NCBI GenBank assembly: GCA_016841045.1 | Contig: JAENZX010000027.1 | Span: 1 to 48,516 of the forward strand | DNA from: Thermincola carboxydiphila | GTDB lineage: Bacteria > Bacillota > Thermincolia > Thermincolales > UBA2595 | Reading direction: 5' to 3' | Length of the DNA: 48,516 nucleotides | Position numbers and translations under genes: made by a program | The notes under the pieces: model-generated | Databases searched by the model: none | The model's input: only the letters and a program-made list of their open reading frames with translations | Told to the model about the DNA's origin: nothing | Part shown: one piece after another, positions 1-48,516 of the stretch | Position numbering within the stretch: the stretch's first letter is position 1 | How the letters are laid out: the number at the start of each line of letters is the position of its first letter

Positions 1-176
1 ATGGGTTAAATTCCAATTATAAATACCTAGTTATTGGTTAGTAAAGGAAAAAATTACCATTAATTAAATTCGAAATTTTACAAAAAATAAAGCAGGAAAT
101 TATTTTTAATTGCCAGAAAACCTGCACATACTGACAACCTCCCTCATATACTATTACGAGGAGGTGGCAGACTTAA

Positions 177-461
177 ATGGTTAAGATTTCAGATCTTAGA
201 ATGCGTGAAGTTATTAATGTGACTAACGGCAAAAGACTTGGATTAATAAAAGACATTGAGATTGACCTGGATGCCGGCCGAATAAAATCGGTTGTGCTGC
301 CCGGTAACAGTAAGGTCCTCGGTTTTCTAAGCCGAAATGAGGATGTTGTGGTTCCGTGGAACAAAATCAAAAAACTGGGGATGGACGTTATCCTGGTAGA
401 AGTATCAGACTATGCAGATACAAATCATGAAGCAATTTATCAAAATAATACGTGGAGTTAA
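177..461 (+). CDS. ymxH: YlmC/YmxH family PRC-barrel sporulation protein
   Basis: A 94-residue protein of the YlmC/YmxH family, a single PRC-barrel domain found in spore formers. The family signature is visible: an N-terminal KISDLRMREVINVTNGKRLG stretch, then DIEIDLDAGRIKSVVLPG, and a conserved VPWNKIKKLGMDVILVE strand near residue 60. A strong ribosome site (gaggaggtgg) lies just upstream of the ATG. It faces spoIIR convergently and shares a terminator with it. Members next to spoIIR-sigG-sigE are common in clostridia. The molecular role is not established; I assign family only. Confidence 0.9.
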   Translation: MVKISDLRMREVINVTNGKRLGLIKDIEIDLDAGRIKSVVLPGNSKVLGFLSRNEDVVVPWNKIKKLGMDVILVEVSDYADTNHEAIYQNNTWS

Positions 462-484
462 ATAAATACTACCCGTACATTAAA

Positions 485-510
485 AAACTACCTTGCACTC
501 AAGGTAGTTT
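485..510. terminator. Bidirectional terminator between ymxH and spoIIR
   Basis: Ten-base inverted repeat AAACTACCTT / AAGGTAGTTT with a six-base loop. It has T-rich tracts on both sides, so it can end both ymxH (plus) and spoIIR (minus). Confidence 0.85.
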
Positions 511-517
511 ACTTTTA

Positions 518-1225
518 TTACCAGTCAAAAAGTTCCAGAACTTTAAATTTTATTTTAATATTCTGGGGCTCTACATCGGTATTTTCGATATTGATACCAT
601 TAGAACCGGGTGATTCAGTAGTATATACAGCTTCATTGACAACCTGCTGACTTACAGGATTCATTGCTCTAGATACATCAACAAAACAAAGGGGCGGGAA
701 TAAAACACACCACCAGTTAGCGCCCTGACCTTGTCCTATTACAACTCGGACAGCTTCATAATTCCCTGCAGGCAGAGTGATTTTTCCATAAGTTTTAATC
801 GGAAAGTCAAACCTACCAAGCTGCACCGTTATCGGGTACTGTTCACCCCAGCTGCTTACTTCTTTAGTGGCAATCTGTTTGATGTCTTGAAGATGTGCTT
901 TAACAATCTCTCGAGCCTCAGTCAAGCTCCCGGCCTTAGAAAACTCGGGACTCATCCTTTGAACTATCCGATCCCTTATTCTTCTTTTAAGTGCCTGATC
1001 TCTATCACTGTCACTATTAGCTATTACATGAAAACGAATAAGGTTATGCTGGTTATAAGCTGTAACGTGGGGCTTGTCGGTTAAACCCTGCAGCCCGGCA
1101 ATCGGTTCTCTGGCTTGTGCCCATATTTCTTCCCCGGTAACCGACATTGTAAGCAATGCTGCAATAGCTGCAACGCTTAACACTAATAATGAAATTAATG
1201 AAATTCTTACTACTTTACTCCGCAT
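518..1225 (-). CDS. spoIIR: Stage II sporulation protein R
   Basis: SpoIIR is the signal made in the forespore and secreted into the intermembrane space, where it triggers SpoIIGA to process pro-sigmaE in the mother cell. The 235-residue protein has an N-terminal hydrophobic signal/anchor (about residues 8-28) followed by the family core LIRFHVIANSDSDRDQALK and a C-terminal region with LPAGNYEAVRVVIGQGQGAN and NWWCVLFPPLCFVD. The length matches the family. The ATG follows a clear gggaggt ribosome site. It lies downstream of sigG in the same orientation with an 83-base gap, as in many clostridia. I saw no convincing sigmaF promoter in that gap. Confidence 0.95.
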   Translation of the reverse strand: MRSKVVRISLISLLVLSVAAIAALLTMSVTGEEIWAQAREPIAGLQGLTDKPHVTAYNQHNLIRFHVIANSDSDRDQALKRRIRDRIVQRMSPEFSKAGSLTEAREIVKAHLQDIKQIATKEVSSWGEQYPITVQLGRFDFPIKTYGKITLPAGNYEAVRVVIGQGQGANWWCVLFPPLCFVDVSRAMNPVSQQVVNEAVYTTESPGSNGINIENTDVEPQNIKIKFKVLELFDW

Positions 1226-1308
1226 GACTAATACCTCCCGGTAATTTCTATAGAGCTTTCACACAGCTCTTTTTCTAATAAATTTTGTGTATTATGTTTT
1301 ATATAAAG

Positions 1309-2082
1309 CTACATATATTTTCGCATATGTTTTAAGGCCGCTTTTTCAAGTCTCGAAACCTGTGCCTGTGAAATTCCTATCTCTTCAGCAACTTCCATCT
1401 GGGTTTTGCCTTCAAAAAACCTCAATGACAAAATGTGTTTTTCACGGTCACTAAGCTTGCGCATCGCCTCTCTTACCGAAATCCCCTCAAGCCAATTCCT
1501 GTCTTGATTCTTTTCGTCACTTATCTGATCCATTACAAAAATGGGGTCTCCTCCATCGTGATAAATCGGCTCAAACAGCGAAATAGGTTCTTGTATTGCA
1601 TCCAGAGCAAAAACGATTTCTTCTCTGGGCATTTTGAGTTCATTTGCAATTTCATTTATAGATGGTTCCCGCGAAAATCTATTTACCAGGCTGTCCCTTA
1701 CCTGCAAAGCCTTATAAGCTACATCCCTAAGAGACCTTGAAACTCTGATGGGGTTGTTGTCACGTAAGTATCTACGAATTTCTCCGATAATCATTGGTAC
1801 AGCATAAGTAGAGAACTTGACATTCTGGCTTAAGTCAAAGTTATCGATAGCTTTCATCAGACCAATACAGCCCACCTGAAATAAATCGTCAACATACTCT
1901 CCTCGGTTAGTAAATCGCTGGATAACGCTAAGCACCAATCTCAGATTACCATTAATCAACTTGGAACGTGCCTCTGGGTCACCAGCCTGCATAACTTCAA
2001 ATAACTTACGCATTTCACTGCTTGGTATAACAGGTAATTTAGACGTATTAACTCCACATATTTCTACCTTGTTTATCATCAT
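1309..2082 (-). CDS. sigG: Forespore sigma factor sigmaG
   Basis: Late forespore RNA polymerase sigma factor. The N terminus NKVEICGVNTSKLPVIPSSE is diagnostic of SigG. Region 2 (RKLINGNLRLVLSVIQRF-type, with DDLFQVGCIGLMKAIDNFD), region 3 and region 4 (MEVAEEIGISQAQVSRLEK) are all present. The open frame continues four codons upstream to a GTG at 2094; I chose the ATG at 2082, which fits the usual SigG N terminus and lies about 11 bases after an AAAGGG ribosome site. Upstream there is a sigmaF/sigmaG-type promoter, in line with autoregulation known for SigG. It is the third gene of the spoIIGA-sigE-sigG series but is separated from sigE by a terminator. Confidence 0.95.
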   Translation of the reverse strand: MMINKVEICGVNTSKLPVIPSSEMRKLFEVMQAGDPEARSKLINGNLRLVLSVIQRFTNRGEYVDDLFQVGCIGLMKAIDNFDLSQNVKFSTYAVPMIIGEIRRYLRDNNPIRVSRSLRDVAYKALQVRDSLVNRFSREPSINEIANELKMPREEIVFALDAIQEPISLFEPIYHDGGDPIFVMDQISDEKNQDRNWLEGISVREAMRKLSDREKHILSLRFFEGKTQMEVAEEIGISQAQVSRLEKAALKHMRKYM

Positions 2083-2129
2083 CAGCACTGACACCCTTTC
2101 CGGATTGGCATGTTGACATGTTCATTAGG

Positions 2130-2158
2130 ATTATTGCCCAAAGAAAACAGGTTTATAC
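2130..2158 (-). promoter_or_regulatory. sigmaF/sigmaG-type promoter of sigG
   Basis: Reading the minus strand, the -35 element is GTATA (2158-2154). It is followed by a 15-base spacer and a -10 element GGCAATAAT (2138-2130), which matches GGNNANANT at every fixed position. This is the forespore promoter layout known in Bacillus. The start point would be near 2122, about 40 bases before the sigG ATG. Confidence 0.8.
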
Positions 2159-2165
2159 AAAAATA

Positions 2166-2197
2166 GTGAGGAGTGAGTAGTGGGTAGTAGGTAGTGA
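2166..2197. repeat. Heptanucleotide tandem repeat
   Basis: Imperfect 7-base units (on the minus strand CACTACC, TACTACC, CACTACT) in the sigE-sigG gap. A related block, opposite in orientation, lies at 43637-43660 beside murA. Confidence 0.6.
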
Positions 2198-2204
2198 AAA
2201 GATC

Positions 2205-2230
2205 AAAAAAAAATCACACCGAGTGTGATT
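2205..2230 (-). terminator. Intrinsic terminator between sigE and sigG
   Basis: Hairpin AATCACAC-CGA-GTGTGATT followed, on the minus strand, by an unbroken T tract. It is placed to end the spoIIGA-sigE transcript before the separate sigG promoter. Confidence 0.85.
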
Positions 2231-2298
2231 CTAGAGTAAAAGATGTTAAATATCCCATCCCCTCTCGCCTAAAATTGAGGGTTTGTTAAAATATAAAA

Positions 2299-2320
2299 GG
2301 GGCTGCTAATTCACAGCCCC
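2299..2320 (-). terminator. Terminator at the sigE stop codon
   Basis: GGGGCTG / CAGCCCC hairpin that touches the sigE stop codon. It is followed on the minus strand by TTTTATATTTT. It is the first of two terminators in tandem after sigE. Confidence 0.75.
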
Positions 2321-3054
2321 TACTCCATACGATGTATTTCTTTTCGCAGTCTCTTTAAAATTCTTTTCTCAAGCCGGGATATGTATGACTGGGAAATACC
2401 CAGCATATCCGCCACCTCTTTTTGTGTCTTTTCGGCCGCCCCTGTAAGACCAAAACGGAGTTCCATAATCTTGCGTTCACGTCCGTTAAGCTTTTGTAAT
2501 GCTATGTTAAGCAGCTTTTTATCAACTTCTTCCTCAAGGCATTTGTATATAATGTCATTATCGGTACCAAGAACATCTGAAAGCAGCAGTTCATTGCCGT
2601 CCCAATCAATATTAAGGGGCTCGTCAAAAGAAACCTCCGATCTTGTTTTGTTGTTTCGTCTTAGATACATCAGGATTTCGTTTTCAATGCATCGTGAGGC
2701 ATAAGTTGCCAGTTTTATCTTTTTGTTGGGGTCAAAAGTATTAACAGCTTTAATCAAACCAATAGTCCCGATAGAGACAAGGTCCTCAATTCCAACCCCG
2801 GTATTTTCAAATTTTCTACCGATATAAACAACAAGTCTTAAATTTCGCTCAATTAAAATACTCTTTACTGTTTTATCCCCTGCCTCCAGTCTTGATATAA
2901 GAAAAAATTCCTCGTCACTGGATAACGGAGGAGGTAAAGCTTCACTACTTCCAACATAATGAACTTCTGATTTGATCCCCAGTTTCAGAAAAAGCTTAAG
3001 TATATTTAGCCTCACTATCCATTTAAAACGAGTCAACTTGTTCACACTGCTCAT
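2320..3054 (-). CDS. sigE: Mother-cell sigma factor sigmaE precursor
   Basis: Pro-sigmaE, the first mother-cell-specific sigma factor. The 244 residues begin with a hydrophobic, basic pro-sequence (about residues 1-30, [20 protein letters not shown]) that SpoIIGA removes in the family. The sigma70 regions follow: [20 protein letters not shown] with [18 protein letters not shown] in region 2, and the C-terminal helix-turn-helix [19 protein letters not shown]. The ATG is preceded by gaggtgatgggag. It starts 11 bases after spoIIGA stops, so the two are co-transcribed and the protease and its substrate are made together. Confidence 0.96.
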
Positions 3055-3065
3055 CTCCCATCACC

Positions 3066-3998
3066 TCATGCTGTCCTAAGTTCTAATAATTCTGGATGCA
3101 GTAAAGCCCTGTAATAACCTTCAGGACTTAACTCCTGCCGATAAACACCGATAATTACATTCTTAGTGCTGACCCGTATATCCTCACTGTAAATTTCAAG
3201 CCTGTCGGGTTTAAAGCCGACCAACATACCATTCTCTTTCCCCAGCGAAGTAAAAGGAATAACCCTAAATCGCCTGGACCAGGGAGTTTGAGCAATTGAA
3301 TCAAGGATGAGCATAAGATCCGGGTCTGAACTTATTTCAAAGGCAGCTCTAACTTCTTGTGGCAATAAGCCTTTAATGGCACTGTACTCAATCACAATAA
3401 CAGGTATTTGACTCAGGGGATCCTGCAGCCTATTGCCTGTATCAATAAGCGCACTAACCTCAACCACCAAATCTCCAAATACTACTCTGACCGGAACCAC
3501 AAATAGGCTTTGAGTTAATTTTTTCTGGAGCATGCGTCTCAAAAATTTAGTCCCCATTACGTATATAAGAATTGTGAAACCCAGGCCGGGGTAAAAATAC
3601 CTTGCTATAAGGCCTGAAAAATCAGTTAAATAATAATGTAACGGGGAAGTATTGAAGAAATAGAGGCTTCCTATAAAAAAACCGCCTAATGACAAAGACA
3701 TAAAATAAAAAACCATCAATGTTGCTGCAAACCTTTTAAAACTTACCGGCAAAAATACAGCGGCTACTATGGAAATCGAGAAAGGTACTTTTAACCAAAA
3801 CTTTTGCAAAAAATACATTTGAGGAAAAGCTGCTGCAAAGGAATACATGGCACTATAAACTGCTCCCCCTGCCAGCCTCCATAATCCTGTACCCGTCTTA
3901 TTTAACCGGGCAGTACCCCATAGAATCAAAAAATTCATTATGAGGCTAACCGCAAAAGCAACATCCGGGTAAATGTAAGCCACCCTTTGAGGTGTCAT
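3066..3998 (-). CDS. spoIIGA: Sporulation sigma-E factor-processing peptidase SpoIIGA
   Basis: Membrane-bound aspartic protease that processes pro-sigmaE after SpoIIR signalling. About five N-terminal membrane segments occupy residues 10-155. The C-terminal half carries the protease domain with the active-site motif ALIDTGNRLQDPLS (around residue 185) and the conserved IPFTSLGKENGMLVGFKPD block. The length of 310 is normal. The start ATG lies behind ggtggtgggg. It is the first gene of the spoIIGA-sigE unit, and its promoter has the long spacer typical of Spo0A-activated spoIIG promoters. Confidence 0.93.
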   Translation of the reverse strand: MTPQRVAYIYPDVAFAVSLIMNFLILWGTARLNKTGTGLWRLAGGAVYSAMYSFAAAFPQMYFLQKFWLKVPFSISIVAAVFLPVSFKRFAATLMVFYFMSLSLGGFFIGSLYFFNTSPLHYYLTDFSGLIARYFYPGLGFTILIYVMGTKFLRRMLQKKLTQSLFVVPVRVVFGDLVVEVSALIDTGNRLQDPLSQIPVIVIEYSAIKGLLPQEVRAAFEISSDPDLMLILDSIAQTPWSRRFRVIPFTSLGKENGMLVGFKPDRLEIYSEDIRVSTKNVIIGVYRQELSPEGYYRALLHPELLELRTA

Positions 3999-4098
3999 TT
4001 CCCCACCACCATGTTATGTAGTTCATCACTACAAATTATATGTTTACCCGCTTGACGATATGATAGGGGATAACACCCCCCGATTAACTATCTCATTC

Positions 4099-4131
4099 AT
4101 TATACAACGGGGCTCGCCTGAAATTTGTCAA
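4099..4131 (-). promoter_or_regulatory. Spo0A-type long-spacer promoter of spoIIGA
   Basis: On the minus strand a perfect TTGACA (4131-4126) and a perfect TATAAT (4104-4099) are 21 bases apart, not 17. The Bacillus subtilis spoIIG promoter has a 22-base spacer and needs phosphorylated Spo0A. On the other strand the -35 box reads TTTGTCAA, one mismatch from the 0A box core TGTCGAA. I infer Spo0A control. Confidence 0.7.
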
Positions 4132-4150
4132 TAGCTGAACAAGCAAAAAA

Positions 4151-4188
4151 AAATCTCTCGCCATTTTTTTTGCTCCATGGCAAGAGAT
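4151..4188 (-). terminator. Terminator downstream of ftsZ
   Basis: Long hairpin ATCTCTcGCCAT / ATGGCaAGAGAT followed on the minus strand by a long T tract. It separates ftsZ from the spoIIGA promoter. A second hairpin, GAGCTG / CAGCTC, lies at 4224-4245 between it and the ftsZ stop. Confidence 0.85.
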
Positions 4189-4261
4189 AACAAAATCCGC
4201 TAAATATTGTTAATAATAGATAAGAGCTGCCCAACTGGACAGCTCAACATAAAATCTAAAT

Positions 4262-5308
4262 TTACTTCCTGCGAAGGAATGCTGGAATATCAAGGTCATC
4301 GGAAGATGTGAACGGCTTAATATCAAGCTCTGAATTAATTTCCTTGCGGAAGAACTTCTGGTCAAAACCTGTAGCAATAACAGTTACCCTTATTTCATCC
4401 TTCATTGCTTCATCAATTACTGCACCAAAAATAATGTTGGCTTCAGGGTCAGCGGCCTGGGAAATAATTTCGGCAGCTTCATTGACCTCAAAGAGACCGA
4501 GGCTAGATCCACCTGTTATGTTGAGAAGAACACCCTTAGCGCCCTCAATGGAGGTCTCCAGAAGCGGACTGGAAATTGCAAACCTTGCTGCCTCAGCAGC
4601 CCTGTTTTCACCAGCTCCGACACCGATTCCCATAAGCGCGGAACCGGTCTCAGTCATGATAGTCTTAACATCAGCAAAGTCAAGGTTAATTAAACCCGGT
4701 ACAGCAATAAGGTCTGAAATGCCCTGAACACCCTGACGTAATACATCGTCAGCAATACGAAAAGCTTCCACAATTGATGTATGTTTATCAATTACCTGAA
4801 GCAGTCTGTCATTCGGTATGGTAATCAAAGTATCAACTTTACTCTTTAAGTTTGTGATACCACCTTCGGCCTGAGTCTGTCTTTTGCGTCCTTCAAATGT
4901 AAAAGGTTTGGTAACGACACCTACTGTAAGAGCCCCCAGTTCTTTTGCTATCTCAGCAACTATCGGAGCTGCACCTGTACCTGTTCCTCCCCCCATACCG
5001 GCTGTTACAAAAACCATATCTGCACCACGAAGAGCCTGTTCTAATTCATCACGATTTTCTTCAGCAGCCTTAGCTCCTACTTCAGGATTAGCACCGGCTC
5101 CCAGACCTTTTGTAAGCTTCCCGCCAATCTGAATCTTGTTTTGAGCCTGAGAGAGATACAATGCCTGAGCATCTGTATTAACTGCAATAAATTCTACACC
5201 TTTAAGTCCTGCCGTAATCATCCGGTTAACAGCGTTGCTTCCGCCACCGCCAACACCAATGACTTTTATATTAGCAAACTGATCCATATTAATTTCGAAT
5301 TCAAGCAT
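4262..5308 (-). CDS. ftsZ: Cell division GTPase FtsZ
   Basis: Tubulin-like GTPase that forms the division ring and also the asymmetric sporulation septum. Visible features are the N-terminal [17 protein letters not shown] nucleotide site (residues 14-30), the tubulin signature [11 protein letters not shown] near residue 105, the T7-loop region [11 protein letters not shown], and a C-terminal peptide [11 protein letters not shown] for membrane-tether binding. The length of 348 is normal. The ATG follows an aaaggagggcaac ribosome site. No ftsA lies between sbp and ftsZ. A sigmaH-like promoter lies about 110 bases upstream. Confidence 0.98.
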
Positions 5309-5420
5309 CTAATTGTTGCCCTCCTTTTGGTTTACCTCTCCTATAGAGCTTTTCATCGGGAATAAAAGCGGCAGCTAATTTACGGCAACCGCTGAATTGA
5401 CAATGTGACTTTAAATGGTA

Positions 5421-5449
5421 AAATTCCACATGGAAATGAAATTCCCTCT
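5421..5449 (-). promoter_or_regulatory. sigmaH-like promoter of ftsZ
   Basis: On the minus strand AGAGGGAAT (5449-5441), an 11-base spacer and GTGGAATTT (5429-5421) fit the sigmaH consensus RNAGGAWWW-N11/12-RNNGAATWW with one mismatch in the -35 element. Bacillus ftsAZ is also read from a sigmaH promoter at the onset of sporulation. Confidence 0.55.
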
Positions 5450-5470
5450 TTTTAGAATTTAATTTTTTTC

Positions 5471-5797
5471 TTATTTTTTTAAAATATGGCGCCTAATAAT
5501 GGCGAGGTTCTGAAATATTCTCACGCCAAAGGCAAAGATCGCAGCAGTATAAAGAGCTACCCCGACCCGTTCGCCTATATAAGCTAGTCCTGCAGCCAAC
5601 AATACATTACTGAAGAAACCGGTGATAAAAATCGTATCATCGAACTTCTTTTCCATTGCGGCCCTAATACCTCCAAAAACAGAGTCCATCGCTGCAAGCA
5701 CAGCTACAGACATATACTGAGCATAAGCTTGTGGAAGGGACGGGGCCCTAAAACCGATAATAATACCTATAAGTAACCCTAAAACAGGCAGCCACAT
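5471..5797 (-). CDS. sbp: Small basic family protein (DUF1290)
   Basis: A 108-residue integral membrane protein with three or four hydrophobic segments and the family core GLLIGIIIGFRAPSLPQAYAQ near the N terminus. The DSVFGGIRAAMEKKFDDTIF loop is also typical. DUF1290 proteins sit beside ftsZ or ftsA in many Firmicutes and Actinobacteria; their biochemical role is unknown. The gene begins 3 bases after the DUF881 gene stops, so the two are translationally close. Its stop is 160 bases before the ftsZ start. Confidence 0.88.
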   Translation of the reverse strand: MWLPVLGLLIGIIIGFRAPSLPQAYAQYMSVAVLAAMDSVFGGIRAAMEKKFDDTIFITGFFSNVLLAAGLAYIGERVGVALYTAAIFAFGVRIFQNLAIIRRHILKK

Positions 5798-5800
5798 TGT

Positions 5801-6508
5801 TTATTCACCCTCTTTGGCAGGTTTTGAATAGTTAAATGTCACCGGGCCGGAAAAAGCCGGAACAACCACGTTATCCATCTTTTTGACCTCGGCTACCAGT
5901 CCCCAGAACTGAAGTTGTTCAAAAATACCACCTTTAATTTCAAGCCCGCTCTTTAATGCATCCGGATCTCCTGTGGCCAGTATTACTACAGGCGGCACGA
6001 TTTTTTTGGTGTTTACGAGAATAGTATTGCCCGCACACCTTATCTCTGAAGTAGCCAGCAGCCTCTGACCATTAATAGAAATAGCCTCGGCTCCACCAGC
6101 CCTTAGTTCATTAATTACTTTTAAAAGGTCTTCCTCGTGGAGGATATACAGGTTTGGATCTTCACCGGGGTTAAGTTCCTTTGGGCTATCATTTAATGTA
6201 ACCTGTACACCCGGGCCATTAGCTGAGACCGTTCCTGCTTGCATCCTTGCTTTATCAAGCTCGTCCCGGAGAGCCTTATTAGCCCCCCTTTTGCCGGCAC
6301 CAGCTTCATCCAACTTATTCCGAAGGTCTTTGACCTCTGCTAGCAGGGTATCTCTTTCTTCCTTAACTTCTTTTAGCCTAGTCGTTAACTCCTGCGCCCT
6401 TGCTATAGGGGTGTTCTGCTGTAATTTTTGAGTTGATCGGAACTGTACAGCCACCATCATTCCCAGAAAAAAAAGTACGACTGCAATTGAAATTCGACCT
6501 CTGTTCAC
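5801..6508 (-). CDS. DUF881 division-cluster protein
   Basis: A 235-residue DUF881 protein: one N-terminal membrane segment (residues 7-24), a charged coiled coil (about 35-90, TTRLKEVKEERDTLLAEV) and a C-terminal extracytoplasmic domain with the family motif GPGVQVTLNDSP and NELRAGGAEAISINGQRL. It lies between ftsQ and sbp with 18-base and 3-base gaps, so it belongs to the ftsQ operon. A structural role in the divisome is likely from context but unproven. Confidence 0.88.
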   Translation of the reverse strand: MNRGRISIAVVLFFLGMMVAVQFRSTQKLQQNTPIARAQELTTRLKEVKEERDTLLAEVKDLRNKLDEAGAGKRGANKALRDELDKARMQAGTVSANGPGVQVTLNDSPKELNPGEDPNLYILHEEDLLKVINELRAGGAEAISINGQRLLATSEIRCAGNTILVNTKKIVPPVVILATGDPDALKSGLEIKGGIFEQLQFWGLVAEVKKMDNVVVPAFSGPVTFNYSKPAKEGE

Positions 6509-6526
6509 TGCTTTATCCCTGGCCTT

Positions 6527-7318
6527 TCAATCATAGATTTCTGTGTCAAACTGCCTCGTGTTCCTTTGTGACACTGACTCTTCAAATTTTATTACAGGTC
6601 TTCCCTTGTAGCTTACATTAATATACAAGATTCTATTTTGGTATTTTTGGCTTATTACTTCCTGGAATAATTTTATCTTTTCCGAAACCCGCGAGTCATC
6701 CCCAAATTTTACCTCAACCCCGTCAATAGTAAAGACTCTTATGTTATTAATATCTGAAACATTCACTTCTGAAACAGCAGCCCACATATTTGCCGACATG
6801 CCCAGGAGGTAATTCAGGGCATGTTTCAGACGTTCATCAGCTATCTTCTGACCCGGCATTCCGACCGGCTTAACACCTGTGATGATGGGAAGATTAACAG
6901 TTGCAAGACTGGCAGTCTTTCTCAAATAAGTACCATCATCCCCAACTATAATGAATGCACCACGGTCAGGCAGAATCCCAACCGGCCTGCGTTCAGTTAC
7001 AGCAATGATTATTGTTGCCGGAAGGTCACGTTTTATATCCACCAACTTTATCATAGGGTGTAAAGCAGCCCGTCCAGCAGCCTGCTCCAAGTTCGCCTTG
7101 AAAATATTTATGTCTTTCGTAATCCCGGTAAGCCTAATGATTTCGTTACTGGCTAGCTGTTTATTGCCAACGACAGTTATCTCTCTCACCCTAAACAGAG
7201 AGGACTGCAGTAAAACATAAGCCGCCAGACAAAAAACAAAAATAAAAAAAAGGCTCTGCAGTATATGCCCCCGCCCGCCTTTGGCGGAACGGATCCTGAC
7301 AGTACGAACTTCCGGCAT
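6527..7318 (-). CDS. ftsQ: Cell division protein FtsQ/DivIB
   Basis: Bitopic division protein that links early and late divisome components. The 263 residues have a basic cytoplasmic tail, one membrane segment (about 20-42), a POTRA domain starting at LFRVREITVVGNKQL, and a following beta domain. Weak sequence conservation outside POTRA is normal for the family. The ATG follows gaggtggtagaca. In related genomes murA lies just upstream; here that position is taken by an AT-rich repeat region, and the murA remnants are 11.5 and 36 kb away. Confidence 0.88.
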   Translation of the reverse strand: MPEVRTVRIRSAKGGRGHILQSLFFIFVFCLAAYVLLQSSLFRVREITVVGNKQLASNEIIRLTGITKDINIFKANLEQAAGRAALHPMIKLVDIKRDLPATIIIAVTERRPVGILPDRGAFIIVGDDGTYLRKTASLATVNLPIITGVKPVGMPGQKIADERLKHALNYLLGMSANMWAAVSEVNVSDINNIRVFTIDGVEVKFGDDSRVSEKIKLFQEVISQKYQNRILYINVSYKGRPVIKFEESVSQRNTRQFDTEIYD

Positions 7319-7337
7319 TGTCTACCACCTCGTTTTT

Positions 7338-7368
7338 ATTATAACAAAGCGGTTGTCTAATGACTAGT
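7338..7368. repeat. Short direct repeat, copy 1 (partner at 8170-8200)
   Basis: Contains TATTATAACAAAGCG, eight unlike bases, then ATGACTAG. The same layout recurs at 8170-8200, offset 832. The second copy forms the 3' end of the PAS gene. Confidence 0.6.
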
Positions 7369-7466
7369 AGATTCAAAATATCTTTTTTGACCAATTTGTG
7401 AATGAACACTCATTCGCATCTTTAATGTACCAAGAAGGAAAGCAAATAGCAAAAAAATAGCAAAAA

Positions 7467-7496
7467 AAAGGAATTTAACCTGTTTTTAATGAATAT
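7467..7496 (+). promoter_or_regulatory. sigmaH-type promoter P1
   Basis: AAAGGAATT, 12-base spacer, AATGAATAT: a full match to RNAGGAWWW-N11/12-RNNGAATWW. Transcription would start near 7503, giving a roughly 185-base leader ending at the R1 terminator, or reading through into the PAS gene. Together with P2 and P3 this makes three sigmaH-type sites in 1 kb on the same strand. Confidence 0.7.
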
Positions 7497-7629
7497 TAAA
7501 TTATGATTAACAAAGATAAAAGCCACACAGCTTTTTATAAAATGATTGCAAACATAAGGAGACAATTAATCCTTACTTTTTAAATAATGTACAATCCATA
7601 ATTCATAAACTTAATAAATATCAATAAGG

Positions 7630-7690
7630 AGTCCAGAGACTTTTAGTCCAGAGGCCAGCGCAGGTGTGCTGGCCTCTGGACTAATTTTTT
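7630..7690 (+). repeat. R element copy 1 with perfect terminator hairpin
   Basis: The R unit is AGTCCRGAGAC, five variable bases, GTCCAGAGGCCAGC, a short loop and GCTGGC. In this copy the 3' arm is extended so that AGTCCAGAGGCCAGC (7645-7659) pairs perfectly over 15 bases with 7668-7682. Six T residues follow. This is a strong intrinsic terminator in front of the PAS gene. The earlier AGTCCAGAG (7630-7638) equals the outer part of the 5' arm and could compete for the 3' arm, as in an attenuator. Confidence 0.8.
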
Positions 7691-7740
7691 ACTCTGATTA
7701 GATCCAGAGACAAATATCTAGATTTGAGAGGTTGGTCAAC

Positions 7741-8193
7741 GTGAGATATGTCGATAAGGCAATAGAACAGTTAATTGTGGAGTTGATTAAACTACAGCAG
7801 AAAGAAAACGATTTACGCACCATATTGAAAAAATTAACAGTAACAAATGCTTTTTTGTTTTTTGATAATAAATGGAAAATTGTGTACCTTAACCATGAAG
7901 CAGATAGGATGTTTATTAAGCCAAAAGAAGAAGTAATTGACAAATGCGTTTGGGACTTATTCCCAGAACTCATAGATTCAGAAGTATATTTAAAATACCA
8001 AGAGGCCATGAACAAACAAATTCCTGTTGCTTTTGAGGTTGAATGTATTTATACCGGCAAGTGGTTTGAGGTGCGTGCCTATCCTTTAGATAATGGTCTT
8101 TCCGTATTTTTTAATGATATTACTCAACGCAAACACCAAGAAATAACATTTAAAAATATACTGAAATATTATTATAACAAAGCGCTCTACTGA
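7741..8193 (+). CDS. PAS-domain-only protein
   Basis: About 150 residues with a single PAS fold: NAFLFFDNKWKIVYLNHEA, then VIDKCVWDLFPEL, FEVECIYTGKWFEVRAYPL and a closing VFFNDITQRK that normally leads into a kinase or cyclase. A short helix precedes the PAS. Nothing catalytic follows, and the frame ends within a short repeat shared with 7338-7368, so this may be a truncated sensor. A TTG at 7732 touches the ribosome site gagagg; I chose the GTG at 7741, nine bases after it. It is read from sigmaH-type promoter P1 through the R1 terminator. Ligand and partner are unknown. Confidence 0.75.
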   Translation: MRYVDKAIEQLIVELIKLQQKENDLRTILKKLTVTNAFLFFDNKWKIVYLNHEADRMFIKPKEEVIDKCVWDLFPELIDSEVYLKYQEAMNKQIPVAFEVECIYTGKWFEVRAYPLDNGLSVFFNDITQRKHQEITFKNILKYYYNKALY

Positions 8194-8200
8194 TGACTAG
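8170..8200. repeat. Short direct repeat, copy 2 (partner at 7338-7368)
   Basis: Contains TATTATAACAAAGCG and, after eight unlike bases, ATGACTAG. It overlaps the last codons of the PAS gene, which suggests that the end of that gene was created by rearrangement at the repeat. Confidence 0.6.
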
Positions 8201-8246
8201 GCATAAATCATCAGCATTATAGAAATCACCAATAAATAAATAAAAA

Positions 8247-8275
8247 GAAGGATTTACACCAAATTTGTTGAATAC
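8247..8275 (+). promoter_or_regulatory. sigmaH-type promoter P2
   Basis: GAAGGATTT, 11-base spacer, GTTGAATAC: matches RNAGGAWWW-N11-RNNGAATWW except the last base. No ORF follows directly. Its transcript would reach R copy 2 after about 60 bases. Confidence 0.65.
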
Positions 8276-8336
8276 TACATATAATTAATTAGATAATTAA
8301 TTAGAAACTTCATTAAGTAACCAAAAGTAACCAAAA

Positions 8337-8372
8337 GAGCCCGGAGACCACGAGTCCAGAGGCCAATCTTTT
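8337..8372 (+). repeat. R element copy 2 (degenerate)
   Basis: The 5' half is kept (CCGGAGAC, five bases, GTCCAGAGGCCA) but the GCTGGC arm is lost. The 8194-8747 stretch that holds it has no recognisable gene; it contains P2, P3, R2, R3 and R4. Confidence 0.7.
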
Positions 8373-8419
8373 ATTGCGATGAATTCAGCTAAAATTTTTT
8401 ATGAAAAATATACCAAAAA

Positions 8420-8448
8420 AGAGGACTTATTTTAAATTCGTTGAATAT
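8420..8448 (+). promoter_or_regulatory. sigmaH-type promoter P3
   Basis: AGAGGACTT, 11-base spacer, GTTGAATAT: a perfect sigmaH -10 element and one mismatch in the -35 element. P2 and P3 share flanking sequence (AAATTYGTTGAATA), so they look like copies of one ancestral leader. Confidence 0.65.
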
Positions 8449-8544
8449 TAAATATTAAACAAAAACTTAATAGCTGATATTTATTAAAATGTAAAAGCTT
8501 TTTTTATAAATCATAAAGTGTTCAACTCCAAAATATCAGCTAGA

Positions 8545-8596
8545 AGTCCGGAGACTAAAAGTCCAGAGGCCAGCACGTGTGTGCTGGCCTTTTATT
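8545..8596 (+). repeat. R element copy 3
   Basis: AGTCCGGAGAC, five bases, GTCCAGAGGCCAGC, then GTGCTGGCC and TTTTATTT. It forms a GGCCAGC/GCTGGCC hairpin with a T-rich tail. A half unit (CTCCAGAGAC) follows at 8616-8626, as also happens after copy 1 at 7702-7711. Confidence 0.8.
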
Positions 8597-8651
8597 TATC
8601 TTAGACTCCGACTAACTCCAGAGACTAATATCTTAACTGGTATGTTGTTAA

Positions 8652-8702
8652 AGTCCAGAGACTGTAAGTCCAGAGGCCAGCGCATGTGTGCTGGCTTTAT
8701 TT
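8652..8702 (+). repeat. R element copy 4
   Basis: AGTCCAGAGAC, five bases, GTCCAGAGGCCAGC, GTGCTGGC and TTTATTTTATT. It sits about 65 bases before the Com-like ORF. Confidence 0.8.
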
Positions 8703-8768
8703 TATTCTGGCGGAGGGGGGTAAAGAAAATATAAGCTAAAAAATACTTTGCGAAAAGGGAGTGGTATT

Positions 8769-8945
8769 TTGGACAACAATTTACGGTGTAAATGTGGAAA
8801 AATCGTATGTCAATTGGAGAATCAAACGGTACTGATTAGATGTCGACACTGTAAGAGAGAAATTATTCTGGAATTTAACAAGCCGGAGGAACACGAAGAC
8901 TCAAGCATGACTGATCAAAAAAAGCCAAAAATTCAATACAGGTAA
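8769..8945 (+). CDS. Com-like zinc-finger small protein
   Basis: About 58 residues with two Cys pairs, LRCKCGKIVCQLE and IRCRHCKREI, in the layout of the phage Mu Com family (zinc-binding translational regulators). The charged tail has no known motif. The open frame extends to a TTG at 8748, but aaaaggga lies just before the TTG at 8769, giving a start MDNNLRCKCGK; I prefer that start. R copies 4 and 5 flank the gene. The family assignment rests on cysteine spacing, and a general zinc ribbon is an alternative. Confidence 0.65.
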   Translation: MDNNLRCKCGKIVCQLENQTVLIRCRHCKREIILEFNKPEEHEDSSMTDQKKPKIQYR

Positions 8946-8948
8946 GAC

Positions 8949-8995
8949 AGTCCGGAGACATCCAGTCCAGAGGCCAGCAAATGATTGCTGGCTTA
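8949..8995 (+). repeat. R element copy 5
   Basis: AGTCCGGAGAC, five bases, GTCCAGAGGCCAGC, AAATGATT, GCTGGC. It starts four bases after the Com-like gene stops, and a second GGCCAGC with a T tract follows at 9005-9019. Confidence 0.75.
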
Positions 8996-9117
8996 TTGTG
9001 TTAAGGCCAGCTTTTTTAGTTAATTACAACAAAAATCCATTCACCCCGGTCTGAAACAAGAACAGGCGCTGGACTCCGGTAATGTAGTTAAATAATTTAA
9101 GAAAGGGGGATTAGCCT

Positions 9118-9312
9118 ATGTCAGCGCTACTCATTTTAGGTTTGGCTTTAATTCTGATTTTCTCGTTCAGCCTTAGCACTTACATCATATGTTACAAAAT
9201 CAGAATCCAGGATTTGCTTGCAAGAGTAACTTCTATCACTATCCTGGGGTCGGTTATTTCCGCAGTTACATTTACTATTTCTCTTATACTTATATGGCCG
9301 CCTGTAATGTGA
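9118..9312 (+). CDS. Small two-helix membrane protein
   Basis: A 64-residue hydrophobic protein with two predicted membrane helices (about residues 4-27 and 38-60) and a short charged loop, YKIRIQDLLARV. A strong agaaaggggg ribosome site precedes the ATG. It opens the plus-strand cytochrome cluster, 91 bases before the 7-heme cytochrome, and may be an accessory subunit of that complex. I do not recognise a family. Confidence 0.65.
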   Translation: MSALLILGLALILIFSFSLSTYIICYKIRIQDLLARVTSITILGSVISAVTFTISLILIWPPVM

Positions 9313-9403
9313 ATCATGCAAACTAAAGCAGCACGAAATACATAAGCACAACGCTGGCAACCGATGTTGGCGTTCTTCTGAACACGAAAGGGGTGAAATT
9401 CCT

Positions 9404-10282
9404 ATGGGCAAAAATAAAGTACGGCTGATGTTCATGATAGCAATTACTATAACAGTTGTCCTGCTTATAGCTCCTCCTGGCTTTGCTGAAGACCTGCTGC
9501 AAAAGTCAGCCCGTATAAATGAAGCCTGTCTGCGCTGCCATGGTGCCCAGGGGTTAAAAACCAAATTTGACGGAAAAACAGTCTCACTTTGGGTAGATGA
9601 AGAAAAATATAAAAATTCAATGCATGGGACAATGCCCTGCATATACTGCCACACCAACATTACTGATTATCCCCATAATAATGCGTTAACAGGGGCAGCC
9701 CTAACTGCCCAGGTTAATAGTGAATGCCGTAGATGTCATAAAGATATGACCGCAGTATACGTTAAGGGAATCCATAGCCGCATCAATCCTGAAAAAGGAA
9801 GGCAAAACGCTTATTGCAGCGACTGCCATGGCATTCACAATATTTATAAAAAAGAAGTTGCCGCAGCGACCATCAATCACAATCAGGTACCACATACCTG
9901 TGCCAAATGCCATGAAGAAATCATGCATGAATATGAACTGGATTTTCACGCAAAATCAGTGCTTCTAGGCGGTAAAGAAGCTGCCAGTTGTGTCAGCTGT
10001 CATGGCAGCCATGACATTCTGGGCCCGGAAGAAAAAACTTCCATGGTATCAAAGGAAAATACACCTAAAACTTGTGCTAAATGCCATCTTTATCCCCTGG
10101 AGAACTTTGCCAATGGTAAAATGCATTATAGTTTAGAACCCACAGGTGATGGCGCTGTTTCCTTCTGGACTCTGATATTTTTTACCTGGTTAACCATAGG
10201 TACGGTTGGCTTCGTAATGGTCCTTATGCTAATTGAATTGAGGCGTAAGTGGATCAATGCCAGTAAGCCAGATAGCCACTAA
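9404..10282 (+). CDS. Membrane-anchored seven-heme cytochrome c
   Basis: Secreted electron-transfer protein with a signal peptide (residues 1-28, ending GFAED), seven CxxCH heme sites (CLRCH, CIYCH, CRRCH, CSDCH, CAKCH, CVSCH, CAKCH) and a C-terminal membrane helix (about 250-275, FFTWLTIGTVGFVMVLMLIE) with a basic tail. The anchor holds the heme domain on the outer face of the membrane. It precedes a cytochrome b by 66 bases, so it probably accepts electrons from quinol through that partner. The closest general class is the NapC/NrfB-like and doubled-CxxCH cytochromes. No catalytic subunit is seen nearby. Confidence 0.88.
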   Translation: MGKNKVRLMFMIAITITVVLLIAPPGFAEDLLQKSARINEACLRCHGAQGLKTKFDGKTVSLWVDEEKYKNSMHGTMPCIYCHTNITDYPHNNALTGAALTAQVNSECRRCHKDMTAVYVKGIHSRINPEKGRQNAYCSDCHGIHNIYKKEVAAATINHNQVPHTCAKCHEEIMHEYELDFHAKSVLLGGKEAASCVSCHGSHDILGPEEKTSMVSKENTPKTCAKCHLYPLENFANGKMHYSLEPTGDGAVSFWTLIFFTWLTIGTVGFVMVLMLIELRRKWINASKPDSH

Positions 10283-10348
10283 TTCCAAGTCTGACGACTA
10301 TATAAGTTAAGAATGACTTAGTAATTCGAAAAAGTTGAAAGGAAGTAG

Positions 10349-11125
10349 GTGAGTAAATTGGCTGAAATCAATGCTGATTTCCCACAAAATAAGCCAGTGT
10401 ATCAACGTTGGAACATCCACCACCGTTTGACACACATTGGGATTTTCACCATGTTTATTCTATGTTCCCTCACCGGATTGCCCATCAAGTTCCATCATTC
10501 AGGGTGGGCCAAAGGCCTTGCCTCTTTTTTCGGAGGAGGCGACAAGCTGCTTCAGTGGCACATCTTTGGGGGCATAATGCTATTTGCAGTGGCATTCTAT
10601 CACCTTGGGTATTCTGGGATTTTTGCCATCAAGAATCGTCATAATCTGGAAATACCCATACTACCCTGGTCCAAGGGGACCTGGACAGCCTTGAAACAGT
10701 ATTTCAGTTACCAGTTAGGATATAGTGACGAACACCCTAAATTCGGTCGATACCAGTGGAAAGAAATGTTTGACTACTGGGCGGTCTTCTGGGGGATGGC
10801 TATAATCGGCGGTTCCGGCCTTCTAATGTGGTTCCCTGAATTTACAATGCAGTATTTTCCCAAGTGGTTCGTGGATGCTTATCGCTGGGGACACAGTGAT
10901 GAGGCAGTACTGGCGGTATCCTTTATTGCCACCTGGCACTTATACAATGTGCACTTCCAACCAGATTTCTTCCCAGTCAGCTGGGTCTGGTGGGATGGTA
11001 ATATTTCACTGGAAAATATGAAACTGGAACATGGACTGGAACTGGAAATGCTTATGGAAAAACAGGCTCAAGCCGATAAGGGAACGACTGTTACCCCAAG
11101 CAAGGGTTTCCCCACCTCGGGTTAG
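10349..11125 (+). CDS. Di-heme cytochrome b membrane subunit
   Basis: A 258-residue membrane protein of the cytochrome b561 / formate dehydrogenase gamma-like type. It has RWNIHHRLTHIGIFTMFILC at the N terminus, then QWHIFGGIMLFAVAFYHLGY, and further histidines in DAYRWGHSDEAVL and FIATWHLYNVHF that can ligate two b hemes. Four to five membrane segments are visible. The start is GTG after gaaaggaag. It lies between the two multiheme cytochrome genes and should be the quinol-oxidising part of the complex. Confidence 0.85.
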   Translation: MSKLAEINADFPQNKPVYQRWNIHHRLTHIGIFTMFILCSLTGLPIKFHHSGWAKGLASFFGGGDKLLQWHIFGGIMLFAVAFYHLGYSGIFAIKNRHNLEIPILPWSKGTWTALKQYFSYQLGYSDEHPKFGRYQWKEMFDYWAVFWGMAIIGGSGLLMWFPEFTMQYFPKWFVDAYRWGHSDEAVLAVSFIATWHLYNVHFQPDFFPVSWVWWDGNISLENMKLEHGLELEMLMEKQAQADKGTTVTPSKGFPTSG

Positions 11126-11164
11126 ATGGTCTTCCAGTGTGTAATATGAAAGGAGGAAATCTAG

Positions 11165-11284
11165 ATGTCGGGGCGTTTCTCTAAAAGTAAGACTCTCATA
11201 GCAATCGAGTTTGTTTTTTACAGTATTATCCTAATTAGCTTTTTAGCCTGGATGCTGCCGATGGGGTTCGGCAAACTCCATTAA
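11165..11284 (+). CDS. 39-residue single-helix membrane protein
   Basis: Small ORF starting MSGRFSKSKTLIAIE, with one membrane helix (about residues 11-31) and the end MGFGKLH. An excellent ribosome site, aaaggaggaaat, lies five bases before the ATG. It sits in the 240-base gap between the cytochrome b and the 6-heme cytochrome genes, in the same direction. Tiny single-helix subunits are frequent in respiratory complexes. It has no recognised family. Confidence 0.65.
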   Translation: MSGRFSKSKTLIAIEFVFYSIILISFLAWMLPMGFGKLH

Positions 11285-11367
11285 TTACATTAATTAATAA
11301 TTATCAAGTATCTTTGAACGTGAATTTTTAATCCCAGCCTTTTTAATGAAAGGAGGTTCGGCAAATT

Positions 11368-11979
11368 ATGAAAGTTTTAAAGCTTTTTGCTGCCATATTC
11401 TTAGTAGCTGTGGTGGCAGCCTTCCTGTTTAACGCTCCTTCCTTTGGCAGCAAGGGATCTAAAACAGAAGGTTTCTGTGCTAATTGCCATGAGATGAAGC
11501 CTAATTACTTCACCTGGCTAGTTAGTTCCCATAATAATTTTAGCTGCTTAAAGTGCCATAAAGACCTTAAGCCCACCACCTTCGTATATAAGCACTGGAA
11601 AGGGGCTTTTGCAAACCCCATAGAAAAAAGAAATATTATACCTGACGGGGTTTGCCGGTCCTGCCACGCTATCGACCGCAGAAACGTATCCGCTCCCGGA
11701 GATGTTATCTTCCCTCACCAATTGCATGTTGTTAAGCAGATAGATTGTGTTGACTGCCACAGTAATGTTACACATTTTCATGTTTCCGATTATCTCAAAA
11801 CTAATCAAGATGTAGCCGCAGCTTCTTTTGATAGCTCTAAAGCTGAAACTTTAATAAAAAAAGGCAATCAAATCCTAATGCCGGTATGCATGCGCTGCCA
11901 CAACGGGGATATGGCCACTGAATCCTGTAAGGCATGTCACAAGAATGCAAAGACAGAAGATAAGATTGTCGTGAGATAA
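11368..11979 (+). CDS. NapC/NrfH-like six-heme cytochrome c
   Basis: A 203-residue cytochrome with an uncleaved N-terminal helix or signal (residues 1-22) and six CxxCH sites (CANCH, CLKCH, CRSCH, CVDCH, CMRCH, CKACH). The start GFCANCHEMKPNYFTWLVSS followed by CLKCHKDL resembles the quinol-side hemes of NapC/NrfH proteins. A ribosome site, aaaggaggttc, is present. It closes the plus-strand cluster before a terminator. The likely role is passing electrons from the membrane to an extracytoplasmic acceptor. The acceptor is unknown because no reductase gene adjoins it. Confidence 0.87.
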   Translation: MKVLKLFAAIFLVAVVAAFLFNAPSFGSKGSKTEGFCANCHEMKPNYFTWLVSSHNNFSCLKCHKDLKPTTFVYKHWKGAFANPIEKRNIIPDGVCRSCHAIDRRNVSAPGDVIFPHQLHVVKQIDCVDCHSNVTHFHVSDYLKTNQDVAAASFDSSKAETLIKKGNQILMPVCMRCHNGDMATESCKACHKNAKTEDKIVVR

Positions 11980-12045
11980 GCTTGGTTGTGAGATATGAAA
12001 AGGATTATGTTTAAATAACCAGAAACTTATAGAGTCGAAAAAGAT

Positions 12046-12073
12046 GAAAAACCGCTCAACAGGCGGTTTTTCT
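12046..12073 (+). terminator. Terminator of the cytochrome cluster
   Basis: AAAACCGC / GCGGTTTT hairpin with a T-rich tail, placed after the 6-heme gene and before a convergent gene. Confidence 0.9.
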
Positions 12074-12130
12074 TTGGTATTTATATGTTTGCTAAATCAT
12101 CAAACAGTTCCTTTGGAGACTCTGGACTTA

Positions 12131-13264
12131 TTATTTAATTTCAGGTTTACCGTTTTCCTTTAAAACTTCATTAAATAAATCCATCTGAACAAAATCATCT
12201 ATGGTCTTACCCTTAACAACACCCTTACGCGCCATAAAGTTAAAAACGTCAGTTACAAATTTCATATTGGGGTCGTAAGTTATTTCTGCCTCTTTCCAAT
12301 TCTTCTTGTAAAACTCCAAGGTATGTTTGCGCAAAATGTCATCCATTACTGTATTCTTTTCTTTAAAGTATAGCAGATACTGTTCCCGGTTCAAAGCCGG
12401 TATTTCCCCGGCGTTGGCTAAAGCTTTTTCTGTGAGCAGGAGATGTGCCTTTAATACTTGTTTTACAAGTTTGGGATTATCTTTGATCAGGTCTTTTCTA
12501 GCTACCAGCCATGTTCTAGGCTGTTGCTTGCCAAAAAGACCGTTTGGGTTTAGAGTGGTCAAAATTTTACTGCCCGGTACCGACTTAAGTGCCGCCGAAA
12601 AATTTTCAGGGCCATACAAAACGATTCCATCATATTTACCGTTTTTGAAATTCTCCAGCTCTGTCAGAACAATATCATCATATAATGTTTGAACAGTCCC
12701 CCCCATAGTTTTTGTTGCCAGCCCCTGGGCAGCTAGTACCTGGTTTAACTGAAACTCGTCGGAATACCTAAGATTAGCAGCTCCTACCTTCTTCCCCGCC
12801 AGATCTTTTAGAGACTTAATTTCCGGTCGTACAATCAGCACTGTTGAGTTGCCGTTTGAGCTGCCGGCAATTATTGCATAATTATTGCTTCCACCAAATC
12901 TTGATGTCTCTGTAATGTAGGTAGCAAAATTGGCTGATGGAATATAAACAAACTCTGGGCCGCCTTGCACCTTGTCCATCATCGGCCATATGTTATCCAG
13001 ACTTCTGGTTGATACAAAATTAACCGTTTTTCCCAGCTTTTTCAGTTCCGTACCAAGGATGTCGAATTTTTTATTGATTAATGCCTGCGGGGAAGTCTGT
13101 GGCATAGCTATGTAGGCAAATGTAACTGTATTGGGATCCTTCCCCGGTTGTTGATTTTGGATTCCGGCATTAATTTGTTTGTCAGTTTTGGTTTTTATCG
13201 AACAACCGGTAAAAATCAGAATTACCATAAAAACAATTAAAACGACCAGGGGCATTTTCCGCAT
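12131..13264 (-). CDS. Substrate-binding lipoprotein of an ABC transporter (PhnD/SsuA-like)
   Basis: Extracytoplasmic solute-binding protein. A lipoprotein signal ends in a lipobox-like LIFTGC (cysteine near residue 20), so it is lipid-anchored. The fold cues are TFAYIAMPQTSPQALINKKF, then GPEFVYIPSANFATYI and SLKDLAGKKVGAANLRYSDE, which fit the phosphonate/sulfonate/nitrate binding-protein group. No permease or ATPase adjoins it, so the substrate cannot be set. The frame extends to a TTG at 13282; the ATG at 13264 is better placed behind ggatggtgg. It converges on the cytochrome cluster. Confidence 0.78.
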   Translation of the reverse strand: MRKMPLVVLIVFMVILIFTGCSIKTKTDKQINAGIQNQQPGKDPNTVTFAYIAMPQTSPQALINKKFDILGTELKKLGKTVNFVSTRSLDNIWPMMDKVQGGPEFVYIPSANFATYITETSRFGGSNNYAIIAGSSNGNSTVLIVRPEIKSLKDLAGKKVGAANLRYSDEFQLNQVLAAQGLATKTMGGTVQTLYDDIVLTELENFKNGKYDGIVLYGPENFSAALKSVPGSKILTTLNPNGLFGKQQPRTWLVARKDLIKDNPKLVKQVLKAHLLLTEKALANAGEIPALNREQYLLYFKEKNTVMDDILRKHTLEFYKKNWKEAEITYDPNMKFVTDVFNFMARKGVVKGKTIDDFVQMDLFNEVLKENGKPEIK

Positions 13265-13455
13265 TTTAACCACCATCCTCAATAACTTACGGCCACTTTT
13301 CCAAAATGGCTCTCTATGTCCATATTATTCGGACAGCCTTCACTATATTACGATAATCGTGCCAAAATCATAACCACCCCCTTGCCTAACATATAAAGGC
13401 TTGAGCTCTTTGGGCCCACCTGTATTGTAGGCTGGCACTCTTAGACAAATGAAAT

Positions 13456-13481
13456 AAAGGGGAACCGCAGTTCCCCTTTAA
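13456..13481 (-). terminator. Terminator of the Ig-repeat decaheme gene
   Basis: AAAGGGGAAC / GTTCCCCTTT hairpin followed on the minus strand by TATTTC, 24 bases after the stop codon at 13505. Confidence 0.85.
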
Positions 13482-13504
13482 AAGACTATTTACGTATCTG
13501 AGTT

Positions 13505-16500
13505 TTATTTATACAGCATCTCTATCCTGTAGCCCTGTTGTGCCACAGGTGTGTCATTGTGGTTAGAACCACCATAAAAACTAATATTGACCTTATGGGT
13601 GTCTTTGGTGAATACGACATTAAAGAACTCAAACACACCCGGAGCAGGAGATTGCAATGTCCAACCCATAGTAGTCATTTGGTTATAATAAAAATTCCAA
13701 ACTTGGTTTCCTGATAAGTCAGGATAACGCTTTGATACTACCAGCTTGGCGCCTACCGAAAATTCCGGTATCATCCAGAACTCGTTGGCGAAAATCTTGG
13801 AATCCAGAGGTTCCGACCATTCTATTCCCGGGTATAGTGGGATATCAGAGGGTACTTTGGGTGCTAGTTTAACACCATGGCCCTCAGGATGGCATTGTGA
13901 ACACGATGGATTCCCGGATGTATAAGCGCTGGTGGAATCATTCCCAACAGGATGGCAGTTAATACAATCGAGTCCCAGTGTAGGTCTGTTATCTAAGTGA
14001 TCAGCAGTTAAAGTTTCACCATGGCATGTTTTACATGTTTGATCCAAGCCGCTTTTGTGTAATTGCTCGTGGTCAGCATTAGTCCCATGACAGGCTGTAC
14101 ACGATCGGTTTTGTCCGATAATAGCGGCCTTAACATCGGGATCTGAACTTTGGTGACATGTTAAACAACTATAGGAAACTCCTTTCCCTTCGACATATAA
14201 ATTGTGCTCCCTGGTAAGGTATTGGGAATGACACTTGCGGCAGTTTTCACCTAGTAGGGTATAGTCGTGCTTGTTTAGTTCATTGGCGCTGCCATGAGTC
14301 GGCACGACATCCCAGAAAGTTTGGTTATGGCACTGTGTACAGGGAACATTTCGCACTGGTGGAGGGTAATACTCATCATGCCCGTGACAATAGCAGCACC
14401 CCGGATCCCAGTCAATTCCTCTTCCGTGGCACAGACTGCAATCTTCTGAACCCTCAATGTGCCTGCGCTCAATGGTATCTATACTTTCAGTGTGGCAAAG
14501 GCTGCATTCACCTCCAACAGCCATATCTCCGAACTGATTAACACCAAACTGCCAAGCCTTCTGTTGTTTGTTTCCGGACCGGTCAAATACTGTCACAACA
14601 GCAGTGTGCATACCATTACTTAAAGCTTGCGATGGAACTGCATAAACCAGACCGGAAACTATGGACCCCGGTGAATCCGGAACAAATTTTGTACTAAGGG
14701 CAGCACCGTCAACACTTATGGATAGCTTGCTTATATTTAGTCCGGCAGTATCTGAAATTGTTGCAGAAACTTTGGGTGTGGTTGTGCGGGTGCCTGACTG
14801 AGGTGAAGGGGACAGATTTTTTATCTCGGGTAATCCCAGGTGACGAATATCAAAACCCCAGTTTACTGAGCTGAAGTTGCCGTAGATATCATATGCTGAA
14901 ACAACCACTGTGTAGTGACCGTCCAAAAGAGGCACAGATGGTTTATAGCTAATAAGCTCTTTTATAATGTCGAAGGAGCCAACAGTTTCTCCATTAACAG
15001 TCATCGTTATTTTATTGGGGTCAACGCCGTTATTGTCACAAACAACAGAAGAAATTGCTGTGCCTGCTTCTTCAGTTATGCTGCCCGGCAGGGGTAACAA
15101 GGTGGTTATTTGGGGGCCCAGGTCATCATAAGTGGTAAATGACCAGTTATGGTTTGTATTGTTGCCAAGCTTGTCTTTCAGAGAAATCTCCACGAAATGG
15201 TCCTGATTATTCTCCAAATTCCTGGCTTGAAAATATATTTTCCCCTTGGTATTATCTTCCCCTACCTTAACTGTGTAAGTGTCACCGCTGCAGGAATCCT
15301 GATAAGTCTCGTATATACCTTGATATTCAATGGCTGAATTGACAGCAGCTCCGTCAAGTTTCATGACAACAGAATTTTTATCAACCTGGCTTGCATCACT
15401 GAAATTAAGTGATATAAACGGGCTTGTGGAGGTTACCTTTGAACCTGCGGCAGGCTCAACATTACTAAATACAGGTCCGGTTTGGTCCGCAGCAACTACA
15501 AAGGTCCATGTTTTTGACCCAAGGTTGCCTAAACCATCACGTGCGGTAAATTGTAATGAATGTTGGCCGTTAGTCAATCTTGTAGTTACAGAATATGTAA
15601 TTGATGCAGTATCGATATTATATGCAAAATCTACCTTCGTTCCGTCAAGACTCAGATAAACACTATCTGCAACAATAGAATTGCTTTCATTTAATTTAAC
15701 AGTAATAGTTGGCTTATCACTATTTATAGTCACTCCAGCTGCAGGATAACATTCTGCAATTTGTGGGCCTTCGTTATCATAAATATCAAATGTATACGTT
15801 CCCTCTACAATATTCTCTGTCTTGTCCATGACGTAATAGTACATCGTATGACTTCCCTGCTCTAAAACCGGAGCCTGGGCATTAATAACACCCTTGGTAT
15901 AATCATTTCCCACCCGCACAGTATAGGTATCCCCAGTGCAGGAGTCACTATAAGTCTCATAAATTCCGTCATAGGTAACTGAAGCATTTACAGGACTGCC
16001 GTCTACCTTAATCAGAACACTGGCTGGGTTGATCCCTCCCGGGTCGTAGAATCTAAACGATACAGTAGGAACCATTGAAGAAATTGTGGAACCTGATGCA
16101 GGAACCATATCTGACAGCAGTGGTGGGGTTCGGTCTGTATACACGTTAAAACTCCATTTTTTAACAGTTACATTACCAAGAGTATCTGCTGCTCTTAATT
16201 CTACATTGTAGATCCCGTTATCTAACACCTGCGGTACAGAATACGTTACAGCAGATGTTACAATGTTATATTCAGCATTAACCCTGGTTCCATTGATATG
16301 GAGATATATACTGTCAGCGACAATCCCGTTTACTTCAGTCAATGCAGCCTTAATTATAGGCCTGATTAAATCAGTTGTTGAGCCATCCAATGGAGAACAG
16401 TCTGTAATCAGCGGGCCTTCTGTGTCAGATACAGTAAATACATGTGTTCCCTCTATAATATTTTCCGTCTTATCCATGACGTAATAGTACATCATATGAC

Positions 16501-17659
16501 TTCCCTGTTCTAAAACCGGAGCCTGGGCATTAATAACACCCTTGGTATAATCATTCCCCACTCGCACAGTATAGGTATCACCTGAGCAGGAGTCTCTATA
16601 AGTCTCATAAATTCCGTCATAGGTAACTGAAGCATTCAGAGTATTACCGTCTACCTTAATCAGAACACTGGCTGGGTCTATTCCTCCGGGGTCGTAGAAT
16701 CTAAACGATATAGAAGGGGCCAGTTCTGCAATTGTTGAACCTGATGCTGGGCTCATGTTAGACAGCACTGGAGGGGTTCGGTCTGCATAAACGTAAAAAG
16801 TCCACGATTTTACAGATGTGTTGCCAAAAATATCTGCTGCTCTTAATTCCACGTTATAAGCTCCATTCGCTAAAACCTGTGGAAAAGAATATGTTACAGC
16901 AGATGTTAAGAAATTATAGGCAGCATCTACTTTAACTCCGTTGATGCTGAGATAAACACTGTCTTCTACAATGCTGTTGTCATCCTTCAATGTTGCTCTG
17001 ATCACCGGTTTGATAACATCAATAGTCGAACCGTCAAGGGGGCTAAAATCAGTAATAATTGGGCCAACAGTATCTGCTATAAAAAAGTTGTAGGAATCTT
17101 CAGCTATATTGCCAAGCTTATCAGATATTCTGTAGTAGATCGTATGCTGCTCGGCAGTTAATGTTGGAAACTGAGCAGTAATTTCACCGCTGGTGTAATT
17201 GTCCCCTACACGAACAGACTCGATTTCTCCCGAACAAGAATCTACATAGTCTTCATAAAAACCATCCCATATAATCGTTGGAACAATGTTTGTACCATCC
17301 ACCTCCAAAATTACCTGCGAATTTAATTCATCAGGATCGTAAAACCTCAGACTGAACTTAGGATTTAGGGAAGCAATAGTAGAATTGGGTTGAGGACTCA
17401 ACGAACTTACACTGGTGGGGGCACTGTCCACAGATGATGAGCTCAGACTGGGTTCACTGTCCACAGACGATGAATTCACACTGGGTTCACTGTCCACAGA
17501 CGATGAATTCACACTGGGTTCATTATCTATAGATGATGAATAAACATCCGTCATTACAGGCGCCGTATCCTCCGCTGTAGCTATACCAACATTGTTTGCC
17601 AACAATGCTGCGAATAAACCAGTTAGTAAAAACAGTACCAAAGCGTATCGTTTAACCAA
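13505..17659 (-). CDS. Secreted Ig-like-repeat protein with ten-heme cytochrome module
   Basis: A 1384-residue exported protein. Residues 1-29 are a signal peptide. Residues about 40-80 hold a Ser-rich tandem repeat (SSSVDSEPSVN units). Residues about 85-1040 are beta-rich, Ig/cadherin-like domains in a composite period near 216 residues (repeated TPPVLSNMSPASGSTI and SVLIKVDG motifs, each pair with one DSCSG cysteine). Residues 1045-1260 carry ten CxxCH heme sites (CSLCH twice, CCYCH, CTQCH, CRKCH, CLTCH, CTACH, CKTCH, CINCH, CSQCH). A C-terminal domain of about 120 residues contains YYNQMTTMGWTLQ. There is no SLH or sortase signal. It would extend hemes away from the membrane, probably as a surface electron conduit. 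The start is TTG behind gaggtgggg. Confidence 0.85.
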   Translation of the reverse strand: MVKRYALVLFLLTGLFAALLANNVGIATAEDTAPVMTDVYSSSIDNEPSVNSSSVDSEPSVNSSSVDSEPSLSSSSVDSAPTSVSSLSPQPNSTIASLNPKFSLRFYDPDELNSQVILEVDGTNIVPTIIWDGFYEDYVDSCSGEIESVRVGDNYTSGEITAQFPTLTAEQHTIYYRISDKLGNIAEDSYNFFIADTVGPIITDFSPLDGSTIDVIKPVIRATLKDDNSIVEDSVYLSINGVKVDAAYNFLTSAVTYSFPQVLANGAYNVELRAADIFGNTSVKSWTFYVYADRTPPVLSNMSPASGSTIAELAPSISFRFYDPGGIDPASVLIKVDGNTLNASVTYDGIYETYRDSCSGDTYTVRVGNDYTKGVINAQAPVLEQGSHMMYYYVMDKTENIIEGTHVFTVSDTEGPLITDCSPLDGSTTDLIRPIIKAALTEVNGIVADSIYLHINGTRVNAEYNIVTSAVTYSVPQVLDNGIYNVELRAADTLGNVTVKKWSFNVYTDRTPPLLSDMVPASGSTISSMVPTVSFRFYDPGGINPASVLIKVDGSPVNASVTYDGIYETYSDSCTGDTYTVRVGNDYTKGVINAQAPVLEQGSHTMYYYVMDKTENIVEGTYTFDIYDNEGPQIAECYPAAGVTINSDKPTITVKLNESNSIVADSVYLSLDGTKVDFAYNIDTASITYSVTTRLTNGQHSLQFTARDGLGNLGSKTWTFVVAADQTGPVFSNVEPAAGSKVTSTSPFISLNFSDASQVDKNSVVMKLDGAAVNSAIEYQGIYETYQDSCSGDTYTVKVGEDNTKGKIYFQARNLENNQDHFVEISLKDKLGNNTNHNWSFTTYDDLGPQITTLLPLPGSITEEAGTAISSVVCDNNGVDPNKITMTVNGETVGSFDIIKELISYKPSVPLLDGHYTVVVSAYDIYGNFSSVNWGFDIRHLGLPEIKNLSPSPQSGTRTTTPKVSATISDTAGLNISKLSISVDGAALSTKFVPDSPGSIVSGLVYAVPSQALSNGMHTAVVTVFDRSGNKQQKAWQFGVNQFGDMAVGGECSLCHTESIDTIERRHIEGSEDCSLCHGRGIDWDPGCCYCHGHDEYYPPPVRNVPCTQCHNQTFWDVVPTHGSANELNKHDYTLLGENCRKCHSQYLTREHNLYVEGKGVSYSCLTCHQSSDPDVKAAIIGQNRSCTACHGTNADHEQLHKSGLDQTCKTCHGETLTADHLDNRPTLGLDCINCHPVGNDSTSAYTSGNPSCSQCHPEGHGVKLAPKVPSDIPLYPGIEWSEPLDSKIFANEFWMIPEFSVGAKLVVSKRYPDLSGNQVWNFYYNQMTTMGWTLQSPAPGVFEFFNVVFTKDTHKVNISFYGGSNHNDTPVAQQGYRIEMLYK
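15819..16640 (-). repeat. Long near-identical internal repeats of the Ig-like region
   Basis: Segments from 15819 and from 16467 are nearly identical over more than 150 bases (offset about 648 bases, or 216 codons). A third diverged copy lies further upstream in the gene. The near identity at DNA level points to recent duplication or gene conversion. Confidence 0.75.
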
Positions 17660-17833
17660 TTAATACCCCACCTCTCGTGGTTTTCCCAGACATTTTTACT
17701 CCTCCTCTCTTTTCCGTTTAACTTAGCAAATTGATTTATGACTATTACAATGTATGACAAGTTTGGACATATAATTCTCCTATACAGCCATATAATTTTC
17801 CTATAATATTAACAATCCATATCGAAAAAGCAG

Positions 17834-17870
17834 GAAGACCGTCTCTTTTAAATTTAGAGACGGTCTTCCT
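17834..17870. terminator. Bidirectional hairpin terminator
   Basis: GAAGACCGTCTCT / AGAGACGGTCTTC hairpin with T-rich flanks, in the gap between the Ig-repeat gene and the DUF454 gene. On the minus strand it follows the DUF454 gene. The rest of 17660-17942 holds nothing I recognise. Confidence 0.7.
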
Positions 17871-17942
17871 ACCATGAAAAATCAATAATCACTAGTTCGA
17901 TCGCTATTTTTTCATTTTAAGATGGAATATTTTAGTCAAATC

Positions 17943-18539
17943 TTAGGATAACATATAAGCAATTGAGGCAATGACAGAGACACTCATAAACAGCCCCGAA
18001 ATAATTTTAGCCCTTGGTGGAACAGTTCGTGTTTCCTGCCAACTGATTATTATCGGGCCAAAGTATTTATTTTCAGCCAGGTAATTATAGAGCCGGGTGG
18101 AACTTTTGGCAAACAGAGCTGCTGCCAATAATATGAAAGGGGTTGTTGGCAGCAAAGGGAGTATGACCCCTAAAATCCCTATAATTAAAGATAGAAATCC
18201 GAAGGTCAGCCAAATTAACCTAAACAAAATAGTTACCTCCTGATTGCTTTTCCTAAAGGCTACCTCGACAGGTCTGGTCCTCACATACTTATTAAAAATT
18301 CGTCCTCCGGCTATCTGACCAAGTATCGCCAAAGCGAAAAAAAAGGGTATAGTCCAATAATTAAGACCCTGACTAACTCTGAGATAGTAAATCAGAGGCA
18401 CAGCCGTATGAATAGATATAAACCAGCTCAAACTAAATTTTTTGGTGGTTGCCCGCCACAGGCCAAGGGGAATATTGAGGCCGAAAGATATTAGGGCAAC
18501 AACCATAAAACCGATGACAACAGATAGCATATCCATCAA
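17943..18539 (-). CDS. DUF454 (YbaN-like) membrane protein
   Basis: A 198-residue protein. The C-terminal half is a DUF454 domain with the signature LGVILPLLPTTPFILLAAALFAKSS (split here: LGVILPLLPTTPF, ILLAAALFA), followed by RLYNYLAENKYFGP. The N-terminal half adds two or three membrane helices not usual for the family. The function of DUF454 is unknown. A ribosome site, aaaggaggc, lies about 15 bases upstream, so the start may be the ATG at 18536 or 18530. It is monocistronic by context. Confidence 0.8.
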   Translation of the reverse strand: MMDMLSVVIGFMVVALISFGLNIPLGLWRATTKKFSLSWFISIHTAVPLIYYLRVSQGLNYWTIPFFFALAILGQIAGGRIFNKYVRTRPVEVAFRKSNQEVTILFRLIWLTFGFLSLIIGILGVILPLLPTTPFILLAAALFAKSSTRLYNYLAENKYFGPIIISWQETRTVPPRAKIISGLFMSVSVIASIAYMLS

Positions 18540-18668
18540 AAGACAGCTGCCTCCTTTTTGGGTTTTGCAGGAAAAATATTATATTAGTTACAACAATATT
18601 TTGAACGTCTTCATAGTAACAGTTATTATTATTAAAGTCAACACTGCTTTACTAGCATTAAACTAAAG

Positions 18669-18757
18669 GTGGTGCAACTAGCTGATACTACCGGACTATC
18701 TCTGGGCTATATCAGCCAAGCGGAGAATGATAAGGTTCTAAAATTGATGCTAGCCAA
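18669..18757 (+). pseudogene. Remnant of an XRE-family regulator
   Basis: The plus strand reads LADTTGLSLGYISQAENDK, the recognition-helix part of a Cro/C1-type helix-turn-helix. The N-terminal helix and everything after it are missing, and the frame then runs into a murA-type terminator hairpin. It has no start with a ribosome site. I take it for a gene fragment left by rearrangement. Confidence 0.5.
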
Positions 18758-18764
18758 AAGAAAA

Positions 18765-18779
18765 GCAGCCCCCGGCTGC
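18765..18779 (-). terminator. murA-type terminator beside repeat copy A
   Basis: GCAGCC-CCC-GGCTGC hairpin with a T-rich tail on the minus strand. The same hairpin (GCAGCC-CCT-GGCTGC) follows the other murA copy at 43596-43610, so the duplication once included the terminator. Confidence 0.75.
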
Positions 18780-18824
18780 ACCCACTTATAATTTCTTCTT
18801 TTCTTTCTTTCTACGATAACTTCG

Positions 18825-18850
18825 AACTGCTAACTGCTAACTGCCAACTT
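18825..18850. repeat. Heptanucleotide tandem repeat (AACTGCT)n
   Basis: Three AACTGCT-type units and a partial fourth, ending exactly where the 302-bp murA repeat begins. Confidence 0.65.
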
Positions 18851-19152
18851 CTATACTCCATTCACCCTCATAATTCTTGCTCCAAGGGCTACATATTTTC
18901 TCTCAATATTTTCATATCCCCGGTCAATATGTGATACATTCTCTATTACAGTTGCATCTTCTGCCACCAGTCCGGCCAGCACCAGTGCGGCTCCGGCCCT
19001 CAAATCGGTTGCCTCTACAAAGGTGCCGCTTAGTTTGGGTATCCCTTTGACGATAGCCGCCCGGCCTTCTATTTTGATATTAGCACCCATACGGCGCAAT
19101 TCATCTACGTGCTGGTACCTGTTCTCAAACACTGCTTCAGAGATAACTCCTG
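18851..19152 (-). pseudogene. murA 3'-end fragment (direct repeat copy A)
   Basis: This encodes the last 93 or so residues of MurA ([20 protein letters not shown] to the end RIMRVNGV). It reads base for base the same as 43656-43957 over 302 bases (offset 24,805). It lacks the N-terminal three quarters of the enzyme, including the catalytic cysteine, so it cannot be active. Homology stops abruptly at 19152, where unrelated sequence begins. It marks one end of the 24.8-kb catabolic island. It may be the place where murA originally ended. Confidence 0.95.
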
Positions 19153-19211
19153 AAACAGGATATGCACTAAAAAGAGCTAAGTATCGTGAAAATCGGCAGC
19201 GAAAAAAATCA

Positions 19212-19345
19212 TTTAGAAAGCATCAACTATTTGCTCAAGGTCATTAACGTCTTTATCTCGTTTCAAATAACTGTTAGCAGTACTTTTGCCAACTAATTCC
19301 CAGAAACGGTTAGCTAGTAGCCCCCTATTAGTAATAATTAATCTA
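19212..19345 (-). pseudogene. C-terminal ORF fragment next to repeat copy A
   Basis: An open frame without a start reads GLLANRFWELVGKSTANSYL then [16 protein letters not shown] and a stop. It overlaps the end of the next ORF in another frame. It is protein-like but unrecognised, probably the tail of a gene broken when the island end formed. Confidence 0.3.
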
Positions 19346-19625
19346 AATATATATCAATGTTATCCCCAGTAAGCATCCCTGATCGTACAAGTTCTTCTAT
19401 CAAGAATTTGACCAACTCGGGTGATAACGCATAATGTTCTGCTATTTCATAAACAGTATGGGGAGTTTTTGATAACAACCAAAGAATTGCTTCCTTAGCA
19501 CAATTCATTTGTGATTTACTTACCTTCTTCGGATCATTAATATACATTGGCAAGTAATCATCCCTGTTTTTTTTCTCTGTGCACATAGGCCATAGGGCAG
19601 TGATATTAGGAAAATTCAAGCTCAT
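19338..19625 (-). CDS. Uncharacterised winged-helix-like small protein
   Basis: A 95-residue ORF. The last 60 residues look like a winged helix: AKEAILWLLSKTPHTVYEIA, then SPELVKFLIEELVRSGMLTG. The first 30 residues are unlike any family I know. It overlaps the neighbouring ORF by 20 bases and lies downstream of the thiolase operon. It may be the C-terminal part of a larger broken gene. Confidence 0.4.
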   Translation of the reverse strand: MSLNFPNITALWPMCTEKKNRDDYLPMYINDPKKVSKSQMNCAKEAILWLLSKTPHTVYEIAEHYALSPELVKFLIEELVRSGMLTGDNIDIYLD

Positions 19626-19926
19626 CAGTATCCCCCACTTTAAAACGCTTATTCAACCCCGGAACAATTACCTCTTTGTTAACCAGATGACTCGAGTTTG
19701 TCTGGGGGTAAATTGTATAACCATGGTACGGTTGCAGGCGTGCCGACCCATAGGCCTGCGCTGAATATACGCAAATAGTCGAGAGAAAAGGCTTCCACCT
19801 CAGGAGCACCCTGTCTGATATCAACTGGACAGCAATCCTATTGCCGCCCAGTTGAGCTCGGTCAATCCAAAAAACGTTGTACCCACTTCCTGGTTTCCTA
19901 ATTATTTTTTTGGCCGGAAAGCCCAC
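19606..19926 (-). CDS. Uncharacterised ORF after the OB-fold gene
   Basis: A 106-residue ORF that overlaps the OB-fold gene by 25 bases and the winged-helix ORF by 20. I do not recognise a domain; the end, VPGLNKRFKVGDTDELEFS, is protein-like. The overlaps and lack of clear ribosome sites suggest gene debris between the operon end and the repeat. It may not be expressed. Confidence 0.25.
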   Translation of the reverse strand: MGFPAKKIIRKPGSGYNVFWIDRAQLGGNRIAVQLISDRVLLRWKPFLSTICVYSAQAYGSARLQPYHGYTIYPQTNSSHLVNKEVIVPGLNKRFKVGDTDELEFS

Positions 19927-20339
19927 ATCACCCGGTTCTGGGGCGCAGGCACTACTACCAGCTCCACCGTCATGCCCACTACCATATCCTGCGGGTCAAC
20001 CTCAATTACCCTGGCTATAAAACCCACCTGGTCGGTCAACTGAATCCGGGCAAAGATCATCGGCAAAGTGAAGCCGGGGGCCGCACCCGAAGTTTGGATA
20101 GAAAAGCCCCGCACTTTTCCGGTGGCGTGCAAGTCCACCCATTCTAACGTATCGCTGTAGCAAGTGGGGCATACCGTGCGCGGCGGCCAGAAATCCCTGG
20201 TACAAGCCGGGCAGCGGGTGGTGGTCAAACGGCCGGCTTTCAGATTCTCAAAAAAGGTATAAAGCTTATTGTGTTCCTGACTTTGCTGAGGCACGTAATC
20301 GACAATATAGACGTAGTTTAGATTAAATTCCCGAATCAT
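19902..20339 (-). CDS. Zn-ribbon OB-fold (DUF35) acyl-CoA-binding partner of thiolase
   Basis: A 145-residue protein with an N-terminal rubredoxin-like zinc ribbon (CPACTRDFWPPRTVCPTC, about residues 40-57) and a C-terminal OB fold (ATGKVRGFSIQTS, MIFARIQLTDQVGFIARV). DUF35 proteins form complexes with SCP-x-like thiolases; BbsA/BbsB of toluene degradation (benzoylsuccinyl-CoA thiolase) is a characterised example. It starts one base after the thiolase stop codon, so translation is coupled. It should be the structural subunit of that thiolase. Confidence 0.9.
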   Translation of the reverse strand: MIREFNLNYVYIVDYVPQQSQEHNKLYTFFENLKAGRLTTTRCPACTRDFWPPRTVCPTCYSDTLEWVDLHATGKVRGFSIQTSGAAPGFTLPMIFARIQLTDQVGFIARVIEVDPQDMVVGMTVELVVVPAPQNRVMWAFRPKK

Positions 20340-20340
20340 T

Positions 20341-21519
20341 CTACAGCACCTCCTTGCTGCCGTAAATTACCACATGGTGTTCAGCGATTCCGCTCAGGTT
20401 ATGGTTCAAACCGATTTTTGCATTGGCGACCTGGCGTTCTCCGGCTTCATTGCGCAACTGCCGAAAGACTTCAACAGCCTGAGCCACGCCGGTGGCTCCC
20501 AGCGGATGGCCGCAGCCGATTAGCCCGCCACGGGGGTTAACCACAACCTGCCCACCGTAATCAGAGCACCCTGAGGCTACGAAGTTGCCTCCTTCCCCCT
20601 TGAGGCAAAACCCCAGAGCTTCGTATTCAATAATTTCCGAAATGCTGAAGCAGTCGTGAACTTCGGCTACATCAACATCTTTGGGCTTGATCCCGGCCAT
20701 TTTATAAGCTGTTTGAGCAGCCTGATTTAAGACATCCCAGTCGGCCCAGTCATCGGGGATGTTGGCGTAGTTGAAGCCGGAAGCTGCCTGGCAGGTACCT
20801 AGAATATAAACCGGATTATCGGTCAGTTCTTTGGCTAGCTCTTCGGCCGCCAGGATGACCGCCGCTCCCCCATCTGTAATCGAAGAGCAGTCAAAGATTT
20901 TTAGCGGACTGGTAACGGGCTTCGAGGCCAGAACATCGGCTACGGTGCAAGGCTTGGGAAACTGGGAGTAGGGATTGCGGGAAGCGTTCAGGTGATTTTT
21001 GGTGGAAACCAGTGCCAGTTGTTCTTCGGTGGTGCCGTATTTACGCATATGAGCCTGGGCCGCCAGTGCAAACTGCACTGGGGCAGTGAGGCCGGTGCTG
21101 CCTTCCCATTCCCGGTCGACGCCAGTAAGCATGTTTAACATGATTTCCTGAGGATTGGGAACAAACATTTTTTCCGCACCCAGGACCATCACCAGATCCG
21201 CCAATCCGCTGGCAATCGCAGTATAGGCGGTACGGATACCAACAGTCCCGCTGCCGCACATATTCTCCACCCGGCAAAAAATACGATTGGGTTTTACCCC
21301 GGCGCACTCGGCAGCCCATGGCGCTGTATGGGACTGGTAGGCGCTGCGTTCCGGAAAAACGCTGCAGAAAATAAAACCCTGAATTTGGTCGGCTTTGATC
21401 CGAGGGTTAGAGTCAAAACATGCCTTAGCAGCTTCTGAAATAATATCCCTCAATGTGCCGGGATAAACTCCCCATTTACTAGTCGTCCCGCCAGCAACCA
21501 GTGCTACTTTTCTGGTCAT
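20341..21519 (-). CDS. SCP-x-type thiolase
   Basis: A 392-residue thiolase that would cleave a beta-ketoacyl-CoA into acetyl-CoA and a shorter acyl-CoA. The nucleophilic cysteine is in ENMCGSGTVG (about residue 88). The C-terminal catalytic motifs are EVHDCFSISEI and IGCGHPLGATGVAQ. The HDCF variant and the DUF35 partner place it with SCP-x/BbsB-like thiolases rather than FadA. It lies 11 bases after the CoA ligase gene, consistent with ligase then thiolase acting in sequence on a beta-keto acid. Confidence 0.9.
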   Translation of the reverse strand: MTRKVALVAGGTTSKWGVYPGTLRDIISEAAKACFDSNPRIKADQIQGFIFCSVFPERSAYQSHTAPWAAECAGVKPNRIFCRVENMCGSGTVGIRTAYTAIASGLADLVMVLGAEKMFVPNPQEIMLNMLTGVDREWEGSTGLTAPVQFALAAQAHMRKYGTTEEQLALVSTKNHLNASRNPYSQFPKPCTVADVLASKPVTSPLKIFDCSSITDGGAAVILAAEELAKELTDNPVYILGTCQAASGFNYANIPDDWADWDVLNQAAQTAYKMAGIKPKDVDVAEVHDCFSISEIIEYEALGFCLKGEGGNFVASGCSDYGGQVVVNPRGGLIGCGHPLGATGVAQAVEVFRQLRNEAGERQVANAKIGLNHNLSGIAEHHVVIYGSKEVL

Positions 21520-21530
21520 ATTCTCACTCC

Positions 21531-22859
21531 CTATTTCTGCTCGTAAGCCTTATATATTAATTGGCCTTTCATTTCATAGCGCGGCAGCGTTCCCGGAGGA
21601 ACCAATTCAACCAGCGGGGAAAAGATTAATTTTTCCCGTAAAGCATTTTCAATTTCTTTTTTAAGTTGCTTAAGATCCCCGTTGTCAGTGCCATGTTCTA
21701 CCCTGATTTTTAACGGTGGCTCAACTTTTGGACCAGGCTGGTCAAGGACAACTTGCATCTCTCCGGTAACCCGAGGGCGGAAACCAGACACTACGTCTTT
21801 AATTGCCGACGGAAAAACATTAACTCCAAGGACGATTAACATATCGTCGGTCCGTCCGATACAGCGTACTCTGAAACCGGTCCGTCCGCATGAACATGGA
21901 CTGGTCCAAACCGTGACCCGGTCACGGGTTCTAAAACGCACTAATGGCACGCAGTCGCGATCTATATGGGTAGCTACCAATTCGCCGGTAACACCATCCT
22001 CGAGCTCCAATGCCTCTCCCGTGTCCGGATCAATTACTTCAAGATAAAGATATTCATGACCCAGGAAATGGTTGCCGCTTCGCTCTTCACATTCAGCAGC
22101 ATAAACCGGCAGGATATCTGCATTACCTAAACTTTCGGTTACAGTGGCTCCCCAATCTTCTTCAATGCGTTTGCGCACTCCCGGTACCCCGCCACCGGGT
22201 TCAGCACCGCACATTATCCGTTTAATACCTAACTCCCGTGGGTCGCGGCCCAATTTGCGGATATAATCCGCCAAGTAAATAGCGTAGGATGGGGTACAGG
22301 TTATGATGTCGGCCTTTATATTGTCAATGGAACTAAGGATCCGGTCCGAAGCGCCTGTCCCGATGGGAATAAAGGTTGCACCGATATTTTCAATCGCATC
22401 ATGCAACGGAAGGCCGCCTACAAAGAAACCAATCCCAAAACCCATAATAACTTTACTGTTGGGTCGAACCCCTTCCGAATAATAACAGCGCGAAACAACC
22501 TCGGTCCAGATATCCCGGTCACGAGCTGTAATTCCTACAAAACTTGGAACCCCTGTAGTTCCGGAAGAAGCATGAATTCTAATAATGTTATCCAATGGTT
22601 GGGCGGCATGAAGCCCTAATGGCGGTGCTTGTTTTTGACTGTCCCGGAGTTCGTCCTTGGTGGTGAAAGGGAACAATTCCAAATCTTTTAATCGATTAAT
22701 GTTATGGGGTTTTACTCCGGCTTCATCAAATTTCTTTCGATAAAAAGGAGAATTTTCGTAAACATAAGCTAATTGCTTTTTTAATTTGGCCAGTTGCAAA
22801 TCTTTTATTTCCGACAAAGGCATAGTTTCTGCTTCTTCATTAAAGTAATTGGAAAACAT
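21531..22859 (-). CDS. PaaK-type phenylacetate-CoA ligase family enzyme
   Basis: AMP-forming acyl-CoA ligase of about 442 residues. The N terminus LKKQLAYVYENSPFYRKKFD is typical of PaaK, the ATP loop is HASSGTTGVPSF (about residue 97), then ESLGNADILPVYAAECEE, and the C-terminal domain carries CIGRTDDMLIVLGVNVFPSA. The frame opens at 22880, but the ribosome site gagggagg lies inside it, so the ATG at 22859 is the likely start. It is first in a ligase-thiolase-OB unit. The substrate is not set by sequence; a beta-keto acid from the adjacent carboxylase-like pair would fit. Confidence 0.88.
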   Translation of the reverse strand: MFSNYFNEEAETMPLSEIKDLQLAKLKKQLAYVYENSPFYRKKFDEAGVKPHNINRLKDLELFPFTTKDELRDSQKQAPPLGLHAAQPLDNIIRIHASSGTTGVPSFVGITARDRDIWTEVVSRCYYSEGVRPNSKVIMGFGIGFFVGGLPLHDAIENIGATFIPIGTGASDRILSSIDNIKADIITCTPSYAIYLADYIRKLGRDPRELGIKRIMCGAEPGGGVPGVRKRIEEDWGATVTESLGNADILPVYAAECEERSGNHFLGHEYLYLEVIDPDTGEALELEDGVTGELVATHIDRDCVPLVRFRTRDRVTVWTSPCSCGRTGFRVRCIGRTDDMLIVLGVNVFPSAIKDVVSGFRPRVTGEMQVVLDQPGPKVEPPLKIRVEHGTDNGDLKQLKKEIENALREKLIFSPLVELVPPGTLPRYEMKGQLIYKAYEQK

Positions 22860-22945
22860 AGAATTATTAACCTCCCTCACTAAATAAGACTATATTAAGC
22901 TAAAATGAGCAAACTAAGTTTATGGTAACTGTTAAGGTTTTAAAA

Positions 22946-22972
22946 AGCCGGTAAAGGATTTCTCTACCGGCT
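22946..22972 (-). terminator. Terminator between hyuB-like and ligase genes
   Basis: AGCCGGTA / TACCGGCT hairpin followed on the minus strand by TTTTTAAAA. It could separate or attenuate the hyuAB-like transcript from the ligase-thiolase transcript. Confidence 0.75.
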
Positions 22973-22993
22973 ATTTGCATAACCGCAATAATT

Positions 22994-24895
22994 TTACCAA
23001 CCCGGGGGCCTAGATACTGTTATATGGGGTTGGACTTCCTCTTCTGTGGGTTCCCAGCTAATTTTAATATCCTCAGTTAAAGGATTGACCTCGAACGCCC
23101 CTTTCCCCCGTGGAAGCGGCGTTTTGCTTAATTCAGCCCGCATACGGTTGGTGCTTTCATAATCTATTTCGTAAAGACAAGCATCTTCATCAATTACCTT
23201 GATCTCAACACCATAATATTTCCTGGCAGCTTCCATTGTAAGCCATTCATCAATTACGTCTTCCAAAACCAGTTCGGGGTCCCTCTCAAGCGGATTACCG
23301 TACCCACCGCCGCCACTGGAAGTATAGTAAATTTGATCACCGGCTTTAAGCTTCACTCCGGTAGCATACATCCCACAATCTCTTTCACGGTCCGTGCCGA
23401 CGTTTATTTTCAAGGCGCCCGCCCCAGCATTGGTTCCCCCGGACATTCCAAAGGGCGTGAATTTTTCACGGTCCCCGTGGATAGTCATTGACACATCGGC
23501 CAGTACGTTTAGTTCACGCACCAGAGCAAACCCACCGCGGCGTTTTCCATGACCACAACTGTCTTTTCTGGCCTCGTAGCGGGTATAAACCACCGGAAAC
23601 CAACGTTCTTCCAATTCCTGCGGGATAGTTCTAGCGTTACAGAACCGCATGAAAATTAAAGACTTGCCGTCTTTGAATACCCGGGCATTTTCACCGCCGA
23701 CAGCCCAGGTATATTGCACAAACGGGCGATTGGTACGAGGATTGGTTCCACCGAGGCACAAGTTGGTTAAACTTACTGCTGCCGGGTAAACTCGCCATGG
23801 TTTAAGTCCGCACAGAGCTTTCCCCAGGCAGGCAATGGTAACAGCTTCTATTTTGTCGAATGCGCCGGAGCAATAACCGGTGGTACCGGCCGGAAACTCC
23901 ACATCCACACAGGTTCCCTTCTTGGAAATAACTTTGATGCTTCTGGTTACTCCATGGTTAAGCGGGAAAAGATGGGGGAAGCATATCATAAAGCCCAGGT
24001 AAGTTGCCCCCAGAAGTGTTGCTTTAGAGCACCCCCAAGATGCGATTGGCTGGGGATCGGAATCCGACCAATCGAAAGTAATGGTATCTCCTTTAACCGT
24101 CATCTTGCAGGCAACCCGGATCGGCGTTTGACCGGGAGACAAAACATCTTTGTCACCAAAGTCTTCAAAGAAATATTCACCGTCCGGAAGCTCCTCAATA
24201 TCTTTGCGAAGCATCCTCTCGGTATAATCAAACTGTTCTTCCATTGCCGCCCGGACCGTATCAGGACCATATTTTTCAGCGAGTTCAACAATCCGGCGCT
24301 CAATCAACCGACCGGCTTCAAATTGAGCCGTGATATCGCCACGCCGTTCAATAGCGCCTCGAATATTAGTTGAGATCAAGTTCCAAATTGGAGTAACCAA
24401 TTCGTCATTTTCATAAATCTTCAAAGGTGGGATACGTAAGCCTTCAGCATAGCAGCTATCTGCATGGGGGTTAAAGGTTCCTGGATACGGACCTCCTATA
24501 TCCGGCCAGTGTACAACAGTGCAGGAGAAGGAGAGCAGTTCACCCTTATAGAAGATGGGCCTGATAAACCGGGTATCATTAACGTGAGATCCCGTTCGGT
24601 AAGGATCACTAAAAATATAAGTATCCCCAGGTTTCATGGTTTCTGCCGGAATGTCCTTCAGCAACTCTTTAATCGATTCCTCAAAAGAACCGTAGTGGGC
24701 GGCTGCGTCTGTATGACCGTGAGCAACCAACTGTCCGTTCGCTGATAATACGGCATTGGAGCGGTCACGCCCCATCCCTATCACCGGATGATAAGCGATC
24801 CGTTCGATCGTGGTACTGGCTTCATATGCTGCAGCAACGAAAGCATTACGCAGCACCTCAAAAGTTATCAGATCCAGTTCCTTTTTTCTAACCAT
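22994..24895 (-). CDS. Hydantoinase B / acetone carboxylase alpha family protein
   Basis: A 633-residue HyuB-family subunit. Typical parts are RIAYHPVIGMGRDRSNAVLS, then YIFSDPYRTGSHVNDTRFIR, VEFPAGTTGYCSGAFDKIEA and the glycine-rich SSGGGGYGNPLERDP near residue 540. The family acts with HyuA in N-methylhydantoinase, 5-oxoprolinase, acetone carboxylase and acetophenone carboxylase. It follows the HyuA gene by 40 bases. The downstream ligase and thiolase favour ketone carboxylation, but no gamma-type small subunit is present, so an amidohydrolase remains possible. Confidence 0.87.
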   Translation of the reverse strand: MVRKKELDLITFEVLRNAFVAAAYEASTTIERIAYHPVIGMGRDRSNAVLSANGQLVAHGHTDAAAHYGSFEESIKELLKDIPAETMKPGDTYIFSDPYRTGSHVNDTRFIRPIFYKGELLSFSCTVVHWPDIGGPYPGTFNPHADSCYAEGLRIPPLKIYENDELVTPIWNLISTNIRGAIERRGDITAQFEAGRLIERRIVELAEKYGPDTVRAAMEEQFDYTERMLRKDIEELPDGEYFFEDFGDKDVLSPGQTPIRVACKMTVKGDTITFDWSDSDPQPIASWGCSKATLLGATYLGFMICFPHLFPLNHGVTRSIKVISKKGTCVDVEFPAGTTGYCSGAFDKIEAVTIACLGKALCGLKPWRVYPAAVSLTNLCLGGTNPRTNRPFVQYTWAVGGENARVFKDGKSLIFMRFCNARTIPQELEERWFPVVYTRYEARKDSCGHGKRRGGFALVRELNVLADVSMTIHGDREKFTPFGMSGGTNAGAGALKINVGTDRERDCGMYATGVKLKAGDQIYYTSSGGGGYGNPLERDPELVLEDVIDEWLTMEAARKYYGVEIKVIDEDACLYEIDYESTNRMRAELSKTPLPRGKGAFEVNPLTEDIKISWEPTEEEVQPHITVSRPPGW

Positions 24896-24935
24896 ATTTA
24901 TACCTCCTCAGTTTAACTCCTTGGAATTAGCCGAT

Positions 24936-26990
24936 TTATTTGTGGACTTTGATAATAAGGTTGCCGTAAGGATCGACAGTGGCGGTGCATCCGGGGGGCA
25001 TTACAGTTGTTGTATCTGGCTGCTCAACTATCGCCGGACCGCTGAAAGTAGCCCCGGTTGGGAGCAAAGACCGCTCGTAGATAGCAGTATCGGTAAAGCC
25101 CTTGGTTTCTTCAAAATAAACCTTACGATAACCTTTTAACCCCTTCTTGGAGTCACCGGTATTAATAAATTCCTTTAAGACAGGTTTGTTAACAATACCC
25201 CAGGCAATAACACGAAGGTTAACAATCTCAAGTTGATCATGACCAGGAGGAAGTACGTAACCATAACGGTCCTTCATTGCCACAAGGAAATTCTCAGAAA
25301 TTGTATTCAAATCTCTAATTTCACCTTCTGGGACATCCACCGTGAAATATGAGCTCTGGCTGAAATACTTGACATCGACGAAACGCTGTATCATCATGTT
25401 CTTATCAGCGATGCCCTCACTACGCAAAGTAGCTACAGCTTCTGCTACCAAATCATCCATTTCAGCGTTCAGTTTGTCAAAATTCAATTCGTTTTCAGAC
25501 TTGTGCATGGGCCTGGTAAACTCATGTTTAATATCCACCCGGGTTGCCCCAAAGGCTGAAGCATAACCAGGCAGAGGAGGAACAATAACTGTGCCGACAC
25601 CAACTTCCCGGGCCAGATCAACTGCATATAACGCTCCTCCGCCACCATAAGGTACAATGGCGAACTCACGCGGATCCCAGCCCCTGGCTACAGTCTGAAG
25701 TCTTAGGGCCATCATCAGGTTGGAAGTAGCTACTTTGTACATGTTATAGGCGGCTTCTTCTGCTGTCCAGCCATATTTGTCACCAATTTTTTCTTTCAGG
25801 GCTTTACGCGAAAGATCGGCATAAACTTCCATTGCCCCTCCCAGGAAATAATCGGGACTAATCCGGCCTAAAACAATCTGACAGTCGGTGTTGGTAGGTT
25901 CATCGCCGCCCATTCCATAGCAAGCCGGTCCGGGAACCGCCCCCATACTATGCGGGCCAACATTCAGGATATTACCACGGTCAACCCAACCAATACTGCC
26001 GCCACCGGCACCGATATAAACGGTATCAACCGAGGGCAGGCAGCACGGTACATTCCAGAGAATTTTCCATTCATGGGTTATGGCCGGCTGCCCCTGATAA
26101 ATCATTGATACATTATTGGTGGTGCCACCGGTTTCAAAAGCAATAATATTATTAAACCCTGCTAAACTGCCAATATATCCTGCCATGCCGACAGCTCCGG
26201 AAACCGGGGAAGAATGGAAGGTCCGCGCCGGCATTTTAATGGCTTCTTCCATCCCAACAATCCCGCCACCACTGGTTGTAAGGAGGAGCTGCCCTTTGTA
26301 GTTCCAATCTGTTCTTAGTCGGTTAGATAAGCCTCGCAGATAATCTTTCAGGATCGGAGAAACATAGGCGTTTAAGACAGTGGTAGTGGTTCTTTCAAAT
26401 TCCAGCATTTCGGGACGAACTTTGTACGAGCAGGTTACATCTATTTCCGGGCATTCTTCACGCAAAATTTCTTCAGTGCGTCGTTCATGCTCGGGATTCA
26501 TAAAAGAATCCATGTAGACTATAGCTATCGATTGGATGCCTCTTTTCTTGAATTTCCGTGCTGCATCCCGCACGTGATCTTCGTTAATCGGAACCAAAAC
26601 GTCTCCCCAGGGACCAATCCTTTCCTGAACTGTAAGCACATCCCGCCGGGGAATAATGAGCGGTGGTGGATCCCAATCCAGTTCGAAAGCAGATATTCTT
26701 TCTGCGCGACCGCCACCTAATACATCACGGAAACCCTCAGTCGTGATCAAACCGGTTTTTACCCCTTTTCTTTCTAAAATAGCGTTGGTTGACACCGTAG
26801 CTCCATGCCGGAAGGAAATGCATTCATCTCCGGAAATCCCAGCACGCTCCAGACCGTTGATTACACCGTCAAAAAAAGTTGGGGGAGTTGAAGGAACCTT
26901 TCCAACTCGTTGTTCCCCGGTTTCGAGATCAATACCGATAACATCAGTAAAAGTTCCACCGATATCAGTACCTACAATAAATTTACCCAA
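24936..26990 (-). CDS. Hydantoinase A / acetone carboxylase beta family protein
   Basis: A 684-residue ATP-dependent HyuA-family subunit. The N-terminal actin-like nucleotide site GTDIGGTFTDVIGID is at residues 7-21, followed by FRHGATVSTNAILERKG and the phosphate-binding ETGGTTNNVSMIY. GPACYGMGGDEPTNTDC and PYGGGGALYAVDLAREVG are also classic. The family uses ATP to activate a carbonyl or bicarbonate. The start is TTG behind aaggaggcgataag. It opens the hyuAB-like unit behind a promoter shared with two other island units. Confidence 0.88.
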   Translation of the reverse strand: MGKFIVGTDIGGTFTDVIGIDLETGEQRVGKVPSTPPTFFDGVINGLERAGISGDECISFRHGATVSTNAILERKGVKTGLITTEGFRDVLGGGRAERISAFELDWDPPPLIIPRRDVLTVQERIGPWGDVLVPINEDHVRDAARKFKKRGIQSIAIVYMDSFMNPEHERRTEEILREECPEIDVTCSYKVRPEMLEFERTTTTVLNAYVSPILKDYLRGLSNRLRTDWNYKGQLLLTTSGGGIVGMEEAIKMPARTFHSSPVSGAVGMAGYIGSLAGFNNIIAFETGGTTNNVSMIYQGQPAITHEWKILWNVPCCLPSVDTVYIGAGGGSIGWVDRGNILNVGPHSMGAVPGPACYGMGGDEPTNTDCQIVLGRISPDYFLGGAMEVYADLSRKALKEKIGDKYGWTAEEAAYNMYKVATSNLMMALRLQTVARGWDPREFAIVPYGGGGALYAVDLAREVGVGTVIVPPLPGYASAFGATRVDIKHEFTRPMHKSENELNFDKLNAEMDDLVAEAVATLRSEGIADKNMMIQRFVDVKYFSQSSYFTVDVPEGEIRDLNTISENFLVAMKDRYGYVLPPGHDQLEIVNLRVIAWGIVNKPVLKEFINTGDSKKGLKGYRKVYFEETKGFTDTAIYERSLLPTGATFSGPAIVEQPDTTTVMPPGCTATVDPYGNLIIKVHK

Positions 26991-27046
26991 ACTTATCGCC
27001 TCCTTGGATTTTTCTTTTAGAGATTATTCCCTCTTTTATAAATCGT

Positions 27047-27073
27047 TTAATTAGTACGCTTAAACAAAACCAT
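27047..27073 (-). CDS. Possible 8-residue leader peptide ahead of the hyuA-like gene
   Basis: An ideal ribosome site (aggaggtg) sits before an ATG that reads MVLFKRTN and stops, 57 bases before the hyuA-like gene's TTG. It lies just downstream of the -10 box. No attenuator hairpin is obvious between it and the gene. It may be a leader peptide or a relic of a lost start. Confidence 0.3.
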   Translation of the reverse strand: MVLFKRTN

Positions 27074-27104
27074 TGCTTGCACACCTCCTAATTCTTTTAA
27101 AGTC

Positions 27105-27140
27105 ATTATAGGCCAATGTTACGGCTATTAATATGTTGAC
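27105..27140 (-). promoter_or_regulatory. Promoter of hyuAB-like operon with shared GTCAACATATT box
   Basis: On the minus strand GTCAACATATT (27140-27130), 19 bases, then TATAAT (27110-27105). The same box, spacing and -10 occur before the symporter and UbiD genes. The box covers the -35 position, where no TTGACA is present at normal spacing, as expected for an activator-dependent promoter. Confidence 0.65.
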
Positions 27141-27180
27141 ATTATCCAAAACAAAGAGCATCTTTTGAGTGTAATTAAAC

Positions 27181-27210
27181 AAAAAGCGACCGGATAAGCG
27201 GCCGCTTTTT
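27181..27210. terminator. Terminator after the ribose-type ABC operon
   Basis: AAAAAGCGaCCG / CGGcCGCTTTTT hairpin with A and T tracts on both sides. A second inverted repeat GGCTCGCAC / GTGCGAGCC at 27252-27285 lies closer to the rbsB-like stop. Confidence 0.75.
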
Positions 27211-27297
27211 CAGACTGTTGAAAAAGTCATATCATAATTCGAGCAAAAATGGGCTCGCACCTTGAAAATCAAAGTTGTGCGAGCCATTCTTAATGCG

Positions 27298-28308
27298 TTA
27301 CTTCAATTCATCAGGGTTAATATTTTTTAGAATTTCTTGATCTACCAACTTTGTTTCGTGTGCCACCGGATTAGGGGCAGTCTTACCGTTGAGAACATCG
27401 AAAACAGTCTGAATGCCCAATTGTCCCCAGCCGTAAGGTCTTAGGACAGTGGTGACGGTCATTTTACCACCCTTAACAGCTGCCAAACCTGGCGGCGTAC
27501 CATTATAGCCGGTGATTAAAATCTTATTTAACCGTCCAGCAGTTTCTACTGCTTGCAAACTACCCAAAGCCAATTCATCGTTAGCTGCATAAATGGCATC
27601 AAGTTGAGGGTTTGCAGTGAGAAAATTCTCCGTATTTTTCAATCCCTGTTCTTTGGTAATAGCAGAATTTACTTCTCCAACTATTTTGATTTCAGGATAC
27701 TTGGCAATTGCCTCTTTGAAACCTTTTTCCAGGTCCATGGTGAAGGATGCACCTGCAACTCCTTTTAACATAGCAACCTTTCCCTTGCCATTAAGTTTTT
27801 TTGCCAGCCACTCTCCTATATTACGTCCGTCTTGCACTATGTCCATACCCACATAAGTAGTCTCAATATCTTGGCGCTTCAAAGTTCTGGCGATACTGAT
27901 GACCGGTATACCTGCTTCTTTCGCAGACTCATATGCGGGAATTGCGCCTTCAAGTGTAATAGGTGAAACCAGCAGCGCATCAACCTTGGCCGTAATTAAA
28001 TCCTGAATTCCGTTATTCTGGCGTGTTTGGTCTTCATCAGCAATTACAGAACGGATATTTACGCCTAGCTCTTTAGCCTTATCTTGAATCCCCTTGTTCA
28101 TACTCACATACAAAGGATTAGTCGAACTCGCTAGAACCACACCAACGGTAAATGTTTTAGTCTTAGACTTTGTGTCCCCGGATGTCTTATTCTCAGAGGT
28201 TTTTTCACCTGGAGTTGGAGACGAGGAACATCCAATCATCAAAGTTGTAAAAAGAAACATCATTAATAGTGCCAGTCCCAAAATTTTTTTTCTTTGTGCA
28301 CTAAACAT
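27298..28308 (-). CDS. Ribose/sugar-type periplasmic-binding lipoprotein
   Basis: A 336-residue RbsB-like binding protein. The lipoprotein signal (LFTTLMIGCSSS) puts the cysteine near residue 27. The fold shows VGVVLASSTNPLYVSMNKGI, then DALLVSPITLEGAIPAYESA, IPVISIARTLKR and YAANDELALGSLQAVE, all typical of the periplasmic-binding protein 4 family. It is last in the ATPase-permease-binding protein operon. Such transporters carry sugars, purine nucleosides or autoinducers; here the catabolic neighbours suggest another small polar substrate, which is inference. Confidence 0.87.
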   Translation of the reverse strand: MFSAQRKKILGLALLMMFLFTTLMIGCSSSPTPGEKTSENKTSGDTKSKTKTFTVGVVLASSTNPLYVSMNKGIQDKAKELGVNIRSVIADEDQTRQNNGIQDLITAKVDALLVSPITLEGAIPAYESAKEAGIPVISIARTLKRQDIETTYVGMDIVQDGRNIGEWLAKKLNGKGKVAMLKGVAGASFTMDLEKGFKEAIAKYPEIKIVGEVNSAITKEQGLKNTENFLTANPQLDAIYAANDELALGSLQAVETAGRLNKILITGYNGTPPGLAAVKGGKMTVTTVLRPYGWGQLGIQTVFDVLNGKTAPNPVAHETKLVDQEILKNINPDELK

Positions 28309-28346
28309 TTTTATGCCTCCTTTATTCTCTTCATTTTAATATTTCT

Positions 28347-29348
28347 TCACCTTGTATCCTGTTTTCGAACCATCCCTATGCAGGCAGCAAGAATAAATAC
28401 ACTGCCGATAACGACCTGCTGCCAGTAATAAGGTACATTCATTAAGTTCAAACCATTTTCCAATATGCCGATAAATAATACCCCCAGAAGTGTCTGGCTC
28501 AAAAAACCCTGACCTCCGTGAAGAGAGGCCCCTCCCAAAATAACTGCGGCAATGGAGAATAGCTCCATGCCTACTCCAGCTGTAGGGTCCCCTGATCTGA
28601 GACGTGCTGCCAGCAACACCCCTGCAAGAGCAGCGGTAAAACCACAGATTACATATGTAGCAGTGATAATACGGTTAACTTTTACCCCCAAGAGACGGGC
28701 GGCTTCTTTGTTGCCACCAACGGCGTAAGTTTTGATGCCAAAAGTCGTATTGCGCAGCACTACTATGCCAATCAGGAACACAACCACAACTATGAATCCG
28801 GACACCGGGATTCCTATAATGTGTCCACTACCGAGCCAGGCAAAATGTTTAGGCAGATTAAGAACAGAGGCCCCCCCTGTAACCCCGAGTGCTACTCCCT
28901 TGGTGATGACCAACATCCCTAAGGTTGTGATAAAAGGAGATATATTCATTCGGCTAATCAAAGACCCGTTGATGAACCCTACCAATATTCCTGCTAACAG
29001 CCCTGCGGCAATGCCAGCGCCTACCCCATACCTGACCATAACTATGGCAGACAGAGATCCTGAAAGAGCAACAACAGAACCTACAGAAAGGTCAAATCCA
29101 CCACCAATAATAACAAAGGTCATTCCGGCAGAGATTATAGCCAGAATTGATATTTGTTGCAGCACATTTAGCAAGTTCCCCAAGGTAAAAAAATATTCAT
29201 TAAAAAACGTCAGCCCTGCTGCTAAGAGCAATAACATTACAGGCACCAGTAATTGACCCCAGTCTCTTTTTTTCAATTGTGTCTTTATTGTGTTTGACTC
29301 ACTTGTCATGCTATTTTGTGTTTGGTCAAGTCCAGCCAACCCGTTCAT
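28347..29348 (-). CDS. RbsC-type ABC transporter permease
   Basis: A 333-residue membrane permease with about eight to ten hydrophobic segments and the family motifs ISAGMTFVIIGGGFDLSVGS, then LLAGILVGFINGSLISRMNI, FGIKTYAVGGNKEAARLLGV and AVILGGASLHGGQG. Its first four bases overlap the ATPase gene end, so the two are translationally coupled. It would form the translocation pore with a second copy of itself. Confidence 0.88.
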   Translation of the reverse strand: MNGLAGLDQTQNSMTSESNTIKTQLKKRDWGQLLVPVMLLLLAAGLTFFNEYFFTLGNLLNVLQQISILAIISAGMTFVIIGGGFDLSVGSVVALSGSLSAIVMVRYGVGAGIAAGLLAGILVGFINGSLISRMNISPFITTLGMLVITKGVALGVTGGASVLNLPKHFAWLGSGHIIGIPVSGFIVVVVFLIGIVVLRNTTFGIKTYAVGGNKEAARLLGVKVNRIITATYVICGFTAALAGVLLAARLRSGDPTAGVGMELFSIAAVILGGASLHGGQGFLSQTLLGVLFIGILENGLNLMNVPYYWQQVVIGSVFILAACIGMVRKQDTR

Positions 29349-30877
29349 ACGCCCACCTCTATTTCTGGGGTAGAATTTGTTACGTTGTTATCTCCAAAAA
29401 CCTGATCTAAGAGTGTATTATGGGTAATATCAGACGACAACACCGCTTGACATGCTTTTCCTTTATTAAAAATTACAATTCTATCACTAACGTTAATCAC
29501 TTCCGGTAACTCGGAAGACGAGAAGATCACGGCTCCCTTCCCGTTTGCAAATTCTCTTAGCATTTTGTACACCTCTTGCTTGGCACCTATATCAATTCCG
29601 TGAGTTGGCTCGAGTAATGCCAATATTTTGGCGTTACTGGCAAGCCAACGGGCAATGATAACTTTCTGTTGGTTTCCACCACTGAGGTTTTTGACCGGCG
29701 TGCACGAGTTGGGTGTCTTAATCTTGAGGGCTTTGATCAATGGGTCAACAAGCTGCCTGCATTGTTTCCTCGATACAAATCCCCAACGACTGATCTTTTT
29801 AAGGCTGGCAATGACTATGTTTTCTTCTACCGAGAGGTTCATGAGTAATCCTTCTTTTTTGCGGTCCTCAGGTATGTAACCAATGCCATTATTAATTGCC
29901 TCATAGGGACTGCGAATGGACTTTTCACTGCCCGCTATTCTGATTTCCCCATTGCTTGCAGGTTCGTGCCCGCAAATTACCTTTAATATGTTTGAATATC
30001 CGGAACCTATAAGACCCGTAAAACTCAGAATTTCATGCCTCTTTAGTTCCAAGTTCACTGGCTCCCGGATACCTGAAGACTGGACACCTTTAACTTTGCA
30101 GATAACGTTCCCAGTTTTGAGAGATTCCCTGTTAAACGTGATTTCCATATTTCGACCGGTAATAAGCTTAACCAACTGGTTAGCGTTTAGCTCCGACCGT
30201 GTTTTCGTTCCTACTACCTGCCCATCCCGAAATACTGTAACCCGGTCTGCAATGTCAAGGACTTCATCAAGGCGGTGAGAGACAAAAACAACGCTGGTTC
30301 CCCTGACTTTCAGCTGGCGGATAATGTGGAATAGTTTTTCTACTTCGCGGGTCTCAAGGCTGGCAGTCGGTTCGTCCATAATTATTAACTTGGCTTTAGT
30401 AGCTAAAGCTTTGGCTATTTCCACCTGTTGTCGAACAGCACGACTTAGGCATTCCACGGGAATAGCGGGGTCGATATTAAAACCAAGGTCAGATAAAAGT
30501 TCTGCAGTTTTCTCGAGCAGTTGCCTGGAACGGACAAAAGGTATCCTGGCATATCTTCGGGTTGGAAGTTCGTGCAAAAAGATATTTGCGGCCACCGATA
30601 GCTGGGGGATTAGATGAAGATCCTGGAAAATCACCGATATTCCCGCTTTTAGTGCATCACTGGGATCCTTTGGTCGGAAGACCTCTTCCCGGAACAAAAT
30701 ATCACCTTCGTCAGGCTTCAGGGCGCCGGCAAGAATGTTGATCATGGTACTTTTACCCGCTCCGTTTTCCCCTACAATCGCGAGGACTTCTCCTGCCAAC
30801 AAATCGAAATTAACGTCTTTTAGGGCGGAAAGACCATAAAAGTATTTGGTGATTCCACTTACCTTGAGCAGCTTCAT
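29345..30877 (-). CDS. RbsA-type double ATPase of ABC transporter
   Basis: A 510-residue protein with two ATP-binding cassettes. The first has Walker A GENGAGKST (about residues 37-45), signature region LSRAVRQQVEIAKAL and Walker B LIIMDEPTASL. The second has a degenerate Walker A (GLIGSGYSN), signature LSGGNQQKV and an altered Walker B, LALLEPTHGID, where the usual Asp before Glu is Leu. Unequal sites are usual in this family, with the second generally hydrolytic, so the Leu is noteworthy. It is first in the operon; the ATG lies behind agaaggttgatacgtaa. Confidence 0.88.
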   Translation of the reverse strand: MKLLKVSGITKYFYGLSALKDVNFDLLAGEVLAIVGENGAGKSTMINILAGALKPDEGDILFREEVFRPKDPSDALKAGISVIFQDLHLIPQLSVAANIFLHELPTRRYARIPFVRSRQLLEKTAELLSDLGFNIDPAIPVECLSRAVRQQVEIAKALATKAKLIIMDEPTASLETREVEKLFHIIRQLKVRGTSVVFVSHRLDEVLDIADRVTVFRDGQVVGTKTRSELNANQLVKLITGRNMEITFNRESLKTGNVICKVKGVQSSGIREPVNLELKRHEILSFTGLIGSGYSNILKVICGHEPASNGEIRIAGSEKSIRSPYEAINNGIGYIPEDRKKEGLLMNLSVEENIVIASLKKISRWGFVSRKQCRQLVDPLIKALKIKTPNSCTPVKNLSGGNQQKVIIARWLASNAKILALLEPTHGIDIGAKQEVYKMLREFANGKGAVIFSSSELPEVINVSDRIVIFNKGKACQAVLSSDITHNTLLDQVFGDNNVTNSTPEIEVGV

Positions 30878-31084
30878 TTACGTATCAACCTTCTTTCAGT
30901 CGTCAATAATGGCTACCGTTTGCAACTACCGGTGCCCGCTGCAAAATTATTCAACCATTCCGTATTTCATCCGCCTTGCTGCCATTGACTTTAATAGGGA
31001 CGGCACACTATTCCACTGCTGTGGTAAGCGCCGCCATCCCTAAAATACAAAGTTCCTTCACCGTTATCAATAACCGGTCACGTG

Positions 31085-33355
31085 TTAGACTTTTAGTGCA
31101 TCCAATATCCTTTCCGGGGTCAACGGCAAGTCTTTTACCCTTACCCCAATAGCATCATAAACGGCATTGGCGATAGCGGGCGCCACCGGTACCAATGGGG
31201 CCTCACCAATCCCTTTGGCCCCGAACGGCCCGGTTTGTTCGTTGGTTTCAACTATTAAAGACTTAATCGCGGGAACATCTACTGCAGTCGGAATCTTATA
31301 ATCCAGAAGAGTGTTGCTGATAATTTTCCCGTCCTTTACTTTGAGATCTTCAAACAAAGCGTATCCCACCCCCTGGGTAAAACCGCCCTGAGACTGTCCC
31401 TCCACAGACAAAGGATTAATTGCTTTACCGACATCATGAGCAGTAAGAGCATTAACCACCCGGACCAAACCTGTTTCATGATCAACTTCAACTTCAACGG
31501 CATGAGCCCCATAGTTATACGCCCCCAGAACCCTGAAAGGAAAGCCTGTTACTTTAACATCTATGCTAAAGGGTTGTTCGTTAAACATCCATGAGTTGTT
31601 ACCGATAATCTGACCGCCTTTTACCCAGTGACTGATGACACCTAATTCTGCATAAGATATTCTTTTCTGCGGTTCGTCAACCGACACTACCACTTTGTTC
31701 CGAGCGGATAATTTGTCAGCCGGAAGCCCTAAAACCTCCGCCGCTAAATTAATCAGTTGTTGTTTTGCATCAGCTGCCGCCCGGCGCACTGCATTACCGG
31801 CCATATAAGTCAGACGAGTCGCCGTCGTCGCCCAGTTATAGGGAGTGGAATCTGTATCCTGGCTAACAACAGCCACATCTTCTATGGACAATCCCAATTC
31901 TTCGGCGGCAATTTGAGCCATAGTCGTATCGGAACCCTGACCAATATCAGCTGCCCCAACCGCTACATGTGCCGTGCCGTCTTGGTTAATTCTGACATAA
32001 GCTGAACTGGCCAAAAGACCACTCAGATGATGGACACAGGCAACTCCTCGGCCACGATTCTTGCTTTTGGGGCTCTCCCAATCCATCCCTTCTTTTATCG
32101 CCTTGAGGCATTCTTTGATGCCTACACTGAATAAATTTTGTCCACCGACAGTTTTGTCACCCGGATCCAAAGCATTTCGCAATCTGATTTCCAGGGGATC
32201 AATCCCCAACTCCCGAGAAATGATATCCAATTGCGATTCACAAGCCCAGGCAGCCTGCGGATTGCCAAACCCCCGGTAAGCTCCGGTAGCGACTTTATTG
32301 GTATAAACACAGTAACCTTCAATTTTATAGTTAGGTATCCGGTAAGGACCGTTCGCCATCAGGGATCCGAAACCAACAATGCCGGGTCCGTCATCTGCAT
32401 AAGCTCCCGTATCATAAATCAGTTTAATCTGTCTGGCTACCAGAGTGCCGTCTTTTTTTACCCCGGTTTTAACTGTAACTATGGATGAATGTCGTGGCCT
32501 GGTAGCAACCAACTCTTCTTCCCTAGTCAGGATTATCTTTACCGGACGCTTGCTAAGACGGGCCAGGGCCACACAATATGGCTGAACGGTTAGTTCAACC
32601 TTGGCCCCAAAACCTCCGCCGACCCGGGTTTGAATAACCCGTACCTTAGACATCGGCATATCCAGAGTTTCAGCGATCCTAATCTGGTTTAAATGGACTG
32701 ACTGGGTAGAAGCCCAAACCGTTACTCTTCCCTGAGCATCAATTGCGGCTATAGCTCCGTTAGTTTCGAGATGACACTGATGAGCCATAGGGGTGGTAAA
32801 GGTATCTTCAAAAACAAAATCTGCAGTTTTAAATCCCTGTTCTATATCACCATCTTCAATTGTGATTAGAGAGCAAATATTACCGTGCCGCTGAACCGGA
32901 AAAACTGCCGGGTAAGCATCGAGATTCTCATGGACAACCGGAGCATCCGATTCCATAGCTATCAACGGGTCGAGAACCTCAGACAACCGTTCATAATTTA
33001 CTTTAATTAGGCTCAAAGCCCTTTCGGCTACCTCAAGACTAACTGCGGCCACAGCAGCTACCGGTTCCCCAACATAATTAACTTTTCCCCGCGCCAGCAG
33101 GGGAGTATCCTGAACGAACGGACCATGCCTCCTGTCAGGCAGATCTTCTGCTGTAATGATCGCCTTGACCCCAGGCAGCGCCTTGGCAGCGGCTGTGTCA
33201 ATAGCAACAATCCGGGCGTGGGGGTAAGGGCTTCTTAGTAGTTTGCCATGCAGCATATTGGGGAAATTTAAATCATCAATGTATTTAGCTTGACCAGTTA
33301 CCTTTTCCTTACCTTCCAGGCGGGGAAGGTTTTGGCCGACAACAGAAAAACCCAT
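31085..33355 (-). CDS. Xanthine dehydrogenase family molybdenum-binding subunit
   Basis: A 756-residue large subunit of a three-subunit molybdenum hydroxylase. It has the N-terminal hammerhead domain (KVTGQAKYIDDLNFPNMLHG) and MoCo-binding motifs VGGGFGAKVELTVQ, GAYRGFGNPQAAWACESQLD and VAVGAADIGQGSDTTMAQIA. The end GPFGAKGIGEAPLVPVAPAI contains the catalytic Glu. It lacks the AYRCSFR cysteine loop of CO dehydrogenase, so it oxidises a carbon centre of an organic substrate (aldehyde, purine, N-heterocycle or aromatic CoA ester). It follows the small subunit by four bases. Confidence 0.9.
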   Translation of the reverse strand: MGFSVVGQNLPRLEGKEKVTGQAKYIDDLNFPNMLHGKLLRSPYPHARIVAIDTAAAKALPGVKAIITAEDLPDRRHGPFVQDTPLLARGKVNYVGEPVAAVAAVSLEVAERALSLIKVNYERLSEVLDPLIAMESDAPVVHENLDAYPAVFPVQRHGNICSLITIEDGDIEQGFKTADFVFEDTFTTPMAHQCHLETNGAIAAIDAQGRVTVWASTQSVHLNQIRIAETLDMPMSKVRVIQTRVGGGFGAKVELTVQPYCVALARLSKRPVKIILTREEELVATRPRHSSIVTVKTGVKKDGTLVARQIKLIYDTGAYADDGPGIVGFGSLMANGPYRIPNYKIEGYCVYTNKVATGAYRGFGNPQAAWACESQLDIISRELGIDPLEIRLRNALDPGDKTVGGQNLFSVGIKECLKAIKEGMDWESPKSKNRGRGVACVHHLSGLLASSAYVRINQDGTAHVAVGAADIGQGSDTTMAQIAAEELGLSIEDVAVVSQDTDSTPYNWATTATRLTYMAGNAVRRAAADAKQQLINLAAEVLGLPADKLSARNKVVVSVDEPQKRISYAELGVISHWVKGGQIIGNNSWMFNEQPFSIDVKVTGFPFRVLGAYNYGAHAVEVEVDHETGLVRVVNALTAHDVGKAINPLSVEGQSQGGFTQGVGYALFEDLKVKDGKIISNTLLDYKIPTAVDVPAIKSLIVETNEQTGPFGAKGIGEAPLVPVAPAIANAVYDAIGVRVKDLPLTPERILDALKV

Positions 33356-33359
33356 GATT

Positions 33360-33836
33360 TCAACTCCTCCCTTCTAACAAATTAGCCGCATATTTGATTG
33401 CTTCAACTATTTTTGTATAACCCGTACAGCGGCACAGGTTACCGGCAATGCTATCTCTGATTTCCGCTTCTGTGGGTTGGGGATTTATATCAAGAATTGC
33501 TTTGGCCGATAGCAACATTCCGGGGGTACAATAACCACACTGCACAGCACCGACTTTTAAAAAAGCCTCCTGAAGCGGATGTAATTGTTCGGGATCACCC
33601 AGCCCTTCAATCGTTAGTACCTCCTGCCCATTAATTTTGCCCATTGGGGTCAGGCAAGAGTTAATAGGCTTACCGGCAATTAATACCGTACAAGCCCCGC
33701 AATCCCCTTCATCGCACCCTTTTTTGGTTCCTGTAAGTCCCAGATCTTCCCGCAACACGTCCAATAGGGTTCGGCTGGGGTCAACATTAAGAGATACATG
33801 TTCACCGTTAAGAATAAATCTTATTTCCTGTTTCAT
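33360..33836 (-). CDS. Molybdenum hydroxylase [2Fe-2S] subunit
   Basis: A 158-residue iron-sulfur subunit. The plant-type cluster ligands are in GCDEGDCGACTVLIAG (residues about 40-55) with a fourth Cys in INSCL. The second cluster ligands are in CGYCTPGMLLS and GNLCRCTGYTKIV. It passes electrons from molybdopterin to FAD. Its start overlaps the end of the FAD subunit gene by four bases, and its stop precedes the large subunit by four bases. Confidence 0.93.
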   Translation of the reverse strand: MKQEIRFILNGEHVSLNVDPSRTLLDVLREDLGLTGTKKGCDEGDCGACTVLIAGKPINSCLTPMGKINGQEVLTIEGLGDPEQLHPLQEAFLKVGAVQCGYCTPGMLLSAKAILDINPQPTEAEIRDSIAGNLCRCTGYTKIVEAIKYAANLLEGRS

Positions 33837-34705
33837 TTATTACTCCCCTCCGCTCTTCTCCAAGCTGTTTCCAGAACCCGACGAGTAATAACCTCGACCA
33901 TTTGGCGACGATAGTCGGCTGAAGCGCGAATATCACTAATCGGCCTGACTTCCTCTGCCGCTATCCTGCCTGCCTCAGCCAGCACTTCTCGAGTTAGTTC
34001 CGCTCCGATTACTGCCTGCTCTGCCTGAAAGGCCCGAACCGGTGTAGGTGCCACGGCACCCATTGCAATCCGGCATATAGTGCATTTGCCGGCGCTGTCT
34101 AACCTGACATATGCGGCAACCCCTACCACAGCAGTATCCATTGCCCGCCGGGGACTTAATTTGATATAGGCGCTGCCAGATCGGGCTGGCTCTGCCGGAA
34201 GACTTAGTTTGGTAACCAATTCGCCGGGAGCCAGGCTATTTTTACCCGGCCCGGCAAAAAAGTCTTTGATAGCAATCTCTCTGCTATCCCGGCAGCTGAC
34301 AGCCGTGACTTTGGCCTCGTAAACCAGCAAAGCCGGTGCTGTTTCAGCCGAAGGAGAAGCATTGCAAATATTACCAACTACAGTAGCAAGGTTACGTACT
34401 TGCCTGGAACCTAACTGGCCGGCCCCTTCTTTCAACGCTGTATATTTTTGGGCAACAATCGGATGACGGACAATTTCGTTTTGGGTTATTGCTGCTCCGA
34501 TAATTAAATCTTGATTATCCTCGTTTAAAATCCTGAGATCATCTATCCCGGTAATATCCATTACCTTGCTAACATGGATTGCTTTGTGCTTTATTTTTAC
34601 CAGTAAATCTGTACCACCGGCTAGAACATTCATTTGTGGACCATGTTCAAACAATAATGATACAGCTTCCTCGACACTGCCTGGTCTAAAATATTCAAAT
34701 CCCAT
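33833..34705 (-). CDS. Molybdenum hydroxylase FAD-binding subunit
   Basis: A 290-residue FAD subunit of the CoxM/HcrB/XdhB type. FAD motifs are VLAGGTDLLVKIKH (about residues 30-43) and TVVGNICNASPSAETAPALL. It lacks the extra 4Fe-4S insertion of 4-hydroxybenzoyl-CoA reductase beta subunits, which argues against that enzyme. The open frame begins at 34768, but taggagg lies eight bases before the ATG at 34705, which starts the normal MGFEYFRPGSVEEAV. It is first of the three hydroxylase genes, 52 bases after the symporter. Confidence 0.9.
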   Translation of the reverse strand: MGFEYFRPGSVEEAVSLLFEHGPQMNVLAGGTDLLVKIKHKAIHVSKVMDITGIDDLRILNEDNQDLIIGAAITQNEIVRHPIVAQKYTALKEGAGQLGSRQVRNLATVVGNICNASPSAETAPALLVYEAKVTAVSCRDSREIAIKDFFAGPGKNSLAPGELVTKLSLPAEPARSGSAYIKLSPRRAMDTAVVGVAAYVRLDSAGKCTICRIAMGAVAPTPVRAFQAEQAVIGAELTREVLAEAGRIAAEEVRPISDIRASADYRRQMVEVITRRVLETAWRRAEGSNK

Positions 34706-34757
34706 ATCAATCCTCCTAACCAAATTCTTTATTTTGATGTTCTTTTGGGGAAAATTT

Positions 34758-36752
34758 CTAAACGTCAAGCGGCAAAGTTCCCGCCGGCCACCCTTTAGCA
34801 GAAAAGTTCCCGCCGACCACCCCTTTTAGAAACTCCCTTCCTTTAGGCGTTATTTGTAAACGGCGCCTAAACAAGCCGCTATCAGTTAAGTACCCTTGCC
34901 GATGTAAACCCGTAAGTACTGGAACTACATCCAGCGGTGCCATACCTAAGGAAAGAGCAATATCTTCTGTAACAAATTTATCTTGCTTAGAAGCAGCTTG
35001 CAGAGCTTGCAATCCCCGATTGTCCATACCTTGTTCCAAAATTTCTTGTTGATCCGGAATTGTTTCATGTAATTTCTTGCGTCCCAGCTCAGTTAGCATA
35101 AAGGTATAAAATTTGGCACCGAAAAAACCTTCACGGATTATGCATCCATGTCGTTCCATCGTTTCCACATAAGCATTTACGAGCTGCCCATCCAACTGTG
35201 TCGTATCAATAAAATCACTGAACCGGTTAGCACCTATAGCTATCGCATTAAGAATGCCGATTTCCTTAGGATGTAATTCGCGGTCGTTTAAATAATTCGC
35301 AGCCTCAGGTTTATATTGTTTGGCTATGGCGTAATACTTAGGTTTTGTAACCAAACTGATGACAACAGCAACTACTAAGGACACACCTACAGCAATCCAA
35401 ACTTGATGGGCTATTGCAACCAGCGCCGGTGTAAAACCCCAAACCGATGTGGCGATTAGCCCGGTAATTGCAGCAGTAAATGCGGCAGTCGAAGTCATAC
35501 GTGGCCAAAAAGCCGCTAAAGAAACCAAAGTACTTGAAATTCCTATAAAAGATAAAAACATTCCCATCAGAAAGGTAACATCCCCTATAAAAATTGAAAT
35601 GAGCCCGGTTACAACAATAAACGCGGCCGTCCATAGTCGGGTAGGAAACAACATTTCTTTCGGAGTGGCCTGGGGTTTAAATAAACGCTGATGAATGTCC
35701 CTGGAAACAGTAGCCACTCCACCCATTCCGGCAGTGGTGTAGGTTGATATAGTGGCAGCGAGCATAGCTAAAATAAGCAGTATGCCCAAAACCGGGGGAA
35801 GTACCGATGCCAATACCCCAATCGCCCCAGCCGGGTGAATGTTGCCGCCAAAATTAAGAAAAACTTCGGGTTTAATTGCAAGTGCGTATAAAGCGACCCG
35901 GGGCATGAAATAGACCATCAGGACCAAGCCTAAAACTCCAGCGACGATAAAACCATTCCGGGCCGCCCGGTCACTCCGTGGGGCAACCGAACGCAGCCAA
36001 TAATACGGGCTACCGAAAATCAGAGTAAAAATCCACATAAAAGCCCAGGTTATATAACTATTTCCACGTAAAGAGAAGTCAAAATGGCCCGGAAAAGTTA
36101 GACGCCAGCCGGGTTCCGGAATTCTAGTCTGCAGCCAGTCAAAACTACCATAAGTAGCCATTAGATATACTAAGACTATGGGTATTACCACATAACCAAA
36201 AAGAGTCTGAGCCAAATCAGTAACAGTGACCGACCACATCCCGCCAAAGATCATGATAATGCCAATCACCAAAAGCATGGATATTACAGAAAAGGTAACC
36301 GGCCATCCGGCAAAACCCAATAACATCTGGGCCATCCCAGTAACTCCCGCCGCCGCTACAAGGATTACCGCCAGAGTAAGCACAACGGCCATTACTATCC
36401 GCGTCCCTAGATTGAATCTGAGTTCGTACCATTCCCCAATAGTGAATGTACCAATGCTGCGAATCATTTTCGTAAATAATAGACCGTAAATAATCCAGCC
36501 GATATACACAGTCCCTAAGCATAATGCCGCATAATAACCAAATTGAACGGCGAATATTGAATACATTGACGTAATATCGGACGCAAAACCAATCGCTAAA
36601 ATCCCTGACGTAGTAATAAAGAAACTTAATTCACGGGTTGCAATTAAATAATCTTCACTATGGTTAACCCACTTACTGGTTTTAAAACTCAGGTATGCCA
36701 ATACCAGATAAAATAAAATTATTAATAATGTTAAACCAACTCCGATAGTCAA
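34758..36752 (-). CDS. Sodium:solute symporter with C-terminal winged-helix tail
   Basis: SSS-family permease. About 12-13 membrane helices fill residues 5-500 (ITSMYSIFAVQFGYYAAL, AGMGGVATVSRDIHQRLF). A cytoplasmic tail of about 150 residues follows, with two winged-helix-like modules (YVETMERHGCIIREGFFGAK ... LTELGRKKLHE, and EDIALSLGMAPLDVVPVLTG ... ITPKGREFLKG). Such tails are unusual for the family and could sense substrate or bind nucleic acid. The frame opens at a GTG (36785) lying too close to its ribosome site; the TTG at 36752 follows ggggag at good spacing. It heads the hydroxylase operon, so it likely imports that enzyme's substrate. Confidence 0.82.
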   Translation of the reverse strand: MTIGVGLTLLIILFYLVLAYLSFKTSKWVNHSEDYLIATRELSFFITTSGILAIGFASDITSMYSIFAVQFGYYAALCLGTVYIGWIIYGLLFTKMIRSIGTFTIGEWYELRFNLGTRIVMAVVLTLAVILVAAAGVTGMAQMLLGFAGWPVTFSVISMLLVIGIIMIFGGMWSVTVTDLAQTLFGYVVIPIVLVYLMATYGSFDWLQTRIPEPGWRLTFPGHFDFSLRGNSYITWAFMWIFTLIFGSPYYWLRSVAPRSDRAARNGFIVAGVLGLVLMVYFMPRVALYALAIKPEVFLNFGGNIHPAGAIGVLASVLPPVLGILLILAMLAATISTYTTAGMGGVATVSRDIHQRLFKPQATPKEMLFPTRLWTAAFIVVTGLISIFIGDVTFLMGMFLSFIGISSTLVSLAAFWPRMTSTAAFTAAITGLIATSVWGFTPALVAIAHQVWIAVGVSLVVAVVISLVTKPKYYAIAKQYKPEAANYLNDRELHPKEIGILNAIAIGANRFSDFIDTTQLDGQLVNAYVETMERHGCIIREGFFGAKFYTFMLTELGRKKLHETIPDQQEILEQGMDNRGLQALQAASKQDKFVTEDIALSLGMAPLDVVPVLTGLHRQGYLTDSGLFRRRLQITPKGREFLKGVVGGNFSAKGWPAGTLPLDV
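34777..34827. repeat. Short tandem duplication at the symporter 3' end
   Basis: GTTCCCGCCGGCCACCC and GTTCCCGCCGACCACCC recur 30 bases apart, differing at one base. They encode a repeated VVGGNFS / PAGTL region at the protein end. Confidence 0.55.
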
Positions 36753-36759
36753 GTCATCA

Positions 36760-36985
36760 TCTCCCCTTTCTTCCTTTATTACCACTCCTGCTTAATCTTT
36801 AGGATTTCTGATTAAAAACGAGATGTCGTAATACGCTAACTCACTCTTATCAATAACCCCCACCACCCTTACATTTATTATTAAAATTATAAGCCGTCCG
36901 TCATTAACTGAATATGTTGACTGTCACCAAATCCACTGGAGACGATTTAGTTGTTAAATACATAATTAAAGGAATAACCTAAAAT
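36760..36985 (-). promoter_or_regulatory. Promoter region of symporter-hydroxylase operon (duplicated segment, copy 1)
   Basis: On the minus strand: a palindrome CTAAATC-N10-GATTTGG (36950-36927), then GTCAACATATT (36921-36911), 19 bases, and TATAAT (36891-36886). The whole segment is closely similar to 40080-40300 before the ubiD-like gene. The palindrome is a candidate operator and the box at -35 a candidate activator site. The rest of 36786-37162 has no gene; a hairpin at 37031-37081 is listed separately. Confidence 0.65.
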
Positions 36986-37030
36986 GGTAAGGTTCTATGA
37001 TAAATGATTGGGGTGGCAGGAAAAATAAAA

Positions 37031-37081
37031 GCATTTGGTAGACAAACTAATCCTTCAATGAAGGAGGTATTCACCAAATGC
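37031..37081 (-). terminator. Long hairpin after the MFS gene
   Basis: GCATTTGGT (37031-37039) pairs with ACCAAATGC (37073-37081), and an inner CCTTC/GAAGG hairpin sits in the loop. On the minus strand TTTTATTTTT follows. It is placed 82 bases after the MFS stop codon. Confidence 0.6.
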
Positions 37082-37162
37082 ATCTTGGAATCTTAATTTA
37101 ATTAAACAATGTTTGTATTAACGATATTCAGCAGTTTAAGATTACTCTGAAATCTATTTATC

Positions 37163-38479
37163 TTAAATCCTTTTTCCTTTTGTTTCTTTTATAAACAAAA
37201 TTATTATAATCACACTAATTACTGCTGGGGCCGCAAACACAGATAAAGTAGCATTAAAACCTAAGCCTATTTGCTGCACGTAACCTGCGACTAGAGGCCC
37301 GACTATTGAACCGACACGGCCTAATCCCTGAGCCCATGAAACACCGGAATTGCGGAATTCAGTTGGGTATGTCTCAACAAGTAACGGTTGTAATCCAGCC
37401 ATCGAAAAATTCATTGTAGCACCAACTAACATACCAAAAACGACAATTGCCCATTGATTTACAGCATTTCCAAGTAAAAAAAGAAATACGGCAGTAAGAG
37501 CAAAAAAGTAAGCTTCACTTTTCCTGCGGCCTATTTTATCTGCAATAAAACCACTTAGAAAACATCCAATAATTCCGGCAAAATTTTGGGATATTGAAAA
37601 TGAATAACTTTTTACCACTGAATACCCCTTTTGAAGTAGAAGTGTGGGCAACCATCCGGAAACTCCATAGGCTATCATCAAGCCACAGAAATATAAAATT
37701 GAAAGATTCAAAGTTGCAGAAAAATATTCCTTTGAAAATAAAGCGCGAATACCAACAGTTTGTGGGGGAGACGGAGCAATTAAACTATCAGCATCCCACT
37801 CCCGCGCCACGCCTTTAGCAGATCTTTCGATAGACTGTATAACCTTGACAACTTCTGTTTCACGACCTTTGCTCAGCAGCCAACGTGGAGATTCCGGCAT
37901 GTATTTTGCTAATACTATTGCATAGAGGCAAGGTAAAATTCCGATAAGGTAAATTAATCTCCACCCCATTGCGGGAACAACTGCCATGGCTATGATTCCG
38001 GCCAAAATCCAGCCGCCAATCAAAAATCCAGATAAAGCAGTTACAAAAAAACCTCTGTTTTTTGTGGGCGCAAATTCAGACATCAACGTAACTCCAACAG
38101 GGATGGCAGCGCCATAACCAACGCCGGACAAGATTCGCAGTATCGCGTATGTCGTAAAGTTCGGTGCAAAATATGTTAATCCAGAAAATATTGAATAAAC
38201 CAAACAGGCTGCAATCATCATCTTTTTTCTACCTATTCTATCTGAAAGAGAACCTGCAATTATTGCTCCCAAAATCGAACCCACAAACCCCCACGAAACA
38301 AGTGAGCCGGTTTGTACTTTTGTTAAAGCCCATTCTTTGGCAATCTGAGGCATAGTATATGGAACAACCATATTGTCGAACCCATCTAAGAGATGGGCAA
38401 AACCAATAAGAAAAAATATAATCCACGTATACTTTGTGACACCTATCTCATCAATAATGTCAGAGATATAATTTTTCAC
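37163..38479 (-). CDS. MFS transporter, aromatic acid:H+ symporter-like
   Basis: A 438-residue major facilitator protein with 12 membrane segments. The loop 2-3 motif is GSLSDRIGRKKMMIAACLVY and the loop 8-9 copy is GFIADKIGRRKSEAYFF. DGFDNMVVPYTMPQIAKEW in helix 1 resembles AAHS transporters (PcaK, BenK), where the Asp is needed for transport. The open frame extends to 38542, but cagggaggcg lies just upstream of a GTG at 38479, which I take as the start. It lies between the symporter and UbiD genes with its own leader. Confidence 0.87.
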   Translation of the reverse strand: MKNYISDIIDEIGVTKYTWIIFFLIGFAHLLDGFDNMVVPYTMPQIAKEWALTKVQTGSLVSWGFVGSILGAIIAGSLSDRIGRKKMMIAACLVYSIFSGLTYFAPNFTTYAILRILSGVGYGAAIPVGVTLMSEFAPTKNRGFFVTALSGFLIGGWILAGIIAMAVVPAMGWRLIYLIGILPCLYAIVLAKYMPESPRWLLSKGRETEVVKVIQSIERSAKGVAREWDADSLIAPSPPQTVGIRALFSKEYFSATLNLSILYFCGLMIAYGVSGWLPTLLLQKGYSVVKSYSFSISQNFAGIIGCFLSGFIADKIGRRKSEAYFFALTAVFLFLLGNAVNQWAIVVFGMLVGATMNFSMAGLQPLLVETYPTEFRNSGVSWAQGLGRVGSIVGPLVAGYVQQIGLGFNATLSVFAAPAVISVIIIILFIKETKGKRI

Positions 38480-38575
38480 TAATTTCGCCTCCCTGTGTTT
38501 TTTTAAACTAAAGTATACAGTACTATGCCTTATTAAACCCAATCCGTTTTAAAAAGAGAATACTGTCGAAGTTTA

Positions 38576-38610
38576 GCCGTACGTGAATATATAACCCTAA
38601 TCCGTACGGC
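38576..38610. promoter_or_regulatory. Inverted repeat GCCGTACG between ubiD-like and MFS genes
   Basis: GCCGTACG (38576-38583) and CGTACGGC (38603-38610) form a perfect 8-base inverted repeat separated by 19 AT-rich bases. It is upstream of the MFS gene, so it may be an operator. It has no T tract, so a terminator is less likely. Confidence 0.45.
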
Positions 38611-38617
38611 AAGCCTC

Positions 38618-38648
38618 ATGAAAAAAATCGGTTTTTCTCCGTGGATTT
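38618..38648 (-). terminator. Terminator after the ubiD-like gene
   Basis: AAAAAATC / GATTTTTT arms around CGG/CCG on the minus strand, ending in seven T residues, directly after the ubiD-like stop. Confidence 0.6.
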
Positions 38649-38649
38649 T

Positions 38650-40077
38650 TTACTTTGACCTTACGACTTGTTTTACCAGATGAGGGTAGTCTTTTTTGAT
38701 TTTGGCAAGTTGTTCGGTATCATAAACGGTCTGAGGAACCTCGTTGCCCCAGAATTCATAATCTTCTTTCGGCACTGTTGCATCTATTCCTAGTCCGGAC
38801 TGATATCCTTTTCCAGTTAGCGGGCTGGCAGGGTCAAGCCACTGCCCTGCTCTTCTGGAAGTTATTGTAACATCCCGGTCAGCCATTACCCGAGTTGATA
38901 AAGCCCAGTGGACAGACTCATAATCCCAGATATTCACATCTTCGTCAACCACAATTACATGTTTATACCTACTATAAGTAGAACCCCAAATAGCATCGAT
39001 TACCTGTTGCGGATGCCCTTTGAACAATTTCTTAATTTTGACAATTGCTTCATAACACTTGTTGCAGCGCAAATCAATTATTCCAGGAACGATCGATTTA
39101 AGAGTTTTGTAAGCTTCCGCCTGGCTGGTAGTACCGTTAATATACGCGCTTTCGGTAAGTTCCCATTGTTCACGGGTTCCCTGGAAAATAGCATTTTTCC
39201 GATGAGTAATATGTTTTATTACCACCTCTGGCAGCATTCTTTCTTCTCCATAATGTCCGGTATATTCCCCAAACCATTCGGTAACTTCCTGGCGCTGCTG
39301 ACGCGGATAAATATAGCCCTCAAAAACCCATTCAGCAGTAGCTGGTACATAGATATCAATTGTCTGGCATTTAACCATCTCCAATGGTTCCCGCCTTAAA
39401 GCCCCGGCTAATTCGAATTCATCAACGTCGGGTGGAGTACGGGTTGCCCCAACCATCAGAGTTATCGGATCAACACCCGTGACAATAGCGATTGGCATTG
39501 GTTTGTTAGCTTCTTCATATTGGAATAAATGTTGACGACCGTGGGTATACTCCGGCGCTCCCCAAGAAACACTCTTGGACGGATTATCAAAATTCTCGCC
39601 ACGATAAATGCCGGCATTCTGTTTGCCAGTATATAAATCTTTGGTAATCGATAGACCAAGGGTTACGGAAAAAGGTGACTTATCCTTGTCATGCCAGATA
39701 ATATTGCATATTTTATTAATATCAATATCTTTTTCTTCGATAACACATTCCTGGCACGGAGCATCCGCGACAATCTTGGGTGGAATGAGTTTTTCAGTCC
39801 TACGGCACCATTCTTCATTAAATTGATCCATCCGATCAATACCCAACGCCCATAATAAACGGTCCTGGGTAGCAATTGTTCCTGCTACGCACGGGACATC
39901 TGTCCCCTTAATATTTTCGAATACAACTGCGGGGCTCCCGCTGTATAAAGAAATTGCTGTCAATCCACCGGCAACCTTCGGATCAACTTCATCATAAACA
40001 TGAACAAGTTCACCTTTTTCCTCAAGAAAAGCCATAAATTCTCTCATATCATACCAATTTGATTTCCCCATATACAC
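38650..40077 (-). CDS. UbiD family decarboxylase
   Basis: A 475-residue UbiD-family enzyme, which reversibly (de)carboxylates aromatic or alpha,beta-unsaturated acids with prenylated FMN. Visible motifs are SGSPAVVFENIKG (about residues 45-57), NAGIYRGENFDNPSKSVSWG, and DIYVPATAEWVFEGYIYP, whose EWVFEG equals the conserved E-I-V-x-E-G containing a catalytic Glu. The ATG start at 40068 (MGKSNW) or 40077 follows ggggaggtag. No UbiX cofactor synthase is in the window. The neighbours suggest an aromatic acid substrate. Confidence 0.92.
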   Translation of the reverse strand: MYMGKSNWYDMREFMAFLEEKGELVHVYDEVDPKVAGGLTAISLYSGSPAVVFENIKGTDVPCVAGTIATQDRLLWALGIDRMDQFNEEWCRRTEKLIPPKIVADAPCQECVIEEKDIDINKICNIIWHDKDKSPFSVTLGLSITKDLYTGKQNAGIYRGENFDNPSKSVSWGAPEYTHGRQHLFQYEEANKPMPIAIVTGVDPITLMVGATRTPPDVDEFELAGALRREPLEMVKCQTIDIYVPATAEWVFEGYIYPRQQRQEVTEWFGEYTGHYGEERMLPEVVIKHITHRKNAIFQGTREQWELTESAYINGTTSQAEAYKTLKSIVPGIIDLRCNKCYEAIVKIKKLFKGHPQQVIDAIWGSTYSRYKHVIVVDEDVNIWDYESVHWALSTRVMADRDVTITSRRAGQWLDPASPLTGKGYQSGLGIDATVPKEDYEFWGNEVPQTVYDTEQLAKIKKDYPHLVKQVVRSK

Positions 40078-40079
40078 TA

Positions 40080-40300
40080 CCTCCCCTTTCTCTGTTACCA
40101 GTCCTGCTTACCTTTAGGATTTTTCTGATCAAAAATGAGATGTCTTTATACGCTAATTCACTCCTATCAATAAACCTCACCATCCTTACATTTATTATTA
40201 AAATTATAAGCCGTCCGGCAGTAGATGAATATGTTGACTGTCACCAAATCCATTGGAGACGATTTGGTTTTTAAATACATAATTAAAGGAACTAACCTAG
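40080..40300 (-). promoter_or_regulatory. Promoter region of ubiD-like gene (duplicated segment, copy 2)
   Basis: On the minus strand: a perfect palindrome CCAAATC-N10-GATTTGG (40267-40244), GTCAACATATT (40238-40228), 19 bases, then TATAAT (40208-40203). It is closely similar over about 200 bases to 36760-36985. Differences between the copies avoid the palindrome arms, the box and the -10, which suggests selection on these parts. Confidence 0.65.
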
Positions 40301-40308
40301 AAAGCAAA

Positions 40309-40343
40309 AAGCGAACAATTACTATCAATGCAAGTGTTCGCTT
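40309..40343 (-). terminator. Terminator after the PucR-type regulator gene
   Basis: AAGCGAACA / TGTTCGCTT hairpin with TTTTTGCTTT following on the minus strand. Confidence 0.8.
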
Positions 40344-40373
40344 CGTTTTTTCAATATACAATTGTTTAAATTT

Positions 40374-43256
40374 TTATTGTAATAAATCCTTAATTTTTAA
40401 AGCCATCTGCACATTTAACCGTTCTTCTGCATTGCCCAAGTCTATTCCGGTTATTTCATGAATCCTCCGCAACCGGTAGTTTAAAGTATTAATATGCAAG
40501 TACGCCGATCTAGAAGTTTTTTGGAGGTTACAATTATTAACTATAAATGCCTCAAGAGTCGTTAATAATACTGTGCCGTTCTTCTGGTCATAAGACACTA
40601 ATTTACCAAGGATCCTGTGGAAATAAGCTTCAAGTTGTTCTTTACTCTCGATTTGAAATAATAAGCCGTAGACCCCGATTTCACCAAAATTCATCAATAC
40701 ATTTCTCTTATCAAACTTGTTCATTATTTTTAAAACAAGCATTGCTTCCCGATAGGAATTTTGAAAGTCTTTAAGCTGCCTGGTAACAGTTCCAATCCCC
40801 ATAGATATTGTAATTTCAGCTAAAGTTTCTGTGATTTTTGCCTTTAATCGGTGGGCCAGATCATTAGGGTTGAGATAGTTTCTGGAACTATTTTTTGGTG
40901 GAACAGCATCGGCAATAATGACAATTTTATCACTTTTACTTATCACGATACTCCGGGGAGACCGGTCCATTACCGTGTTATTTACCAAATTAAACAATGA
41001 TTTTTTCACCTGGGCAACTTTTTTCTCATTTCCAGACTGTTGCTTGACGAAATCACTAAAATTATCAATGTCAAGAATAATAACCTGATAAGGTAAATTA
41101 ATGTCATAACCCAGAAAAGTAGCCCGCATTAAAATTTCTTCATCTGATTTAAAGTGACCGTTTAATAAATCATCAACCCAATCACCTTTGAGCTTGGATG
41201 TCACCTCATCAGCTATCTTTTGTTTCATCATTTCCAAAGCATAAACTGTAGCAGCATGTTCAATCGCCACATAGTCAAGCTCTTCCAATTCATGAGAAGA
41301 CCGGGCAATTGAAACATAACCCAGGGTCTTGTGTCCAACTAAAATCGGGGATATTACCTGGGGTCGAGGAATAATGCAATCGGAGTCTGATGGTAAATCC
41401 ATTGGACGTCGCTCTTTTTCTAATTGTTTAAAGAATTCCTTAATACGAGGATTATTAACAAATTGTGGCGGAAACAACTTGTGATTTTTTTCAAAATCTA
41501 ATTTCTCATTAATTCCGAACTGGGCCGAATGCAGCAAGCGACAGAATTTATCCGTCACCGCAACAGAGGCTTTAAGTAAATCAGCCAATGTTTGCGTTAT
41601 AGCTTCAATACCCTTATCCTCCAGAACCATCTTGGTAAGTTGCTGGTGAATTGAAGACGAACGTTTAAGAAGAGCATGCTGAGATTCAATTAATTGATTA
41701 AACTCTTTGAGTTTGGCAACTGTTTTCAGTTCTTGTTCGTATAAACGGGCATTTTCAATGGCTACACCCGCTTGACGTGAAAAACGACATAATAGTTCAA
41801 TTTCCCCAGTCAAAAAAGGAACTGCATTAAGGCGCCAAACATAAAGGACCCCGACCACAGTATCAGCATTTTGTAATGGAACCGCTACTAAAGTTTTAAA
41901 TCCCTTAGACCGGGTTTTTAAATCTAATTCATCTAAATCATATCGGTTATTACGGTCTTCTCCGGCATTCCAAATAACCGGCTTTTTGGTATTGTTAACT
42001 TCAGCGGTTATTCCTCGATTTACATCAATTACCAGCCCACGGAACTCATTGAATTTATCACTTGCCGTAGCAGCCATTACTCCCTTTCTGTGTTGGTTAT
42101 CAAATAAACTTATCCCAGTCATATCACAGCGAAGTAAATTTCGAACTTTCTGAACAACTGAATTTAAAATCTGTTCCAAACTCACCAATGAGGATATCTC
42201 TGTCGCGACCTGATAAAGAGCGATGGATTCCATTTGCTTCTTCTGTACCTCATCAAACAAACAAGCATTTTTAATTACCATTGACAATTGTGACCCTAAT
42301 ACCGTTAGCAGTTGAACATCATCTTGAGTAAAGCAGCCATTTTTTTTATTAATGACCTGCAGAACTCCAATACCCTGCCCTTCAGAAACCAATGGAACAA
42401 CCAACATGCTACGAACCCCATATAACCGGCAATAATATTGATTAACCCGCGAGTCTGTACGAAAGTCGTTACAAATATATGGCTCACCCTGTAAAAAAAC
42501 CTCAACAGCCAAACCGCCTTCCTTTAAAGTCGGATGACAGACGGCGATTATCTCTTTATCGGTAATCCCGAAAGAAGGCTTTTGCAATGCTAACTCCTGG
42601 GTTTCTGGGTTATAAAGCTGAAAACCACCACTTTCAACATCCAATAAATCCCCTAAAACTGATATGATTTGAGCTAATACATCTTCAAGCCTCGGCTTGG
42701 AAGCTAACACCCTGCCAATCTTTATCAGGGCGTTAAAGTCTTTGCTCATTTTTTTCAGCTGGACTTGTCTTAGCTGTTTTTCAATAACCAAATTTATTGT
42801 TTTATCCAGGTTAAGTAATTCATCCCGCAAAGTGTCTAAACGGAGCACTTTATTTCCCAGAATGATAAATCCATAAACTTCACCGGAATCTTTTTGCAAT
42901 CTGCTGACAGTGGTCCATTGGAATTTTTCAGCACTAACCATCTCTAAAAGTTCGTTGCCCATTTGACTTTTAATTTTAGTCTCATTGCCAAACTTATCAA
43001 TAACGCGGTGAATTTGCGGAAAAAGCTTGTCTGGCGAGATAATTTCGGCCCCCTTCTGGGAACAGCAATATATCTTTAAGTTGTTTACAGTCCTATCCTC
43101 GTAAAGAATAATTACACAGATATCAACCCTCATCACAAGCCGGTTCGATTCCATGATCCCCAGGATCTCATCCTCGATCTTGTCATAAGACGAATTTGCA
43201 TTTGTCAGAAACGTATCATTTTCGGGTAATATTGTTTCAATTTCCCTTTGCCCCAC
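40374..43256 (-). CDS. GAF-domain PucR/CdaR-type transcriptional regulator
   Basis: A 960-residue regulator. Residues about 180-330 and 350-510 are GAF domains (GGFQLYNPETQELALQKPSF; VPLVSEGQGIGVLQVINKKN; VPLQNADTVVGVLYVWRLNA). A central region about 560-830 includes a degenerate GGDEF-like CdaR module. The last 60 residues are a PucR-type helix-turn-helix (LHINTLNYRLRRIHEITGID). The family activates or represses catabolic operons on binding small ligands. As the only regulator in the island, it is the best candidate for the shared promoter box. The start is GTG behind gggaggtagc. Confidence 0.87.
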   Translation of the reverse strand: MGQREIETILPENDTFLTNANSSYDKIEDEILGIMESNRLVMRVDICVIILYEDRTVNNLKIYCCSQKGAEIISPDKLFPQIHRVIDKFGNETKIKSQMGNELLEMVSAEKFQWTTVSRLQKDSGEVYGFIILGNKVLRLDTLRDELLNLDKTINLVIEKQLRQVQLKKMSKDFNALIKIGRVLASKPRLEDVLAQIISVLGDLLDVESGGFQLYNPETQELALQKPSFGITDKEIIAVCHPTLKEGGLAVEVFLQGEPYICNDFRTDSRVNQYYCRLYGVRSMLVVPLVSEGQGIGVLQVINKKNGCFTQDDVQLLTVLGSQLSMVIKNACLFDEVQKKQMESIALYQVATEISSLVSLEQILNSVVQKVRNLLRCDMTGISLFDNQHRKGVMAATASDKFNEFRGLVIDVNRGITAEVNNTKKPVIWNAGEDRNNRYDLDELDLKTRSKGFKTLVAVPLQNADTVVGVLYVWRLNAVPFLTGEIELLCRFSRQAGVAIENARLYEQELKTVAKLKEFNQLIESQHALLKRSSSIHQQLTKMVLEDKGIEAITQTLADLLKASVAVTDKFCRLLHSAQFGINEKLDFEKNHKLFPPQFVNNPRIKEFFKQLEKERRPMDLPSDSDCIIPRPQVISPILVGHKTLGYVSIARSSHELEELDYVAIEHAATVYALEMMKQKIADEVTSKLKGDWVDDLLNGHFKSDEEILMRATFLGYDINLPYQVIILDIDNFSDFVKQQSGNEKKVAQVKKSLFNLVNNTVMDRSPRSIVISKSDKIVIIADAVPPKNSSRNYLNPNDLAHRLKAKITETLAEITISMGIGTVTRQLKDFQNSYREAMLVLKIMNKFDKRNVLMNFGEIGVYGLLFQIESKEQLEAYFHRILGKLVSYDQKNGTVLLTTLEAFIVNNCNLQKTSRSAYLHINTLNYRLRRIHEITGIDLGNAEERLNVQMALKIKDLLQ

Positions 43257-43655
43257 CTGTCGCTACCTCCCAGTTCTCATTTTTCCATATACTGGCCGCC
43301 TAAAGTTAGCATTATGGGTAATCCAAATACCCCTGAAAAAACGCTTTTAAAATTAAACCCGCCCCGGGTATAAAATATTAAGATCCGGCGGGTAATAAGT
43401 TACCACTCGGATTGCGGTAATTACGATAAGCATTGACCATCTTATTCAAATTTTAATATTGTGCCGGAAATTTTATAAGAGGATGTCTGTGAAATGACAT
43501 AATATGGCTCTAAACGGTTTCAAATAGAGGTAACACTCCCTGCTGCTGCCCGAATCAATTGTCAATTGAGTTTGTCCCCCTATAAACCAAAAAAAGCAGC
43601 CCCTGGCTGCACCCTCATATTTCATCTTTCCCTTTTCACTACCCACTACCTACTA
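43257..43655. other. Intergenic region between PucR-type gene and murA remnant
   Basis: No gene is recognised. It holds the murA terminator (43596-43610) and a heptanucleotide repeat (43637-43660). There is no copy of the GTCAACATATT box, so the regulator gene does not appear to share the promoter type of its presumed targets. Confidence 0.5.
43596..43610 (-). terminator. Terminator of murA (copy B)
   Basis: GCAGCC-CCT-GGCTGC hairpin followed on the minus strand by seven T residues. Confidence 0.85.
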
Positions 43656-43660
43656 CTATA
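43637..43660. repeat. Heptanucleotide tandem repeat (ACTACYY)n
   Basis: CACTACC, CACTACC, TACTACT units ending at the murA stop codon. It is related, in opposite orientation, to 2166-2197. Confidence 0.6.
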
Positions 43661-44576
43661 CTCCATTCACCCTCATAATTCTTGCTCCAAGGGCTACATA
43701 TTTTCTCTCAATATTTTCATATCCCCGGTCAATATGTGATACATTCTCTATTACAGTTGCATCTTCTGCCACCAGTCCGGCCAGCACCAGTGCGGCTCCG
43801 GCCCTCAAATCGGTTGCCTCTACAAAGGTGCCGCTTAGTTTGGGTATCCCTTTGACGATAGCCGCCCGGCCTTCTATTTTGATATTAGCACCCATACGGC
43901 GCAATTCATCTACGTGCTGGTACCTGTTCTCAAACACTGCTTCAGAGATAACTCCTGTTCCATCAGCAACAGTCATCAGAGCCATCATCTGTGCCTGCAT
44001 ATCTGTCGGAAATCCGGGGTATGGCAAGGTCCTCAGGTCTACGGCCTTAACCCGCTGGGGGCCTATAACCCTTACCTGATCTTCTCCTACCTGAACAGTT
44101 ACTCCGGCTTCCACAAGCTTGGCAATAACGGCTTCGACATGTTCAGGGATAACATTCTCAACTATCACATCCCCACCTGTTATAGCTGCTGCAACCATGT
44201 GCGTTCCAGCCTCTATACGGTCGGGTATAACTGTATGTTTAACCGAACCTAACGGAGTGGGGCCTTCTATCTTAATGACGTCAGTGCCCGCACCTCTGAT
44301 TTTCGCTCCCATACCATTTAAGAAATTCTGCAGGTCAACTATCTCAGGCTCTTTGGCGGCATTTCTGATTATCGTCTGCCCTTTAGCCTGAGTCGCTGCC
44401 ATCATCAGGTTCTCCGTTGCGCCGACACTGGGAAAATCAAGGTGAATCACATCACCTTTCAGCCCCTCAGTTTCCGCCAGGACGTACCCATGTTTCTCAG
44501 TAATCCGTGCCCCCAGTTGGATAAAACCTTTAAGGTGCAGGTCCATCGGTCGGGAACCGATAGCACACCCACCTGG
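43656..44576 (-). pseudogene. murA: murA 3' portion, interrupted before the catalytic cysteine (direct repeat copy B)
   Basis: UDP-N-acetylglucosamine 1-carboxyvinyltransferase, the first committed step of peptidoglycan synthesis, missing its first 110 or so residues. Homology begins at [17 protein letters not shown], where the Cys (codon 44565-44567) matches the PEP-binding Cys115 of E. coli MurA. The C-terminal part is normal to RIMRVNGV. The murA frame is open up to a stop at 44595-44597. No start codon lies before the Met after GSRP, so any product made here would lack the cysteine. The 3' 302 bases are repeated at 18851-19152. The missing 5' part should lie beyond the window, past the recombinase-bearing insertion. 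Confidence 0.93.
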
Positions 44577-44584
44577 GTAAGACC

Positions 44585-46216
44585 CTACAGAGATTTAAAA
44601 TTATATTCAATAAAAATCCCGCCGTCTTGACATAGGCGTTCAACAGCAGCTAGATTGGTACAAAGTTTTAGCCCAACAGCACTTTTGTCGGCCTCTTTTA
44701 TATCTCCAGGCAGGAATACGTAAATCTTCTTTACGGCTCTTTCTAACAATTCTCTTGTCAGTTGGCTGTTGCGTATGAATCTGGCAAAATTCTCCATTAT
44801 CATTTGCTTACTTTGGCCTAGCTCTTGCTTCTGCAGGATTTGCTTTTCAAGATTTCTCTTTTGCACCTTGAGATAGTCAATCTTTTTTTGGATCTCTCCG
44901 GCCTTATTCTGATAGAAGCCCAGTGATATCACGTCGTTTAATCTATCCTCATATAATACCTTCAACTGCTGCTCAAATTTCTTAATTTCCTTGTTGAATC
45001 CTGTTAGCTTTTTTATATAATCTGTTTCCATGGATTGTTTATCAATATAAGTTTCAACTGCTGCTTCAATATCTGACGCATCCAACTGAGCTAATATATC
45101 CTTGTAAACAAGTTCTTCCAACACTTCATGTCTGACATAGTGACTTTCACAGCCTCCGCTTTTACCTATTCTCTTTTTACCAAAATGAAAGTAATTCGAA
45201 CAAATATATCCTAATGGTTTATCTCTAACCTTTCGGGCACATAATGATCTTCCACATGCCCAGCACTCTAAAAATCCACTAAATAAATAAATGGTTTTTT
45301 TATTCCTTGTCCCTTTTCCGTCAGCTCTTTTCATGTTAATTTCATTGGCTAATTTCCAGATTTCCCTGCTGACTATTGGTTCGTGAGTATTCTCCCTAAT
45401 GTACCAGGTCAATTCTGGTCTTCTTCGGGTCTTCTTTGATTTATAGCTGACTCTTTCTGAGGTCCCCTGTACAGTATCCCCACAGTAAACCCTGTTTTTA
45501 ATTATCCGCTTGATATGGTCTCCCGTCCATCTCTCGCTTTGCGGTCTATTATAGTTCTTATACTGCGAGGGGTTAGGGTACCCTTTTTCCTGCATTAAAT
45601 CAGCTATGCTCCTATAGCCATGGCCGTTAATATACAAATCAAAAATCTCGGCAATTATCGGTCTGATTGTTTCATCAACTATTAGTTTATTTATTGGTTT
45701 AAGTTTGTTGTTTCTAACCACATATTCTTTTTTATATCCAAAGGGCGGAGTGCCGAGATATTCGCCTTCTTTCAGCTTTTGGTGAACATTTGAACGAATT
45801 TTAACAGAAATGTCTTTTATGTACCTCTCGTTATACCAGGTCTTGATTCCTATGAGATCATCATTGTCTTTCACCGAATCATAATTATCATTTATTGCAA
45901 CTAATCGAACATTTTTATCCTCAAGATATTCAATAAGGGTTAAAGTCTTAGCGTTACTTCTTCCTAATCTGGATAAATCTTTAACGACAACAGCATTAAT
46001 TTTTTCCTCTTCAATGTCATCTCTTAACCTGTCCAGGTCTTCTCTCTCAAAAATAACCCCTGAGATGTCGTCATCAAAATAAGTATCCACTATAACACCT
46101 AAACTATTATCATTAATATACGCAGCGTTAAAATTCAACTGAGTCTCACGGCTATCAGCTTTCTCGCCTTTTTCGTCTTTACTTAACCTGCCGTAATTAC
46201 CGAATAACCAGGTCAT
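44585..46216 (-). CDS. Large serine recombinase
   Basis: A 543-residue site-specific recombinase of the TnpX/TndX-like large serine class. The N-terminal catalytic domain has [10 protein letters not shown] with the nucleophilic Ser near residue 12, and [17 protein letters not shown] recombinase domain follows ([25 protein letters not shown]), then a zinc ribbon ([13 protein letters not shown] ... [10 protein letters not shown]) and a long C-terminal coiled coil (about 400-470). The frame opens at 46264, but the aggaggctggag ribosome site fixes the ATG at 46216. Its stop codon lies within the murA junction, so the gene ends at the element end. Confidence 0.93.
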
Positions 46217-46272
46217 CTCCAGCCTCCTGTTTAAAGCAAAAACCCGTTTAAACTCACACGCCACTAATCAGC

Positions 46273-46404
46273 TTAGTTACGACCACTGTATTTTAAGGCA
46301 TTTTCTAAAATATATAACACTATTTGTCTGATTGAACCCGTACCGACAAAACTTCTGCCTTGTATCGTTAATGGCACCGCAATCTTCTTTTTCTTTAGGG
46401 TCAT
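46273..46404 (-). CDS. 43-residue ORF upstream of the recombinase
   Basis: A small ORF, MTLKKKKIAVPLTIQGRSFV and then GTGSIRQIVLYILENALKYS, behind a good ribosome site (gaggtgatca, ATG). It is basic at the N terminus with one amphipathic helix at the C terminus. It is 56 bases upstream of the recombinase and in the same direction. Recombination directionality factors are often small basic proteins near the recombinase, so this is a candidate, by position only. Confidence 0.5.
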   Translation of the reverse strand: MTLKKKKIAVPLTIQGRSFVGTGSIRQIVLYILENALKYSGRN

Positions 46405-46472
46405 TTGATCACCTCATAATAACTTATTCCAAAGAGAATTTGTCCTAAAACTAATTAACTGTCACAAAAAAG

Positions 46473-46517
46473 CAAAAAGCCCGACCACCGTTTAAGTGGT
46501 CAGGACTTTTCGCTTTT
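46473..46517 (-). terminator. Terminator of the SLH protein gene
   Basis: Long hairpin around GACCAC / GTGGTC with A/T-rich outer stem (AAAAGCCC, GGACTTTT) and T tracts on either side; 24 bases after the SLH gene stop. Confidence 0.8.
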
Positions 46518-46540
46518 TTACAGCTAGTTTTATAGCTTTT

Positions 46541-48516
46541 TTATTTTGATAACAAATTGTACAATACCTGTGCCATTTGCGCCCGTGTCGAAGTGGCTGT
46601 CGGGGTCAGCATACCATTGCTGCCACTGATGGTTCCGGTTTCAGCAAACAATGACATGGCTTCCTTGGCATAATATGCTATTTTGTCTGCATCACTAAAG
46701 CTTGACAACGCTTTGCCGACCGTGCCTTCGGGTAATTCACCGAGCCCTTCCAAAGCTTTATACAGCAGAGTGAACATTTCCTGTCTTTTAATTTCCGCAT
46801 CAGGGGCGAACATATTATTTCCGACCCCATTTGCTATGCCAAGGCGCTTTGCAGTCGCAAGATAATTGGAATAATAGGTGTTACCCCCATCTACAAAGTT
46901 GTCTGAAGGATTTTCGTCCGGGATTATACCATAAGCTCTCATCATCATGACGATATATTGACCTCTGGTAAGCTTTTCATTCGGACTAAAGTTTCCCTTA
47001 CCGGTACCCACAGTGATATTTCTTGCGGCTACAAACTCCACAGCTTCCTTGTGCCATACTGTATCTGACACATCGTTAAAGCTGACTTCATTATATCCGA
47101 TTGTATACTTTGAAAAGTGGGTAGTCTTAAAGCTTACAGCACCTGCTGCAGGGTCGTATTTACCCCTGATGGTATTTAGCTTACCACTATCATCGATGTA
47201 GTAGACAATGATACAGTTGCTCTTTTCTCCTTGCTTTGGTGAGTACGGCACAGTTATTTCTAAGTTTTCTCCAGCAAATGTTGATATTTGGGTGCTGCCT
47301 GCCTTGACAGAGAAGTCAAAAACCGGTCTGTCACCTACTTTTTTCTGCACCTCATCTTTCAAGGTGGAAGCCTCTACTTTCGCTATAGATATTAGTATTT
47401 TTCCTGCATCTTCCGCATTACTTATAGACTCAACTGCCTTTACGCCGAAAGTAATGGTTCCAATTCCTGCATCTACTTTCACTTTCGCCATAGTTTCTTC
47501 GGCCACCCTATTAAAGGCTTCCCTTGGCAGTTCAACCTCTACTGTCTTTGCGTTAGATGCAGCTTCCGCTTTAATTTCCACTATAGCCTTCTGACCTGCT
47601 GTTTCGAACTCCTTTGCCTTTGCAGTAATCTTAGCCATGACACTTGCTTCTACTCTGGTCAAAGATTTACCGGTTGTTGCATCATTGGTTGCAGATAGGT
47701 TTGTAGATACCGTGGTTGTGTTCTCCTTCTCTGATGTCGTTATGGTTACAGGCGTTGAGGGTGATGATGAACCTCCTCCACCGCTGCTATCATCACCACC
47801 GCCTGTATTTCCGGTGGTGTCCCAGCCTGCTGCCGACACTCCCATCCCGTCTGTGGCCATAGCATTGCCAACACCGTCCTGCACTGAGCCGTTACCGCCT
47901 GCCGTGTAGGTGACAGTGACTCCCTCTTTGGCTGAAACGCTCATGTCAGCGACTGTCAGCACCACATGTTGGGCATCAGCACCCTGGGTAATGGCTGAAA
48001 CTGCATAAGTAGTGCCCGGGACTCCTGTTTCTGATACAGTAAATCCGCCGTCATTGGCCTTGGATATATTAACTGAGTTTTCGCTGAGGGTTACTGTTAT
48101 CTGGGTGTTTGAGTCTCTTACCGCACTTACTAAGGTCGGGGCTATATTATCAATGTCAAATATCATCGTCTCGGCTCCGGCATAAGCATTCCCGGCCAGG
48201 TCAGTCCCTGCTACTGATACAGTTGCTATACCAGTTCCTGAAGGCACTGTCCAGACATAGGTCCATGTAAGGCCGTCCCCACTGTTGGTCATGGTTTCTC
48301 CTGCTGCTCCGCCATTTTCAATGCTGATTATAGGAGCGTTGGCCATGGCTTCACTAAAGGTTGCAGTTATTATCACTGTGTCATTTTGTTTCATCAGGTT
48401 ATCTGCATCATCGTCGCTTAGTGTAACATTTGGGGCTGTGTTATCTATAGTAAAGTTGAGAGTATCTGCCCCTGTGTATGAATTTCCTGCAAGGTCACTT
48501 CCTGCTATTGATACAG
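46541..48516 (-). CDS. SLH-domain surface protein with Ig-like repeats (5' end beyond window)
   Basis: The frame stays open from the stop at 46541 to the window edge, so the gene continues upstream; the Met at 48394 is internal. Visible order: at least two Ig-like repeats of the same kind (VSIAGSDLAGNSYTGADTL and VSVAGTDLAGNAYAGAETM, each followed by DNxAP), a Ser/Gly-rich linker (GGGDDSSGGGGSSSPS), a mixed domain with many Lys/Glu/Ala, then three SLH domains at the C terminus (FNDVSDTVWHKEAVEFVAAR; FVDGGNTYYSNYLATAKRLG; FSDADKIAYYAKEAMSLFAE). SLH domains bind pyruvylated secondary wall polymers, so this is an S-layer or surface adhesion protein. Confidence 0.88.
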   Translation of the reverse strand, partial: VSIAGSDLAGNSYTGADTLNFTIDNTAPNVTLSDDDADNLMKQNDTVIITATFSEAMANAPIISIENGGAAGETMTNSGDGLTWTYVWTVPSGTGIATVSVAGTDLAGNAYAGAETMIFDIDNIAPTLVSAVRDSNTQITVTLSENSVNISKANDGGFTVSETGVPGTTYAVSAITQGADAQHVVLTVADMSVSAKEGVTVTYTAGGNGSVQDGVGNAMATDGMGVSAAGWDTTGNTGGGDDSSGGGGSSSPSTPVTITTSEKENTTTVSTNLSATNDATTGKSLTRVEASVMAKITAKAKEFETAGQKAIVEIKAEAASNAKTVEVELPREAFNRVAEETMAKVKVDAGIGTITFGVKAVESISNAEDAGKILISIAKVEASTLKDEVQKKVGDRPVFDFSVKAGSTQISTFAGENLEITVPYSPKQGEKSNCIIVYYIDDSGKLNTIRGKYDPAAGAVSFKTTHFSKYTIGYNEVSFNDVSDTVWHKEAVEFVAARNITVGTGKGNFSPNEKLTRGQYIVMMMRAYGIIPDENPSDNFVDGGNTYYSNYLATAKRLGIANGVGNNMFAPDAEIKRQEMFTLLYKALEGLGELPEGTVGKALSSFSDADKIAYYAKEAMSLFAETGTISGSNGMLTPTATSTRAQMAQVLYNLLSK

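Follow-up and report, generated by a model that had tools for sequence, protein, structure and literature searches.

Regulators of the PucR type are nearly all activators, and the sites of GabR lie directly upstream of the -35 hexamer (PMC7652997). According to the same source, the inverted repeats of activators of this type span 21 bp for GabR, 24 bp for AdeR, and 17 bp for PutR, and the PucR protein of Bacillus subtilis, which acts in purine catabolism, is both an activator and a repressor, with a site described there as not palindromic (PMC7652997). A candidate system of this type is found in a catabolic island of Thermincola carboxydiphila. The window, i.e., the whole stretch of 48,516 nucleotides that was analysed, is one entire contig (C29) of a genome of 4.16 Mb in 75 contigs.

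The island contains three catabolic units, all on the minus strand. Unit 1 (37163-40077) codes for a UbiD-family decarboxylase and an aromatic-acid-type MFS transporter. Unit 2 (27298-36785) codes for an SSF symporter, a three-subunit molybdenum hydroxylase, and a sugar-type ABC importer with its binding protein. Unit 3 (19606-26990) codes for a HyuA/HyuB-like ATP-dependent pair of the caprolactamase/acetophenone carboxylase superfamily, a PaaK-like CoA ligase, a thiolase, and a DUF35/BbsA-like partner. Terminator-type hairpins on the minus strand follow the regulator gene (40300-40352, 5′ of the ubiD-like promoter), the MFS gene (37020-37085, 5′ of the symporter promoter), and the binding-protein gene (27181-27210, between the transporter unit and the hyuA unit), so the three catabolic units are separate.

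The initial annotation had proposed that the promoters of these units share a box at a fixed distance from TATAAT, and this is exactly what is found. The motif GTCAACATATT-N19-TATAAT occurs at 27105-27140, 36886-36921, and 40203-40238, always on the minus strand, in the direction of the genes downstream (3/3), and with exactly 19 bases between the two elements; its expectation is 0 (100 shuffles of the window). The -10 hexamers are at 27105-27110 (hyuA unit), 36886-36891 (symporter/hydroxylase unit), and 40203-40208 (ubiD-like unit), which places the predicted transcription starts, set 7 bases after the -10, near 27098, 36879, and 40196. Alignment on the -10 reveals that the 11-mer is a portion of a longer element common to the three promoters, TTTGGNNANNGTCAACATATTNA-N17-TATAAT, since the box is extended in register by TTTGG and an A upstream and by an A downstream. 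For two unrelated upstream regions of 60 bp, the probability of an 11-base run in the same register is ~3e-5 (simulation with this composition).

The box forms the right half of an imperfect inverted repeat of 21 bp, ATTTGGTGAC-A-GTCAACATAT, in the promoters of the symporter and ubiD units (predicted operators at 36912-36932 and 40229-40249, minus strand). The halves of this repeat are complementary at 8/10 positions, and its centre is the best-scoring one in each region. By chance, an 8/10 repeat is expected in 0.065% of cases at a fixed centre and in 3% over any of 40 centres. The predicted operator of the hyuA unit (27131-27151, minus strand) reads TTTTGGATAA-T-GTCAACATAT, with an intact right half and a degenerate left half, complementary at 4/10 positions around the same centre. 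Compared with the 17-24 bp inverted repeats of PucR-type activators, the picture is thus mixed, with 8/10 complementarity over 21 bp in two promoters and 4/10 in the third. The PucR box of B. subtilis does not fit the site. Counted from the predicted start, the site occupies -53 to -33 in all three promoters and is centred at -43, and on that prediction it lies where the operator of a PucR-type activator is found, at the -35 or directly upstream of it. The -35 hexamers themselves are poor, with 1-3/6 matches at spacings of 16-18 bp; at 17 bases they read TATTCA, TATTCA, and TATTAA (2-3/6 relative to TTGACA), and direct reading of the three promoters finds no extended -10. Poor -35 hexamers are expected of activator-dependent promoters.

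The distribution of the site is very restricted. The genome-wide search for the box with N19-TATAAT, which the initial annotation had suggested as a check, returns exactly three sites in 4.16 Mb, and none with one or two mismatches. Allowing three mismatches adds 32 sites, each with exactly three, which makes 35 in all versus 28 for the reversed control. The bare 11-mer has six copies in the genome; the other three lack TATAAT at that spacing, and by eye their surroundings seem to be coding. When up to three mismatches are allowed, the whole promoter element has two chance-level matches among 397 further genomes from the phylum, versus one for the control, and viral contigs have no match. Two near misses were considered and discarded: a 3-mismatch match in genome G011, directly before a small unrelated reading frame and at the control level, and an operator-like sequence at C55:273115, which is at the start of a reading frame and was taken as chance. 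The regulon is private to this genome as far as sampled. All three catabolic units have the site and no other place in the genome has it with 0-2 mismatches, as one would expect of a regulon and its nonmembers. Coding-strand TATAAT occurs exactly once per catabolic unit (three in total in the intergenic gaps examined), each time with an operator. The proposal of a regulon of three units is therefore well supported at the sequence level, by a site unique to them, by one TATAAT and one site per gap, and by the hairpins that separate them. Because the same site is at the same distance in all three and absent elsewhere in the genome and in the 397 relatives, the three units are probably switched on together by one local regulatory protein.

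The protein that had been put forward for this role, a GAF/PucR protein of 960 residues (40374-43256, minus strand), is the best candidate, as it has the sole transcription-factor DNA-binding domain among the island proteins scanned and as the 21-bp inverted repeat in two of the promoters is of the sort used by other activators of the PucR type (PMC7652997). It contains, in order, two GAF domains, a CodY-type GAF domain, a GGDEF-like domain (PF17853, residues 700-844, E = 2.2e-17), and the PucR helix-turn-helix (PF13556, HTH_30, residues 897-955, E = 8.9e-22), the latter two above the cut-offs. Classical PucR members have the N-terminal domain PF07905. This domain has no match in the 960-residue protein, which has the GAF domains instead, and by its domain composition the protein is a PucR-type C-terminus joined to another sensor rather than a classical PucR. 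It contains no AAA+ domain of the kind found in sigma-54 enhancer-dependent systems. Of the named families, that of the activator AdeR scores best with its C-terminal part, although the 114 bits obtained are below the cut-off of 700. The region upstream of the regulator gene has neither the operator nor a coding-strand TATAAT. At least two further PucR-type regulators are present in the genome, on contigs C49 and C55. The one on C49 is 36% identical to the island regulator and adjoins a UbiX-like gene, upstream of which (L035 1094-1358) there is a 21-bp inverted repeat, ATTTGGCCAAATTGGTCAAAT, complementary at 9/10 positions. This repeat has only the outer ATTTG in common with the island operator and is a weak but suggestive parallel to it; possibly it is a second operator of this regulator class. 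No close ortholog of the island regulator is found in the genome collection of the species or in 398 genomes of the phylum. The latter contain one relative at 40% identity, which lies beside a mutase/CoA-transferase cluster and lacks the box, and the plasmid matches are at most ~25% identical.

The three sites are not three independent instances. The symporter and ubiD promoters lie within one duplication of 227 bp, 87% identical, that includes upstream sequence, operator, -10, and leader (cassette copies at 36761-36984 and 40081-40302, minus strand) and has no further copies elsewhere in the genome; hence, the sites at 36.9 and 40.2 kb count once and there are only two independent instances. 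Between the two copies, none of the 28 positions in operator and -10 has changed versus 24 of 161 elsewhere (P ~0.01). The hyuA region is 41%-42% identical to the other two outside the box and -10, versus 28% in shifted controls (~2.5 standard deviations), an excess partly due to TTTGG, and its promoter may have an old common origin with theirs. One could then take the box as a mark of descent instead of an operator, a single cassette having been copied to the three units, long ago in the case of hyuA. Two of the copies plainly stem from one duplication, and the excess of similarity around the hyuA site goes in the same direction, but descent alone gives no account of a diverged hyuA spacer beside an intact box and -10, which selection does. 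The 19-base spacer is at background (5-6/19 identical), with 11/11 bases of the box and 6/6 bases of the -10 kept, and this points to selection on the site. We regard common descent without function as unlikely. The earlier statement that the match is not just the result of duplication holds only partly, given the duplicate status of two of the three promoters and the mild similarity of the third.

Other readings accept the site as functional and differ in what uses it. A regulator encoded elsewhere, either another PucR paralog or an unrelated activator, could bind a real operator; this would agree with the lack of an autoregulatory site before the island regulator and with the paralogs on C49 and C55, the former with its UbiX-like gene and repeat. 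However, the site is confined to an island that has its own regulator, and the C49 repeat shares no more than the outer ATTTG, so that such an arrangement seems rather improbable. It is less probable still that the site is a repressor operator, at which the same island protein or another would obstruct RNA polymerase at -53 to -33 as long as substrate is absent. The overlap of the site with the -35 region would allow it, and B. subtilis PucR is both activator and repressor (PMC7652997), but no recognisable -35 is present in any of the three promoters, and such weakness fits activation and not the repression of a strong promoter. Finally, GTCAACA could be the -35 element of an alternative sigma factor, as its distance to the -10 is fixed. 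Yet the -10, TATAAT, is perfect for sigma-A, the 24 bases between GTCAAC and this hexamer are too many for a -35/-10 pair, and there are just three sites in 4.16 Mb, which makes this very improbable. By inspection, the GG/GC spacing of sigma-54 is absent from the promoters.

The most probable reading, and we hold it with reasonable though not full confidence, is that an island-encoded activator, likely the GAF/PucR protein, drives a closed regulon of three units from an operator of ~21-24 bp in a class-II-like manner. The box would be the conserved promoter-proximal half of the operator for one such activator, which as a dimer or higher oligomer would bind at ~-53 to -33, in the place of the missing -35 hexamer, and recruit sigma-A RNA polymerase to a promoter whose -10 is perfect but which is otherwise incomplete. 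As inducer, the GAF domains of the regulator would bind a substrate or an intermediate of the pathway, and the likeliest activator, the 960-residue protein, is encoded beside the ubiD-like unit. The closed regulon would then comprise uptake, hydroxylation, decarboxylation, ATP-dependent attack on a lactam or ketone, CoA ligation, and thiolysis. More tentatively, the island may assemble its regulon through copies of a promoter cassette: the 227-bp module of operator, -10, and leader would have been duplicated before a second operon, which thereby came under the control of a private GAF-GAF-CodY-GAF-PucR activator whose operator specificity is new, and regulator and cassette may travel together as a self-contained switch. 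In the leaders, the cassette copies have in part a common open frame (36746-36879 and 40070-40196; VIDKSELAYYDISFLIR and FIDRSELAYKDISFLIR), which lacks a good start site and may be the remnant of a decayed gene or a leader peptide; by eye, its substitutions are without clear codon bias, and the leader peptide was set aside. The leaders have no Rfam match and fold no better than shuffled sequences.

The three units probably serve the anaerobic breakdown of an aromatic compound or an N-heterocycle, judging from gene content. The UbiD protein scores above the cut-off of its family, the MFS protein resembles aromatic-acid symporters, and the DUF35 partner is similar to BbsA. Scores with the models of CapA/CapB (caprolactamase) and Apc (acetophenone carboxylase) are obtained for the HyuA/B pair, and with those of 4-hydroxybenzoyl-CoA reductase and xanthine dehydrogenase for the molybdenum subunit, in both cases below the cut-offs. 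A plausible route for an aromatic ketone or acid, or for an N-heterocycle, would consist of hydroxylation, carboxylation or ring opening, CoA activation, and thiolysis. The gene clusters of acetophenone carboxylase and caprolactamase resemble unit 3 in the HyuA/HyuB-like pair, which is followed by a ligase and a thiolase in the manner of benzoylacetate-type pathways; acetophenone carboxylase clusters differ in their full set of Apc subunits, which is absent here. UbiD and HyuA have no matches at strict cut-offs in the phylum sample, and two Rhodospirillaceae UbiD loci match at 57%.

The surroundings of the units bear possible traces of insertion. A direct repeat of 313 bp (99%) of the murA 3′ end, at 18840-19152 and 43645-43957, flanks the catabolic island of 24.5 kb, with diverged terminators beyond the repeats; this fits insertion of the island by recombination within murA. 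The stretch between the repeats contains no recognised integrase gene. murA itself is split after PGGC, the active-site Cys motif (44547-44584 and C4:26762-27088), with an N-terminal piece on contig C4 and a C-terminal piece on the present contig that directly adjoins a large serine recombinase (44585-46264). The two junctions have GGTGGGTGTG in common, seemingly the crossover core at which a site-specific insertion into murA took place, and full-length genes of the EPSP-synthase family are present elsewhere in the genome. In the region noted at 4262-18539, ftsZ, a ftsQ-like gene, a spoIIGA-like gene, and two sporulation-type sigma genes are on one side, with murA on the other and a multihaem cytochrome and other genes in between, an arrangement that suggests an insertion hotspot in the division/cell-wall cluster. 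Two tandem repeats of 29 bp (86%) are found at 34768-34825, at the 3′ end of the symporter gene, by its overlap with the hydroxylase gene.

The putative operator is concrete and cheaply testable, and it concerns a large and little-characterised class of GAF-PucR regulators. It also joins the UbiD-like protein, the molybdenum hydroxylase, and the HyuAB-ligase-thiolase set in a single probable anaerobic pathway and thereby narrows the search for the substrate, in a regulon built partly through promoter duplication. Among described systems, the closest is GabR of Corynebacterium glutamicum at the gabTDP promoter, also an activator with a PucR-type helix-turn-helix, 21-bp repeats directly upstream of the -35, and a local catabolic regulon (PMC7652997). 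GabR is divergently encoded, lacks the GGDEF-like domain, and has both of its two sites in the same promoter, whereas here there is one site in each of three promoters and a large GAF-containing candidate. AdeR and PutR of B. subtilis are likewise PucR-type activators acting on inverted repeats, of 24 and 17 bp (PMC7652997), but the candidate is below the AdeR cut-off, has three GAF-type domains, and is found in another pathway context. B. subtilis PucR is a regulator of the same type and differs by its site, described as non-palindromic (PMC7652997). In conclusion, the local regulon is new, the kind of system is already known, and its mechanism is ordinary.
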